A stretch of 64,000 nt of DNA. Origin: Sipunculus nudus (lineage: Eukaryota > Annelida > Sipuncula > Golfingiida > Sipunculidae). The position numbers and the translations under genes are program-made. Position 1 is the first letter of the stretch. Every line of letters begins with the position of its first letter. The DNA lies in contig CM049317.1 of the NCBI GenBank assembly GCA_026874595.1, forward strand, positions 1,169,108 to 1,233,107, written 5' to 3'. The notes under the pieces were generated by a model that was not told where the DNA came from, did not search any database, and worked only from the letters and a program-made list of their open reading frames with translations. Below, one piece after another: positions 1 through 64,000 of the stretch.

Positions 1-1328
1 GTAATGGCATATGCACTGGTCATCATATCGTCAGCAAACGTGTCAAGCATTTTCAATTTCTTCAGTATCATGTATTTTTCATAAATTCAATCTGTTTTGT
101 AACATTCATGATGCAGTTTTTTTTTTTAAATAATATATTATATTGATATTTTATTTCATTTTGTAAAACAAGATTATTTTAACTCATCAATATTTTACGC
201 TGTTACCGCATTTTATGTTGATGGAAACATGAAAAAAATAAAGGTTTTGATAATATTTTATACATGTGCCCCTATAAAAATCACCGTGATAATATCATAG
301 AGACTTAAACAGAAAATTTGACAGAACCAACCCGTCCAGTTAATGTTTTTACAAGTTGTTTCGAACAAAATATTTTATTTTTTATGTATAAATTGAAAAA
401 CATTTTCCTCTTCCATTGACCAAAAAAATTCATCAGGATTATGAATCTCTTAGACTCTTATCTATTATGTAATACTTTTTATGCCAAATATTATTTTACA
501 TTTCATGGTCCGGTTGCATTTATATATATATATATATTATGTAAACAAAATTGTAAATTCTTATCGAGATCCTTGTAATCTAACAGTAATATGAAGTTGA
601 AGGGAGCAAATTCTGGTTATATGCCCTTATAATGCAATCAGTTGCAAACATACTTTAATATATTAATAAATATCCATATATTTGAAGCTGAAATGTGATG
701 TTGAAACATCAGGAGTGAAATTAATATAATATAAATATCGAAATTGATAAAGTTTGAAAGAAAGAGTCAAAAACTTGTAAAAGAATTAATTTTAGTTTTT
801 AAAAAAATTTGCTTAAATTTGTAAATCGATCAGATTTTATAATAAAACATGATATATATTATCTGGACTGTTGTATCCCTTTTCTAAGATATAAATGTAA
901 CATTTTTTTTAAATATCGTTGAACATATTGAAAGACATTTCGTTTTGCATATGATACATGTATGTTTGTTCCAGCGATGACCTTCTGGGATATATTGAAT
1001 TTTCATATTTATTCAACGTATGGAAAATATATTACAATATATTTTATTTTGAATGACATCGTAATTTATAACTGTATTTTTAATGCCGTACATGGGTTAA
1101 TCATACCATATTTATTATTCAGTGGTGCATCCATAGAGGGCGTGCCCGTTCAGACGTAATATCTCTTAATTTTCATTTCTTTTCCAGATTACTTTATTTA
1201 TTCCCTAGCAATTTCATTATTATATTTATTACTTTCCAATTCATAAATTGGTGATTTACTCCACTGAGAGAGCATCCAGATATATACTAGTATAATAAGA
1301 GAGGAAGTATTTCCGATAATAACACCGA

Positions 1329-1380
<52 letters not shown>

Positions 1381-2105
1381 TTTACAAATAAAAAAATAAG
1401 AACTTATAGTTTTCCGATTATGTATCATGTATTGCATTATACACTCATTAAAAGCAGAATCATGCATAAGCAATTTAATATATGCATGCAACTATAATTA
1501 TAATGAAACTGCATTTTGGGCAAAGTGCGTCTCTGTGACTTCCGAGTTATACACATTGGATATCATCCAAGCACTTCTGACTGACTTCCGAGATGGCTTC
1601 CGAGCACAAAATCTTCCATAACGTTCAGATTAAACAATGGATAACTATTATTCTTCACAGAATGATAAAAAAAGATCTTATTCTATCGGGGAAAAAACAA
1701 AACGGTATTGAAACGTTAGCATTTTGTATATGCTTTAAACTGCTTTCGTTGGTTTCCGGCTTCCGGCTTCCGACTTCCAAGTTTACATACACGACCGCGC
1801 CATGACACATTTAGTTTTGAATGAGAAGTACCGCTTCACGTGAATCGGTGCCACAATGATGAAAGAAGGTAATAATTGTAATTATTTTTGTGTAACAACA
1901 TTTTTTCTTCGATATTTAGCGCATATAATACGACTATATAAGCCTGTGATGCCAAATAATACCAGACAGCAAATATTTTGATCCGACCCTTAGAATGGGC
2001 GTTCTGTTGTGACTGCCATCATGACTCCAGGCCCTATCAGTTTTTTTCCGAAGGCCTGAGTGTCATGTTGTCATGGCTAGCATAAAAAGGAGGCGTTTAA
2101 AGATT
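1..2105. other. AT-rich non-coding DNA
   Basis: No convincing gene. The short frames here have no recognisable domain and lie in low-complexity AT-rich DNA. A TA microsatellite sits at 1331-1376, and short degenerate repeats of cttccg occur around 1540-1780. Confidence 0.6.
1331..1376. repeat. (TA)n microsatellite
   Basis: About 23 uninterrupted TA dinucleotides. It makes short tyrosine/isoleucine frames appear on both strands that should not be read as protein. Confidence 0.95.
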
Positions 2106-2130
2106 AAAAAAAAAAAGAAAAAAAAAAAAA

Positions 2131-3100
2131 AGGTGCACGAACTTCAGCAGAAGGTAATATGTTCCTTCCAGTGTTAATATGTTCCTTCCAGAAGTGATTC
2201 TGATAAAACCTCGCAACACTGAAATTGTGTGCCCAAATCTGTCCGTCGGTGGGCAAGTAGTCCAGCCATCTCAGTATGTTAGAAGCCTTGGTGTGTATTT
2301 TGATTCATACTCCTCCAGTATGGAGCATCATGTTATTACAGTTTGCAAGAGCGCTTACCTGGACCTCTACAACATTAACAAAACCAAAACCTACTTAGAT
2401 AAGCCATCACTAAAGCGTTTAATCCATGCATTTGTGACCAGTAAGTTTGATTATGGTAATGCTGTCCTCTCAGGATATCCAGTTTCCCTCATACAGAGGC
2501 TCCAGAGAGTTCAAAACTGTGCAGCTCGAATCCTGTGTGGCAGTAAAGGATACGAGTATATGACGCCTGTCTTGCAAGCCCTACATTGGCTCCCTTTGTG
2601 TCAACGGATAAAGTTTAAAGTTGCTATGTTGGTGTTCAAGGCAAAACATGGTATTGCTCCAAAATACCTCCAGGATTTAATCCAGCCTTACATACCTGCG
2701 AGACGTCTGAGATCATTAAACCAAGAATTACTGTGTGTTCCATATACAAGGTCCACCTTGGTGGCTAATAGAGCTCTTGTGTTGCAGGACCCACTTTGTG
2801 GAACTCTCTCCCATGGGACCAACGTCAAACTTCTAAACTTGACACATTTAAAAAGAAGCTTACAACCTATTTTTTTTTTGCAATATTTTGGTAGCTAATT
2901 ATACTTTCACTAAAATCATTCAGCACATTTACTACGATATTTCTCTCTTGTGTTTTAAAAGCTGCTTTTAATGATATGTTTATACAAAGTACCTTAATGC
3001 AATTTTTAATCCTTTCAGTTTGTGTGTTGTAAAGCGTTTTAGAGCACTTAGGTGGGTTTTACGCTATATAAAATAAAATATTATTATTATCATTATTATT
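2131..3100 (+). mobile_element. 5'-truncated LINE (CR1/L2-like) with (ATT)n tail
   Basis: The element begins just after an A-rich tract (2106-2130) and ends in an (ATT)n tail at about 3080-3100. Its 3' UTR contains a short motif, gtaaagcgttttagagcact, before the tail. Only the C-terminal part of the reverse-transcriptase protein survives, which is the usual result of incomplete target-primed reverse transcription. The family assignment rests on the C-terminal protein and the microsatellite tail seen in CR1/L2-type elements; the exact clade is inferred. Confidence 0.8.
2179..2898 (+). pseudogene. LINE ORF2 C-terminal fragment (post-RT region)
   Basis: The 239-residue frame matches the region downstream of the catalytic motifs in CR1/L2/Jockey-type LINE proteins. 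It has LGVYFD near residue 37, then the SKFDYGNAVLSGYP, RLQRVQNCAARIL and LHWLPLCQRIKFKVAMLVFK blocks. The catalytic reverse-transcriptase motifs are missing because of 5' truncation. A one-base loss near 2782 shifts the frame: the expected block PTLWNSLPWDQR is present, but in another frame, at 2795-2830. The reading frame is therefore dead. It overlaps no other gene and is followed directly by the LINE 3' UTR. Confidence 0.85.
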
Positions 3101-3664
3101 AATTTCTGCTTTTAATACGTTTGCCTTTCAGTCCCACTCATTGCAGTGAAGCGCTGATTCCCATTATGAGGAGTTAGGGACCACATTTTACACAGGCTCT
3201 CTCATAGGATCCGTATAAATGCATCCGGAAAGGCTAAAATGTTCTATCTTTGTGCAGTTTTCATATCAATTGTTACGGGTTTTTTATTACGTTAATAATT
3301 TAATGGAAAACGAATGAGACCGTGTCACGTAGTCATTACGTCGTTTGACTTCATGATAATTTCCAGTCCCGTGTGCATAAACCCTAAAACCAACTAAGTT
3401 TATGATTCTGGCCACGTGTTGCCATGTAATATTAAAAGAAGTTGAGTTTCTGAGATTGTCATAAGACCTTCGGAAAACATCCCATATAATCTTCCGCATT
3501 ATCAAATGAACTAGCCATAATATTTAAGGTTTTACGGTTATTGTTTCAAACAAAAGCCAGTAAAAACGATTTAAACTGTATTTTAATATTTATTTGAAAA
3601 TGAAGGCTTTCCCGATAAAAACAGCATATCTGCGATATTTGAGTTTAAAATGTTGAAATAGTAA
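3101..3664. other. Unassigned spacer
   Basis: No gene or repeat structure recognised between the LINE tail and the start of dispersed repeat copy A. Confidence 0.5.
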
Positions 3665-5860
3665 ATAGACTCGGTCGTAGCCTCGTGGCTGATGCATTAG
3701 TTATGGAGCCGAATGGTCATGGTTAAACCCTAAATACTGTCTCCAAGGCAAAATGCTTAGAGTTTCGCCCTGATGTCTTCACGACAATTTTTACCGCGTT
3801 ATTCACAACCCCATGCCTACAAATATTCTTAATTTGGTCTAAAAGACCAAATTACATGTATTTTATCATGTCATTCTCTTTCATTAAACAGTTTCATCTT
3901 CAGGGAGGCAATACTAAGAAACGTAATATCTACGCAGACCAGTGGGCCCTCCTGGTCACAGATTTGTACAAAATCATGAACTAAAGTTACAGTGTACCTA
4001 TTATAGAATGAAAACTAGTCAAAAATAATACTCGCATAATCATATCTTCCAAAAATTACGTTTATATGTTGTTGGCTTCTGTGCAAATTTATCATCAGAT
4101 TCCAGCTATTTGTTAAAATACATTATTAGGATAGGTAAAATGACAGGATACCTTAAACCTGACAAACCTACCGTGTTGTATGATGTTTCAGACATAGACC
4201 CTGAACAGAACGTGTTGTGTATCTAGAGACAATCAGAGGAGTAGCTCGTCCATTGTCAATTAATTTTATCCAAGGAGCTAGAGTTTTTTTGTGGAATAAG
4301 ATCCGATCACATTACATCAGACCTGGCATGCCAGAATCAATGTTCTGTGTTTAATATTCATCCATGTGTTAGAAATAAATTTTAAAAATAATAGAATGAA
4401 AAAAAAAATAGAATGAAGTGACTAAACATGTTGTATATTTAGTCACGGATATGTGTGTCAAAGGCCATACCGCCAGACTCAAGCCAGAGGCATATCAAGA
4501 TTGGAATAATAAATACAAAGAGGCATTTTCTACCACACGGGATAAATGTTTGTCTACCTTGGACTGCAAAAATGGTTACTTAAATTTGACGAGGTTCAGC
4601 TCGCTCTAATACGATCAAACAAGCTGGGTGTTTTACATGATCGGTATATCAAATAAAGCCAAGCCAAACAGAAAGTGAGGCGGAATTAGGTGAAACTACC
4701 TTACATCTCCATATACCATGAATTTCGGAATTTGGTATAAATAGATATCACAATTTTCATTAATTAACAAAGATGCATCAAATTTGTTTTTAAAGCAAAG
4801 ATGTGAAATTGTGAATTAGGATGAACCCTAGACATATTTATTCAAGTGGGTCTGAACTGGTCCCTGTACAAAAGACTGTGTTTTCTATAAACTAAATGAA
4901 TTCCATGCAGACAGCAAAACTGCTTGCACCGTCATATGGGGTTGTCATCCAGAAAAAAGTGGCCAAATGTAAAACGATCTTATATCCTAGAACCCAGAAT
5001 AGAACCGGTACAAGAAGTATCCCTTAACGTTGGTGAAATAACGTTATATCCTAGAACCCAGAATAGAACCGGTACAAGAAGTATCCCTTAACGTTGGTGA
5101 AATAAAGATACAAATGATTGATGGACTAAACATTATGATTCTACGTCATAACATTAAGCACAGAAAGTAGACCCCGCCTTGAACTTAGATTAAATGGAAC
5201 ACAGATCACTCAATGGTAGGTTCTCAAACTGATCCCTGACCAAGAAAACTCAGGTTTAGCAAATAAATTTGACCATATATTTAAGTGTTTGAAAAATATA
5301 GTGGAGAAATTAGGTGCTACCGCAATGACTGCCGTAATTTGCATTTTAAAAGTATAGAAAAACTGAACATCAGGCATTCTGGCTGATGGTCTTTTAATAT
5401 TCTTTGACCATGAAAAACTTTCTAGATTCTTTGTTTGTCCAAATAAAATGAAATGGTGTCCAACTTTTTTTTAAGAAAGTAGAATTTACATCAATGACAT
5501 CAATCAAATATACATATTAATATTCAGCTTAACCATCGTTCACACGGTTTAATTTGAATCTTTGACCATAAAACATAGGTCTTGACACAATGTTTAACCA
5601 TTTATCATGGTTAGTTCTTGATAATGTGGGAAAAGGTAGAATTTTCATCAATGGCGGCCCTAACTTGCATGTTGTTTTTTAATATACGAACTAAACCGTT
5701 GCCATGATAGTTTGAACGTTCGACCAATGATCATGGATGGTTCTTGCTTTATATAAGTTCTTGAAATATTGACAAAAGTAAATTTTCATCATTGGTGGCC
5801 CTAATTTGTATATTACAAAAAACTGGTCGTAGTGAGGACAGCCCACCTCAAAAGAATCAG
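3665..5860 (+). mobile_element. Large non-coding dispersed repeat, copy A
   Basis: This block is homologous, in inverted orientation, to 35480-40250. Matching landmarks in the same order are: the gccctgatgtcttcacgac block (3768) with its counterpart near 40180; gggccctcctggtcacag (3944) with 39995; aatgacaggatacctt (4139) with 39755; gatccgatcacattacatca (4302) with 39590; the gcaaaactgcttgca block (4915) with 38875; and tattatgattctacgtcat-like sequence (5133) with the array at 37.9-38.7 kb. From about 5380 to 5860 it carries degenerate subunits of about 170 bp with the motif catcaatggcggccctaa. No protein is encoded. The left end (3668-3735) resembles a tRNA, with A-box-like tggctgatgcatt and B-box-like ggttaaaccc. 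This could be a non-autonomous Helitron-like (pearl/HINE type) or tRNA-headed element; the class is not settled. Confidence 0.75.
4980..5105 (+). repeat. 64-bp tandem duplication inside copy A
   Basis: Two nearly identical head-to-tail copies with a 64-bp period (4980-5043 and 5044-5105). The corresponding segment in copy B, around 38740-38830, is single, so the duplication is specific to copy A. Confidence 0.9.
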
Positions 5861-7449
5861 TTGACCCCCAGTATCACAAATCCATAAACAACCTTGTACT
5901 TTAGACAATTAATAGGTACCCCGTACTGGCAATTCGACTAATAGGTTTGATTGAAGATACAGAAATCTGGAACTCGCTATGAGTTGCTTGGTCAAAATAG
6001 TTTGGTGGAGCATAATGTTGTAGCGAATAATTATTTAATAAGATTACCAGGACTTACCAGAACCAGGACCAAGGGAATTATCAAAAACGGTGTACTCTAT
6101 ATAAGAGAAAATTAATTTGGCTAATTCTCTATAAGGAACAAGAAATAAGAAATGCGAAAACTGATGCAATACCACAATATACCCGAGTCATATCTATGTT
6201 GCCAGTTGTAACCAGTAAGTTGTAAATATTAACAAACAAGGCAGGGGAACCTGCAGAGTTTTGTTATTTTATGACGAAATCGGTTAATGAATATATGTCA
6301 TGTTTTATTAATATAATAACTGTGTTAACCTCGAAGAAAAGACAGAAACCTTACGCTCGAACTGTTAATCGTATAGTACATTGACTTTTCTTATATATTT
6401 TATATATTTTGTAAATTTTTAAAATTTATTTTGTCTGTAATGTCTAACATTTATGAAGACTGACCATGTTATATTCTTGTACCCGATATTATGTGTTCTC
6501 AATAATCCCTTTTTGCAACAAAGTGTTTTCCAACCCTAAATAACATTCAGTTTTTTTGCGGAGAATAGATATAAATGAGTCCGTTTAATCTCTGCCATGA
6601 TTATTGCGACAGTTTGTCAATAAACATTACTTTATTTCATGATATCACTTGTCTGCCTGAAATGGTGTAGTTTCACTCCAGATTAACATCAGTTTGCCAC
6701 CCAAACGTCGATATATTTCTAGAGATAACTATCTAGAGGGTGGCAGAATTATAGACCAGACAATCAGACTTCTTTGTTACTGTCATACGAAAGTCTTGCA
6801 TCTCTATCTTATCCTACTGATTGTCCTAACAGGGTTCGTGCGCGGTCTTACAAAGTCTTACAAAGTCTTATTTTTCATTTTGCAAAAATAAGGCCTTACA
6901 AAGTCTGATGTCCTTAGAAATATTTGCTTTGAATTAAATACTCGCTTATTTTATTATTTTTAACAGAAGAAAATGTGGTCCCTGGTGTGCACTCATGCAG
7001 GCAAGACATGCTTTACATGGAGATCACAAATTGGTAATTTAATACAGGAACTAAGTGAGTCACATTTACAAAAGTTGGTTTAAGTTTTATCAGTGAACCA
7101 TTGATACCCTGTCAAAATTTTGTAACCAAGTGTAGAGTATTTTTGGAGAAATTTCGTCCTTTTTCGGTTTTTGGTTTCCAGTAGGGAGGGGAAATTGAGT
7201 ACAGTATTGTGAAGGGGGATTACAGGCTGAATACTTGGGAGTGTCAATGCTCCAGTGGGCACTGAGGCCTGCTAAAACAATGCACACCAGGTAACACGAC
7301 AGGTACCCATTGACCCTTGTCACAATGTTGTGTTGAACCAGGGTAAGCTTGGGCCAATGCATCGACTATAGGAGGTAATGTGGTAATTTGGTTTGACTGG
7401 TACTAGTGAAATGTAGCGTTATCTTTTCTCAGTATGTGATTAACAGAAT
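5861..7449. other. Unassigned spacer and possible LINE 5' UTR
   Basis: No host gene recognised. A block at 6832-6905 (gttcgtgcgcggtcttac followed by repeated acaaagtctt) looks like the edge of another dispersed element, but no partner end was found. The stretch just before 7450 may be the 5' UTR of the LINE that follows; its start could not be placed. Confidence 0.45.
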
Positions 7450-8264
7450 ATGCCAAAGGAAGACAGTAAGAGAACAAGGTCAGATTGCTCTAGCTCATCA
7501 TCTGAATCCCCAACTATAAATTCCCAAAAGATCAAACAGTGTTTAGAATTAGAACATACGTATTTAGAAGACAGCATGGGTGAATTAACAGAGACTAGAT
7601 TTAGAGAGATATTGGAAAAGTTAAAGAGAATATCATAGCAGAATTGAAAATGTCAATTGTTACAGAAATAGAGGATCAAATTAAGGAAAAGTGTGTCAAA
7701 CCCTTGGAAAATAGAATTAACAAACTGGAGGAAGAGGTCACTAGATTACCGGAAGTAAATACTACCCTGGTAAAGGAGTATGAAAATGTCAAAGCCATGA
7801 CAAACGAGACCAAAGTATTGGCAGGAAAAAATGAACAATACTCTAGGAAAGAGAACATAAGAATACTAGGTGCAAAATACAAAGGTAAAAAGGAGGATAC
7901 CAGGCAGGTTGTATTATCACTCTTCAGGAGAAAGCTTGACATACACATGGACAATAGTGCTATCGGTGCTGCTCATAGAGTAGGACAATACAACAGTGAG
8001 TCAAACAGGGGTATTGTTGTCAAGTTCATGTGTAATAAAGATAAACTTCAGGTCCTCAAGGAAAGAAAGAAACTTAATAACAGTGGGGTTATAATCTTGG
8101 ATGACATGTGTATTGAAATGCAGAAGTTGTACAATAGAGTTAAAAATGATAGTAGAATTAAAGATGCATGGACCTGGAATAGTAAGGTTTTTGCCAAAAC
8201 ACATGAAGGTAAAATACACAGAGTAAACTACGGGGAAAGTCTGGATGAAGTCCTTGTTAGGTAA
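7450..8264 (+). pseudogene. LINE ORF1 (coiled coil, RRM-like RNA-binding protein), frameshifted
   Basis: Two frames (7450-7638 and 7644-8264) together give one L1-type ORF1 protein, the nucleic-acid chaperone that coats LINE RNA. The first part has a serine-rich N-terminus. The second has a charged coiled coil (first ~60 residues), then the typical blocks QYSRKENIRILG, AIGAAHRVGQ and RGIVVKFMCNKDK of the ORF1 RRM, and a C-terminal block ending in KTHEGKIHRVNYG. A one-base frameshift at about 7610-7625 separates them; the reading after the shift continues without the stop at 7636-7638. The frame at 7644 starts at TTG, with the first ATG at 7650, so it is a continuation rather than a separate gene. 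Confidence 0.85.
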
Positions 8265-8648
8265 CATGTTATATTTTTTATATGTGCATATCATACCGGC
8301 ATAATGAGCCTCAGTACTATTTGTATTTCACAAAAGTTTGTGTATATATAAATATATGTACATATAAAGGAATACCTTATATCAATCTTTTGTACGAAGG
8401 AAGATTGGCCCAAGCTGGATCAGGGTACCAGCTATGTTTATTAGTGTTTTCTGTAAATGTTTGATGTTCTTTATTCATGTGTGTCTCGCTATGTATCTCT
8501 TTTGTGGATCTGATATGAAGTGTGGTTTTTGTACAGACATCATTAGATGGAACCATCGTTTGCAATTATTGCAATTACTGTATTTTAAATTTAGGTGTAC
8601 CTTCAGTTTTATGGAATTACTCTCCTGGACACAGTGATTGATGAGCTT
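8265..8648 (+). other. LINE inter-ORF region
   Basis: 384 bases between the ORF1 stop and the first ORF2 methionine. The short frames here show no known domain. Confidence 0.5.
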
Positions 8649-8742
8649 ATGAAATTTAAAATTTTAACTATAAATGTAAATGGAATAAGAAACTCTGTCA
8701 AAAGAAGAAAATTTCTTAATTGGTGTTATAAGCATGGAATAG
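8649..8742 (+). pseudogene. LINE ORF2 N-terminus (start of AP-like endonuclease)
   Basis: Starting at ATG 8649 the frame reads MKFKILTINVNGIR, the conserved opening of the LINE endonuclease with the first catalytic asparagine, and continues to KHGI. It then runs into the inserted DIRS-like element and stops two codons later. The rest of the same domain resumes near 12107, with the VQES segment bearing the catalytic glutamate at 12121-12132. Confidence 0.85.
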
Positions 8743-8743
8743 T

Positions 8744-8950
8744 TTAACTGTGCTGTTCTTACAGGTGCGCGCTAGATACGCCGCATATCTGCATAGGTTG
8801 TGATTTGTTATAGGTGTTTGGGGAATCCCAAGAGATAAGCAGAATTTAATGTAGGCGCGCCGGTGGGAGCTGTAGGTGGTCTTAGTGGAGGCAGCAAAGG
8901 TGGCCGAGCGGTACACAGCTACTTCCTTGTCCAGGTCTGTAACCAGGCGG
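8744..8950 (-). pseudogene. Tyrosine recombinase N-terminal fragment
   Basis: The frame reads through YRSATFAASTKTTYSSHRR and the LCRYAAYLART block, matching the N-terminal core-binding (SAM-like) domain of tyrosine recombinases found in DIRS/Ngaro elements. After CKNSTVK the reading passes into antisense LINE sequence. The catalytic part with its R-H-R-Y residues is absent, so the fragment could not have acted on its own. Confidence 0.7.
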
Positions 8951-8959
8951 GTAGCCGCT

Positions 8960-9396
8960 GCACCTGTGGATAGAGCGATAAGAGAGCTGCCTTTGACATT
9001 TGTTTATACCAGTAACACGAAAGATTAATGACTGCAATCTGAGGAGGGGTAAATGGGTATAGCAGAGATGCTAGTCGCATGATCTGGCCAGGCTGATGAA
9101 GCCTGGAGATAGCATCTGGCAGGTCATGTAAACGACCAGGGACATGAATGGGCTTTATTTGAAATTCAAATTAAGCTGACAGCCAGAAGAGCTACCTTAG
9201 ATAATGCATTACCAGCGTATTTCTGGTAGAGCCTTTGTTAAGCATGCCTAGGGCACACATGCTGTCCGTGTGCACAACCACTGTGTGGCCCTTCCACCGA
9301 TGTCCCCACGTCCTGGCTGCAGCTATCACTGAGAGCACTTCTTTATAATTAATATGCAGACCAGCGACTTTAGGCCAATCGGCTTCCCATAATTTT
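8960..9396 (-). pseudogene. RNase H and linker of DIRS-like element, frameshifted
   Basis: One base out of frame with the upstream reverse-transcriptase frame, the sequence from 9396 downward reads WEADWPKVAGLHINYKE and then VVVHTDSMCALGMLNKG, which are RNase H blocks. The VHTDS aspartate corresponds to a catalytic acidic residue. A stop lies at 9192-9194; further on, HVPGRLHDLPDAISRLHQ resembles the usual end of retroelement RNase H. The link to the recombinase start is short, about 90 codons. Confidence 0.7.
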
Positions 9397-10603
9397 ATTG
9401 CCAGTCGTTATTAATATATATTCCTGACGCTTTCTTGGATGCATCCAGATAGACATGTACATACGATGGGTTCGGCTTGAAATATCGCTTCCCATTAAAA
9501 CGCTCAAGATAAGCCAGCCACCAGCGAATATCTTTAAAGAATTCTCTGCTGAGAATGCGTGTGTGATTTGGTCTCCTTAACAGGGCCATTTCATTTAGTA
9601 AGCGGCGCAAAAATACTTTTCCACCAGACACCACCAAGGACGCCCAGGCTAGTTTCCCTGCGAGGCTTTGCAGCTGGCGTAGCGAAGCGCGTTTGCGCGA
9701 ACTGAATGTGCGCAGCATATGTTTAAAATCATTTAGCTTGTTTTGTGGGAGTGCTACCCGGTTAATGGAGCTGTCAATTTCAACCCCGAGAAATACTAGC
9801 CTAGTAGATGGTCCGCAGACCTTTCCCCAGCTGATCCCAAAACCCAGCTCCCCAAGTAATTCAATTAGTTTGTTTTGAGCCAGTATACACTCCGCCTGAG
9901 ATGGTGCTACTATAAGGAAATCATCCTGGTAGACCACTATTGAGTTAAAACCCATGTTAACCATCATCCTTTTTACCGATTGTGTTAATGTATGAAAAAT
10001 TCCTGGGGCCTTCCGGCTTCTGAAAGGTAAACGTGTGTCATATAAATAGGTGTGAGTGTTGCTGTTGTGAACTTTCCATTTAATCCCAATGGCTTGGTAA
10101 TTATTTGGATGGATAGGAACAGAGCGGTAAGCGTTTTTTAAGTCAACTTTAGCCATGAAGTAACCATTTTTAACCAAACGTAAGGCGTCTGCTACCGTTT
10201 CAAATGAGAAAGGCTCTATCACGAAACAGTAGTCGTTTACTGAAAGGCCATGAGGAAGACTACAGTCATGAATTATTCTAACATCATCGCTGTCCGGCTT
10301 TGGCAAAGCGGCTAAAGGGCTTACGATGATAGGTTTAGATTTTGGATCACACACACAGTAGTGGCCCTCAGCTATCCCTTTAAGGAGCTGTTTTTCGACT
10401 GCATTTCGGGTTGACGGGTTGATGGCGGACTTGTGATTTTTAGTTCCGACATGCCTCATTTGGAGACGATCGATCTCATTAAACCCATTTTTAATACCAT
10501 CTATTATATAGTCTCTGTCAGGATCGTTTTGAAGTTTAGACTCCCAAATATGAAGACGGGACTCATGGAAGTATTCCTGGGGGTTATTATGACAGTCTGA
10601 CAA
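9395..10603 (-). pseudogene. DIRS/Ngaro reverse transcriptase with RNase H start
   Basis: A 402-residue frame, the longest piece of the element. It copies element RNA into DNA. Residues 152-159 (KVDLKNAY) hold the first catalytic aspartate, residues 192-203 (LPFRSRKAPGIF) form the template/primer block, and YQDD at 225-228 is the catalytic box; FLGVEID follows at 271-277. The RNase H domain opens at YLDAS (residues 385-389), but the frame stops 15 codons later through a one-base shift. The first ~100 nucleotides overlap the end of the gag-like frame in another frame, as expected for a gag-pol arrangement. Intact catalytic residues suggest fairly recent decay. Confidence 0.88.
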
Positions 10604-11160
10604 TGAACAGTTGGAGGGGAACCCCTATTGTTTAGGGGGTGTTCCGTGGCCGGGTGGGCTTGGGAACAGGAGGTCACAGAGCAAACGTGGCGGTACCGAC
10701 AGGAAGGTCCATACTTACAGTTGCCCCGATTAAAGGCTAGACAAATTTCAAGACCGGTGATGGGATCAATGGGTACTTTCGGCCCATTAGTTGTAGGGGT
10801 GGGGTAGCCACTTTGAGGTTTAGAGGGTCTCTGTTGTTTACTGAAGTTGAGGGCGGTTGATCTTTGATGCAGATGTGTTTTTGGCTGGAGCCACACCCGA
10901 TTTAGGGTAGGGATTTCACGGCCCCATTGGCACCTTAATTTTGCCTGTTCCCTCCTAAAGCTGTCATCAAACAAGATGACATCTACCCATATGTATTGGT
11001 GGGCTAGGTCAGTGACGTTTACTAGGTACGCCAGGTAGTCCGAAATTTGGCTACTTGGAAGGTCCCTTGTGGTAAGCAGTTTATCAAGGATTTTTAGTGA
11101 GACCGCAAACCATTGTTCTTTGGTAACATTTTCTAGCTTAGGCTTTTTTGTTTTTGCATC
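10504..11160 (-). pseudogene. DIRS gag-like ORF1, C-terminal part with CCCH zinc finger
   Basis: The open frame extends upstream of the first usable start; codons up to about 11160 read ENVTKEQWFAVSLKILDKLL and onward, in frame with the part starting MFDDSFRREQ. A CCCH-type zinc finger (C-x7-C-x5-C-x3-H, residues 78-96 counted from that methionine) lies near the C-terminus, as in the nucleic-acid-binding ORF1 of molluscan DIRS/Ngaro elements. The frame ends inside the start of the reverse-transcriptase frame. Confidence 0.7.
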
Positions 11161-11329
11161 GGGTCTGAATTTCAGAGATCCCCCGGAACGCTAATGAGTG
11201 TTTCGTCTTCCTCCGCATTGTTTCCGAGCACAGGGGAGACGAAGTCGATAATTTTTAGATAAGCTACATCTGCCAAGGGGCGTAGGAAAAGATTTGTCGG
11301 GGCCATCGGGTTATGGGGGATGGTGGGTG

Positions 11330-11832
11330 TTAGGGGGTTCGCATGTATGGATCATTACAATTGACATAATCAGTAAGAGGCCTACCATATTGCTGATCGT
11401 TTGCTGCATCCTGCTGTAAGTCCATTGAGTTAAAATTCCCGAGCAACGAGTCTACAGATTGAAGCGCACTACAGTCCAAGTTCGGTCTTGTCCCTGGGTG
11501 GCCATTTTCACCTGCTGTCTTATGTTGGACCTCCATGCCGCTCATTTTCCCGGAATTCCTTGTCTTCTTCTGTGTGTCCCTGAGCACCTCCAGTCCCCTT
11601 TTTACAGCCAGGAACTGTGCTAGTGGGGTTAGCTCCGGTTTCAGTTCTGTTAGGTCCTCTTGCGGAGCGTTTCTTTTGACACGTAATTTTCTTTAACCCA
11701 CTTTTCAATTTGTTTTTTCGAGCCGGTTTCCGTTATGCTCCCTTTTTTTAATTCTTGCTGGCTCTTGGTTGTTGCGAACTGCACCGCTGAGTCACCCTCA
11801 TCGACATCGTGTCCAGATGCTCGCTTTGACAT
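11330..11832 (-). pseudogene. DIRS gag-like ORF1, decayed N-terminal part
   Basis: Three overlapping short frames (11832-11650, 11708-11520, 11587-11330) together resemble a charged, disordered N-terminus, with MSKRASGHDVDEGD at its start. Each runs into the next by a frameshift. No domain is recognised; assignment rests on position upstream of the zinc-finger part and on orientation. Confidence 0.5.
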
Positions 11833-12106
11833 TATCAGATAATTCAGTTGACAGTGAGCCTTATAAGCTAGATATCTTGATGTCCAAGATGCCCCTTATT
11901 TTGTTGTCAACCTTGTTTTTTGGTGAGTACCTGCATTGCAAAATGCCGTTGACGCGTTTTATATCAGGTATAAGGCGATTGTTTTGCTGAAGCTGCTGTT
12001 TCGCTAGGCCGCGTGCTGCCGACTGACTGCACGAGGCGGGCCCTAGCGCCCGGTTCAAATTTGGCGGGCTTATGCATAATTATTAAGTAAGCAAGGGGGA
12101 GTGGGT

Positions 12107-12752
12107 ATGGTATATGTTATGTACAGGAATCTCATTCAGACAATAACTGTGAACAGGCTTGGAAAAATTAATGGAGGGGACAGATGTTCTTGTCACATGG
12201 TACAAATAAAGCCAGGGGAACATTAATACTAATTGGTGACAAGTTAGAGTTTAAGTTGCTTAATAAGATAACAGACCCGGACGGGAGATATGTTTTGATA
12301 TATTGCAGGATTCAAGGGTCACCATTTTTATTAATTAATATATATGGTCAAAATAGTGAACCAGGGCAAGTAAGTTGTTATAGTCATGTGTTTGATGTGA
12401 TAAACAGTAAATTTGAACTGGAGGAAAGTACACAGATAATATGGGGAGGAGATTTTAATTTTTGTTTCTCGGAAAATGATGCACATGGTGGTAATTTAAC
12501 TTTGAAATATAATACAATCGAACAATGAACAGCATCATAAAATCATTGGAATTATGTGACATATGGCGTATTAGGAATCCTCAGGCTAAACGGTACACAT
12601 GGAGAAGATTAAATCCAATAACTCAGCGTCGTCTTGATTTTTTCTTAGTCTCTTCATCATTACAACCATTAATATCATCATGCACTGTTATACCAAGTAT
12701 AGGATCTGACCATTCTGCGGTGGAGCTCAAAATAGGGGGTGTTACTGAATGA
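12107..12752 (+). pseudogene. LINE ORF2 AP-like endonuclease domain, main part
   Basis: The domain resumes after the DIRS insertion. VQES (12121-12132) carries the catalytic glutamate; a stop follows at 12169-12171, then the frame reads GTLILIGDKLEF, LLINIYGQNSE and IIWGGDFNF, the last being the GDFN catalytic block. A one-base shift at about 12526 leads to LCDIWRIRNP, KRYTWRR, RRLDFFLVS and GSDHSAVEL; the SDH motif is the catalytic histidine region. The enzyme nicks target DNA to prime reverse transcription. After SAVELKIGG the sequence jumps directly to the reverse transcriptase, so the usual linker is deleted. Confidence 0.88.
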
Positions 12753-13107
12753 TCACTCTTGTAGATGTACATGAGGCTATTAAAGCCACGGCTAATAATA
12801 AGACTCCAGGTAATGATGGCTTGGGCAAGGAATTTTATTTGTGTTTCTTTGGTGAACTTGGAAAAGAAATGACCCCCTGTTTAAATGAATGTTATAAAGT
12901 TCGAGAGTTGACCACAAGCCAGAGACAAAGTGTAATCACACTTTTAGAAAAGACTGGTAAAGATGTAAGATATATCAATTATTGGCGCCAAATCAGCTTG
13001 ATTAATGTGGATTGTAAAGTATTAAGTAAAATATTAGTATCTAGGTTAAGTAAAAGTTCTACAGAAATTAGTACATTTAGATCAAACTGCTTTTGTGCCA
13101 GGCCGAT
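12749..13107 (+). pseudogene. LINE reverse transcriptase, N-terminal part
   Basis: The frame contains NNKTPGNDGLGKEFY (RT block 0/1) and ITLLEKTGKDVRYINYWRQI with LINVDCKVLSKIL, typical LINE RT motifs. A one-base shift near 13056 moves the continuation to another frame, which reads LDQTAFVPGR at 13075-13105. That block is cut by the solo LTR and continues as YIGDSIRL at 14231. Confidence 0.85.
13103..13107 (+). repeat. Target-site duplication of solo LTR (left)
   Basis: CCGAT, repeated exactly at 14227-14231. In the uninterrupted LINE it would occur once, between the codons for GR and YIGDS. Confidence 0.85.
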
Positions 13108-14226
13108 TGTCACCCCTGACTTAACGTGATAACTTTACAACGGATATATCCTATAAAACAATAGGATGGGTTTACGCTCGCCACTTGATTTCACTAATCA
13201 AGAAATTAGATCCCGGTCATTTCAGGTGACATTTCCAGGTTCTTTTAAGGACGTGTATAAAAATACCAGACAATCATACACCCAGATCAATAGAAACTCT
13301 GAGACATCAGGTTAAATTCACACATATAATTCAAGACAATACTTACAGAGACATAAATGTGAGTGTGTGTGCGTTGATGTGTCAATACGACAGTCCTTCA
13401 CATTAAAAATACAGGAGAATTACTGAGTCCATGGTTTGTATAAAAACAATAACGTCCAGTTCCTTCAGAGATCTCTGGTTACTGTTTTGTGTAGAATCTA
13501 GCGTATGGTTGGTACCATATAGTCTTTCTGAGTTTAACGATCTTCAACTGATCTTGCTTGACAGCGACCTGGGTAGGTTTACGTTCACACGAATGGTAAT
13601 AGCTCTACTCGTGGAGCAATTGTTTCACGGCTTACAGCGATTATGTATCTAGGTCAAGCTGAACTAGGCCGTCAGGTGACGCGTGCGCACTTACTTTACC
13701 GCCAATACGATGCTCTGTCGGCAGCACGGCTGTGATCTCGTGAGCTGGGCCCTTGCCTCATGTAGAAGCTTACTTCTATGCCGTTCCTGGCGGGTTTAAG
13801 CGTATCAATGTTCTTTCTGCCGTGCGTTCGTGCTGCCTCTTCTAGCGTCAAGACCCAACTGAAGCAGCGTCCCGCGTCTCTCCCTGAACTCTGATGTCAC
13901 ATCCGCCTGTGCAGTGTGTACGGCGATCCGGTTCTCTGATTGGCTTAATGGCTCAAGTGTCCCATATAAGGATATATGGACCTAGTATGACTGCTAGCGT
14001 CACCATTGCGACCCACATACCAGATGTAATACACGCAATGCGTGACACAGATAAATCAGCTGATAGCCGATGGGATTTCATACAAGAATACACAATATAT
14101 ATATATATACAATCAAGACCTGTCAACGCTTTAGGATGACGCTTCACGTCAATATCAATAGAGAACAGACTTCGTTAAACTATGATACAAAACACCGTAC
14201 TTATTGTCACCGATTTTCTGGTGTCA
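13108..14226. mobile_element. Solo LTR, 1,119 bp, inside LINE reverse transcriptase
   Basis: The insert begins TGTCACC and ends GGTGTCA, giving the TG...CA ends and short imperfect inverted repeat of an LTR. It is flanked by a perfect 5-bp duplication (CCGAT), the size made by Ty3/gypsy or BEL integrases. It encodes no protein; the short frames inside have no domains. A lone LTR with intact target duplication is the product of LTR-LTR recombination that removed the internal region. A TATA-like stretch at about 13963-13978 may be a promoter, but orientation is not certain. Confidence 0.8.
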
Positions 14227-14842
14227 CCGATACATAGGTGATTCAATAAGGCTCATATCAGATGTTATTGAGTTTTGTAATAATGAAAATACAACTGGTA
14301 TACTATTTGGGGCAGATTTTGCTGCAGCATTTGATTCAGTGGATCAAGGTTTTATGTTGTGTGTGTTAAAGCGTCTTGGCTTTGGGCCAATGTTTATTAA
14401 TTGGGTAAAACTTTTGCATACAAACACCTGAAGTTGTGTTTTAAATAATGGGTTCTCCATCAATTACTTTACTATGTCAAGGGGTACAAAACAAGGAGAC
14501 CCTATTGCACCATATTTGTTTATTCTTGTTATGGAACTTCTGACACAGATGGTAAGGAACAATATGAATGTAAAAGGTATTACAATGGGGGACAAAGAAA
14601 TAAAATTAACACTGTTTGCAGATGATGTGACACTTTTCTTATCAGACGTACAGTCATTTAAGTCGTTGATTTCTATATTTGAATTATTTGAAGAGTATAC
14701 ATCACCTAGAATTAATTTTGATAAGTCAGAAGCAGCCTGGTTGGGTGACTGGAAAGTTAGACAGGATAAACCTATATCATGTAAATGGGTCAATTTAACA
14801 TGTTCTGCATTCACAATATTAGGCATATTTTTTTTCGTATGA
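14227..14842 (+). pseudogene. LINE reverse transcriptase, catalytic part
   Basis: The frame carries RT motif A as GADFAAAFDSVD, motif B as SRGTKQGDPIAPYLF and motif C as FADDVTLFLSD, so all three catalytic aspartates are visible. A single in-frame TGA at 14429-14431 interrupts the reading between motifs A and B. At the 3' end a T-run shifts the frame; one base over, the text reads GIFFSYDTDICQNLNFHS and continues for about 50 codons. Confidence 0.88.
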
Positions 14843-15632
14843 TACAGATATTTGTCAAAATTTAAATTTCCATAGTACAGAGGCAAAGTTAAAGACTGTT
14901 CTAAATATGCGGTCATGTAGAACCCTTACAATATTTGGTCGGACGGAAATATGTCGAACACTTGCTTTGTCAAAATACTGTATGTATGTAATATGTGTAT
15001 TGCACCAAAATCATTTGTTAAAGTGTTACACAGTATTTAAAAAAGTTTTTATGGAATGGCAAAAGACCAAAGGTTCAATATAATGCAATTATTGGTGATT
15101 ATGAAAAGGGTGGAATAAAGTTTCGAGATGTAAGAACTCGATTAAAAACACAGAACATGATGTGGATCAAACGTTTGATAGCAGCCGGTGATGCAACATG
15201 GAAAATAATTCCACAGTATTATTTAAAATCTATAGGAGGGGTTATGTCAGTGTCTTGAAATTTTGATGTGAAGAGGGTTCCAGGAAACATGTTATCATTT
15301 TATAAAAAATGTCTGAAAGAGTGTTCTAATTATGTAACAGTTATTCCACAGACAGCAGAAGACAGCCACTCTGGAACAATTCTTTCTTAAAGATAAATAG
15401 TAAGTCATTTTATTATGCTACTCTTGATGTTTATAACTTGATGAATGTAACAGGTAATCTTTATACATGGAATGAGTTTCAGAGGGCTTACCCAGTTGCA
15501 TCAGTAAAAGAGTTTATGCAATGGAGGTCTATTGTTGATGCAGTACCAAAGGATTGGCTTGAAAGAGTAAAGTAGAAGGCTTCTGGGCAATTAGAAATTG
15601 TAACTAAAAATGGATGTGATTTTATTTAAACA
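14843..15632 (+). pseudogene. LINE ORF2 thumb/connector region, heavily decayed
   Basis: LINE protein similarity continues through several frames: TEAKLKTVLNMRSCRTLTIF near 14880, then a block around 15090-15230 including KGGIKFRDVRTRLKTQNMMW. Stops and frameshifts break the reading throughout. No separate gene is present. Confidence 0.6.
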
Positions 15633-16265
15633 ATGGGTGGAATATGCAACCTTTTAAAATTAGACTCTAGGATAGTGTACAAAGTTTTGATTAAACAAAT
15701 ATTAGTACCACCAACACAAGAAAACAATTGGGTTAAAACCACAAGTTTATGTCCAGAAGACTTGAAAAATGTTTATATTTTAATACATCAAACTTCCTTG
15801 GATATGTACAGCAGAGAGTTTCAATTTAAAGTGATACATAATTATTTACCAGTTAACTGTTGGTTACATGAATGGAAATTGTCCGATACTCCACGCTGTT
15901 CATATTGTCATAATGAATATGAGACTATAACACATTTATTTTTAGAATGTTTTGTTTCAAAGAACCTATATTTTAAAATACAATCGTGGTTAGAATTATT
16001 AGGTATTACACTGCCGTGTGTAAGTAGGAAAACAGTTTTATTAGGAGTTCTACCAGGGACAGAAAATTGTTTAATCAATCAGATTATATTGACATATAAA
16101 CTTACTCTGTATTTTAATAGAAAAGAATATGAAGTCGACCTTTTTGCAGATTTTGTTCGTAGAATAATATCTGTACAAAACACTGAGTATACTATTGCAC
16201 AAAATAAAGATAAAATGTCCTTACATGTAAAGAAATGGAAAATAATGTTACCTCATTTGCACTAA
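15633..16265 (+). pseudogene. LINE ORF2 C-terminal domain with zinc knuckle
   Basis: A 210-residue open frame ending ORF2. The knuckle C-x2-C-x8-H-x4-C lies at residues 89-106 (cysteines 89, 92, 106 and histidine 101) within DTPRCSYCHNEYET, followed by HLFLEC. This cysteine-rich end is typical of L1/Tx1-type ORF2 and helps bind element RNA. It is the least damaged stretch of this LINE apart from the catalytic RT. Confidence 0.8.
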
Positions 16266-16800
16266 TTATTCATTAACTTGAAACTAATGTAATAAATATA
16301 TGTGTGTATATGTGTATGAGCGTCCATATGTATATAGAAGTATGTGTATGCATATGCATATGTAGATGCTCAGAGCTGCTCATACACCAGTTTAGATCTG
16401 AATCACCTTGATGTAAATACTATTTTTTACATAGATAAATACAGGTACCTATGGATCCATGTCAAAAAAGTATTATATATTATGCATAGTTAAAAGACTT
16501 TGTATTCCACAGAACACTATCAATATTTTCTAGCATGTGTTTCTCTGTAACTGTAACTTGTGCGTAATATGTATTGTGGTGTGATTGGTATAGTGTCAGC
16601 TCAATGTTCAATTATGTTTTGCTTGTGTATTTCATTGTTTATGTGATGTAATGTAATTTGTCATGTCATGTAATGTGTAATTGTTGTATCATTTGTCTTT
16701 TGAGAAAAAAAATGTGGTACAGACGTAAGAAAGGTTGCAGGAGTAGAAGTGGTATTTATAATAGTGAGAGTAACAAGTATATTATTATTATTATTATTAT
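16266..16800 (+). other. LINE 3' UTR and (ATT)n tail
   Basis: Non-coding, rich in tgtatatgtgt and gtaatgt repeats, and ending in an ATT microsatellite at 16781-16800 followed by degenerate cat/act repeats. This is the expected end of the element. Confidence 0.65.
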
Positions 16801-16979
16801 CATTACTATCACTATCATAATAAAATGGTAAAATATTGGTGGTACATAATTCTTCTTTTTAAATGTAGTTTTCATTTTTGTAATACCATATATAATACGA
16901 ATGAAGTCATTTACGATATAAAATTGTTCAAACATTGTTCATACATTGATCAGTTTTGTCTCAAACCAAACATACTCAC

Positions 16980-17203
16980 CGATGAAAGCTGTGGACTCAG
17001 CAACGCGGTCAAAACCAAGAACTGGAGACAGGAGAACTTCACAGGTCCAATTACTGAAAGCGTTAACAGCATGGCATGCTGGCAGCTCATTGCATGCGTT
17101 CAAACATTCCATCGGCATGCTGACGCACCCTGGCTGGTCAAGGTTGACTCGGTTTGTCTGGCTGGCTAAAGCTCTCATTTCCTCCTGTCGGTCGCAGTAC
17201 CCG
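16980..17203 (-). CDS. Candidate host exon with PAN/Apple-type cysteine pattern
   Basis: On the minus strand an open frame of about 74 codons runs from near 17203 to 16980 and ends at a strong splice donor, ATCG then GTGAGTATG (donor GT at 16979-16978). The protein has CVSMPMECLNACNELPAC followed by a further cysteine ten residues on, giving the C-x3-C-x5-C-x10-C core typical of PAN/Apple domains, which bind proteins or sugars in secreted proteins. Base composition is clearly more GC-rich than its surroundings. The likely acceptor is the AG at 17205-17204, but others are possible. The neighbouring exons were not identified, so this could also be a lone relic. Confidence 0.5.
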
Positions 17204-17337
17204 CTTGTTATGGTGGCGGTTATGGATTTATATTATAGTTGAAAAGTTATATAAATATTTGAATTTAGCAAAGAACTGTAATATACATATGCCGGTACAT
17301 GTTGGTAGCTTGTTGACCCGATATTTGATTGACTGTA

Positions 17338-17395
<58 letters not shown>

Positions 17396-17814
17396 TCTCT
17401 CATTTTTAATCCAAACAAAATAAATCATCTAGAGTCTGTTTTCCAAAACCGCTATCAGTCGGCTTGCATTCACGTATTACCTCCGCCAAGCAGGGTATGG
17501 GGCATGTTGATTTCATTGAAGCAGGCGTTGTAGTTTAATTATAAGTATCAATGATATGATACACTTTACGAGTTTTAAAATGGTGTACGGTTGACTATGT
17601 GGTCCATTATAAAATCACACCTCCAGTGTCACTATAAGTTATTTAAAAAACTTTTATTTTTATAAAATACTTTTATTTTTAAGGTACAAAAATAGATAAT
17701 ATCAAATTCAAAACATAATAACCATCTATGCCAATTCAAATACAGGAATTACTAAACTGGCGACAATACTTCACTAATTATCACTCTTAACCTAATCCCC
17801 CCCCACCCCCGATG
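17204..17814. other. Spacer with TA microsatellite
   Basis: No gene recognised. A (TA)n microsatellite occupies 17339-17393, and a C-rich tract precedes the next LINE at about 17797-17810. Confidence 0.5.
17339..17393. repeat. (TA)n microsatellite
   Basis: About 27 TA dinucleotides, uninterrupted. Confidence 0.95.
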
Positions 17815-19015
17815 TTATGTTTATGTGAATCCAGGGACAGACGGCAACCTTGCCGAGGTCCTAAAGTGCTGTACCGAATCAGCAATCCAAGAGGAGCAAA
17901 TTCTGTGTTTCGCTGGAAGGAAGGTGAAGTCCCACACGACATGAGGGATACCAACATAGTCAGGCTGTATAAGAACAAAGGTTACTCCGAGCGATTGTAA
18001 CAACTATCGCGGAATGTCCCTCCTCTGCATCACTGGGAAGCTTTGTCCGTGTCACATTGAAGGGGCTTTTTTTTAGCATAAAGAGTCTACCCAGAATTCC
18101 AGTGTCGCGAAAGGTTCTACTGTCAACATATTCTGTTTCCGTCAGGCAGGAAAAAAAGCAGAGAACAAAGACAACCACTGTTCATGGCCTTCATATACCT
18201 GACGAAGGTGTTTGACCAGGTGAGTAGGGACGGTCTCTTCAGGATCCTCCATAGGATCGGATGTCCACCCAAGCTGCTCACCATCATAAAGTCCCACCAG
18301 GACGACATGAAATGTACAGTGTTTTATGACAGCGCGACATCAGAAGTCTTTGCCATCCGAAGAGGAGTAAAACAAGGCTGCGTCCTTGCAGCGACCCTGT
18401 TCGGCATCTTTCGTTGTCCTGTTGAGGCACGCATTGGATTCCGCTACCGCAGGTATCTATCTCCGAGCCAGGTCAGACGAGATAGTCTAAACCTCTCCAG
18501 ACTAAGAGCAACGTGCAAAGTTCAAGTGAAGTGTATGCTGAACTCCTCTTTGCAGACGATTCAGCAGTCACAAACCACTCTGCTGAAGGCCTGCATAAGC
18601 CCATGTCTCAATTTGGTGTATGGCAGTGAGGCCAGGCCATTACGCGCCCGACAGGAGCGCAAGCTAAATGCTTTCCAAAGCGCTATCTCCGTCGCATCCT
18701 GGACATCAGTTAGCAGGATAAAGTTTCAAACACTGCTGTCATGAAGAAAGCTGAAATTCCAGCATGTACGCCACACTCAAATAAAGACGCATGCGTTGGC
18801 TCGGACACGTCGTGAGAATGGACGAAGGTCGTATCCCAAAAATCTCCTTTACAGTGAACTGGCACAGGGAGCACGCCCCACAGGTAGACCCAAACTCCGC
18901 TACAAAGATGTTTGCAAGAGATACCCGAGTGCCATGGGCATCCAACTGAACAACTGGGAGACCACCGCCTTAGAACGAACAACCAGGAGACAAACAGTAT
19001 GGGCAAATGTTGTTT
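17815..19015 (+). pseudogene. Decayed LINE reverse-transcriptase fragment (second family)
   Basis: LINE protein similarity runs through shifting frames. WKEGEVPHDMRDTNIVRLYK (about 17911-17970) and NNYRGMSLLCITGK (18000-18042) are RT block 1-2 sequence. MAFIYLTKVFDQVSRDGLF (18184) is motif A, with the aspartate context degraded; GVKQGCVLAATLFGIF is motif B. LLFADDSAVT appears in another frame at 18543-18572. The end reads LAQGARPTGRPKLRYKDVCK and later WETTALERTT. Internal segments between motif B and the C-terminus are missing. It resembles the LINE at 45.0-50.4 kb. The clade (RTE, CR1 or related) was not resolved. Confidence 0.8.
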
Positions 19016-19036
19016 CCCAAATGCAAATACTTCACC

Positions 19037-19127
19037 AGTCATTGCATTTAAATGCAAATGCAAATGCATTCAGATTTTTTTCAAAGGCAAATGCAAATGC
19101 ATTTAAATGCGTTTAAATGCAAATGCA
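19037..19127 (+). repeat. AAATGC-rich simple-repeat block (left)
   Basis: Multiple copies of AAATGC and its reverse complement GCATTT, creating repeated ATGCAAAT octamers. A similar block lies at 19924-20085. Confidence 0.85.
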
Positions 19128-19923
19128 AATGTCTTTATATACTATAGCATATAAAATATACCCTTTTTGCGCACTAACATTTTTGGATCAATCCGACGTT
19201 TCGATACATTTATTATAATTCTTGTAATTTTTGTCCTTAATTAAAATGAAAATTTACTAGATTTAAATCCACTTGTATGAACGAGGTATCTGTGGCAATT
19301 AACACGCACAATTTTTTTAAGTTCAGCATTATTTAAAGCTAATTCGTGATCAGGACAATATTAATCCAGATCCGGTTGATTCATATTCATCATAGTGAAA
19401 GACACTATTTTTTACATTTCACACAATGTTCTAAAGAAAGTCAACAACGTCGTGTTAAGCATATTTGTAAAAGAAAAATAATGAGGTTTTGGGTTTAATT
19501 AATATATATCAATTTGCATGTAGGGTTATAACTATTACTCATAACGCCGATGTCTGTGTATATTTTTAGCTGCCGTGCTAACCATGACAGCAACAAGCAT
19601 GAACTAATCAAACCATAACTTTAACCTCTCCTGTGTTTAAATATATAATCAAACAAACGCTCCAACCCTAACCCTAGTTTACTACTACAGGTTAAAATTC
19701 CTAGTCTATTACTATAGTAAATTACAGGTTTTCAAAATAATAGTATAAATTAATAGTAATATATTAGTATTAATTTATACTATTATTTTGAAAACCTGTA
19801 ATTTACTATTACTATAACATAATACTAATACCCCATAACTGACACAAGTAAATATATTTTGTTGCATGAAAAGCCTTTGGAAAAATATAAAGAATTTTTG
19901 AATTTGACATTTGATTCATATTT
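19128..19923. other. Spacer between the two AAATGC blocks
   Basis: AT-rich, no gene seen; contains the 39-bp-arm palindrome at 19717-19806. Confidence 0.5.
19717..19806. repeat. Perfect inverted repeat, 39-bp arms, 12-bp loop
   Basis: Left arm 19717-19755 begins GTAAATTACAGGTTTTC; right arm 19768-19806 is its exact reverse complement; the loop is GTAATATATTAG. Arms without mismatches suggest a recent origin or gene-conversion-like maintenance. It could be a small foldback element. Confidence 0.95.
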
Positions 19924-20085
19924 TAAATGCAAATGCTTAGCATTTTTTCAAATGCAAATGCAAATTCAAATATCTACATCAGCCTGGCATTTAAATGCAA
20001 ATGCAAATGCGGGCTTTTCCAAATAGTTGCATTTAAATGCAAAAATGTGCAAGATTTAAATGAAAATGCAAATGCATTTGCTTTT
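19924..20085 (+). repeat. AAATGC-rich simple-repeat block (right)
   Basis: Same motif as the block at 19037-19127, more diverged, again with several ATGCAAAT octamers. Confidence 0.85.
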
Positions 20086-20703
20086 GGACCCTACTCTGGC
20101 AGGAGGGTCATAACACCCAACCATTTCGACCATCAAACCGGTGAATTATGCAAAAGATTGCCCTAAAGATATCCCTAAAAGACAACTAATTAACTGCTAT
20201 TATTAATTCAATAATATAACTGATTATATATTGTATTATCTTGTTACAGATGTGTTACGCTGGCGATCAGAATTTGAATAAAACTTTGTTTTGCGGAAGC
20301 CTGAAGAATTGGAAAGCAGAATCGACTTATTTTTATGTACTCCATTTAAAGCTTCTATTGTTAGGAAGTAAGCTTGGGAAAAGCGTGGTCACTATATATA
20401 CTTATTTACTTACCTGACAGGTACAACAGCGTGAATAAGGCTTTGTGAATCATTTTGTTGTTTAATTCAAAAATCACAAATGAATTTGCTTTAGTTATCA
20501 ACGGGTATGAAACGAGGTATCTGTTGTGTGAATTCGGTATTTCAGTGTATCCAACAGTGTCACAAACACTTTCATATCAAAGTGAGCAAAGTGAATAAAT
20601 TATAAGTCTGTGTAATTTTTCTTTCGTCAGTGAACAAATCAACAAGTCTATAATAAAACTGCTCTTTTAGAAAGGCTACAGAAACTGATTAATAAAAGAA
20701 ATG

Positions 20704-21171
20704 TTACGTAAAGGGCAACCACTTCAAAATTAACCTTTTCCGAACGAAATTTTGATTTATCGGTGCCTGATTAAACGAAAGTACTTGTCCATGGCTGTTA
20801 AATGATCCTTTAAAAGAAGGACACGGATAAACATTCACATTCGATGTGATATCCTGCCGTAGAGTTGCACTCAGTTTATATTTACCTGCGAGTATTCTTA
20901 TTATTTCTGTAGCTATCCCTAATTTCAGACATTTAATTTCGTTATATATTTCATTTGTGGAGGACATAAATTATTTTTGTATAAAATCGTCCATGAGTGC
21001 CCGGTTTTTAATACAAACTGTGTAGCATTTGTCTACCATCTTTCTGTCACTCTTAAAACAAATTTTAAGCCAGCTTGTGATCTGCCCATGTTTTTTAAAT
21101 AGTCTGCTTGGATCACCATATAACAATTGCCAACAAAGTGACCCATGGATCGTGACGCTCAGCACAAGCAT
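20704..21171 (-). other. Unrecognised collinear ORF pair, in-frame stop between
   Basis: Two minus-strand frames (21171-20971 and 20967-20704) lie in the same frame, separated only by a TAA and one codon, giving about 153 codons if read through. The first opens with a hydrophobic, signal-like stretch (MLVLSVTIHGSLCW) and holds four cysteines. No family is recognised. Open codons extend about a dozen residues upstream of the first methionine. It could be a decayed exon or part of an unknown mobile element; it may also be chance. Confidence 0.25.
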
Positions 21172-23493
21172 CGCCTGTGTTGCGGCCCATAGTGTTTGAC
21201 ATTGTTGATTTTAATTCATTAAATGTGTTTGCAATTTTTCAACTTTTGAGGATGATAGGAATTTATGTCTGATTAAAGAACACATGTTTGGTGCTTTCAC
21301 TGGTATGATACAATAATGACAGCTAAGTAATGCATTCTGAGCAAACTGCAATTCGATCCATGAATACAATTTTGAAAAGAAATACTATTATTTTTATGCA
21401 TTTCTATTCAAACAGAGCGACTCATTAACATATTACAAATGTTCTTGTGCATCATTCGCACGATTTCCTGAGTTTGTAATGTCTTTTTAAACTAAACTGG
21501 ATAGGATTTAAATGTGATATAAAATGCGAAAGATCAACGTGACCGCAACTCATTAATTCATGATCCAAATACAAAACGGCAAGAGTTATGGTGTCACATG
21601 ATGTCATTCGTAAGTAAGATAGTTCCCATTAAAGTCGCACCATACGGTAAGATTATTGACGGCGTCCAATACACCAGATTAAGCTACCCAAAATAAAATA
21701 GCACCACCAAGACAATCCTTGCTTTAAATATTGAAATTTTGGAACCTTTGTAAAAATGTTCACTCACACAGATTTTTTAGTATGAAGTATAAAATCTGTT
21801 TCTTTAATTTCCAGATACACACTGGGCTAAATTTGTAAATTTTTGCATGTTGACAGAGATTTTAAAAATGTGAATCAGTTACAACGATTCAAATTGCGAT
21901 TCCACCTACAGACTTATATACTGGTTTTTAGAGAAGCATTATTTCCATTGTTATACACTGTATTTTCTAATAATGTTAAGTAACCAAAACGTAAAAATGG
22001 GTTAAGAGACAACTATATGTTATTTACTGTGTTTGGACATTAGTTATTCGCCAGTTGCCTGTACTTGTAAACAAATGGGTTTGCCCTGGCCTTTGCTCAC
22101 AGTAGTATTTCCGCAGTATTTGGCAGACTGCCGTATATAAAAAAAATGTTAACCTTATGTTGTCCCTAGAATGCCACATATCGCCGCCCATCGCCCTTCA
22201 AAGTCCTCCGTTACAGAGCAGCCATATGGCGCGTTTTTGCCCTTGTATCAAAGGCGACGCCAGTGTGATTCCCCGTTTTAACTCCTGTATTAAATAACAC
22301 GCGTCATACAAGGGTTTCTAATCAAACACCTGTAAACAAAGGTAAGAATGCCCAAACCTGTGAGATAAAGTAATGCCAGCTTTGGCAAGGGAATATATTA
22401 TAAAGTAACACCTGAATATCTATTCCTGATATAATTTAAGCAGATTAATACAAGTTTGCTATAATAATTAGAACCCTGATGTAAGTATATAACGGACAAT
22501 GCGCCTTTTCCAGTCAGTGTGTTCCTTAATATATCTTAATACATTTGTTTTAATTAAACTCACACCTAGTCTTAACATCCGACAAATATTGTGTTTTTTT
22601 TGTATTTATATTTATCAAATTTAGGTCAACATCTTATTTAATGTTTTAATTTCTTTTTATTTTTATCTTCTGTAATAATGTATTTCATGATAATATTGAT
22701 TATGATACATTCATATAGCTCTTATAACTTTAATCCAATATTATCAAAAAATTGCTTGGACAACTAAATAAGCCTCCGGTTAAGTGACATATTTTCTTTT
22801 TGTTAACGAAGTGTGGATGTAAAACATGATTTATGAAGTAACCTTAGAGTCCGTTGATGTCCGCCATGATCGCCGAATAAATATCACTACGTGTTCTTGC
22901 ATTAATATATTTGACACTGTATAGAGAGCAGTTGCCACCCGAATATAGATAAATATATAGAGATTCCCAGGGTGGTGGATTCATGCATATTATTTATATA
23001 TCAATCTTAGGTTGTGCAGATTAACGCGGCATTTGCGATAGTACTGTGAAATGAACAGCATTGCCTTGCAAATATGCTAATTTTATATTATATAGCTTAC
23101 TCTATTCCACCAGACTTGTGATGCCACCTATAGCTATTGATCCTTGATACGCAAGCCCAGTTTGGATTTTTGGCACTGACATTAAACAGAAATTAAACAG
23201 TTTTAACTTTGTTATAATATAATCGACTTATATTTTTTCACCATAACCTACTGATAACCTATGTCAATATCGTGAAAAGTAACATCAACGTTTGAGTTAA
23301 TATCGACAAATGTGAGGTGATAATCTGATTTAATGTCGTGGAGACGCTTTTTAAATATCTATTGTTGGAGGTAACATCCTTCAAATTTTAATGCTGACGT
23401 ATCTATTTACATCTGCAGCATTCTATTTTGACTATTTGAGGGGGCAGCAGCACACGCTTTATCTTATCTTATATCCTGGTGTTACAGTACTGC
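21172..23493. other. Unassigned non-coding DNA
   Basis: No gene recognised. A segment at about 22260-22470 shares diverged sequence with 27330-27530 in the same orientation (gtaaacaa, cccaaacctgt, atttaagcagat), marking a dispersed repeat present twice. Confidence 0.45.
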
Positions 23494-23814
23494 GCCTGCG
23501 ACCCCTGGGTCCATTGCTCTATCGTACTACCTAGGAACCGAAAACGGCCTGCGACCCCTGCGTCCATTGCTCTATCGTACTACCTAGGAACCGAAAACGG
23601 CCTGCGACCCCTGGGTCCATTGCTCTATCGTACTACCTAGGAACCGAAATCGGCCTGCGACCCCTGGGTCCATTGCTCTATCGTAATACCTAGGAACCGA
23701 AATCGGCCTGCGACCCCTGGGTCCATTGCTCTATCGTACTACCTAGGAACCGAAAACGGCCTGCGACCCCTGGGTCCATTGCTCTATCGTACTACCTAGG
23801 AACCGAAAACGGCC
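23494..23814. repeat. 53-bp tandem repeat, six copies, tRNA-like unit
   Basis: Six nearly identical units starting gcctgcgacccctgggtcc, with only scattered substitutions. On the minus strand each unit reads ggtagtacgatagagcaatg and later gggtcgcagg, which resemble tRNA D-arm and T-arm sequence. Confidence 0.9.
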
Positions 23815-23910
23815 GACCTCGAACATTCTCACCGCCTTATTCGAGATTTGAACTCGCGCCTGTCAGTCTTTGTGTCCTGTGCTCTACCCCGTGACCGCAG
23901 AAACATTGGT
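23815..23910 (-). repeat. tRNA-like (SINE-head-like) sequence
   Basis: On the minus strand cacggggtagagcac resembles an A box and gcgagttcaaatctcg a B box within a T-arm hairpin, but acceptor arms do not pair convincingly. It is more likely a tRNA-derived relic than a functional tRNA gene. It directly adjoins the 53-bp array. Confidence 0.45.
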
Positions 23911-26746
23911 TATGAATTTTAAGGGAATGCTGGGAATATTTGTGGCGTTCACAGACACAGAGTGCATTTAGATGTGAGATGAGCTTCGGGTGTCATTCAC
24001 ATCCTGTGTTGTAATGTCATTTAATGTGAAGTGGTCGTTTAGTTTAAAGTGAACATATTAGAAAATATTTTGCGACATTCGGCGATAATGGAATGAAATA
24101 TGAAATTTGGTTTGAGAAATCAAGTAATATTGTGAAAATCTCGTCGCATGAGGGGCACATTATAGTGAGATATGTTTGCAACTTTCTAAATAAATATGTC
24201 GTAACATTTTAAATTATAGTAGAGTAATGTAATGCATTGTGATATTTTCAGGCAACTCTATTCCAATTCTGGGGGTAATGTGGTTTTAGTTAATGTATTT
24301 AGCTAATAGAAATAACCGGTGCTGCCACCTACATTTATTTATATGTATTTGCGCAAATTACTTCCAATCAGTTCCGATTAAAACAAGGTGCTCGCTATAA
24401 CTCATAAACCAGTGAACATACTTCACTGAAATTAGAATTACGGTAATAATTTTAAAACTGAGTGAGAATCATACAAAATATTTAAATTTCACAAGGACTG
24501 TGCTGAAAATCGTTATGACCAAAGAACTTGTACAGCTTTATCATGTTAAGAAGACTAGTGGTGCCATCTACATTAATTGTTTGTTTATTCTTGATTTAAC
24601 CTCTCTATTACTCACACATAATACAGCTAGGACAATTATAAACTGTAGTGTTGTGGAAGACAACTACCTGATGGTTATAAGTGTTTTGTGTGTTTGTTTG
24701 GGTGTCATTATAATTATAAAATAAATACAGCAATTTGATCTTTCATATTTGCTCAGACGGAAGTTAAGGGGGGGGGATTTGTATAGAGGTATCTGATCGT
24801 GATGTCACAGAAACTAGGTCACTGACAACGTGGTGCTCTGTAAGGCAAAACATTGGCTGCAGCAGGCACTGGGCTATCTATTGACACTACAATACCGTTC
24901 GTAGGTACGTTTAATTTTTCTCACTGTAAGTGTCATTTTGCATATTAAACACCATAAACATGCCATTCTATTATTCCTACAATTAAATAGTCATTTAAAC
25001 TCCAGGGGGCCTTCTCCACTACATTTTAATTTCAGCTGATAATCCCTTTTGGTGTTCTGTATCATTGCATGAAGTCATGGCTGATCACGTGGTATTCGAG
25101 ACATTCGCATTCAAGTTTCCCACGCTTCATTTCGCATATTTGTAATAGGTTATCCTATCTCATTGTCTCAAAGACTATATACAACAGTTTCAAGCACCAG
25201 TGCAGTTCCATTGGCGTGACATAGCCAGATTCACTCGGTCAGCAGGAGTCACGTCAGACTTCCTTGCCCAGAACTGGACCATCCTACTCGCTGTTCTAAC
25301 TGGTAGTAAAGAAGCAGAGCCTTTAAGGAAACAATTTTTTATTGTTTTACTCCTCTAGGACTAGTAATTATTATTATAATAACAAAATAATTAAAAATAT
25401 GACCAAAGTTCAGCAAATTTGCACATTTCCTTTTTCGTTCATGGTACATATGCAGCACTATATAGTTGGTTCTGTTTTTTTTTATGTTTGTGGAAACCCT
25501 TGCATGTTATATGAAGACCTCAATCATTTATTTTCAATAATACAACATAAATTATATAAATTCTTATTGCCCTGTTTGAAATAAGAGAGGCACTAAAATT
25601 ACATGTGAAGGGTTATTATTTGGATGGGATATGAAAGGATTTCTGATATTTATTAATTATGGTGGTGGGGGGGGGGATTTTTATCATGCCATACAAATAC
25701 TGATGCAAGAAAGGTATACATTTTTGTAAGTGGACAATATGTGTTCCTCAGTGTCAGCTGGTCACGAAGAACAATATATGTACATTAAAGTCGTTTAAGT
25801 TTAATTGCATTTTTTTGACAATGTGAAACTCGTGCACCTGTTGCGGCACTGCTTACCTTCATATACATGTTTATGATGTTCAGCAAAATTTGTAAAATTT
25901 TGTACAGTATTTGTAAGATCATGATATGCACATATAAATTAATTGTATTTAACAGAGAAGAATGAATTAATAGCAAAGTTATAGGCTACTGTCTTTTATA
26001 AACCAAGATTTTTTTTAAATTAAAAAATGAACATATTTTCAAGTTGTATAAGCTATGTTGAAGACAGGTCTTCTTAGATGCTAACTGCACTATCATTTCT
26101 TTCCTAATATCTTATATTCACAAGCGTCATCTCTGATAAAACCCAAAAATGATCGTTTGCAGTAAATAAGCCGTGCCACTTGTATCAATGGTTTAAGTGG
26201 AGCCTTTTTTATTGGGATAACTAAAGTTTTTGTTGGCCATGACAGAGCACCTCTTATTGTGACAATGATCAAATATACAGTGATGCTATCATTAATCTAA
26301 TCTGTGCCGATTATACGGGTGGAAGTCAAGCTGGGCTGTGGCCTCTTGCACTACGGCCCAGTGCGCATGCGCCAGTTTTGGGGCTTTGTTTGCAAACATC
26401 GTTTGTGACTATTGATGTGGAAGACATTTGGTAGAAAGAATTAGTGATCAACAGATTAGGGAAATTATATCATAAACCGTACTATTAGGACAATATATGG
26501 TGGGTAAAACAAAAGTAAGAATGGATCCGGTTTGATAACAGGGGTTGGTAAGGTCAGGATTAGTAGTTTCATCAATAATATTATAACAATGCATCTACAG
26601 GGTATAATCAGTTCATGTCCGAGCCCGGATTATTAAGGTTCATTCTACTGCCATGCCGGAATGTAAATATATATTAGTCAGTCGTTCATCTAGCACATTG
26701 TTATCATACGTTTAGCAAGACTTGTGGGAACACCTATATACCACTA
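23911..26746. other. Unassigned non-coding DNA
   Basis: No gene recognised. G-runs occur near 24770 and 25668. Several diverged copies of a gtgccacctacatt-like motif (24320, 24560, also 37600) hint at scattered old repeats. Confidence 0.45.
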
Positions 26747-26802
26747 GACCCCGTTGTGGCTCTGTAGTATATACAGAATGTATACAGAGCCACAAGCGGG
26801 TC
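26747..26802. repeat. Hairpin (inverted repeat) of about 23 bp
   Basis: gaccccgttgtggctctgta on the left pairs with tacagagccacaagcgggtc on the right around a short AT-rich loop, with one or two mismatches. Confidence 0.75.
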
Positions 26803-27240
26803 AAGGTTACCAGAACCCATAGAATTCCGAGAACTCTGAAAGGAACATAGCCATTATTTCAAAATAATTATGTTTACAAGACAATAACAATATTCGGCTT
26901 GTTTGACATTGAAGATCCTATTATTGTTAACCGGTTTTCTAATTCGTCCAAGAACTTAATTAAAACAAGTCGTGTAAAAAAATTGAAGATAAAATGTTAA
27001 ATACTTCAAAAGTTATTGGATTCACAATAACATAACATTTCGGCTGATTTGACCTTGAAGATGAAGGTCAAGGTCATTTGGTTTCGAAGAGATGTTAGTG
27101 GAAACAATTTGTTTTACAAATTTTAATAAGCAATCCTTCAAAAGTTATCGCGTTAACAAGATATCCTACAGACGACGAAGATGACGACGGATGACAGACG
27201 ATAATAACGGTCTCCCCTGAAGGGGGGGGGGGGGGTGTTA
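26803..27240 (+). repeat. Dispersed non-coding repeat ending in a G-run
   Basis: Contains ttgaccttgaagatgaaggt and two diverged subunits with the motif cttcaaaagttat about 127 bp apart (27007 and 27134), ending in a G-run at 27223-27235. Repeats with this look are common in mollusc genomes; family assignment is from memory and not verified. Confidence 0.45.
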
Positions 27241-30200
27241 TAAGCCTGCGCTAGAATTTTCATTATTCCCTGATTGGTTCACTTGATAAAATACCAATAT
27301 GGTGATTTCGTGTCCTCGCGCGATTACGAAGGCAAGACTTACAGTTATAGGTTCCGTATAAAAAAAAAACTAACGCGTCATGCACATTATTTATCTGTCC
27401 GACCCCATGTAAACAAGTGTAAGCATGCTCAAACCTGTCAGGGAGACGAACCCCGCATTAACAAGGAACGATATTAAAACCTCGTCTAAATCTATCCTAC
27501 TGGTGATTTAAGCAGATAATACAAATGAAAAAATGAGATCTTAATTACGTCCCCTAGATTTCTGGTTCACATTGTTGATAATCTCGTAAATAAATACAGA
27601 CATATAGAGGTATAAAGATATTCAATGTTTCAGACGTTCCCCATCCACCCTGCTCCTCATATCTACGTCAATGTAAATTTTCTATCCACACTATTTATGC
27701 AACTCCCTCTTTTTCCCCCTGAACATCCGAGTTTCAGCTAATAGCAGGTTACCATTGACAAGTATGAACCTAGTCAAGATTATCTCAGCAAATGCCTGAA
27801 GCTTTGGAGCACATTTCCTCGGTGTAACTGCTAATCCATATACTTTGTAGAAATCCTCTCCTTTCACTCTTTTAAATATTTCACCCGAATAAATCACAGT
27901 AAATAAGGTATGCTTGTTTTTACAATAGACTACAATATCTTAGCCATTTAATGTATATTTGAAAAATCCATTCTAAAACATGTATATAAATTTATTCAAA
28001 ATTATCAGACAGTACACACTTAGTAAGAGTCATAATAAGGATGACTCATCTGCATATGAGAGAAAACACAATATAACAATGTCACTTGTCTGGCACATCA
28101 GAAATGTCAAGGCAAAACGGGGTCATAAAAAACAGTGACTTTAGATGAACCCCTGCCATGCCTATACAGGCCTATTTAGGAGCTTTCATGAAAGAAACAT
28201 AATTTTTTTATATGTCGCACCAATGCCGCAGCACACTGCATGCACACATTAATCTGTTAACAATTGACCACGTGGTACAGAAGGGAAATGTGATATATTT
28301 TTTTTACCAAAGTTTACATGACATTCACAGAAAAATGTTGGCTCAGTATGTCAGTATATCGTATTCCTTTGATGATGTAGAAATATGAGCATGGCATTTA
28401 GACGAAACGTAACACAGAACTTGCACATGCGATGTTCATCCATTGTCTGTTAATGAGGCATTTTATTGTAAAATGTTTGTAAATCAATATAGAACACGGT
28501 TGTTTTCCGTGTTTGTGTTATCATTTTTGTGGTTCTATATGCCGATTTGGTCGTTTATGTGTGTGAACTCGGACAATTAATATCTGATTAAATAAATCAT
28601 TGATAATAAATGCACAAACAGAAGACTCATAGTAGCTGCTGAGATTCGTTAGATTAGGGATTCTCTTCTTATTATACTTGAATTAATTCGAATCATCTGA
28701 AACATTAACCCCGGCAGCTATTAATTGTCATCTGGTGGGGATTAACATTCTCAGGATGGGTCATGTCGGGGCCTGAGTGTCGTTTTAAAATCACAAAATG
28801 TTCATTTTTCAGAAAACTACCAGAATATTGGTCTAACCACTTTTTTATATAAATGTGTTATTGGCAAAATAGTGTATCATTAAGAAAAGTACCTTTTACT
28901 TTACTTGTCGAACCCACGTTTAGTTGTTCACAAACCTACATGGGTGTCCAGAGAGAACCAAAGCATTCTTCAATTGATGATTGGTCAGCAAGTGGAGTTA
29001 AGACTTGATTGACGTCTCGGATTGTGACCATCTGTAGCAAGTAAGTTTTTAGAGCTTGAGCACTGCCTATCTTGATGCCTTAGAACATGTTTATTTCTAA
29101 TTACCATTAATTAGTGCTCAGATCATTAGCTCGCCCCCTTCAGAGAATGACATTTACTGAATTGACAGTTATCATTAAAATCGCGTTTTTATGCATGATA
29201 GATGATAAGATTACTTCAAGAGGGGGAAAACTTAGATAATAATGGATTCATGTTATACAACTGTCATTTCCATTCAGATTTCAGTTGGACCATTAGAACA
29301 ACATTATCCTTCTCAAACAGAATTTATATATATAATAAAAACGCCCGGGGATACTTGTAAGAATTTTAGTAATATTGAATGCATACTTATTGCAAGAGGC
29401 AAGCCATATCGCGTCTTTTGTTAAATTAAAGAGTTTGTTTTAAATTTTAAAATCTACAGACTAACAACAAAATGTATTTATTTACATATAGCTGATATAA
29501 TTGAGAATAATCTGGGAATTCCAAATATATATTTATCACTGGCGCTAAACAATTTAATTTGTATTATGAAGCTAAATATGAACCAGCTAAGTCGACGATA
29601 ATTAGATCTTAAGGCGACCAATGTTAATAGTAGGGCAGACTTACGATATGTACAAAAACCGAGTGACCTCAGACACATACACATCCGCACGCACACACAC
29701 GCACTATATATGACGTACACAAAAAGTACACAATTTGACTTCCACTTTACTAAGTTTACTAGCGATACATTTGCGCCTTCATTATAACCTTCATTCAAGA
29801 ATTCGGAAACGTATCTTTCAAATTTTTACGGCTCATAAAACAAACTGTTTCCAGCCTCTTACCCAGATGTTAACAAAAATAGTTTGCATTATAACACTTT
29901 GAGTAAAGCAGGCCGTACACAGAGGCGAGACGAGGTGACCCCCCCCCCCCCAACTGAGAACCTGAGGGTCCACCACCTATCCCAGTGAATGGGCGATCCG
30001 TATGGGGCTCGTGTTCCCTGGTACCCCCACATTCTTTCAAATAAGAATTGTAACAACGGGAAACGCATAATTTTGCTTTTATTTTGGCATGGACGATACC
30101 AGATAACGATAAAGAGACACTTTGTGAAATAATAATTTTTCTGTTAACATGATATTACAAGTGGAGTATGAAAACATTTGTACGGAAAGGGATGACCGTG

Positions 30201-31655
30201 TATCACTTTGTATGTAGATTTCCAGCATGATACGGATGTGACAAGATCTCATTTAGTTTATTATTTATACATAACAAATTGACAAGTCCTATTCACTCTT
30301 GTTTCGATATGGATGCCTCATATTCCTCATTTGAAATTTATCATAATCTTATAAAACAATGTATTCAAATCAGGTATTCGGTAACTTGGGGATGCAAGTT
30401 CGGTCCAGTCCGTCTGATCTCGTCCATTTGTGTGTCCTGCCTTTTATACGAACTTGCCTTGCATATGTGCTTTCAATCATGTGGTTGGTGAATGTATATT
30501 TCCTTGACGACTAAAATATGAATATTCGCGAACGTCATGTTAATGGAAGACACTCAAGATATCTGGATCAAACCCAGAACGGACGGGGAGGCATCTCCAT
30601 TAATGTGTTATAGATGTCTCACTGTCCTTTGTTTACATTAACCTCCCATTTAACATAACAGGCAGCAATAGGCACTTTTTAATTAATTGGAATTTCCCTT
30701 ATAAATATTCCCGAGGAAATTACAAGTAACATCTCAAGAGAGCTGCCTAAAATATTTATGAACCTAAGCTGATAAATAAATATTTACCGGCGCTGTTAGA
30801 CATGTAAGCTGATACAATTGAAATGTTGCCTACCTGTCAGGAGGTAAGTTGTCTCGTCGTTACAAAGCGATGCAACACAGAATGTGCAGAGGTAGACTGA
30901 TAAAAACACAAAGGAGTGAGGCATTCAACTCAAAATCATCGATCAGAATCAGGTCAATGGTGATTTATTTATATCATTGGTTCTTAGAAATTCATTGGAT
31001 ATTTTTCTCACGCGCTCCTCGTCTAGAATAAAAAAAAAACCTTTTCTGATTTCTACGACAGACAGGTGTCAAACACTCCAGATGAGATGTACCCAATAAA
31101 TGGAAGATAGCATATAAATGAAAACTTTATATAGACATCATTGAAATGTTTTCTGTTCAGTGAGAATATACATCACGCGTCAGTGTCGCGTAATTTTGTT
31201 ATCATACTGACAAAGGTACCTAAACAGTCACCATTAAATTTTATCTGACGAGGTTCGAAGAAAATGAGTTTTGTAGCTATGACATGGTGTGCTTTAAGCA
31301 ATGAAATATATTTTCTAGACCAATTGAAAATATATATGACATATATGACGGCCTACGGTCCTAACATAAACCTCAATGTCAATGCAAATAGTCCAACGCC
31401 CAAGCGGCTAGTTTTCCAAAACTGAACTTTTTGGTTAGACCAGACACAGGCAATAAAGATTAACCTGATTGTCAAGCCACATAGCAGTGATTCCTCTAAC
31501 TGCTGTATTATTGCTCACTGGCAGATATCCGGGGGGGACGGGGGGAGGGGGCACGGGGACTGTAGAAACGCGCTAAAGGCCGGTGTAGAGGGCGGGCGGG
31601 GGAGTGTGAAAGTTTCAGGGGTGGCTGTAGGTGTGTGAGAGATGGGATGTGTCGA
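27241..31655. other. Unassigned non-coding DNA
   Basis: Short frames only, none with a recognised domain. 27330-27530 is a diverged copy of 22260-22470. A C-run lies at about 29939-29951. Purine/pyrimidine-skewed G-rich DNA occurs at 31530-31620. Confidence 0.45.
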
Positions 31656-32395
31656 GTAAGGGAGAGGGCTGCTTCTCTTACAACCGCTCGACGTATCTAG
31701 TGTTTTCTTTGATATTAATATCTCATTCAATTTTCATTGAATTTTCAACCTTCAGGAGCGGACAGGTAAGGGAGGGAGCTGCTTCTCTTACGACCGCTCG
31801 ACGTATCTAGTATTTTCTTTGATATTAATATCTCATTCAATTTTCATTGAATTTTCAACCTTCAGGAGCGGACAGGTAAGGGAGAGGGCTGCTTCTCTTA
31901 CAAACGCTCCATGTATCTAGTATTTTCTTTGATATTAATATCTCATTCAATTTTCATTGAATTTTCAACCTTCAGGAGCGGACAGGTAAGGGAGGGAGCT
32001 GCTTCTCTTACGACCGCTCGACGTATCTAGTATTTTCTTTGATATTAATATCTCATTCAATTTTCATTGAATTTTCAACCTTCAGGAGAGGACAGGTAAG
32101 GGAGAGGGCTGCTTCTCTTACAAACGCTCCATGTATCTAGTATTTTCTTTGATATTAATATCTCATTCAATTTTCATTGAATTTTTAACCTTCAGGAGAG
32201 GACAGGTAAGGGAGAGGGCTGCTTCTCTTACAACCGCTCGACGTATCTAGTGTTTTCTTTGATATTAATATCTCATTCAATTTTCATTGAATCTTCAACC
32301 TTCAGGAGAGGACAGGTAAGGGAGAGGGCTGCTTCTCTTACAACCGCTCGACATATGTAGTATTTTCTTTGATATTAATATCTCATTCAATTTTC
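31656..32395. repeat. 110-bp tandem repeat, seven copies
   Basis: The landmark gcttctctta recurs at 31671, 31781, 31891, 32001, 32111, 32221 and 32331, an exact 110-bp period. Two alternating variants are visible, cgctcgacgtatctag and cgctccatgtatctag. The last unit diverges after its first two thirds. Confidence 0.95.
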
Positions 32396-32696
32396 TTTGT
32401 CTTTTTAACATTTACAAGAATAATTATCGAATTCAGAGTAAGTCTGTTAGGTGTGTGTGTGTGTATTTAAGTATACATCACAAAACACAAAACAGGCAAA
32501 TAGCTCTTATTAGGAGACAATATCAAGCTCGTTATGAGGAGGCGGACAAACAGATTGGTGGAGCCTATATTTACTGAATGTGATATTTTGTATGACATGG
32601 TCTTTCATGTTTCGTATATATTTAAAAAAAAAAAAAAAACGGAATGTGTTACCGCTGATGGTAAGGTCCTATTAACAACAGGCTTTTAGGTCGATT

Positions 32697-32814
32697 CAGT
32701 ACGGAAAGGTGGGGGTCCAGGTTGCAAAACTTGGTTTGAAACCCTTAAAAAGGGTGGTTTTTGCTCAAAGGGGGAAGGGGAGAGGGATCTGGACCCCCTG
32801 TGGATCCGTCACTG
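32697..32814. mobile_element. Possible small hAT-type MITE
   Basis: The left end CAGTACGGAAAGGTGGGGGT and the reverse complement of the right end, CAGTGACGGATCCACAGGGG, are similar with small indels, like hAT terminal repeats. The flanking 8-mers (GGTCGATT and GGTCTCAT, the latter overlapping the end) match only partly, so the call is tentative. Confidence 0.35.
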
Positions 32815-34117
32815 GTCTCATAACTAGAGATTTGTGTTTTCAGAACAGGAGACCATGGGGAAATCTTCATGTTAGTCCACAGGTCCTTCTTGCCGTGTTT
32901 TTAGTATGGACGTTAATCTGTCTTTAGAATTTTAGAATTTTGGGCTTTTAAGAATCATCTGGGTATTTAAGAAAACGCTTCACTCATAATGAGGCCTGAT
33001 GCTAATCTCACGTTAGTGTGCCTTTAAAATCTAAAGCGTAAATAAAAAATGAAACGACGTTCTTTATCAACCCCATCACTGCTTAGATTTGTTATACCGG
33101 GGATCCAACATGACACACGTAACAGGTTATATCTTAAATACTTTTTTTTAAATTACTAAATGGAGAGTCTCCTTCAGGGCAATCGAAATTTTGATAAGTT
33201 GAACTATAATTGAAATATTTTTTTATTTCAGGGATTTCAGGGATCTCGTGCGGGCCTCTGCTCTATGTACATTAAAGGCTTTTAACCTCTAAATGTCATC
33301 TGGCTAAGTTTAAAATAATTACCCGGTCAGTTCTCAAAAATGTGACCTCTCATTGTCACATTTACTACGGGTTATCTCATTTGAGTACACTTTAAGCCTT
33401 ATGGTTTCTTCTTTTCAATAATATAAGCTCTTATTGCCCTGGTTGGTTTCATCTTTACATCTGCTGATTTAAAGCCATCAGCTGATTAGAATGTTGTAGC
33501 ATATAGACGATCTGTACCTGTCCGAGTGTCTGGTCATCCGTCCGTTAACAGGACACACTTCGTAACTGTTTAACCTAGAAACTCCAATCTCAATATCCAG
33601 GTATTTCCTGGGAAAATCTCCTTCTGAACCAAAAAAGGTCCTTGGGAATGAACCCTCGGTACCCCCCAAAAATAGGCCACAATAACCTAGATTCAATCAC
33701 TTCTCATTGTTCAAGGTTGCAGGACAAATATTTTGCGATTAATAACAAAGCTATGTAATACTCTTTATCAACACCTCTACGACTATCCAAAATCAGAAAA
33801 GCTGATAACGATCAATACTGTTTGAGTTGTGGGGCGACTTTTATTGCTGGATAACTTTCACTTGAGAATTTCTGATCTCACCAAACAACGAATTATGGGA
33901 ACATCAGTATGAGTTTTTTCAAAATGGGGTGTCTTACCAAATCCTCAGGTTCAGCTGATTCTATCGTGTGTCATTTATCTGTTTATAGATTTCTCAACAG
34001 TGGCGGGATTGATTTTTAAGAAATGTTGTATGCCAGCCATTCTTTATGACAGCCATATTCAGTGCATTTTTTCATGGTTCTACCTAATATTTGCCTTTTT
34101 TTAATCTTGGACCAGCT
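32815..34117. other. Unassigned non-coding DNA
   Basis: No gene. The stretch 33535-33700 resembles the subunits at 36.2-37.5 kb (aacaggacacacttcgtaac, then ctcaatatccagg), in the same orientation. Confidence 0.45.
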
Positions 34118-34192
34118 TCTCTACTATGGGGTAGAGCGTGGCAATCAACGCCGGGAGATCTTGAGTTCGAATCTCAGCCGAGGCGGGGAGAT
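34118..34192 (+). repeat. tRNA-derived SINE-like head
   Basis: tatggggtagagcgtgg resembles a D-arm/A box and tgagttcgaatctca a T-arm with a perfect B box and 4-bp stem. Acceptor ends do not pair well, so this is a tRNA-derived repeat rather than a tRNA gene. Confidence 0.55.
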
Positions 34193-34242
34193 TTTTCACG
34201 GTCGCTAAAAGAGTCGGGTCAGCTAGACGTGTAACACTAAAG

Positions 34243-34428
34243 GGCCAGATCCACTGGTCATACGGCCGGCCGATGTAGAGGTCGTACGAGTGCCGTGCAA
34301 GATTCTTACGTTCATCCGCGTTAATGAATCTAAACACCGCGCCGATTTCATAAAACCGCCCCGATTTTCTAAAACCGGACCGATTTTACTGAAAGCGTGT
34401 GTATGCCGTGCGAGTCAATAATTAGATA
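34243..34428 (+). repeat. GC-rich repeat, copy 1
   Basis: Begins cggccggccgatgtagaggt and ends tgccgtgcgagtcaat; CpG-rich against an AT-rich background. A diverged direct copy lies at 34745-34892. Confidence 0.6.
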
Positions 34429-34744
34429 TTAATTTTACTAGCAGGCGCCATTGTGATATTTGAAAGGTGTCTGGGTAATCTTTGGGTGCTGTGATAATAT
34501 GCAAGAGTTTGTAGGTCAAATCAGGTCTCACATGGGCTCCTACCTTTCGTTTTGTTATGCATCTTTATGTTCTGATATCGCTGGATAACCCATTTGTAGA
34601 TTGTAATAAAAATGCTGATCCTGACATGATATTATATTTCTAAGAAATACTGATGTCCATTGACCCGCTTTGAGGTCGAACAATTAGATAACATGTGATT
34701 TTGCAGTTAACCTTTTTTTCATATGAGGGGCTTTAAAGTTGCTC

Positions 34745-34892
34745 ATCAGCCGGCCGATTTAGACATCGTGCGACAGCCGCGCCGGATTTCCAGTCATCCG
34801 CACGGGTATCGCAGCAGTGGATCTCAGCGCCGCGCCGGTTTATTTGGAAGGACCAAGTCGTGCGGGCGTCGTGCGAGTCAATCAAAACTTTT
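34745..34892 (+). repeat. GC-rich repeat, copy 2
   Basis: Shares the opening gccggccgatttagacatcg and closing cgtcgtgcgagtcaatc with copy 1, about 500 bp downstream in the same orientation. Confidence 0.6.
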
Positions 34893-35479
34893 TATTTAAT
34901 CGGCCCGGCTCAGGCCGTTAAATACTAATAGAGTCATGTAAAACTGCAAACTGTTCAAAACCATTTGAGATTTATTCCTGATAACAGGCAACTCAAATTT
35001 GTAAAACTGTTCAACATAAACGAAATTTGTGGTAGCAGTTCCTAAATCCCATTTAAATTCTCTCCATCTGAGGGATCTCAAATGAATTATTAAATTGCAA
35101 GAAAATTCCTGTATGTAAATGAATAATTTTTATTTTATATTTATGGTAAAATGTAAAGGAAAATGTTCAAAGGTGATCATTGGACCCTTGTTTTCTATAA
35201 TGTTGCCCGAATTATTCTTCTGAGAGAAGAAAGCAAGGATACATACGGCGGTATGCTCAACATCCAAAAATAGAGGTCATGGCAAACGACAGGAGAACAG
35301 TACTCGCCTCTGCTCAGTTGTAAGTTTATACACGGTATTTTTGGATCCATCATACCTGCTCTTCAGCCACTCCCTCATCCAGATTCTCCTCTTTTTTTTC
35401 GTCTTGTCAATTCGAGCCTAGCAGTCAACAGGATAGTCGAGTTGCCAGTAGGGGGTACCTATGAATTGTCTATAATACA
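34893..35479. other. Unassigned non-coding DNA
   Basis: Nothing recognised between the GC-rich repeat and dispersed repeat copy B. Confidence 0.45.
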
Positions 35480-36189
35480 AGGTTTTTTGATAGATTTGTA
35501 ATGGTAGGGGTCCACTGATATTTTTGAGAAGGGTTGTCCACACGACGACCTAGGGCAATTTTTGTAATATGCAAATTAGGGCCGCCATTTACAAAAATTA
35601 TATTTTCTTCGATATCTTAAGAACAAACCATGACAATTGGTCGAATATGGTATCTAGACCTTGGTTTCCATGGTCAAAGAAGAAAATAAAACCATAATAG
35701 GAACGGTTTAGTGGGTATTTAAAAATTTAATATGCAAATTTCGGCCGACATTTATGTTAATTCTACCTTTCCTAATATCTTAACAACTAACCATGATAAC
35801 TGGCCAAATTTTTTGTCTAGAACTTCGTTTTCCTGATAAAAGAGTCAAGTGAAGCCATATTTATACGGTTAAGTTCATATATCAAATTTATATTTGCAAA
35901 TTGGGCTCGCCATTGATGAAAATTATACTTTCCTCAAAATCTGTAAAACTAACCACAATAATTGGTCGAACATAGCAGTAGAGCTAGGTTTTCATGGTCA
36001 AAGATTTAAATGAAACCATGTGAATAATAATTTAACTGAACTTTAATATGCAAATGTAGATGCATTGGATGGAAATTTTACTTTCCTGTATATCCGAATA
36101 GATAAATATTGGAAACCGTTTAATAACATTTGGACACGCATGGGATCTAGAAATTTAAATGGTTACAGATTGTTAGAGACTATCTAAAC

Positions 36190-37560
36190 AGATGCCTGAA
36201 AGTCATCTGAGCTATAGCGAACACCCTTTGTCCGACGTCCGTCCGTCTGTCTGTCAAACCGTCTGTCCGTCCGTTTACCAGGCACAAATCGTAACCGCTG
36301 GTCCTCGAATCTTCTAACTCAATATCCAGAGAGGTCCATGAAAAATCACCTTGATACAAAAGTATCTATACGAATAAAGCATTGATCACCGTGATTCTTT
36401 GAATGGATATTGATCATTAAATGTTTCATCAGTTTCTGCAGATTTGTGGCGCCACTTGTCTTTTATTCATTTTTTTACATTTTTTTTTCTCTATTTTTGA
36501 GACCTTAAAAGATGCCTCCATCTGTTAACAGGGCACAAATCGTAACGACTGGACTTAGAATCTTTTTTCTTAAGATGAACGGAGGCCCATGAAAAGTCTC
36601 TTTGGAAACCTAAAATTAGGTCTCTGTTACCCAAAACCTCTGAGCTATGGGGCTTCGAAGTACTCGCCAGAATAATGGAAATTTTATACAAAAGCTCAAG
36701 TATCTGAACACCTAATGCATTGATATCCATGATTCTTTCCATGGATATTGGTCATGGAACGTTTCATCAATTTCTGTAGACTAGTGGCGCCACCTGGCTT
36801 TTTAATTTTTTTTTACAGAAATTTTCCTCTATTTTTAACCTTTAATGATGTGGTCTTCTGTTAACAGGGCTCACATCGTACTCACTGGACCTCGAATCTT
36901 CCAACTTGAAATCAAGGGAGGTCTATTGAAAGTCTTCAAAGATACCAGAAACTAGGTCTATGTTACCCATATCTTCGTAGCTATCGGGCTCAGAATTAGC
37001 GGCCAAAAAATTAAGAATTGGATACAAAAGCTCAATTATCTGAACAACTAAAGGATTGATCACCATCATTATTTGCTTGCATATTGTTCGTGGGGTGTTT
37101 TATCATTTTCTGCAGACTTGTGGTGCCACCAGGTTTTATAAAAATCGTTAAGAATTTTTTTTCTATACTTTTGAAACCTTTTAAGAGGAAGTCTTATGTT
37201 AACATAGCACAAATCATAACCGCTTTACCTAGAATCTTATAACTTGAAATCCAGGGAGGTCCATGAAAAGTCATTTTGGAAACCTGAAATAAGGTCTCTG
37301 TTACCCATATTCACCAAGCTATGGGGCTTATAAGCACCCCCCAGAATAATTGAAAATTTGATACCAAAGCAAGGCACAAATCATAACCATTGGACCTAGA
37401 ATCTTCTCACTTGACTTACTGAAATTTCCTCAAATGTTCTACTCAGAAACCTAAAATTAGCTCACTGTGGCCTTTATTCTCTACATTACAGTCCATGTTT
37501 GAGCACCCCAGAAGGTTTCTCACTAATAGCTGGATAGAATGTCATCAAATTTGGTGTGCT
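36190..37560. repeat. Degenerate ~340-bp repeats inside copy B
   Basis: The block around cacaaatcgtaacc and ggacctagaatctt recurs at about 36270, 36516, 36860, 37197 and 37370, with spacings of 246, 344, 337 and 173 bp. The short spacings suggest partial units. Confidence 0.7.
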
Positions 37561-37863
37561 CATGGGTCTTGATGAACATGAGTTAATATGCATGAACTAT
37601 GATGCCACCTACATTACTTTAATTAGTTGCCTGTGCAAGGAAATATTGTCAACATGTCAGTCGGCTGGGCGTCATGAACCATGTATCCCTTTTTTATTTT
37701 TAAAATGCAAATTACGGCAGCCATTGCGGTATAACCTATTTTCTCCAATATATATTTAAAATACTGATAAGTGGTCAAATATATTTGCTAAACCTGAGGT
37801 TTCCTGGTCTGGTGTCATTTTGAGAAGCTAGCACTGAGAGATCTTTAAAACATTTAATCTAGG

Positions 37864-38733
37864 AGAAAGACGATGTGTACTTTATATGCTTAATACCATG
37901 ACGTAGAATCATAATGCATTAAAGACTTTATGTACTTTATATGCTTAATACCAAGACATGGAATCATTATGTATAAAAGACTGTGTACATTATATGCTTA
38001 ATACCACGACGTAGAATCATAATGTATAAAAGACTATGTGTACTTTATATGCCTAATACCACGACGTGGAATCATAATGTATAAAAGACTATGTGTACTT
38101 TTTATGCTTAATACCATGACGTAGAATCATAATGCAGAAAAGACTATATGTACTTTATATGCTTAATACCAAGACATGGAATCATAATGTATAAAAGACA
38201 GTGTACTTTATATGCCTAATACCACGACGTAGAATCATAATGTATAAAAGACTATGTGTACTTTATATGCCTAATACCACGACGTGGAATCATAATGTAT
38301 AAAAGGCTATGTGTACTTTTTATGCTTAATACCACGACGTAGAATCATAATGTATAAAAGACTGTGTACTTTATATGCCTAATACCATGACGTAGAATCA
38401 TAATGTATAAAAGACTATGTGTACTTTATATGCCTAATACCACGACGTGGAATCATAATGTATAAAAGGCTATGTGTACTTTATATGCTTAATACCACGA
38501 CGTAGAATCATAAAGTATAAAAGGCTATGTGTACTTTATATGCTTAATACCACGACGTAGAATCATAATGTATAAAAGACTGTGTACTTTATATGCCTAA
38601 TACCACGACGTGGAATCATAATGTATAAAAGGCTATGTGTACTTTATATGCTTAATACAACGACGTAGAATCATAAAGTATAAAAGGCTATGTGTACTTT
38701 ATATGCTTAATACCACGACGTAGAATCATAATG
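37864..38733. repeat. 53-55-bp tandem array, 16 copies
   Basis: Sixteen units, each with taataccacgacgtagaatc or a close variant, then ataatgtataaaagac. Units 2, 6, 9 and 13 are 53 bp, the others 55 bp. Units 1-4 match units 5-8 in order, a four-unit higher-order repeat. Variant units contain CCACGACGTGG, a palindrome around one central base. Copy A has a single unit (about 5115-5165, opposite strand). Confidence 0.95.
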
Positions 38734-40329
38734 AAGACGTTGCATCAATCATTTGTATCTATAATTCACCAATTGTAATGGATATTTCCTTTTGGGGCTT
38801 TCTTTAACATAAAATATCGAGTATACAGCCTTTGGCCACTCTTTCTGGGTGACAATCCCATATGACAATGCAAGCAGTTTTGCCATCAGTATGGCTTTCA
38901 TTTAGTTTATACACGGACCAGTTCAGAATCACTTCAAATAAATATGCCTTGACGTTTATCCTTATTTACAATCTCACTTCTTTCGCTTTATATGCAAATC
39001 TGATATATCTTTTGTCCATAAAAGAAAAATAACAGATATTTTCCTTATTATTTTTATGAATTGGGTTGGAACAGCAAGTCTGACGATATCATAACACCAT
39101 AAAGTCCTTTATCTAAGGTCAAAAGTTCCAATTAACTAAGATATCTAATCATCATTATAAATGGTTGTATACATGGTGAATATGATTGGACAATGATATA
39201 TGTTCATACCAAATTCTAAAATGTATGGCACATGGAAATGTAAAGTAATTTTACTTGATTATATTTTTTTTTCACCTATATCATCATTACATTATAATAC
39301 CGATCATATAAAACAACCTGCTTGTCGGATCGTAATATAAGCTACCATATTTGCAGTCCAAGGTAGACCAACATTAATCGAGGCTTTGTGGTAGAAAATG
39401 CCTATTTATATATTATGCCTATCTTGATATGCCTGCACCTACAGTCGGGCGGTTTGGCCTTTGACCAACATATATTCGTGTCTAAAATGTACTACAGTGT
39501 ATGATTAATCTTCTGGATTTCTAAAACAGCGATGACTATTCAAAACCGAGCATTAATTCTAGCCTGCCTGGTCCGATATAATTTGATCGGATCAGGAAAA
39601 CCCTTTTTATTTTATGAAAAAAAAATTTCTCCTCAGATGAAAAAAAAAAAAAATAATTGACAGTTGGTGAGCTGCTCTTGGTCTTGTGATGAGGTATAAA
39701 TTCTATTAGGGTTTATGTCTAATGCATCAAAGCAAATTTGTCGGGCTTAAATATCCTGTCATGTTAACCTATCCTGATAATATATTGTTACAAAGTGCAG
39801 GCATCAAATGCTATATATAATGTGAACAAAAGCTAACAATATACAAACGTGATCTTTTGGAAGTAAAATAATACCAACTTTTTTTTCAAACATAATTGTT
39901 TTTAGTATTTACACTGACATCTTTCCATAATGATTATTCTAAATTGCTTTGAAGGATAAATTTTTGTTTGTGATCTGGGTAAAATCTGTGACCAGGAGGG
40001 CCTACTGGTCGAATATATTATGTTTCTTATGATTATCGCGAAACGGAGAGGGAACTTTGCATTGAAAGAGAAAGACATGATGGAAAGACATTTAATTTGT
40101 TATTTTAACTAATTTAAGAATATATGAATTTATATGCGCGGGGTTGTGAATAACACGGTCATAATCTGTCTTGAAGACATCAGAGCGAAGGTCTCGAGGC
40201 ATTATTGGAGATTGAATCGTGACCCTTCGGAAACTAAAAACTTATGCCCTATCTAATTAACGTGATTCATGTTTCTAACTGATATATTAAAGAAATGCTC
40301 TTTCTTTAAGGACAGCCTACATTTGTATA

Positions 40330-40790
40330 TTAAAATCTAATTTTTTTAATCAATAACCGTGAAAACCTTGGTCTTGATATAATTTGTAACTAAATATTAG
40401 GATAAGTTCCTTTGATAGTGCGGAAGATTATCTGAAGTGTTTTATCCGATGGTCTTTTAAAAATCCTTGGCATGAAAACCTAGGATCTGTTGGACCAGTT
40501 ACCATGGTTTCCAGCTGAGGTATTAAAAAAAGGTGGTTTAATCAATGGGGACCCTAACTTGCATGTTAAATTTGTAAACACGGACTAAACTTTTGCTAAC
40601 ATGGATTCTTTTGAAGCTTTGACCATGAAAACCTTGGTCTTCACCTAAAGTTCGTCCAATTATCATGCTAAGATCTGGATTAAAGAAATAGAATCTTCAG
40701 CAATGGCGGCCCAATTAGCATATTAATATTTAAAATTACGGACTTAAAATTCCCTAAATAAATAATCAAATGACACGCATTTCTATAACC
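40330..40790 (+). repeat. Large dispersed repeat, copy C (partial)
   Basis: In the same orientation as copy A, matching its ~170-bp subunits: tgaaaaccttggtcttgata, gggaccctaacttgcatgtt and caatggcggccca recur in order. It starts about 80 bp after copy B ends, so B and C lie head to head. Confidence 0.65.
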
Positions 40791-42585
40791 ACGGTATGAT
40801 AAAGGCCAGTAGTAATTGTCACATTATTGTCCTTGCTGTTGTTGATATTATCATTTTGTTCAGGTACTAATATACAAACCAGTAGAACATATCAGCTATA
40901 AACTATAAACTTATCAGCCACAAAAACAACGTATATAAGGAATTTTGTACAGTAATTTGTCGACAGTTAAACAAGTACAATAAATTCAGTATATTTAAAA
41001 TATTTAATCAATTTTAGGTACGATGCCTGCTCTCACAAGGTTTGACTCTTATTAATCGTGTTGTTTACCTCAGCTGTGACAGCCATATGTGACACTTGTG
41101 ACGTGCACAACGATACTCCACGCGAAAGATCTGATTTTTATAAATAAAGGCTCAGTACATCATCTTGATATGTGTTGTGCAAGTTTGTCTAATGCAGTTT
41201 TTTCACTAGTTGATTTGTACATACAAAAGGTTTGCATTGAGAGTGAAATATAACACGCCACGTTGATTTAGGCCGTGGCTTCCTCCTGGGCGCCATGATC
41301 ATGTCATGACTACCCTGTTAGGAGAGTATGCCTCAAACATCGACAGATAATCTTATCAAGGTTTAATATTCATTTAAATATTCTTGTTTACAATACTTCA
41401 TCATGATAGTATACATTTTACACGTTGATCATGGCACATGGTAAGCATGTTATTGAAAAGAAAAATTCCCAACTCGCTCAAAAGCCGTATAATTTTCTAA
41501 AATTCAAATTCAGGGTGTGTGTGTGCTTTTACCTGGTGATCTAAGCACATGATTTTAAATTTGTAATGTCTAATATTTGAGGGGCATAAAATGTGCTTTA
41601 AGGATTGCTGTGAAAGAACTGCTGAAATTAGATTTTTCTTAACACGCCACGAGGAGATTAATTAAACGAAAGACTGAAGTATCATATGGGGCAAGTATTT
41701 CTCATTATCACTTAAATCAATTCAGCACAGATATCGCAGGCTAATAATCGTATCCTTTAATGTGAAAATACGCATCTTTTAAACAACTGGAAAGGTTTTG
41801 CTCCAAAGCGTCCCGCGTTATTCAGCCGTGTCAGATTAATACGGTTCCTTGAGAATCAGTTCCGGATTTTACCGGAGAGGGCAGTAGCCGACATCAAAGT
41901 GATACTGTTACGATACAGTCCACCAAATGCGGTTCTACAAGTTGCCAGGTTTCTGCCCTTACTGAATGGATTAGAGGTGTCCACTATGCCGGCATCAGAA
42001 AACTAACCGAGACACACCTTGAAGCACGTACCGTAAACACTTACAGAGACTTCTAAATATCGGAACTCCAAGCTATTCATTTGCGAAATGTTTATTCTCG
42101 CCATACCACTTGACGTGTCCGTTAACGCTGTTGATGTCGATAGGGTGAGCGTGGGTGACATGTTTGGAGAGACATATCTCTCTCTCTCCGTTAGAGAACT
42201 GACAGACAAAGACACTTGCTGACAGCCTATCCTTTTAAAACAGACAGATCTACACTTAAATACTCTAATCACATTTATAGTCCACATTTTGCATTGATTT
42301 GCTTTTGTTTGAATATGAAAAAGGGAATAAAGGGCGCGGTATTGAAGCTTGGATATTGTTATATACAAATGTATTAGTTATTTTTTTATCACGTGACACA
42401 TAACTGAGAAACCAATGCAAGACAAATAAAGGACTCGAGTGTTTTGTCAAAATGTCTATTCCTGTAGCTGATTCTGCCAATTAAAGATGATAGAAGGTAA
42501 GAGCATTTAACTATAAATCCAATCAGTAAGAAAAATAGCAATGCATGGATATAAGTATATATTATATGCCACATCTGCATAATAG
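40791..42585. other. Mostly unassigned; a coding-like stretch at 41.8-42.4 kb
   Basis: No confident gene. At 41755-42005 an open plus-strand frame of about 80 codons without an ATG ends at a stop. On the minus strand of the same DNA, two same-frame segments (42368-42003 and about 42000-41860) are separated by one TAG. At most one can be real; no family recognised. Confidence 0.3.
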
Positions 42586-42857
42586 AACCTAAAAATATAA
42601 CCTCAAACCTCCAACTTGTGACGGAGCGGTACCTGAAAATATACCCGCAAATTCCCAACTTGTGACGGTGTGGTTCCTGAAAATATAATCTAAAACCCCC
42701 AACTTGTGACGGAGTGGTACCTGAAAATAAAACCTCACACCCCCAACTTGTGACGGAGTGTTACCTGAAAATATAACCTCAAACCCCCCCCTTGTGACGG
42801 AGTTGTACCTGAAAATATAACCTCACACCCCCAACTTGTGACGAAGTGGTACATAGA
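42586..42857. repeat. ~45-bp tandem repeat, six copies
   Basis: The unit caacttgtgacggagtggta followed by cctgaaaatataacctc recurs six times with small indels; the last unit breaks off at gaagtggtacat. Confidence 0.9.
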
Positions 42858-45004
42858 ATCGAAACTTGTCAACCCAGTTACCCATAGACCTGAAGGGAGG
42901 CTACTCACAGAAAACCAAATACACGCTATATATCAAACGATGAAAATAAATTTATTATGTCTCTTCATTAGAAGTAGTGTTCCTATCAGTGTCTTAGCAT
43001 GTATTTGTTGTCGCTGATCATTACGTAGTGAGTTACAGAGAGGCCAGAGTTCTAGCACATGTTAATTCTCAACTTATAAACTGACACTAAATTTATACGA
43101 AGCAAAAAGCTTAGTAAGGCAATAAATAATTAAAATGGTAATAACCGAGCGGGCGTTGAGGTTTTTCTCTTGGTTAGCAGGCAAGTTGTAGTCCTGTGTG
43201 ATGTAGATGCCTTCTGTGTGGGTGCTGAGTTCTTATACAGCAATATACATCTTACGAAAAAATGTATAATTACTTAAAATATATACAACCGACAAATATC
43301 AACCAGATTAGCAATAATCCCAATATCTCCTCTTATTTCCCTCTGCCTTCCTTTACCATTCCAATATATATGCAGAAGATTAAGTTACATAGGTACAGCC
43401 GTTAGATACCATACACATAAGTCAGCCTTAATTCCGCTTTTATCAAGTCAATTTCGAAGTCACCTGGAAAATGAATTAAACCCGCAGCACAGGTGGCTCA
43501 CACGGGCAAACTCTACAATAATCCTTGTAACATGCTACAAAACATTTCACTTTGTAAAAATGTTACGGTAATAACGGTTACCACTACTACTGTTACTAAA
43601 TATAACAATCTACCTACTACTATCGGTACATGTGAAAAAGCGCGTATTAAATATGCTACGCCTAAAATGTATTTCATTTCCGTTTTGAACTATATAAGTA
43701 GTATTGATACTTTATAGATAGGCCTAAATTGAACGCGAGGAACAACGGCAAGGGGACATTTATAATATATATATTTTATTTACTATCACATCTGCCACCT
43801 TTAAAATAAAATACCTCATACACAGGTCTGAGTGAAAGATTTGGGTTATATACTTTAAATAAATGGTCAGGTCATATAAACTATTAACACCAGATTTAGT
43901 CACCAGTGGTAAGCAAATGCAGGAGCAATTTAGGTAGTCCTTCCGATGTTCAGGATACGTTGTATTTTAACGTGATTATTGTTTGAACACTGGGAATTAC
44001 AAAAGACGGATTTTGGTGTTTTTGTAATATGACTTAGGTCTTTTCAAATTAATTCTTTTAAATATTATTGTATCTATGAATGTATGTTGTAATTATGAAT
44101 TGATTCAGGGATAGACGTTTTAATACATAACAAGAAAACTTAATATTGATTCTATTTTTACCATTTTCCCACAATGTGTACCCCCATTGCCACCACACCC
44201 TCACCATCGAGGCGAATTGTCTTCATGTAGCGTTTCTCCCTGGTATACATGATTGCATGTGACTGGTCAGAATCCCGATGACATTCTGACATTACAAGAC
44301 CACTGAAGTTTTTATTGTTTCCTTCGAACCCTGCTTAAAAGGATCATGCGCGAGTCATTTGATTGGTTCAATTGTCCAATCAGTAGTGTATGGAGTACCT
44401 GAAATGGGGTCAGTAATTAAGATAAGCCTCTACATATCGGATAAGAGACACGTTAGTTATATGAAAATAGAACTTCGCCATGGTTCAGGGAAACACAACC
44501 AAAATCCACAAATCCACAAACTGAAAAAAAACAGCCAAATTTGTACAAAAAACTACTCCTGCTACATCTCACTATACTTCTCGTACGTCGACTATTTGAT
44601 ATCAATATTCATATTTACACTTCAATATTATAAGCTCTACTGAAATAAAAACATGTCTTTACATATTTTTTGTTCCATCGTTTATTACTTTTTTTTTTAT
44701 AAATTTGAAGCTTACAGTGCATTTATTCAGTAAAATGCCTGTATATTAAACAGCATGACAATCTTGAAAAAAATCCTTCGAAGAGGTCTGAAGCTGCATT
44801 TTGGAAACTAAAATTTCCCGGATTGACCTTAGTACTCTGTACCTATTTGCTGTACTAGATATAAAAGTAAAAGAGCATTTTATTATTGAATAACTTCATA
44901 AATCTTATAATGTAATAAAAATACATAAAAATATTTGGTTGTTATGTTAAAACATAATTTTTATCAAATATAAAATTTATGTTTAAATAAAATAAATTGA
45001 AATA
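42858..45004. other. Unassigned non-coding DNA
   Basis: Short frames only, none recognised. AT-rich with no evident repeat structure. Confidence 0.45.
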
Positions 45005-45044
45005 TTTGCAAATATACGTCCACGCAAAGAGATGACCGTGATGA

Positions 45045-45394
45045 TCAAGGTTTTATAGCTTTGCGTGTCCGGAAATGACTTGTCAGGTCAATCCAGACAC
45101 GGAAGATCCTCCCACATGTTGGACACTTGTGATCATTGGGTGCTGTTGAGATAGTGACCATTCTCGCCTTGCGAACCTGACGTTTCCTCCTGGAATCCGC
45201 CAGTCGTGCTATCTCAGCGCCTGTTGCACCTTTGTATGCAGCTGCACGCCACGCTGTTTGATCCTGCACTAGACTTTCCCACGTACCTGTGTTGACGGAT
45301 ATTGTTTTTCAGTGATGCTTACAGACTGTCCTTGTCGGACCTCCGCTGACCTCCGATGGATCTTTTTCCAGACACCAGTTATCCATACAAAAGT
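45045..45394 (-). pseudogene. LINE C-terminus with C2H2 zinc finger
   Basis: The frame from 45394 downward reads SGKRSIGGQRR, then, after a stop at the DSL position, TGTWESLVQDQTAWRAAAYK, and ends with a C2H2 finger, CPTCGRIFRVWIDLTSHFRT. A zinc finger at the very end of the protein is a known feature of this LINE group. The upstream part lies beyond the hAT insertion. Confidence 0.8.
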
Positions 45395-45402
45395 TGTCTT
45401 GG
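45395..45402. repeat. hAT target-site duplication (left)
   Basis: TGTCTTGG, repeated exactly at 49802-49809. Confidence 0.92.
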
Positions 45403-45606
45403 CAGGGGCGGATTAAGGTTGCATGGGGCCCCTGGCTGTATTTCAAGCAGGGGCCCTTTTCCTCAAACATATAACCTGTGTACAAATAAACAAGAAATGA
45501 AAACAAAAACAAATTTTATGCCTTTATATGCTAGCTATCAATCCATCACATGCAACATAACACAAGTATATAGCAGTAATACTGTAATAGCACGTCATCC
45601 CATCAT

Positions 45607-48157
45607 TCACATGGCACGTTTTCGGGTTTTCTTTATGGCAAAGTCATCAATTAAGTCATCAAAATTGACTGCACTGACAATTTCAGTTTCAATGCTCATC
45701 AGGGAGAGCATACTTAGTCTCTGCTGCTGCATACAACTTCTGACTTCACTCTTTATTCTCTTCAACTTGGAGAAAGATCTCTCGCCACTGCAGTTTGACG
45801 TAAGCATACACAGATAGATACGGAGTGCAATGTGCACATTGGGGAAGCTTTGTGCACAATTTGTTTCATTAAGCAGCAACAGCATTTTTAGCTCTGGGGT
45901 TTGTTCCGTGCATTGCGTTGAGGTGTGTCCCTGTTCACTCACAGATTTAAAAAGTTCTACAAACTGAACTAACTCATTAGGGAAGCAGTCTTCAAAATCA
46001 GTTGGGTAGTCTTTCATCAAGTTTTTTGCTGCTTCTTGGGTTGCTTCACTGTCTAGCTCAGTCAAGTTTGAGAGAAATCCAAATTTCATCTCAACTTCTT
46101 GATATGCCTCTAAGCGCTGGAGAAGGGCTGAAGTCATTTTGTCAATGATAGGGAGAAACACCTCAACCCTGAACTTTTCTCTGGGCGAGAGAACTGTTTC
46201 GGCGGAGGGTCCCTCATCAAATTGTCGCTTTCTCTTCTTTTGCCGTTTGGATGATTCTTTGTACTCTTTGTCCACAGACTTTACCTTTCCCTTTTCTTCA
46301 TAACGCTCGAATTCAGAACGCTGACCTTTTACAAACTCCAGAAGAGATTTCAACAAGTTAACTGCGGAGTTAAGAGACAATCCACTCTCTTGGAGGGACA
46401 AACTTGTTTTCTGGAATCGCTCCAGGATTGTGTCCCACAATTCCAGCAGGATTGTGACTTCGAGTTGCTTAAGGTTTTTTCAAAAATCCTTCGGCCTCAA
46501 GTCTGCTTTCTCTTGGTTGATTTTCGTCAGTTGCTAGATCTTCAAGTGCTGCAATGTTCTCGTTGTAGCCTCTACTTACGGCCCTAACAGCATCGTGTCG
46601 CGCTGACCATCTCGTGTCAGACAAAGCTTTGTTCACAGGTAAACCTTTCAGGTGAGTTCGATGTACCTGCCAACGATGTGTAGAGGCGACAAGCCAAGCA
46701 TAAAGGCTCTGCAGAAGATAAAAAAATCCGGCTGCGACAGGACAACTTTCTGCTGCACCCTTCCCAACTAAATTCAGGGAATGTGCTGTACAAGGTACGT
46801 AATGAGCAACACTGGCCCTCTGACGAAGAACAGCCTGGACGCCTTTATACTTCCCGCTCATGTTTGCAGCGTTGTCGTATGACTGTCCACGGCAATCTTG
46901 TATGTTTATGCCATGTTCATCCAAGAAATTTAGGATGATATTGGCAATTTCAGACCCTGTGTGAGAGTACATTGGTATAAATTTAATGAATAGTTCAACC
47001 GGACCAGACTTCAGAACATAGCGGACAATAACCGTCAGCTGGTCTACATGCATGACATCGGGGGTGGAGTCTACAGATATGGAGAAGTACTTTGCGGATT
47101 TGATTTCATAAATGATCACAGAGAGTACTTTTTGGCCCATCAACTGAATTACTTCTTCACAGATTGTTGAAGACAGGTATGACGCGTGTCCACGTCCCTT
47201 GTTTGCATGCTTACTGATGTGCTCTGCAAGAAATGTGTTATATTGACTCAGTAATTCAAGTATACCAAGGTAGTTACCGTTGCTAGGAGAGCCAATAAGT
47301 TCATTCTTGCCACGAAACGAAAGACCACGAATGCAAAGGAATTGTACAACGCTGACTATTCTCTGGAGAACTTGTTTCCAATATTTGACCTCCATGTCAT
47401 ATTGCTTCACTAGATCACAGTCGATTTGACCAGTTGCTTTTCGCGCACATAATGCTTCCATCGCATCAAGATGCTGTTTCGAGTTTTCATGTTTTGAAAG
47501 CTGTTCATGAGCATGTTTCCAATCATTGAAGCCGCTTGTAAGCTTACTCACCACAGATGACATTAACTTGCACACAAAACAATAAACACGACCACTGGTT
47601 TTAGAATAACATAGCCAATTTCTGTCGAACTGTTCTCCTGTCCGTGCATGAACACGTGTAAACAAGGCTGAAGTACAATACCGGCGCTGTGACTCCTTCT
47701 CCCTCTGTACCATCGATTCTTTAAATCCTTCATCTTTATGTTGACAAGAAGATGACCCACGCTGAATCCAGTAATTTCGCAGATTTTCTGGTAGTTTGTC
47801 TGGCCAAAGATGGAGATCAGTAATACAATCATCGTTAAGAGGTTGGGGAGTCTTCCTGTCACCTTCAGTTATCAAATCAGTGTCCGCCGTTGATACAGAA
47901 GGCTTTTCCACGTCTTCTCCTGTAGAAGTCGTACCCGCCTTTTTAACAGAAGGCTGTCCCGCGTCTTCTCCTGTAGAAGTCGTACCCGCCTTTGTTATAG
48001 AAGGCTGTTCCACGTCTTCTCCTGTGGAAGTCGTGGACGTAGCTGGTTTAAAGAATGATGTTAACTTTGGAGTCTTTTCTGTAATCTCACTCTCTCGTTT
48101 CTTCTTTTCAGAGGCAGCTGCACGTTTTTGTGCTCCACTCAGATAATTACGCTGCAT
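45607..48157 (-). pseudogene. hAT transposase (TTF zinc finger, DUF4371, hAT dimerisation), one frameshift
   Basis: Two frames, 48157-46469 (562 residues) and 46440-45607 (277 residues), form one transposase of the ZMYM1-like/DUF4371 kind. In order: a basic N-terminus; three tandem 17-residue repeats of the TTSTGEDVEQPSITKAG type (about residues 43-93); a TTF-type zinc finger (C183, C193, C196, with histidines near 215-229); catalytic aspartates at D363 (SVDSTPD) and D428 (SYDNAANM); CTAH (456-459); DTRW (514-517). The second frame carries the hAT dimerisation block NCSGERSFSKLKRIKSEV at residues 216-233. The break is a run of six A at codons 559-561; five would keep the frame through LEVTILLELW. 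No other stop is seen. Confidence 0.92.
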
Positions 48158-49780
48158 TACTTATCTGAAATGAAAATGAAGTGATTCATATAAAACAAGT
48201 ACTGAACAGCAAATGGTCGCTTAGCAGCTTGATAACAAACTGACATTACTCTAATAGTCGTTTATTACCCAGAGAAGAAAAAAAACTGGCACCTATAGCA
48301 CAAATGAACAGAATCAGGGACAGGATTTGCCGATTTGGCCTTCATTTGCAAAAAAGGAGCGGACAAAGAGGGGAATCAAAAAACAAATAATTATGTTTAC
48401 ATGGCCTAACTATACAAGTGAACAATTAACATTTTTTGTTTGGCCTAACGTTTGTGTTCCTACCCAAAGCATTTTTTTTTGTTTGGCCTAACGTTTTTGC
48501 TCCTACATAATGCTTCACCCCAACCAGACTAGAGTCGGATTAACAATTTAACACCTGACGCTTGGCGGCCTTGGCCTGTTTGTTAACAATCAATCCGCTA
48601 CCAGTGAATAGAAAAAAACAATAAAAACATCCTTAGTATACCTTACCTTCAGTGTTCCGAACGAACTTGGCGTAAAATCCATAAAAGTTCAGCGGTTCAG
48701 CAATCACCTCCTGCCGCCTGCATACGGAAATGTTACAAGTCGCAAGTGTACCCGTTACTTTCTCCAAAATAATTTATTCGACCATTCTCTTCGCAGATTT
48801 TGAAATTTATTTGAATTATTTCGTTGAGACAACTTCAGACAAGTACAAAAACTCAAGAAGATCGACTGTTCATAATTTCTTAAGTGACATCGCTGATATG
48901 ATTCAAGAAAGATAAAAGTGAAATTCTGAAATGCGAAGAATCACTTTCAGCAAATACTTATAGCTGCCCGCCCGCCCAACACGTTCTCGTCCTAAAATAT
49001 GCACGGTAATTAATGCAGACAACGGGTGCGAACGTGGATTTGTCATGGTCTCCTATACAGAGACAGTGTATAATATAATTATTTTTGGTATTTAACAGGT
49101 AATGCCAAGACGAGTGATAAGCACATTCATAAATTAGTTGGAAATTAGAAACAATCACATAGAAACAGAATACAGCAATTAAAACACTGGTCCCAAGTTA
49201 CTTCGCGCCAAAAAGACGCGTTTTGTCGGTAGCTCAAACGTTTGAAGATGCTTAGTATATCTGACATGTATACTTTGCAAACGCATTTCCACCATTACGC
49301 ATGCATATCTCGTGTCTGAAAAACTTGGTTGTCAGTTATCTTGCTGTCTTGACTAATTATTGTGTGTGTGTAGGTGCGTGAGTGTGTTAGTATGTGTGGT
49401 GGTTCACCAGGGAAGGGGGGGGGGGGGGGGAGGGGGGGGGGGAGGTGAGCTGAATGCCACACGACAGTACCACATCTGGTCAGTCAAAGCTCACGCTCAA
49501 TCTTAGGTTTTATTATGAAACGGCTTTTTATTATCGAGTATTGACAGACCTACAGTATTGTCATTTTGTCAAGGGGGAAGGTATTTTGAAAATGTCAATA
49601 TTAAATCAATTTAAATGTTTTGGGTTTCATCCGCCCGCACCGCAATAATGACAATCGGTATCTGTCCTTGTTTATCAAATAAATCTAGCAATAAATTTGT
49701 TTTACACACATTTTTTTTTTCTTAAATTTGGGGGCCCCCCTAACAGCGGGGGCCCCTGGCTGCAGCCCCTTCAGCCCCCC
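48158..49780 (-). other. Transposon 5' region, non-coding
   Basis: Lies upstream of the transposase start inside the hAT element and would hold its promoter. It has repeated tttggcctaacgttt at 48440 and 48481, and G-runs at 49415-49442 split by a single A. No exon was recognised. Confidence 0.55.
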
Positions 49781-49801
49781 CCCCCCCTTAATCCGCCTCT
49801 G

Positions 49802-49809
49802 TGTCTTGG
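49802..49809. repeat. hAT target-site duplication (right)
   Basis: TGTCTTGG, matching 45395-45402. Confidence 0.92.
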
Positions 49810-50388
49810 TAGTCTTGTAACTGGCATGAAGCAAACATGACCTGGCCATCGAACATGAGATCGACGCGAGATGGTGTAGATTGATGGGAGGTTGGCACGT
49901 GTTAGGGCCTCAGTGTCTGTAACTTTGTCTTGCCATCTAATGTTGATAAGTCGACGGAGGCAGCAGGTGAAAGTGGTTCAGTTGTTTGGCATGTCTTGCA
50001 TTGACAGTCCATGTCTCGCAGCCATACAGCAGGGCTGTGATGACTACTGCCCTACAGACCTGGATCTTGGTTTCATGATGGATGACGTTGGAGCAGAGTC
50101 TACCAAAAGCAATGCTGGCTTTTGCTACACTGCTGTTGAACTTGTCATCTATGTTAACTGTCTTTGGCAATGTGCTCCCCAGATATGTGATTTTGTCCGG
50201 CACTTTCAGAGCTGATCCATGCACCATGATGGACAGTTGATCTTATTGCTTTCCTGGTGCTGGTTGGTGCATCACTTCAGTTTTCTTTATGCTGATGGCA
50301 AGCCCGAAGTTGTCACATGCAAGGAAAAACTGGTCCATATGGTGCTGCATGTCTGATTCTGAAGATGCATTCAGGGCGCTTCTTGAAC
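49810..50388 (-). pseudogene. LINE reverse-transcriptase C-terminal part
   Basis: From 50388 downward the text reads FLACDNFGLAISIKKTEVMH, a stop, then VPDKITYLGSTL, KASIAFGRLCSNV, TALLYGCETWTVNARHAKQL and, after a frameshift, RWQDKVTDTEALTRANLPSI. These are the blocks after the catalytic motifs in this LINE family; the catalytic core is missing through truncation. Confidence 0.82.
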
Positions 50389-52098
50389 TGTTCTTACGGC
50401 CAGGTGTTTATGGGGATACACAAATGGTCTGTCATACACTAAACTGAAACGTTCTCACGGTCACGTGTATACGGGGATACAAAAATAACACTGACCTGAA
50501 ATGTTCTCACGTCCAAGTGTATACGGGGATACACAAATAATCTATCATTCACTAACCTGAAATGTTCTCACGGTCACGTTTATAAGGGGATACAAACATA
50601 ACACTGACCTGAAATGTTCTCACGGCCAAGTGTATACGGGGATATACAAATAATCTATCATTCACTAACCTGAAATGTTCTCACGGCCATGTGTACACGG
50701 GGATACACAAATAACACTAACCTGAAATGTTCTCACGGCCAAGTCTATACGGGGATACACAAATGGTCTGTCAAACACTAAACTGAAATGTTCTCACGAT
50801 CACGTGTATACGGCGATACACAAATAACACTAACCTAAAATGTTCTCACGGCCAATGTATACGGGGATACACAAATAATCTATCATTCACTAACCTGAAA
50901 TGTTCTCACGGTCACGTTTATACGGGGATACAAAAATAACACTGACCTGAAATGTTCTCACGGCCAAGTGTATACGGGGATAAACAAATAATCTATCATT
51001 CACTAACCTGAAATGTTCTCACGGCCATGTGTATACGGGGATACACAAATAGTCTATCATTCACTAACCGGAAATTTTCTCACGACCAAGTGTATACGGG
51101 GATACACAAATAACACTAAACTGAAATGTTCTCACGGCCAAGTCTATACGGGGATTCACAAATGGTCTGTCAAACTCTAAACTGAAATGTTCTCACGGTC
51201 ACGTGTATACGGCGATAAACAAATAACACTAACCTGAAATGTTCTCACGGCCAAGTGTATACGGGGATACACAAATGGTCTATCATACACTACACTGAAA
51301 TGTTCTCACGGTCACGTGTATACGGGGATACAAAAATAACACAGACCTGAAATGTTCTCACGGCCAAGTGTATACGGGGATACACAAATGGTCTATCATA
51401 CACTAACCTAAAATTTTCTCAAGGCCAAGTGTATACGGGGATACAAAAATGACACTGACCTGAAATGTTCTCACGGCCAAGTGTATACGGGAATACACAA
51501 ATGGTCTATCATACACTAACCTGAAATGTTCTCATGGCCATGTGTATACGGTGATACAAAAATAACACTGACCTGAAATGTTCTCACGACCAAGTGTATA
51601 CGGGGATACACAAATGGTCTATCATACACTAACCTGAAATGTTCTCACGGCCATGTGTATACGGGGATACAAAAATAACACTGCCCTGAAATGTTCTCAC
51701 GGCCAAGAGTATACGGGGATACACAAATGGTCTATCATACACTAAACTGAAATGTTCTCAAGGCCAAGTGTATACGGGGATACAAAAATAACACTGACCT
51801 GAAATGTTCTCACGGCCAAGTGTATACGGGGATACAAACATAACACTGACCTGAAATGTTCTCACGGCCAAGTGTATACGGGGATACACAAATGGTCTAT
51901 CATACACTAAACTGAAATGTTCTCACGGTCACGTTTATACGGGGATACAAAAATGACACTGACCTGAAATGTTCTCACGGCCAAGTGTATACGGGGATAC
52001 ACAAATGGTCTATCATACACTAACCTGAAATGTTCTCAAGGCCAAGTGTATACGGGGATACACAAATGGTCTATCATTCACTAACCTGAAATGTTCTT
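50389..52098. repeat. Minisatellite of alternating 61- and 52-bp units
   Basis: About 30 units. Both types share gttctcacgg, then tgtatacggggatac, and end cctgaaat. The long type continues acaaatggtctatcatacac; the short type continues aaaaataacactga. They often alternate, giving a 113-bp dimer, but runs of one type occur. Confidence 0.95.
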
Positions 52099-52159
52099 CA
52101 TTTACTCTCAGTCGGTGTAATATCACGGTGGTAACGATCAATATTTTAGGTTTTAATGG

Positions 52160-52161
<2 letters not shown>

Positions 52162-52209
<48 letters not shown>
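52162..52209. repeat. (TA)n microsatellite
   Basis: About 24 TA dinucleotides, about 60 bp after the minisatellite ends. Confidence 0.95.
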
Positions 52210-52211
<2 letters not shown>

Positions 52212-52288
52212 ATTGTTTCCTGATATCAATAGATCACGAAGTCGTGACGAGCAAACATTTTGTCATAAAGATAAAAGAAATAAGATTT

Positions 52289-52892
52289 TGTAACACTAGG
52301 CAGCGTGAAATGTCTAGGGGAATGAATAAAGAAGTCAGTGTTTTTTTGTGAACAAATATTCATAATTTATTCTCAAAACAATCCTAACATTCCAATACAC
52401 TTAATCAATACAATTACACATTATGACAACAGTACAACAGTAAATCAATACAAGTATATAAATTAAGTGTACATTTCCTGGATACCACCAATGTCACAGC
52501 GACAAAAAGTCCTTTATAACGTACAACCCAGATGAACAGTTCACATAAATCTTCTCAGAGAACAACAGTCCAGTTCAATAACAAAATCAATCCCAAAGGC
52601 AAACTGAAGACTAATTTAAAATCCGTAACAAATTTGAAGAAAAGTTATAACTGCCGCAATTATAGGAAAAGGTCCACAAACTGATTTACTCTCTTCTGTG
52701 TCCGCTGGAATATATCTCTCCTCTCTGTCTCGGCTCTAAAACACAGCCCCTTTATTTATAACTTTTCACCTCAAGCCACTTTCCTGGAAGGCGGATTAGA
52801 ACAAACCTCGGCGGTCAGATGGCAGCACCGGCAGCATCGTTTATCTTGACTGTATTGACTTCATTGACTCATTCGCTTGGTAAACTGTTATA
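52289..52892 (-). mobile_element. Probable solo LTR, minus orientation
   Basis: Plus-strand ends TGTAACA and TGTTATA form the short inverted repeat of a gypsy-type LTR with one end mutated. On the minus strand there is a TATA box, TATAAATAAA (52760-52751), and further on a polyadenylation signal, GAATAAATTATG (around 52372-52361), the promoter-then-signal order of an LTR. No target duplication and no internal coding region were found, so the boundaries are tentative. Confidence 0.45.
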
Positions 52893-53461
52893 CTGAGGGA
52901 TTCACTTGAACCGTAATTAATAATCGTTAATAATAATAAAAGAATTTGTTTGCACCTTTCGTGTTAATATTTAACATTTAAAATGAGGACTATTTTGGAA
53001 AGAATAGACATAATAAGAATGTTTTGGATGAAATTCCAGTAGAAGGAATTGACATAAACCTTTCGTAATAAAAATACATACGTATGCAAAACGCGGGGAT
53101 GAACGAGTGATTTGTACATTAGTTTCACTCTTGACTGCCAGATGGCGGTACTGTTGACTACTGGCTTAATCGATGCATTCGGACTAAATTTATTTATATA
53201 TTTATGAGACAAAAAGAATATAATTATCTATAATAATACGTGGCAGGCGGTTCTGTCATTGTACGACTAGCTACTAGTTGTGGCTGGAATAACCCCTGGT
53301 GTGAACGGTTGACGGCATACCGACCGAAACGGACGCTAAAGATATTCCTGCAGCATGGGGGGGGGGGGGGGGGGGGCGGAGAGAAGAGAGAGATAGACGA
53401 GACACGTGCTTCCCAGCAGCGAATTGCCGATTTTTAAGGAAAATGGACTGGGAAATTTATA
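52893..53461. other. Unassigned spacer
   Basis: No gene recognised. A run of about 20 G lies at 53357-53376. Confidence 0.45.
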
Positions 53462-53469
53462 CTAAACCC
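53462..53469. repeat. hAT MITE target-site duplication (left)
   Basis: CTAAACCC, repeated exactly at 54335-54342. Confidence 0.88.
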
Positions 53470-54334
53470 TAGTGGTGGAAATCGGTTCCTTTTTCATAAT
53501 CGATCATCGGTTTGAGCAAACCGATTGATGATCGATTATTAACCGGTTCAGAGAAATAAATGCAATTGACAAATATGAAATTATCTGTGAAACTGTACCT
53601 GCGTTTCCCCGGCAGGTATTCTTCACGCAGACGAATGTACCGATCCTTCCACGTATATAGACAAAATCATACTAATCTTAAGGATCAAATTAAACGATCG
53701 GCAACGTCGGGTTATATCTTTCATCAAGGGAATTAACAGCATCTAAGAATATTAGGCCTTTAGAGGGGCTGTTTTTACGGACCTGGGTGCGTTTGGGGCA
53801 GATCATACATTAAAAAATGCAGACTTGTCAAAAAAAATTCCAGCCGAAATCAAATACTCGACCGGCCGGGTTGGCCCCACCAAAGAATTGTTTAAGGACG
53901 GCCTGAACAGCAGCACCTGGCATCGATTATTTCAAAGAAAATCTCGCAAAACTGGCATAGACCTGGAGAATTTATGGGGTATTTTAACGCCATCCCGCCC
54001 ATATTTTGCAATGTACATCTCGTTAGAAAACTCCCTGCTAATTCTGCAGCTCCCTGCGAGTTCACAGATAATAAGTTAAGAAAGTACTCCGTTCTCGCAC
54101 CTACCGTGTCATACTCAGTTACATACTGAAGTTATTTGGGAACACAGATTCATTATATGAAGCGCGGAATGTGGTAAAAAAGGGAAGAATAATATTTGCC
54201 TATAACATAAAGGCATTCTGGAAAGAAAACAATCATTATTATGATGAAATCGATAATTCCCTTTGGTAATCGAGCGCTTGAAAGTGACAGCAAACCGACT
54301 GACTTTCGAAAAAAACCCGATCGGCCCACCACTA
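53470..54334. mobile_element. Non-autonomous hAT element, 865 bp
   Basis: Left end TAGTGGTGGAAATCGGTTCC and reverse complement of the right end TAGTGGTGGGCCGATCGGGT are matching terminal inverted repeats, and an exact 8-bp duplication CTAAACCC flanks them. It encodes no recognisable transposase; the 84-codon frame at 53825-54079 has no known domain. A subterminal hairpin lies at 53496-53539. Its termini differ from those of the 4.4-kb hAT element at 45.4 kb, so that element is unlikely to be its source. Confidence 0.85.
53496..53539. repeat. Subterminal hairpin in the hAT MITE
   Basis: ATAATCGATCATCGGTTTG pairs with CAAACCGAT...GATGATCGATTAT-type sequence, with a 4-base insertion in the right arm and a 2-base loop. 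Confidence 0.85.
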
Positions 54335-54342
54335 CTAAACCC

Positions 54343-54894
54343 TTGCAGTTGACCCAACATATAAATTGGCGCAATATACGAGATGCCTGAACAAGAAAAC
54401 TGACTGTTCTAGTTCTTAAAAATACATGATACGCATGGGAAAAACGGACATATTCTATGTATTCTTAAACAAATAAGAAATGCGAAACCAATATATTGGG
54501 ATTAAACTGACATTCTAGGCCTTGAAATATTTATTAATAATAATTATTCCTTCACTTCAGGGTATCGGGGCAATTATATACGGTTCCTACCTTGAAGAAG
54601 AAAGACCGTCGTCAGCTTGTTGTCAACAAGAGGAGCCAGGCTTGACTGACGTGACAGTTCCGAGACCTCGTGGTCGTTCCGGAGCTGTCACGCGTCATTG
54701 CCCGAACCCCCCAAAACCGGCCCGACAAAACATCGTATTCTTTATCCCAGGGTTTTCACCGGCCATGTATGCAGGCCATACAACGCAAGGGAAACCGTTG
54801 AATGACCCTTGACCTGGAGGGACTTTACTTGAGTGTCACTCCGGAATGACAGACAAAACGATGAAAAAAACATGGGGGTTTATTTCCCCGTGTT

Positions 54895-54948
<54 letters not shown>

Positions 54949-55974
54949 CCTTCACTATAAGTGGACTAACCCATGAACAACACTATGATAAAGTAGAGAA
55001 GTGGAGAGAGATAACTTTCAGACCAACTGGACAAGCGAAAATGATACCTTTTGACACATCATCGAAGGCAAGTCACGTGGTTAGTAGCTATAGGGTTCCC
55101 GGTGGAATAAGGAAATGCATGAAGTTTAGCACCAGCGAAGCTTAGAAGCCACAGCTATCTGTATCCTTAGAAACGTACCCGAGGTGTAACAGTATGATCA
55201 TTTTCGGCCTATTAATAAAAATCATATTATATTCGGACATATTATTCGCCCGTTTTGGTGATTTTTTAACTAAATTCAGGTGTATTTGTATTTGTTCCGT
55301 TTGTTAAATCCTACACAGGTACGTTTACGCTTGTTGGATGTCCTTTGGAATTGCATGTACAAGACAGTGAAAGTAACCTATTACAGTTACCTGGCATCGG
55401 GAAGGAATTCTTTGATCCATCATCAACTTTCTGCAGGATGCTTCCATGTTTTGTTGTGTTATTGTAGTTGTCCAGTACTGTGTCCTTTCTACCAGTGCAT
55501 TTGCCAAGGTTCACCCCTCACGGTGCTTAGTTCTTATTCACATATCATTTTTAGCTGCTAATTCTGTACTCTCTCTGTCTTTGTATTATGCAATCGCTAA
55601 GGAAGCAGAGGCTGCTGTAACATTCCATCGAAAAACTTGTTATCTCAGATAAATACCGCTGCTTGCAGCCTTGGGCGTTTCAATCAAATCTGAACTTAAC
55701 CAGTGGCATACAAATATCCGTGATAGCACCTCCTCTCACATTATGTGTTATATTCAACTAGGACCTCCAGACCTTTCTAGATAGCCAGGGCACTACGGTC
55801 AATCCGGTTTATTGTCTGTCGAGATAGAGAATCTTTCTTGTATTTCCTTTTGGAAAAGAAGCTGCCTCAGCAAATTTGATTAAATACAAAATTTCATTAA
55901 GTCACCATACTACAGTCTTCGTTTACAATCTGATAAATGATTTCCTCTGGAGGAGAGACAAGATTGTCAGCAAA
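54343..55974. other. Unassigned DNA with TA microsatellite
   Basis: Holds a (TA)n run at 54896-54944. A GC-richer stretch at 54560-54810 has an open frame of 96 codons on the plus strand without a recognised domain. At 55280-55660 frames on both strands overlap and none is convincing. Confidence 0.4.
54896..54944. repeat. (TA)n microsatellite
   Basis: About 24 TA dinucleotides. Confidence 0.95.
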
Positions 55975-58900
55975 CGGCGACAGTGTGAAATAGGACCTAT
56001 AGGAGCTCTGTGACGAAGTATATATGAGTGAAACATCGCTGTTGTGAACAAGAATCTATAGGAGCTCAGCGACAAGGTAGATGTGAGTGAAACATCGATA
56101 GTGTGAACAAGGAACTGTAGGAGCTTAGTGACAAGGTACATGTGAGTGAAACATTAACAGTGTACACAAGAATCTGTAGGAGCTCAGTGATCAGTTAATT
56201 GTGAGTGAAACATCAATAGTGTAAACAAGGACCTATAGGAGCACAGTGACAAGGTACATGTGAGTGAAACATTGATAGTGTGAACAAGGACCTGTAGGAG
56301 CTCAGTATCAAGGTAGATGTCAGTGAAACTTCGACAGTGTGAACAAAGACCTGTAGAAGCTTAGTGACAAGGTACATGTGAGTGAAACATTGATAGTGTG
56401 AACAAAGACCTGTAGGACCTCAGTGACCAGTACTTGTGAGTGAAACATCAATAGTGTGAACAAAGACCTGTAGGAGCTTAGTGATCAGGTAATTGTTAGT
56501 GAGTGAAATGTCGATATTGTAAACAAGGAGCTGTAGGAGCTCAGTGACCAAGTACTTGTGAGTGAAACGTCGATAGTGTGAACAAGGACCTGTAGGAGCT
56601 CAGTGACAAGTGAGATGTGAGGGAAACTTCGACAGTGTTAACAAAGACCTGCAGGAACTTAGTGACAAGGTACATGTGAGTGAAACATTGATAGTGTAAA
56701 CAAAGACCTGTAGGAGCTTAGTAACAAGGTAAATGAGAGTGAAACTTCGGCAGTGTGAACAATACCTGTAGTAGCTCAGTGACAAGGTAAATGTGAGTGA
56801 AACTTCAACAGTTTAAACAAAGACCTGTAGGAGCTTAGTGACAAGGTAAATGTGAGTGAAACTTCGGCAGTGTGAACAAGACCTGTAGGAGCTCAGTGAC
56901 AAGGTAAATGTGAGTGAAACTTGGACAGTTTAAACAAAGACCTGTAGGAGCTTAGTGACAAGGTACATGAGAGTGAAACTTCGATAGTGTGAACAAAGAC
57001 CTGTAGGAGCTTAGTGATCAGGTAATTGTTAGTGAGTGAAATGTCGATAGTGTAAACAAGGAGCTGTAGGAGCTCAGTGACCAAGTACTTGTGAGTGAAA
57101 CGTCGATAGTGTGAACAAGGACCTGTAGGAGCTCAGTGACAAGTGAGATGTGAGTGAAACCTCGACAGTGTAAACAAAGACCTGCAGGAACTTAGTGACA
57201 AGGTACATGTGATTGAAACTTCGATTGTGTGAACAAGGACCCGTAGGAGCTCAGTGACCAGGTAAATGTGAGTGAAACTTCGACAGTGTGAACAAAGACC
57301 CGTAGGAGCTCAATGGCAAGGTACATGTGGATGAAACATTGATAGTGTAAACATGGACCTGTAGGAGATCAGTGACCAGGTACTTGTGAGTGAAACATCG
57401 ATAGTATAAACAAGGACCTGTAGGATCTCAGTGACAAGGTAAATGTGAGTGAAACTTCGGCAGTGTGAACAAAGACCTGTAGAAGCTCAATGACCAGGTA
57501 CTTGTGAATGAAACATTGATAGTGGAAACAAGGATTTGTAGGAGCCCAGTGACCAGGTACATATGAGTGAAACATTAATAGTTTAAACAAGGACATATAG
57601 GAGCTCCGTGACCAGGTACTTGTGAGTGAAACATCGATAGTGTGAACAAGGACCTGTAGGAGCTCAGTGACAAGGTAGATGTGAGTCAAACTTTGACAGT
57701 GTGAACAGAGACCTGTAGGAGCTCAATGATAAGGTAAATGTGAGTGAAACTTCAACAGTGTGTACAAAGATCTGTAGGATCTAAGTGACAAAGTACTTGT
57801 GATTGAAACATTGATAGTGTGAACAAGGAACTGTAGGAGCTTAGTGACAAGGTACATATGAGTGAAACTTCGATATTGTGAACAAGGACCTGAGGGAGCT
57901 CAGTGACAAGGTAAATGAGCGTGAAACTTCGACAGTGTGAAAAAAGACCTGTAGGAGCTCAGTGACAAGGTAGATGTGAGTGAAACTTCGATAGTGTGAA
58001 CAAAGACCTGTAGGAGCTCAGTGAGAAAGTACGTGTATGTGAAACCTCGAGAGTGTGAACAAGGACCTGTAGGAATTCAGTGACCAGGTACTTGTGAGTG
58101 AAACTTCGACAGTGTGTACAAGGACCTGTAGGAGCTCAGTGTCCATGTGCATGTGAGTGAAACATTGATAGTGTAAACAAAGACCTGTAGGAGCTCAGTG
58201 ACCATGTGCATGTGAGTGAAACATTGATAGTGTAAACAAAGACCTGTAGGAGCTCAGTGACCAGGTACATATTAGGAAAAATACAGACTGTGAATAAGGA
58301 CCTGTAGGAGCTCAGTGACAAGGTACATTTGAGTGCAACCTCGACAATGTAAACAAAGACCTGTAGGAGCTCATTGACAAGGTACATGTGACTGAAACTT
58401 CGACAGTGTGAACAAAGGCCTGTAGGAGCTCAGTGACCAGGTACTTGTGAGTGAAACTTCGACAGTGTTAACAAGGACCTGTAGTAGCTCAGTGACCAGG
58501 TGCGTGTGAGTTAAACTTTGACAGTGTGAACAAAGACCTGTAGGAGCTCAGTGGCCAGGTACGTGTGAGTGAAACATGGATAGTGTGAGCTAGGATCTGT
58601 TGGATCTCAGTGACAAGGTAGATGTGAGTGAAACTTCGATAGTGTGAAAAAAGACCTGTAGGAGCTCAGTGAGAAAGTACATGTATGTGAAACCGCGATA
58701 GTGTGAACAAGGACCTGTAGGAGCTCAGTGACCAGGTATATATTAGGAAAAATAGAGACAGTGTGAATAAGTACCTGTAGGAGCTTAGTGACAAGGTACA
58801 TGTGAGTGCAACATCGACAGTGTAAACAAGGATCTGTAGGAGCTTAGTGACAAGGTACATGTTAGTGAAACATCGATAGTGTGAACAAAGACCTGTAGGA

Positions 58901-60724
58901 GCTCATTGACAAGGTACATGTCAGTGAAACATATATAGTGTGAACAAAGACCTGTAGGATCTCATTGACAAGGTACATGTGACTGAAACTTCGACAGTGT
59001 GAACAAAGACCTGTAGGAGTTCAGTGACCTGGTACTTGTGAGTGAAACTTCGACAGTGTTAACAAGGACCTGTAGGAGCTCAGTGACCAGGTACATGTGA
59101 GTGAAACATTGATCGTGTAAACAAAGACCTGTAGGAGCTCAGTGACCAGGTGCTTGTGAGTTAAACTTTGACAGTGTGAACAAAGACCTGTTGGAGCTCA
59201 GTGACCAGGTACGTGTGAGTGAAACATTGATAGTGTGAACTAGGACCTGTAGGATCTCAGTCACAAGGTAGATGTGAGTGAAACTTCGATAGTGTGAACA
59301 AGGACCTGTTGGAGCTCAGTGACCCGGTACATATTAGGAAAAATACAGACACTGTGAATAAGGACCTGTAGGGGATTAGTGACAAGGTACATGTGAGTGC
59401 AACATCGACAGTGTAAACAAGGATCTGTAGGAGCTCAGTGACAAGGTACATGTGAGTGAAACTTCGACAGTGTGAACGAAGACCTGTAGGGGCTCAGTGA
59501 CAAGGTACATGTTAGTGAAACATCGATAGTGTGAACAAAGACCTGTAGGAGCTCAGTGACAAGGTACATGTTAGTGAAACATATATAGTGTGAACAATGA
59601 TCTGTAGGAGCTCAGAGACCAGGTACATATTAGGAAAAATATAGAGAGTGTAAATAAGGACCTGTAGGAGGTTAGTGTAAAGGTACATGTAAGTGTAACA
59701 TCGACAGTGTAAACAAGGATCTGTAGGAGCTCAGTGACCAGGAACATTTGTGTGAAACATCGACAGTATAAACAGGGACCTGTAGGAGCTCAGTGACAAG
59801 GTACGTGTTAGTGAAACATCGATAGTGTGAACAAGGCCCTGTGGGAGCTTAGTGACAAGGTAAATGTGAGTTAAACTTTGACAGTTTGAAGAAAGACCTG
59901 TAGGATCTCATTGACAAGGTAGATGTGACTGAAACTTCGACAGTGTGAACAAAGACCTGTAGGAGCTCAGTGACAAGGTACATGTTAGTGAAACATCGAT
60001 AGTGTGAACAAGGACCTGTAGGACCTAAGTGACAAGGTACACGTGAGTGAAACTTCGACAGTGTAAACAAGGACCTGTAGGAGCTCAGTGACAAGGTACG
60101 TGTTAGTGAAACATCGATAGTGTGAACAAGGCCCTGTGGGAGCTTAGTGACAAGGTAAATGTGAGTGAAACTTCGACAGTGTGTTCAAGGACCTGTATGA
60201 GCTTAGTGACAAGGTACATGTGAGTGAAACTTCGACAGTGTAAACAAGGACCTGTAGGAGCTCAGTGACAAGGTAGATGTGAGTGAGACTTCGACAGTGT
60301 GAACAAAGACCTGTAGGAGCTCAGTGACAAGGTACATGGTAGTGAAACATCGATAGTGTGAAAAAAGACCTGTAGGAGCTCAGTGACAAGGTACATATTA
60401 GGAAAAATATTGACAGTGTGTATAAAGACCTGTAGGAGTTTAGTGTAAAGATACATGTAGGTGCAACATCGACAGTGTAAACAAGGATCTATAGGAGCTT
60501 AGTGACCAGGAACATTTGTGTAAAACATCGATAGTGTGAACAAAGCCCTGTAGGAGCTTAGTGACAAGGTACATGTGAGTGAAACTTCGACAGTGTGTAC
60601 AAAGACCTGTATGAGCTTAGTGACAAGGTACATGTGAGTGTAACTTCGACAGTGTAAACAAGGACCTGTAGGAGCTCAGTGACAAGGTACATGTGAGTGA
60701 AACTTCGACGGTGTGAACAAAGAC

Positions 60725-60727
<3 letters not shown>
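55975..60727 (+). repeat. Giant 59-bp minisatellite, about 80 copies
   Basis: Unit landmarks are gacctgtaggagctcagtga, caaggtacatgtgagtgaaa and cttcgacagtgtgaacaa. Copies differ by a few bases each. A recurrent variant replaces the middle with attaggaaaaatacagac. Minus-strand frames of 60-106 codons arise because all three frames of the unit are largely open; 59 is not a multiple of three, so the reading rotates through them. These are not genes. Confidence 0.97.

Positions 60728-60777
<50 letters not shown>
60727..60777. repeat. (TA)n microsatellite at the end of the minisatellite
   Basis: The last 59-bp unit stops after gacctg and runs straight into TA repeats. Confidence 0.95.
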
Positions 60778-60782
<5 letters not shown>

Positions 60783-62599
60783 TCAAACCGTGATGAGTGC
60801 AGCACGTTGCACGAAACTACAAGACATGTTTGAATATTTAATTTGCCAAATGAACATACAAATAATGATTTAATTATTCCTACTTTTTAACTTTTTATTA
60901 TTTAGGTTTACGTCGGAGAGATGATTAAGCAGTGAGTTGGACGAGCAGTAAGAGACACCAACTAAGTTCAGATTCTTTGAGAGTTAGTAATTTTAAAATT
61001 ACTTGAAAATGTGCCACGTCAGAAAAGTTCGATGTACTTAAAAGGGAATTTATATGTGCTGTTAAAACAACCTTAATGTTGACTTCCTCTATACCAATCC
61101 AATATTATAATCCAAACAATTTTGTTATTGTTTTATTTTCTTTATAAAAATTGTAATAAATTAATGTAAAAAAAAAAGAAATGCAAAAACCTTTAATTAC
61201 AATCAAGGCGTTTGTTTCTTGTATAACACATGTCATTTTGTTATCTTGTGCACTAAATCAAAATTGTTCTTGATCACGATTTAAGAGTAACTAGCATTAG
61301 TTAAGCAGGTATATAATGCTTAATTTTTTGTCAGGACATATTTGGTATAAACATGATAAAAAAATGGGCTCCAATCAAAGATGTACATTCCGCTGCTGCA
61401 TCTGACATACATTGCATTTAATGACAAACCAATCAGATTTTATAAAATATAAGAATAGTTCTATTCTTCATTCTTCATTTCATAGTTTGCATTATGTTCA
61501 GATAGTACAAGCTGGGTGCTCATGATGGGGCTCATGGTATACAGATCACTATTTTTATATAAAAAAAAGAATGTTGCACCGGTGATCTTGCACCCTAACG
61601 GATGAAACGCCTATATTGCCATTGCATCACAAGTCATTTAAGGATAATGAAGAAAAGCGACAAGAATTCAATAATAACAAGCATTTTACTTTACCATTGT
61701 TATATTTAAACTGTACCATTGGTTTTACCATAGTTTCTGTTAAGATATGTCCGTTTTTGATATTGTACTGGTAAAACCTGAATTCTTCGGTTTCATAAAT
61801 ATCCAATTTTAAATTTGCCCACCTAACAAAATCATTTTAAAAGAAGACCTTCGGGGATTGGGGGTTGGGTAAAGATGGGATAGAAGAACATCTGTAAACA
61901 TGTACGATAACATTATGACTAATGATGAAACTTTTTTTAAGACCCGATATTTAATTTCAAGTTCGTTTCCTTCAACCGGACTTTTCTAAAACTTCTAAAT
62001 TTTCTAAGGTCTCTTTGTTTTGTTTTGTTTTCAAAACACATTCACTAATGAATTCTTCAGCAAAACATGCATTTCATTCAATGTTAATGTCATTCTACTG
62101 TAAATGCCTGTGAATATCTGTCTGCTGAAAACTACGTGATGAGCACAGCTTACAAAAGATTATCAATGAACAGTGAAACAGCTACTCCACAGAAGGTATA
62201 ATTGCTCCAAAATGATATGCTATTGCCCGTACAAAGCTTAGGTTATATGATCATAATTGTTATTATTATTATTAATATTATTATTATTATTATGACTTTT
62301 ATCATTATCTGGCACTAAATCCAATCAAAGTTGTCCCTTTTGTCTGTTGTTTATTCTTTACAAAATATGTAAAAAAATAGTCATCCGCCTAAAACTTTTA
62401 TAAATTATTTCTTGGATCATGATCAAAAATAAAAATACTCCTTACATTGCTTAGGAACCTTTTGATACTTTGGATGAACTAACCGTAAGAGACGGGTTTC
62501 TATACCTTCACAATCAGCGAGCGGATAGTGATGTTTGTGATGTAATAATCGAACAATAGGATGACGCAATAGCAAACTCATATTAATTGGAAGATTAAC
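60778..62599. other. Unassigned spacer between opposed minisatellite arrays
   Basis: No gene recognised. A short tat/att-rich microsatellite lies at about 62258-62292. Confidence 0.5.
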
Positions 62600-63133
62600 T
62601 TTGTCATTGAGCTCCTACAGGTCCTTGTTCACACTGTCGATGTTTCACTCACATGTACTTTATCACTGAGCTCCTACAGGTCCTTGTTCACACTATCCAA
62701 GTTTCACTTACATATAGCTTGTCACTGAGCTCCTACAGGTCCTTGTTCACACTGTCGATGTTTCACTCACATGTAACTTGTCACTGAGCTCCTACAGGTC
62801 CTTGTTCACACTATCGATGTTTCACTCACATGTAACTTGTCACTGAGCTCCTACAGGTCCTTGTTCACACTATTGATGATTCACTCACATGTAACTTGTC
62901 ACTGAGCTCCAACAGGTCCTTATTCACACTATCGATGTTTCACTCACATGTACCTTGTCACTGAGCTCCTACAGGTCCTTGTTCACACTATCGATGTTTC
63001 ACTCACATGTATCTTGTCACTGAGCTCCTACAGGTCCTTGTTCACACTGTCGATGTTTCACTCACATGTACCTTGTCACTGAGCTCCTGCAGGTCCTTGT
63101 TCACACTCTGGATGTTTCACTCACATGTACTTT
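62600..63133 (-). repeat. 59-bp minisatellite, inverted block, nine copies
   Basis: The landmark gagctcctacaggtccttgt recurs every 59 bp from about 62609 to 63081. It is the reverse complement of the array at 56-60.7 kb and is more uniform than that array. Confidence 0.95.
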
Positions 63134-63146
63134 GTTACAAGAAAAA

Positions 63147-63196
63147 AAAAAAGACAGTGTGAATAAGGACCTGTATGAGCTTGGTGACAAGGTACA
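63147..63196 (+). repeat. Single 59-bp unit back in plus orientation
   Basis: gacagtgtgaataaggacct and gagcttggtgacaaggtac follow an A-rich tract, matching the aggaaaaata variant of the main array. Confidence 0.85.
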
Positions 63197-63536
63197 ATGA
63201 AATCTCATAATACCTCAAGTGATGGTCCAAGAATGTTTGGCGATACATTAATGTATTATAATAGAATTACCCTTAGCCGGGTTTTGGGCATTCACGGGGA
63301 TTCCTGCAATTGCATCCGGTAGATGGCGCTGTACTGTTCCTGTAGGTGATTCGTATGTTATGACCTTCTATGTGTAGTTTCAGGTTGGGCATACAACTCT
63401 AGCTTATTTTGACTGTGTTACGACCGGAAATTTTGTATAGAACATGTTTTTTTAGGAGAATTCCCAAAATGTGTGCCTTCAATCCTTAAGGATTGTCCTA
63501 TGTTGTTAGCGACATTTTGGCTGAAGGGTGGGTTGT
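63197..63536. other. Unassigned spacer
   Basis: No gene recognised between the last minisatellite unit and the Penelope-like fragment. Confidence 0.45.
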
Positions 63537-63542
63537 ACCAGA

Positions 63543-64000
63543 TTATGTTTCTGCGTCGTTTTTTCTTTCGTTGAGTTTGCTGATTTGCATTTTCTTTGAA
63601 TTGTAGTTGAATTTAAATCCACTTCGTCTGAGAGACTCTTGGTATAATTGGGTGGCTTTGGTGAAGCTTTCCTCGTCACACGAAATTTCGAAGAGTGTGT
63701 TGTTAATAGATTCTGGTATGTTCTTGACTATTCTTGGTGGGTGATTGGATTCGTTGTGCACGTGTGTTGGTGTGTTATTGGGTTTGTTGTATGGAGCGTT
63801 TTGTCCTGTATTGAGGTTTAATGTAACGTCCAGGAAATTTACAACTTTCTTATTTGCTTCAATTTTTATTTTTAGTCCATGCCTTTTGAAAAGTAGGGTT
63901 TAAGTCTTTTTTATATTTTCTATCCAGAGGGGAGTTGCGTTTATGAGCCGGTGGTCCGAAAGTTGTTGCAGTGTTTACTGGTGAGCTCGTGGAGCAGGAA
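63543..64000 (-). pseudogene. Penelope-like element reverse-transcriptase fragment
   Basis: On the minus strand, from about 63895 downward, the frame reads HGLKIKIEANKKVVNFLDVT, LNLNTG and YNKPNNTPTHVHNESNHPPR, then NIPESINNTLFEISCDEESF. These blocks follow the catalytic motifs in Penelope-like retroelements, which often carry a GIY-YIG nuclease further on; that nuclease is not seen here, as the frame ends at 63543. The segment begins at GTG in a longer open reading. A one-base insertion near 63897 breaks the link to DRKYKKDLN upstream. The catalytic core, if present, lies beyond the window end. Confidence 0.75.

Follow-up and report, generated by a model that had tools for sequence, protein, structure and literature searches.

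A satellite-like array in Sipunculus nudus probably founded by one 55-bp duplication inside a non-autonomous transposon

A 64,000-nucleotide stretch of the Sipunculus nudus genome (assembly GCA_026874595.1, contig CM049317.1, positions 1,169,108 to 1,233,107; hereafter the window) contains two copies, A and B, of a transposable element that hold the same 55-bp unit once and 16 times, respectively. Comparison with further genomic copies makes it very probable that the arrays of this unit go back to a single founding duplication within the element, that copies with few units then spread, and that the arrays subsequently changed largely locally.

The array in copy B was detected by TRF with a period of 55, 15.9 copies, 90% matches and a score of 1407, far above the reporting threshold of 50. 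Sixteen units were likewise obtained by cutting at a fixed motif and by a profile search, confirming the number, length and head-to-tail arrangement given in the original prediction. Additional TRF rows with periods of 163 and 218 cover the same span and point to blocks of three and four units. The single unit predicted at about 5115-5165 in copy A was also found, although it lies some 15 bp from that position (Table 1). Copy A is inverted overall relative to copy B, with 5131-5361 corresponding to 37916-37690 and 5078-5180 to 38788-38684 in the self comparison. Because the sequence on either side of the copy A unit matches both flanks of the copy B array, unit and array occupy the same site of the same element; in alignments, the flanks match the same element positions across copies. 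The motif AAGACG flanks the copy B array on both sides and was considered as a direct repeat seeding the duplication, a candidate rejected because, in the aligned copies, the right-hand occurrence is a change confined to B. Near the single unit of copy A, at 4980-5105, TRF reports a perfect tandem duplication of 64 bp (2.0 copies, 100%), which is a separate, recent first duplication.

The host element is dispersed, has inverted tips and carries the unit in its middle. Inverted tips AAGGGCCAGATCCACTG are present at both ends, most commonly in the form TAAAGGGCCAGATCCACTG, and the motif AAGGGCCAGATCCACTG occurs once in the window, at 34240, with up to three mismatches allowed. In L002 the element is about 8.8 kb long (338-9117), its 39-unit array counted in. 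The element is a non-coding, non-autonomous inverted-repeat transposon; a scan of seven fetched loci found no frame of at least 130 residues in six of them, and one of 189 residues in L001. Its tips resemble those of the hAT superfamily, which generates 8-bp target site duplications. No target site duplication was visible by eye in the four loci with both ends visible (L002, L003, L011 and L014), whose copies are old and diverged, and the six loci devoid of long frames offer no transposase-coding frame either. Helitrons and Helentrons lack inverted terminal repeats, a feature at odds with the inverted tips described here. A Foldback-type element would combine inverted ends with internal tandem repeats; here the tips and the ~160-bp subterminal repeats are inverted, but in L002 the stretch of roughly 1.2 kb that separates the two on the left is not. 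L004 has a rearranged end, carrying on its right side (7463-8426) the left-end sequence (34238-35383) in inverted orientation. Segment 37560-37700 of the window returned about 2,000 first-look genome candidates, far above the element middle, and on that number is probably common to another dispersed repeat.

Table 1. Coordinates of the element copies, their repeats and the 55-bp unit in the window.
Feature	Position	Strand	Basis
Host element, copy B (with left tip, lacking right terminal part)	34238..40747	+	extent common with fetched copies
Left subterminal tandem repeats, ~160 bp	35565..36021	+	self comparisons
Subterminal repeat, inverted copy, right side	40490..40747	-	35565-35807 matches 40725-40490 inverted
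338-bp tandem repeat, 3.0 copies, within element	36360..37370	+	TRF
16-unit array, copy B, units ~55 bp (53-55 bp), head-to-tail	37866..38733	+	TRF, unit cutting, profile
Copy A portion matching copy B	3764..5940	-	self comparison: 3764-4750 = 40189-39194; 5401-5940 = 36004-35434
Single unit, copy A	5131..5180	-	profile match, alignment

Elsewhere in the window, the intervals 55978-60729 and 62601-63200 are the site of an 80-copy array with a 59-bp unit, together with a 9-copy reverse-complement array and a short further match nearby, and further arrays lie at 31656-32412, 50384-52067 and 23494-23814 (units of 110, 113 and 53 bp). Two overlapping minus-strand frames at 45607-48160 contain DUF4371 and the C-terminal dimerisation region of hAT and represent a hAT-like transposase in two pieces; a link between these frames and the host element was rejected, as no tip of the element was found there. 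A reverse transcriptase frame (RVT_1) lies at 9395-10624 on the minus strand, and no known RNA family reached its gathering threshold within the window.

The assembly (1.43 Gb, 153 contigs) was searched with the array and with each flank. The array search returned 41 rows, from which the best 33 of 36 candidates were scored; the best 40 of 2,014 candidates were scored for the left flank and the best 40 of 145 for the right flank, so that, with 105 right-flank candidates unscored, the single-unit count is a lower bound. The census leaves out six array-search places (matches of 42-70 bases), four right-flank places, and left-flank rows matching just the first ~160 bases. Forty loci were fetched, which together with copies A and B gave 42 copies, with units called at a profile E < 0.01. 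Counting the unit across genomic copies, as the original prediction had proposed, gave one unit in at least 27 copies (27/42), several units in 12, and no detectable unit in three (L026, L028 and L034), which were excluded from the trees. Across the 39 copies with a unit, unit number spans 1 to ~1,870: the multi-unit copies hold two units (L008, L009, L010), three with one of them truncated (L007), five (L006), 10 (L005), 16 (copy B), 21 (L003), 22 (L004), 24 (L001), 39 (L002) and ~1,870 (C17; L021 and on).

Within the arrays, inner units had their nearest neighbour in their own locus at a share of 0.80, compared with 0.157 for shuffled labels (maximum 0.25 of 500). This share was 1.0 in L004, 0.90 in L002, 0.88 in C17 (30 sampled units) and 0.80 in L003, and lower in B (0.70), L001 (0.61), L005 (0.46) and L006 (0.17, with three inner units). 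Since inner units are mostly closest to units of their own array, array growth appears to have been largely local, though the smaller arrays show this weakly. Offset peaks are clear at four units in B, six in L002 and three in L005, slight at five units in L003, and hardly above other offsets in L001, L004 and C17. A longer array might instead have formed once, spread by transposition or gene conversion, and later diverged at each locus, a scenario favoured by the mean unit identity between L001, L002, L003, B and C17, which nearly equals that within loci (for L001-L002, 0.934 versus 0.931 and 0.925 within). We regard this as unlikely, given the predominance of own-locus neighbours and the fact that the eight largest arrays differ in length, from five to ~1,870 units. 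Under largely local growth, the near-equal identities would be compatible with a few-unit array shared by these five loci before their spread.

Several observations bear on the earliest arrays. First units of different loci resemble one another (0.799) more closely than first units resemble last ones (0.731), suggesting a common first unit; last units, at 0.706 between loci, fall below the first-to-last value, so that a common last unit is unsupported by this measure. By eye, CCACGACG is common to seven of the 12 last units. The two-unit pairs L008-L009 and L008-L010 are each 4.6% apart, a close relationship indicating that two-unit elements spread. The three-unit L007 and C17 are sisters (97/94), 8.6% apart over 1,064 columns, and have common changes beside the last unit (by eye). 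A hairpin was considered and rejected, since shuffled sequences fold at least as well as the unit, its complement or a two-unit stretch.

In all 12 multi-unit copies the units are joined as TATA/AAAGAC (the slash marking the join), with the first junction of copy B mutated and its inner ones standard. This junction brings together sequences that lie apart in single-unit copies, those near the multi-unit copies in the tree having CTAGGAG or similar before the unit and TATAC after it. It is absent from 11 aligned single-unit copies, and no forward or reverse match to it was found in any single-unit locus. One junction in all 12 copies most likely reflects one founding duplication. In a tree of the flanks of 39 copies, all 12 fall within one 17-copy clade with support of 100/100, recovered at 100/100 on 24 chosen rows (L019 omitted for its long branch, other outside copies unused). 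This clade also includes five single-unit copies, L011-L015, which the trees place with weak support among multi-unit groups, requiring two changes; the multi-unit copies form one clade in 0% of 200 bootstrap trees. An AU test does not reject one multi-unit clade on the 24 chosen rows (p 0.065), nor on two alignment halves (p 0.177 and 0.073), the second of which kept 20/24 rows and the 17-copy clade at 88/91. L011-L015 may be unit losses, or may be poorly placed. The two changes in the best trees would also suit a first duplication that recurred between one pair of breakpoints rather than having a single founder. This is very unlikely, as the junction is identical in all 12 copies and the alignment reveals, by eye, no clear homology between the two breakpoints that would favour a repeat event.

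The largest array, C17:4301465-4404228, extends over 102.8 kb and would contain ~1,868 units if every unit measured 55 bp. Direct counts at the two ends gave 143 and 37 units, 180 in all, and 10/10 interior samples (4312000 to 4402199) consist of units, in contrast to 10/10 samples beyond the array (4407000 to 4492199), which do not. The array start adjoins the right flank of the element (1,072 aligned columns), and its end is followed by 61 bases matching the left flank by eye, for which a filtered BLAST gave no row, after which another array, 42 bp x 25.1 (L062 2091-3145), starts where the left flank breaks off. C17 was found via the right-flank search, at 86-87% identity, and is absent from the array-search matches, presumably because its unit words were too common. 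The original prediction had pointed to large arrays of the same unit elsewhere as a check, and C17, with element sequence at both edges, is such an array. That array sizes, above all that of C17, are assembly artefacts is very improbable, as 84 distinct forms occur among the 143 C17 units and both edges run into other sequence.

A count of the junction pattern GAATCATAATGTATAAAAG over both strands of the whole assembly, allowing up to two mismatches, gave 146 forward and 1,955 reverse matches, with 70 and 51 for the reversed pattern used as control. Fetched arrays outside C17 supply 91 forward and 34 reverse matches, and C17 contributes ~1,837 reverse matches, as estimated from a rate of 177/180. 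With a background of 51-70, the expected totals are 142-161 forward and 1,922-1,941 reverse, leaving 14-33 reverse matches unexplained; the place of the reverse excess is derived from this accounting, not from listed positions. So small a remainder indicates that the assembly holds no second large array with this junction, in a count that diverged arrays would escape.

Outside the 17-copy clade, all 22 copies that the tree places, A among these, have one unit, and copy A has therefore not lost units. The possibility raised alongside the original prediction, that the family started out with several units and that single-unit copies such as A arose from this condition by loss, is scarcely credible: loss is plausible for L011-L015, inside the clade, but not in the face of these 22 copies and of a junction seen in none of the single-unit copies. 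The prediction that the array arose in B from an A-like one-unit state holds insofar as these outside copies support a single-unit ancestor. Copies A and B are, however, 20% apart over 1,392 compared columns, so that A is not the direct forerunner of B, and the founding duplication is common to all 12 multi-unit copies and was not born in B. Its broader claim, a direct view of satellite birth within a mobile element, is supported with the qualification that applies to the five single-unit members of the clade.

We propose that, in an ancestral copy of the element, a 55-bp stretch would have been tandemly duplicated once, possibly by slippage or end-joining, as breakpoints without clear homology suggest. 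Descendants with two or few units would then have transposed to new places, where unit number would have changed largely independently in each array. The array-specific units are observed; the process behind them may have been unequal exchange or slippage between in-register units, in blocks of several. Outcomes would range from two to ~1,870 units, the largest being the C17 satellite.

Satellites are known to grow from repeats inside transposons, as outlined in several reports (PMC4079207, PMC7492417, PMC12628747, PMC9659126), and the present case resembles Tetris and miDNA4 in its one homologous site, variable unit number and kb-size array. As described for Drosophila virilis, Tetris is a non-autonomous inverted-repeat element whose internal TIR-220 repeats vary in number and form kb-size satellite-like arrays, for which unequal exchange was proposed (PMC4079207). 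The Sipunculus element is alike in these structural respects but, unlike Tetris with its ~220 bp repeats in the terminal repeats, has its 55-bp unit in mid-element and still displays both the unduplicated site and the founder junction. In Xenopus, miDNA4 carries its internal repeat either as one monomer or as a variable-length array, and its authors (Scalvenzi and Pollet) suggest that a tandem repeat already in existence was captured, with flanking microhomologies (PMC12628747, PMC9659126). The internal repeat is likewise single or arrayed here, whereas one unit is ancestral and the junction has no clear microhomology. Xstir arrays, also of Xenopus, derive from the interior of a small element with inverted repeats, and Hikosaka and Kawahara, as cited in a later report, proposed a stem-and-loop mechanism (PMC12628747); tandem arrays arise from element-internal sequence in both cases, but the 55-bp unit shows no folding in excess of shuffles. 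Pacific oyster Helentrons include many copies with short variable satellite-like arrays, with units mostly of 140-180 bp and the longest array reported at 29.3 units (PMC7492417). Many copies of the present element bear arrays of varying length as well, although, in contrast to those rolling-circle elements, it has inverted tips, a 55-bp unit and up to ~1,870 units. Among the titles and abstract openings listed, none describes a founder junction together with graded arrays reaching 100 kb at a single site of an element. That satellites can come from transposon repeats is known; what is new is an unusually complete example.

Satellite beginnings are usually inferred from finished arrays. Here, a single genome preserves, at one homologous site, the unduplicated sequence, the founding junction, two-unit copies, intermediates and a 103-kb array, and the presence of all stages at one site of one element family makes both the succession of steps and the range of outcomes measurable. 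A single founding duplication is seen among the 39 copies with the unit, despite a family divergence of ~20%. It is possible, if doubtful, that satellite birth is slow at its first duplication and that growth is easy once founded, as nine of the 12 copies with the junction have more than two units and one reaches ~1,870; long arrays may in turn have stopped their carriers from spreading, as the closely related trio holds two units each.
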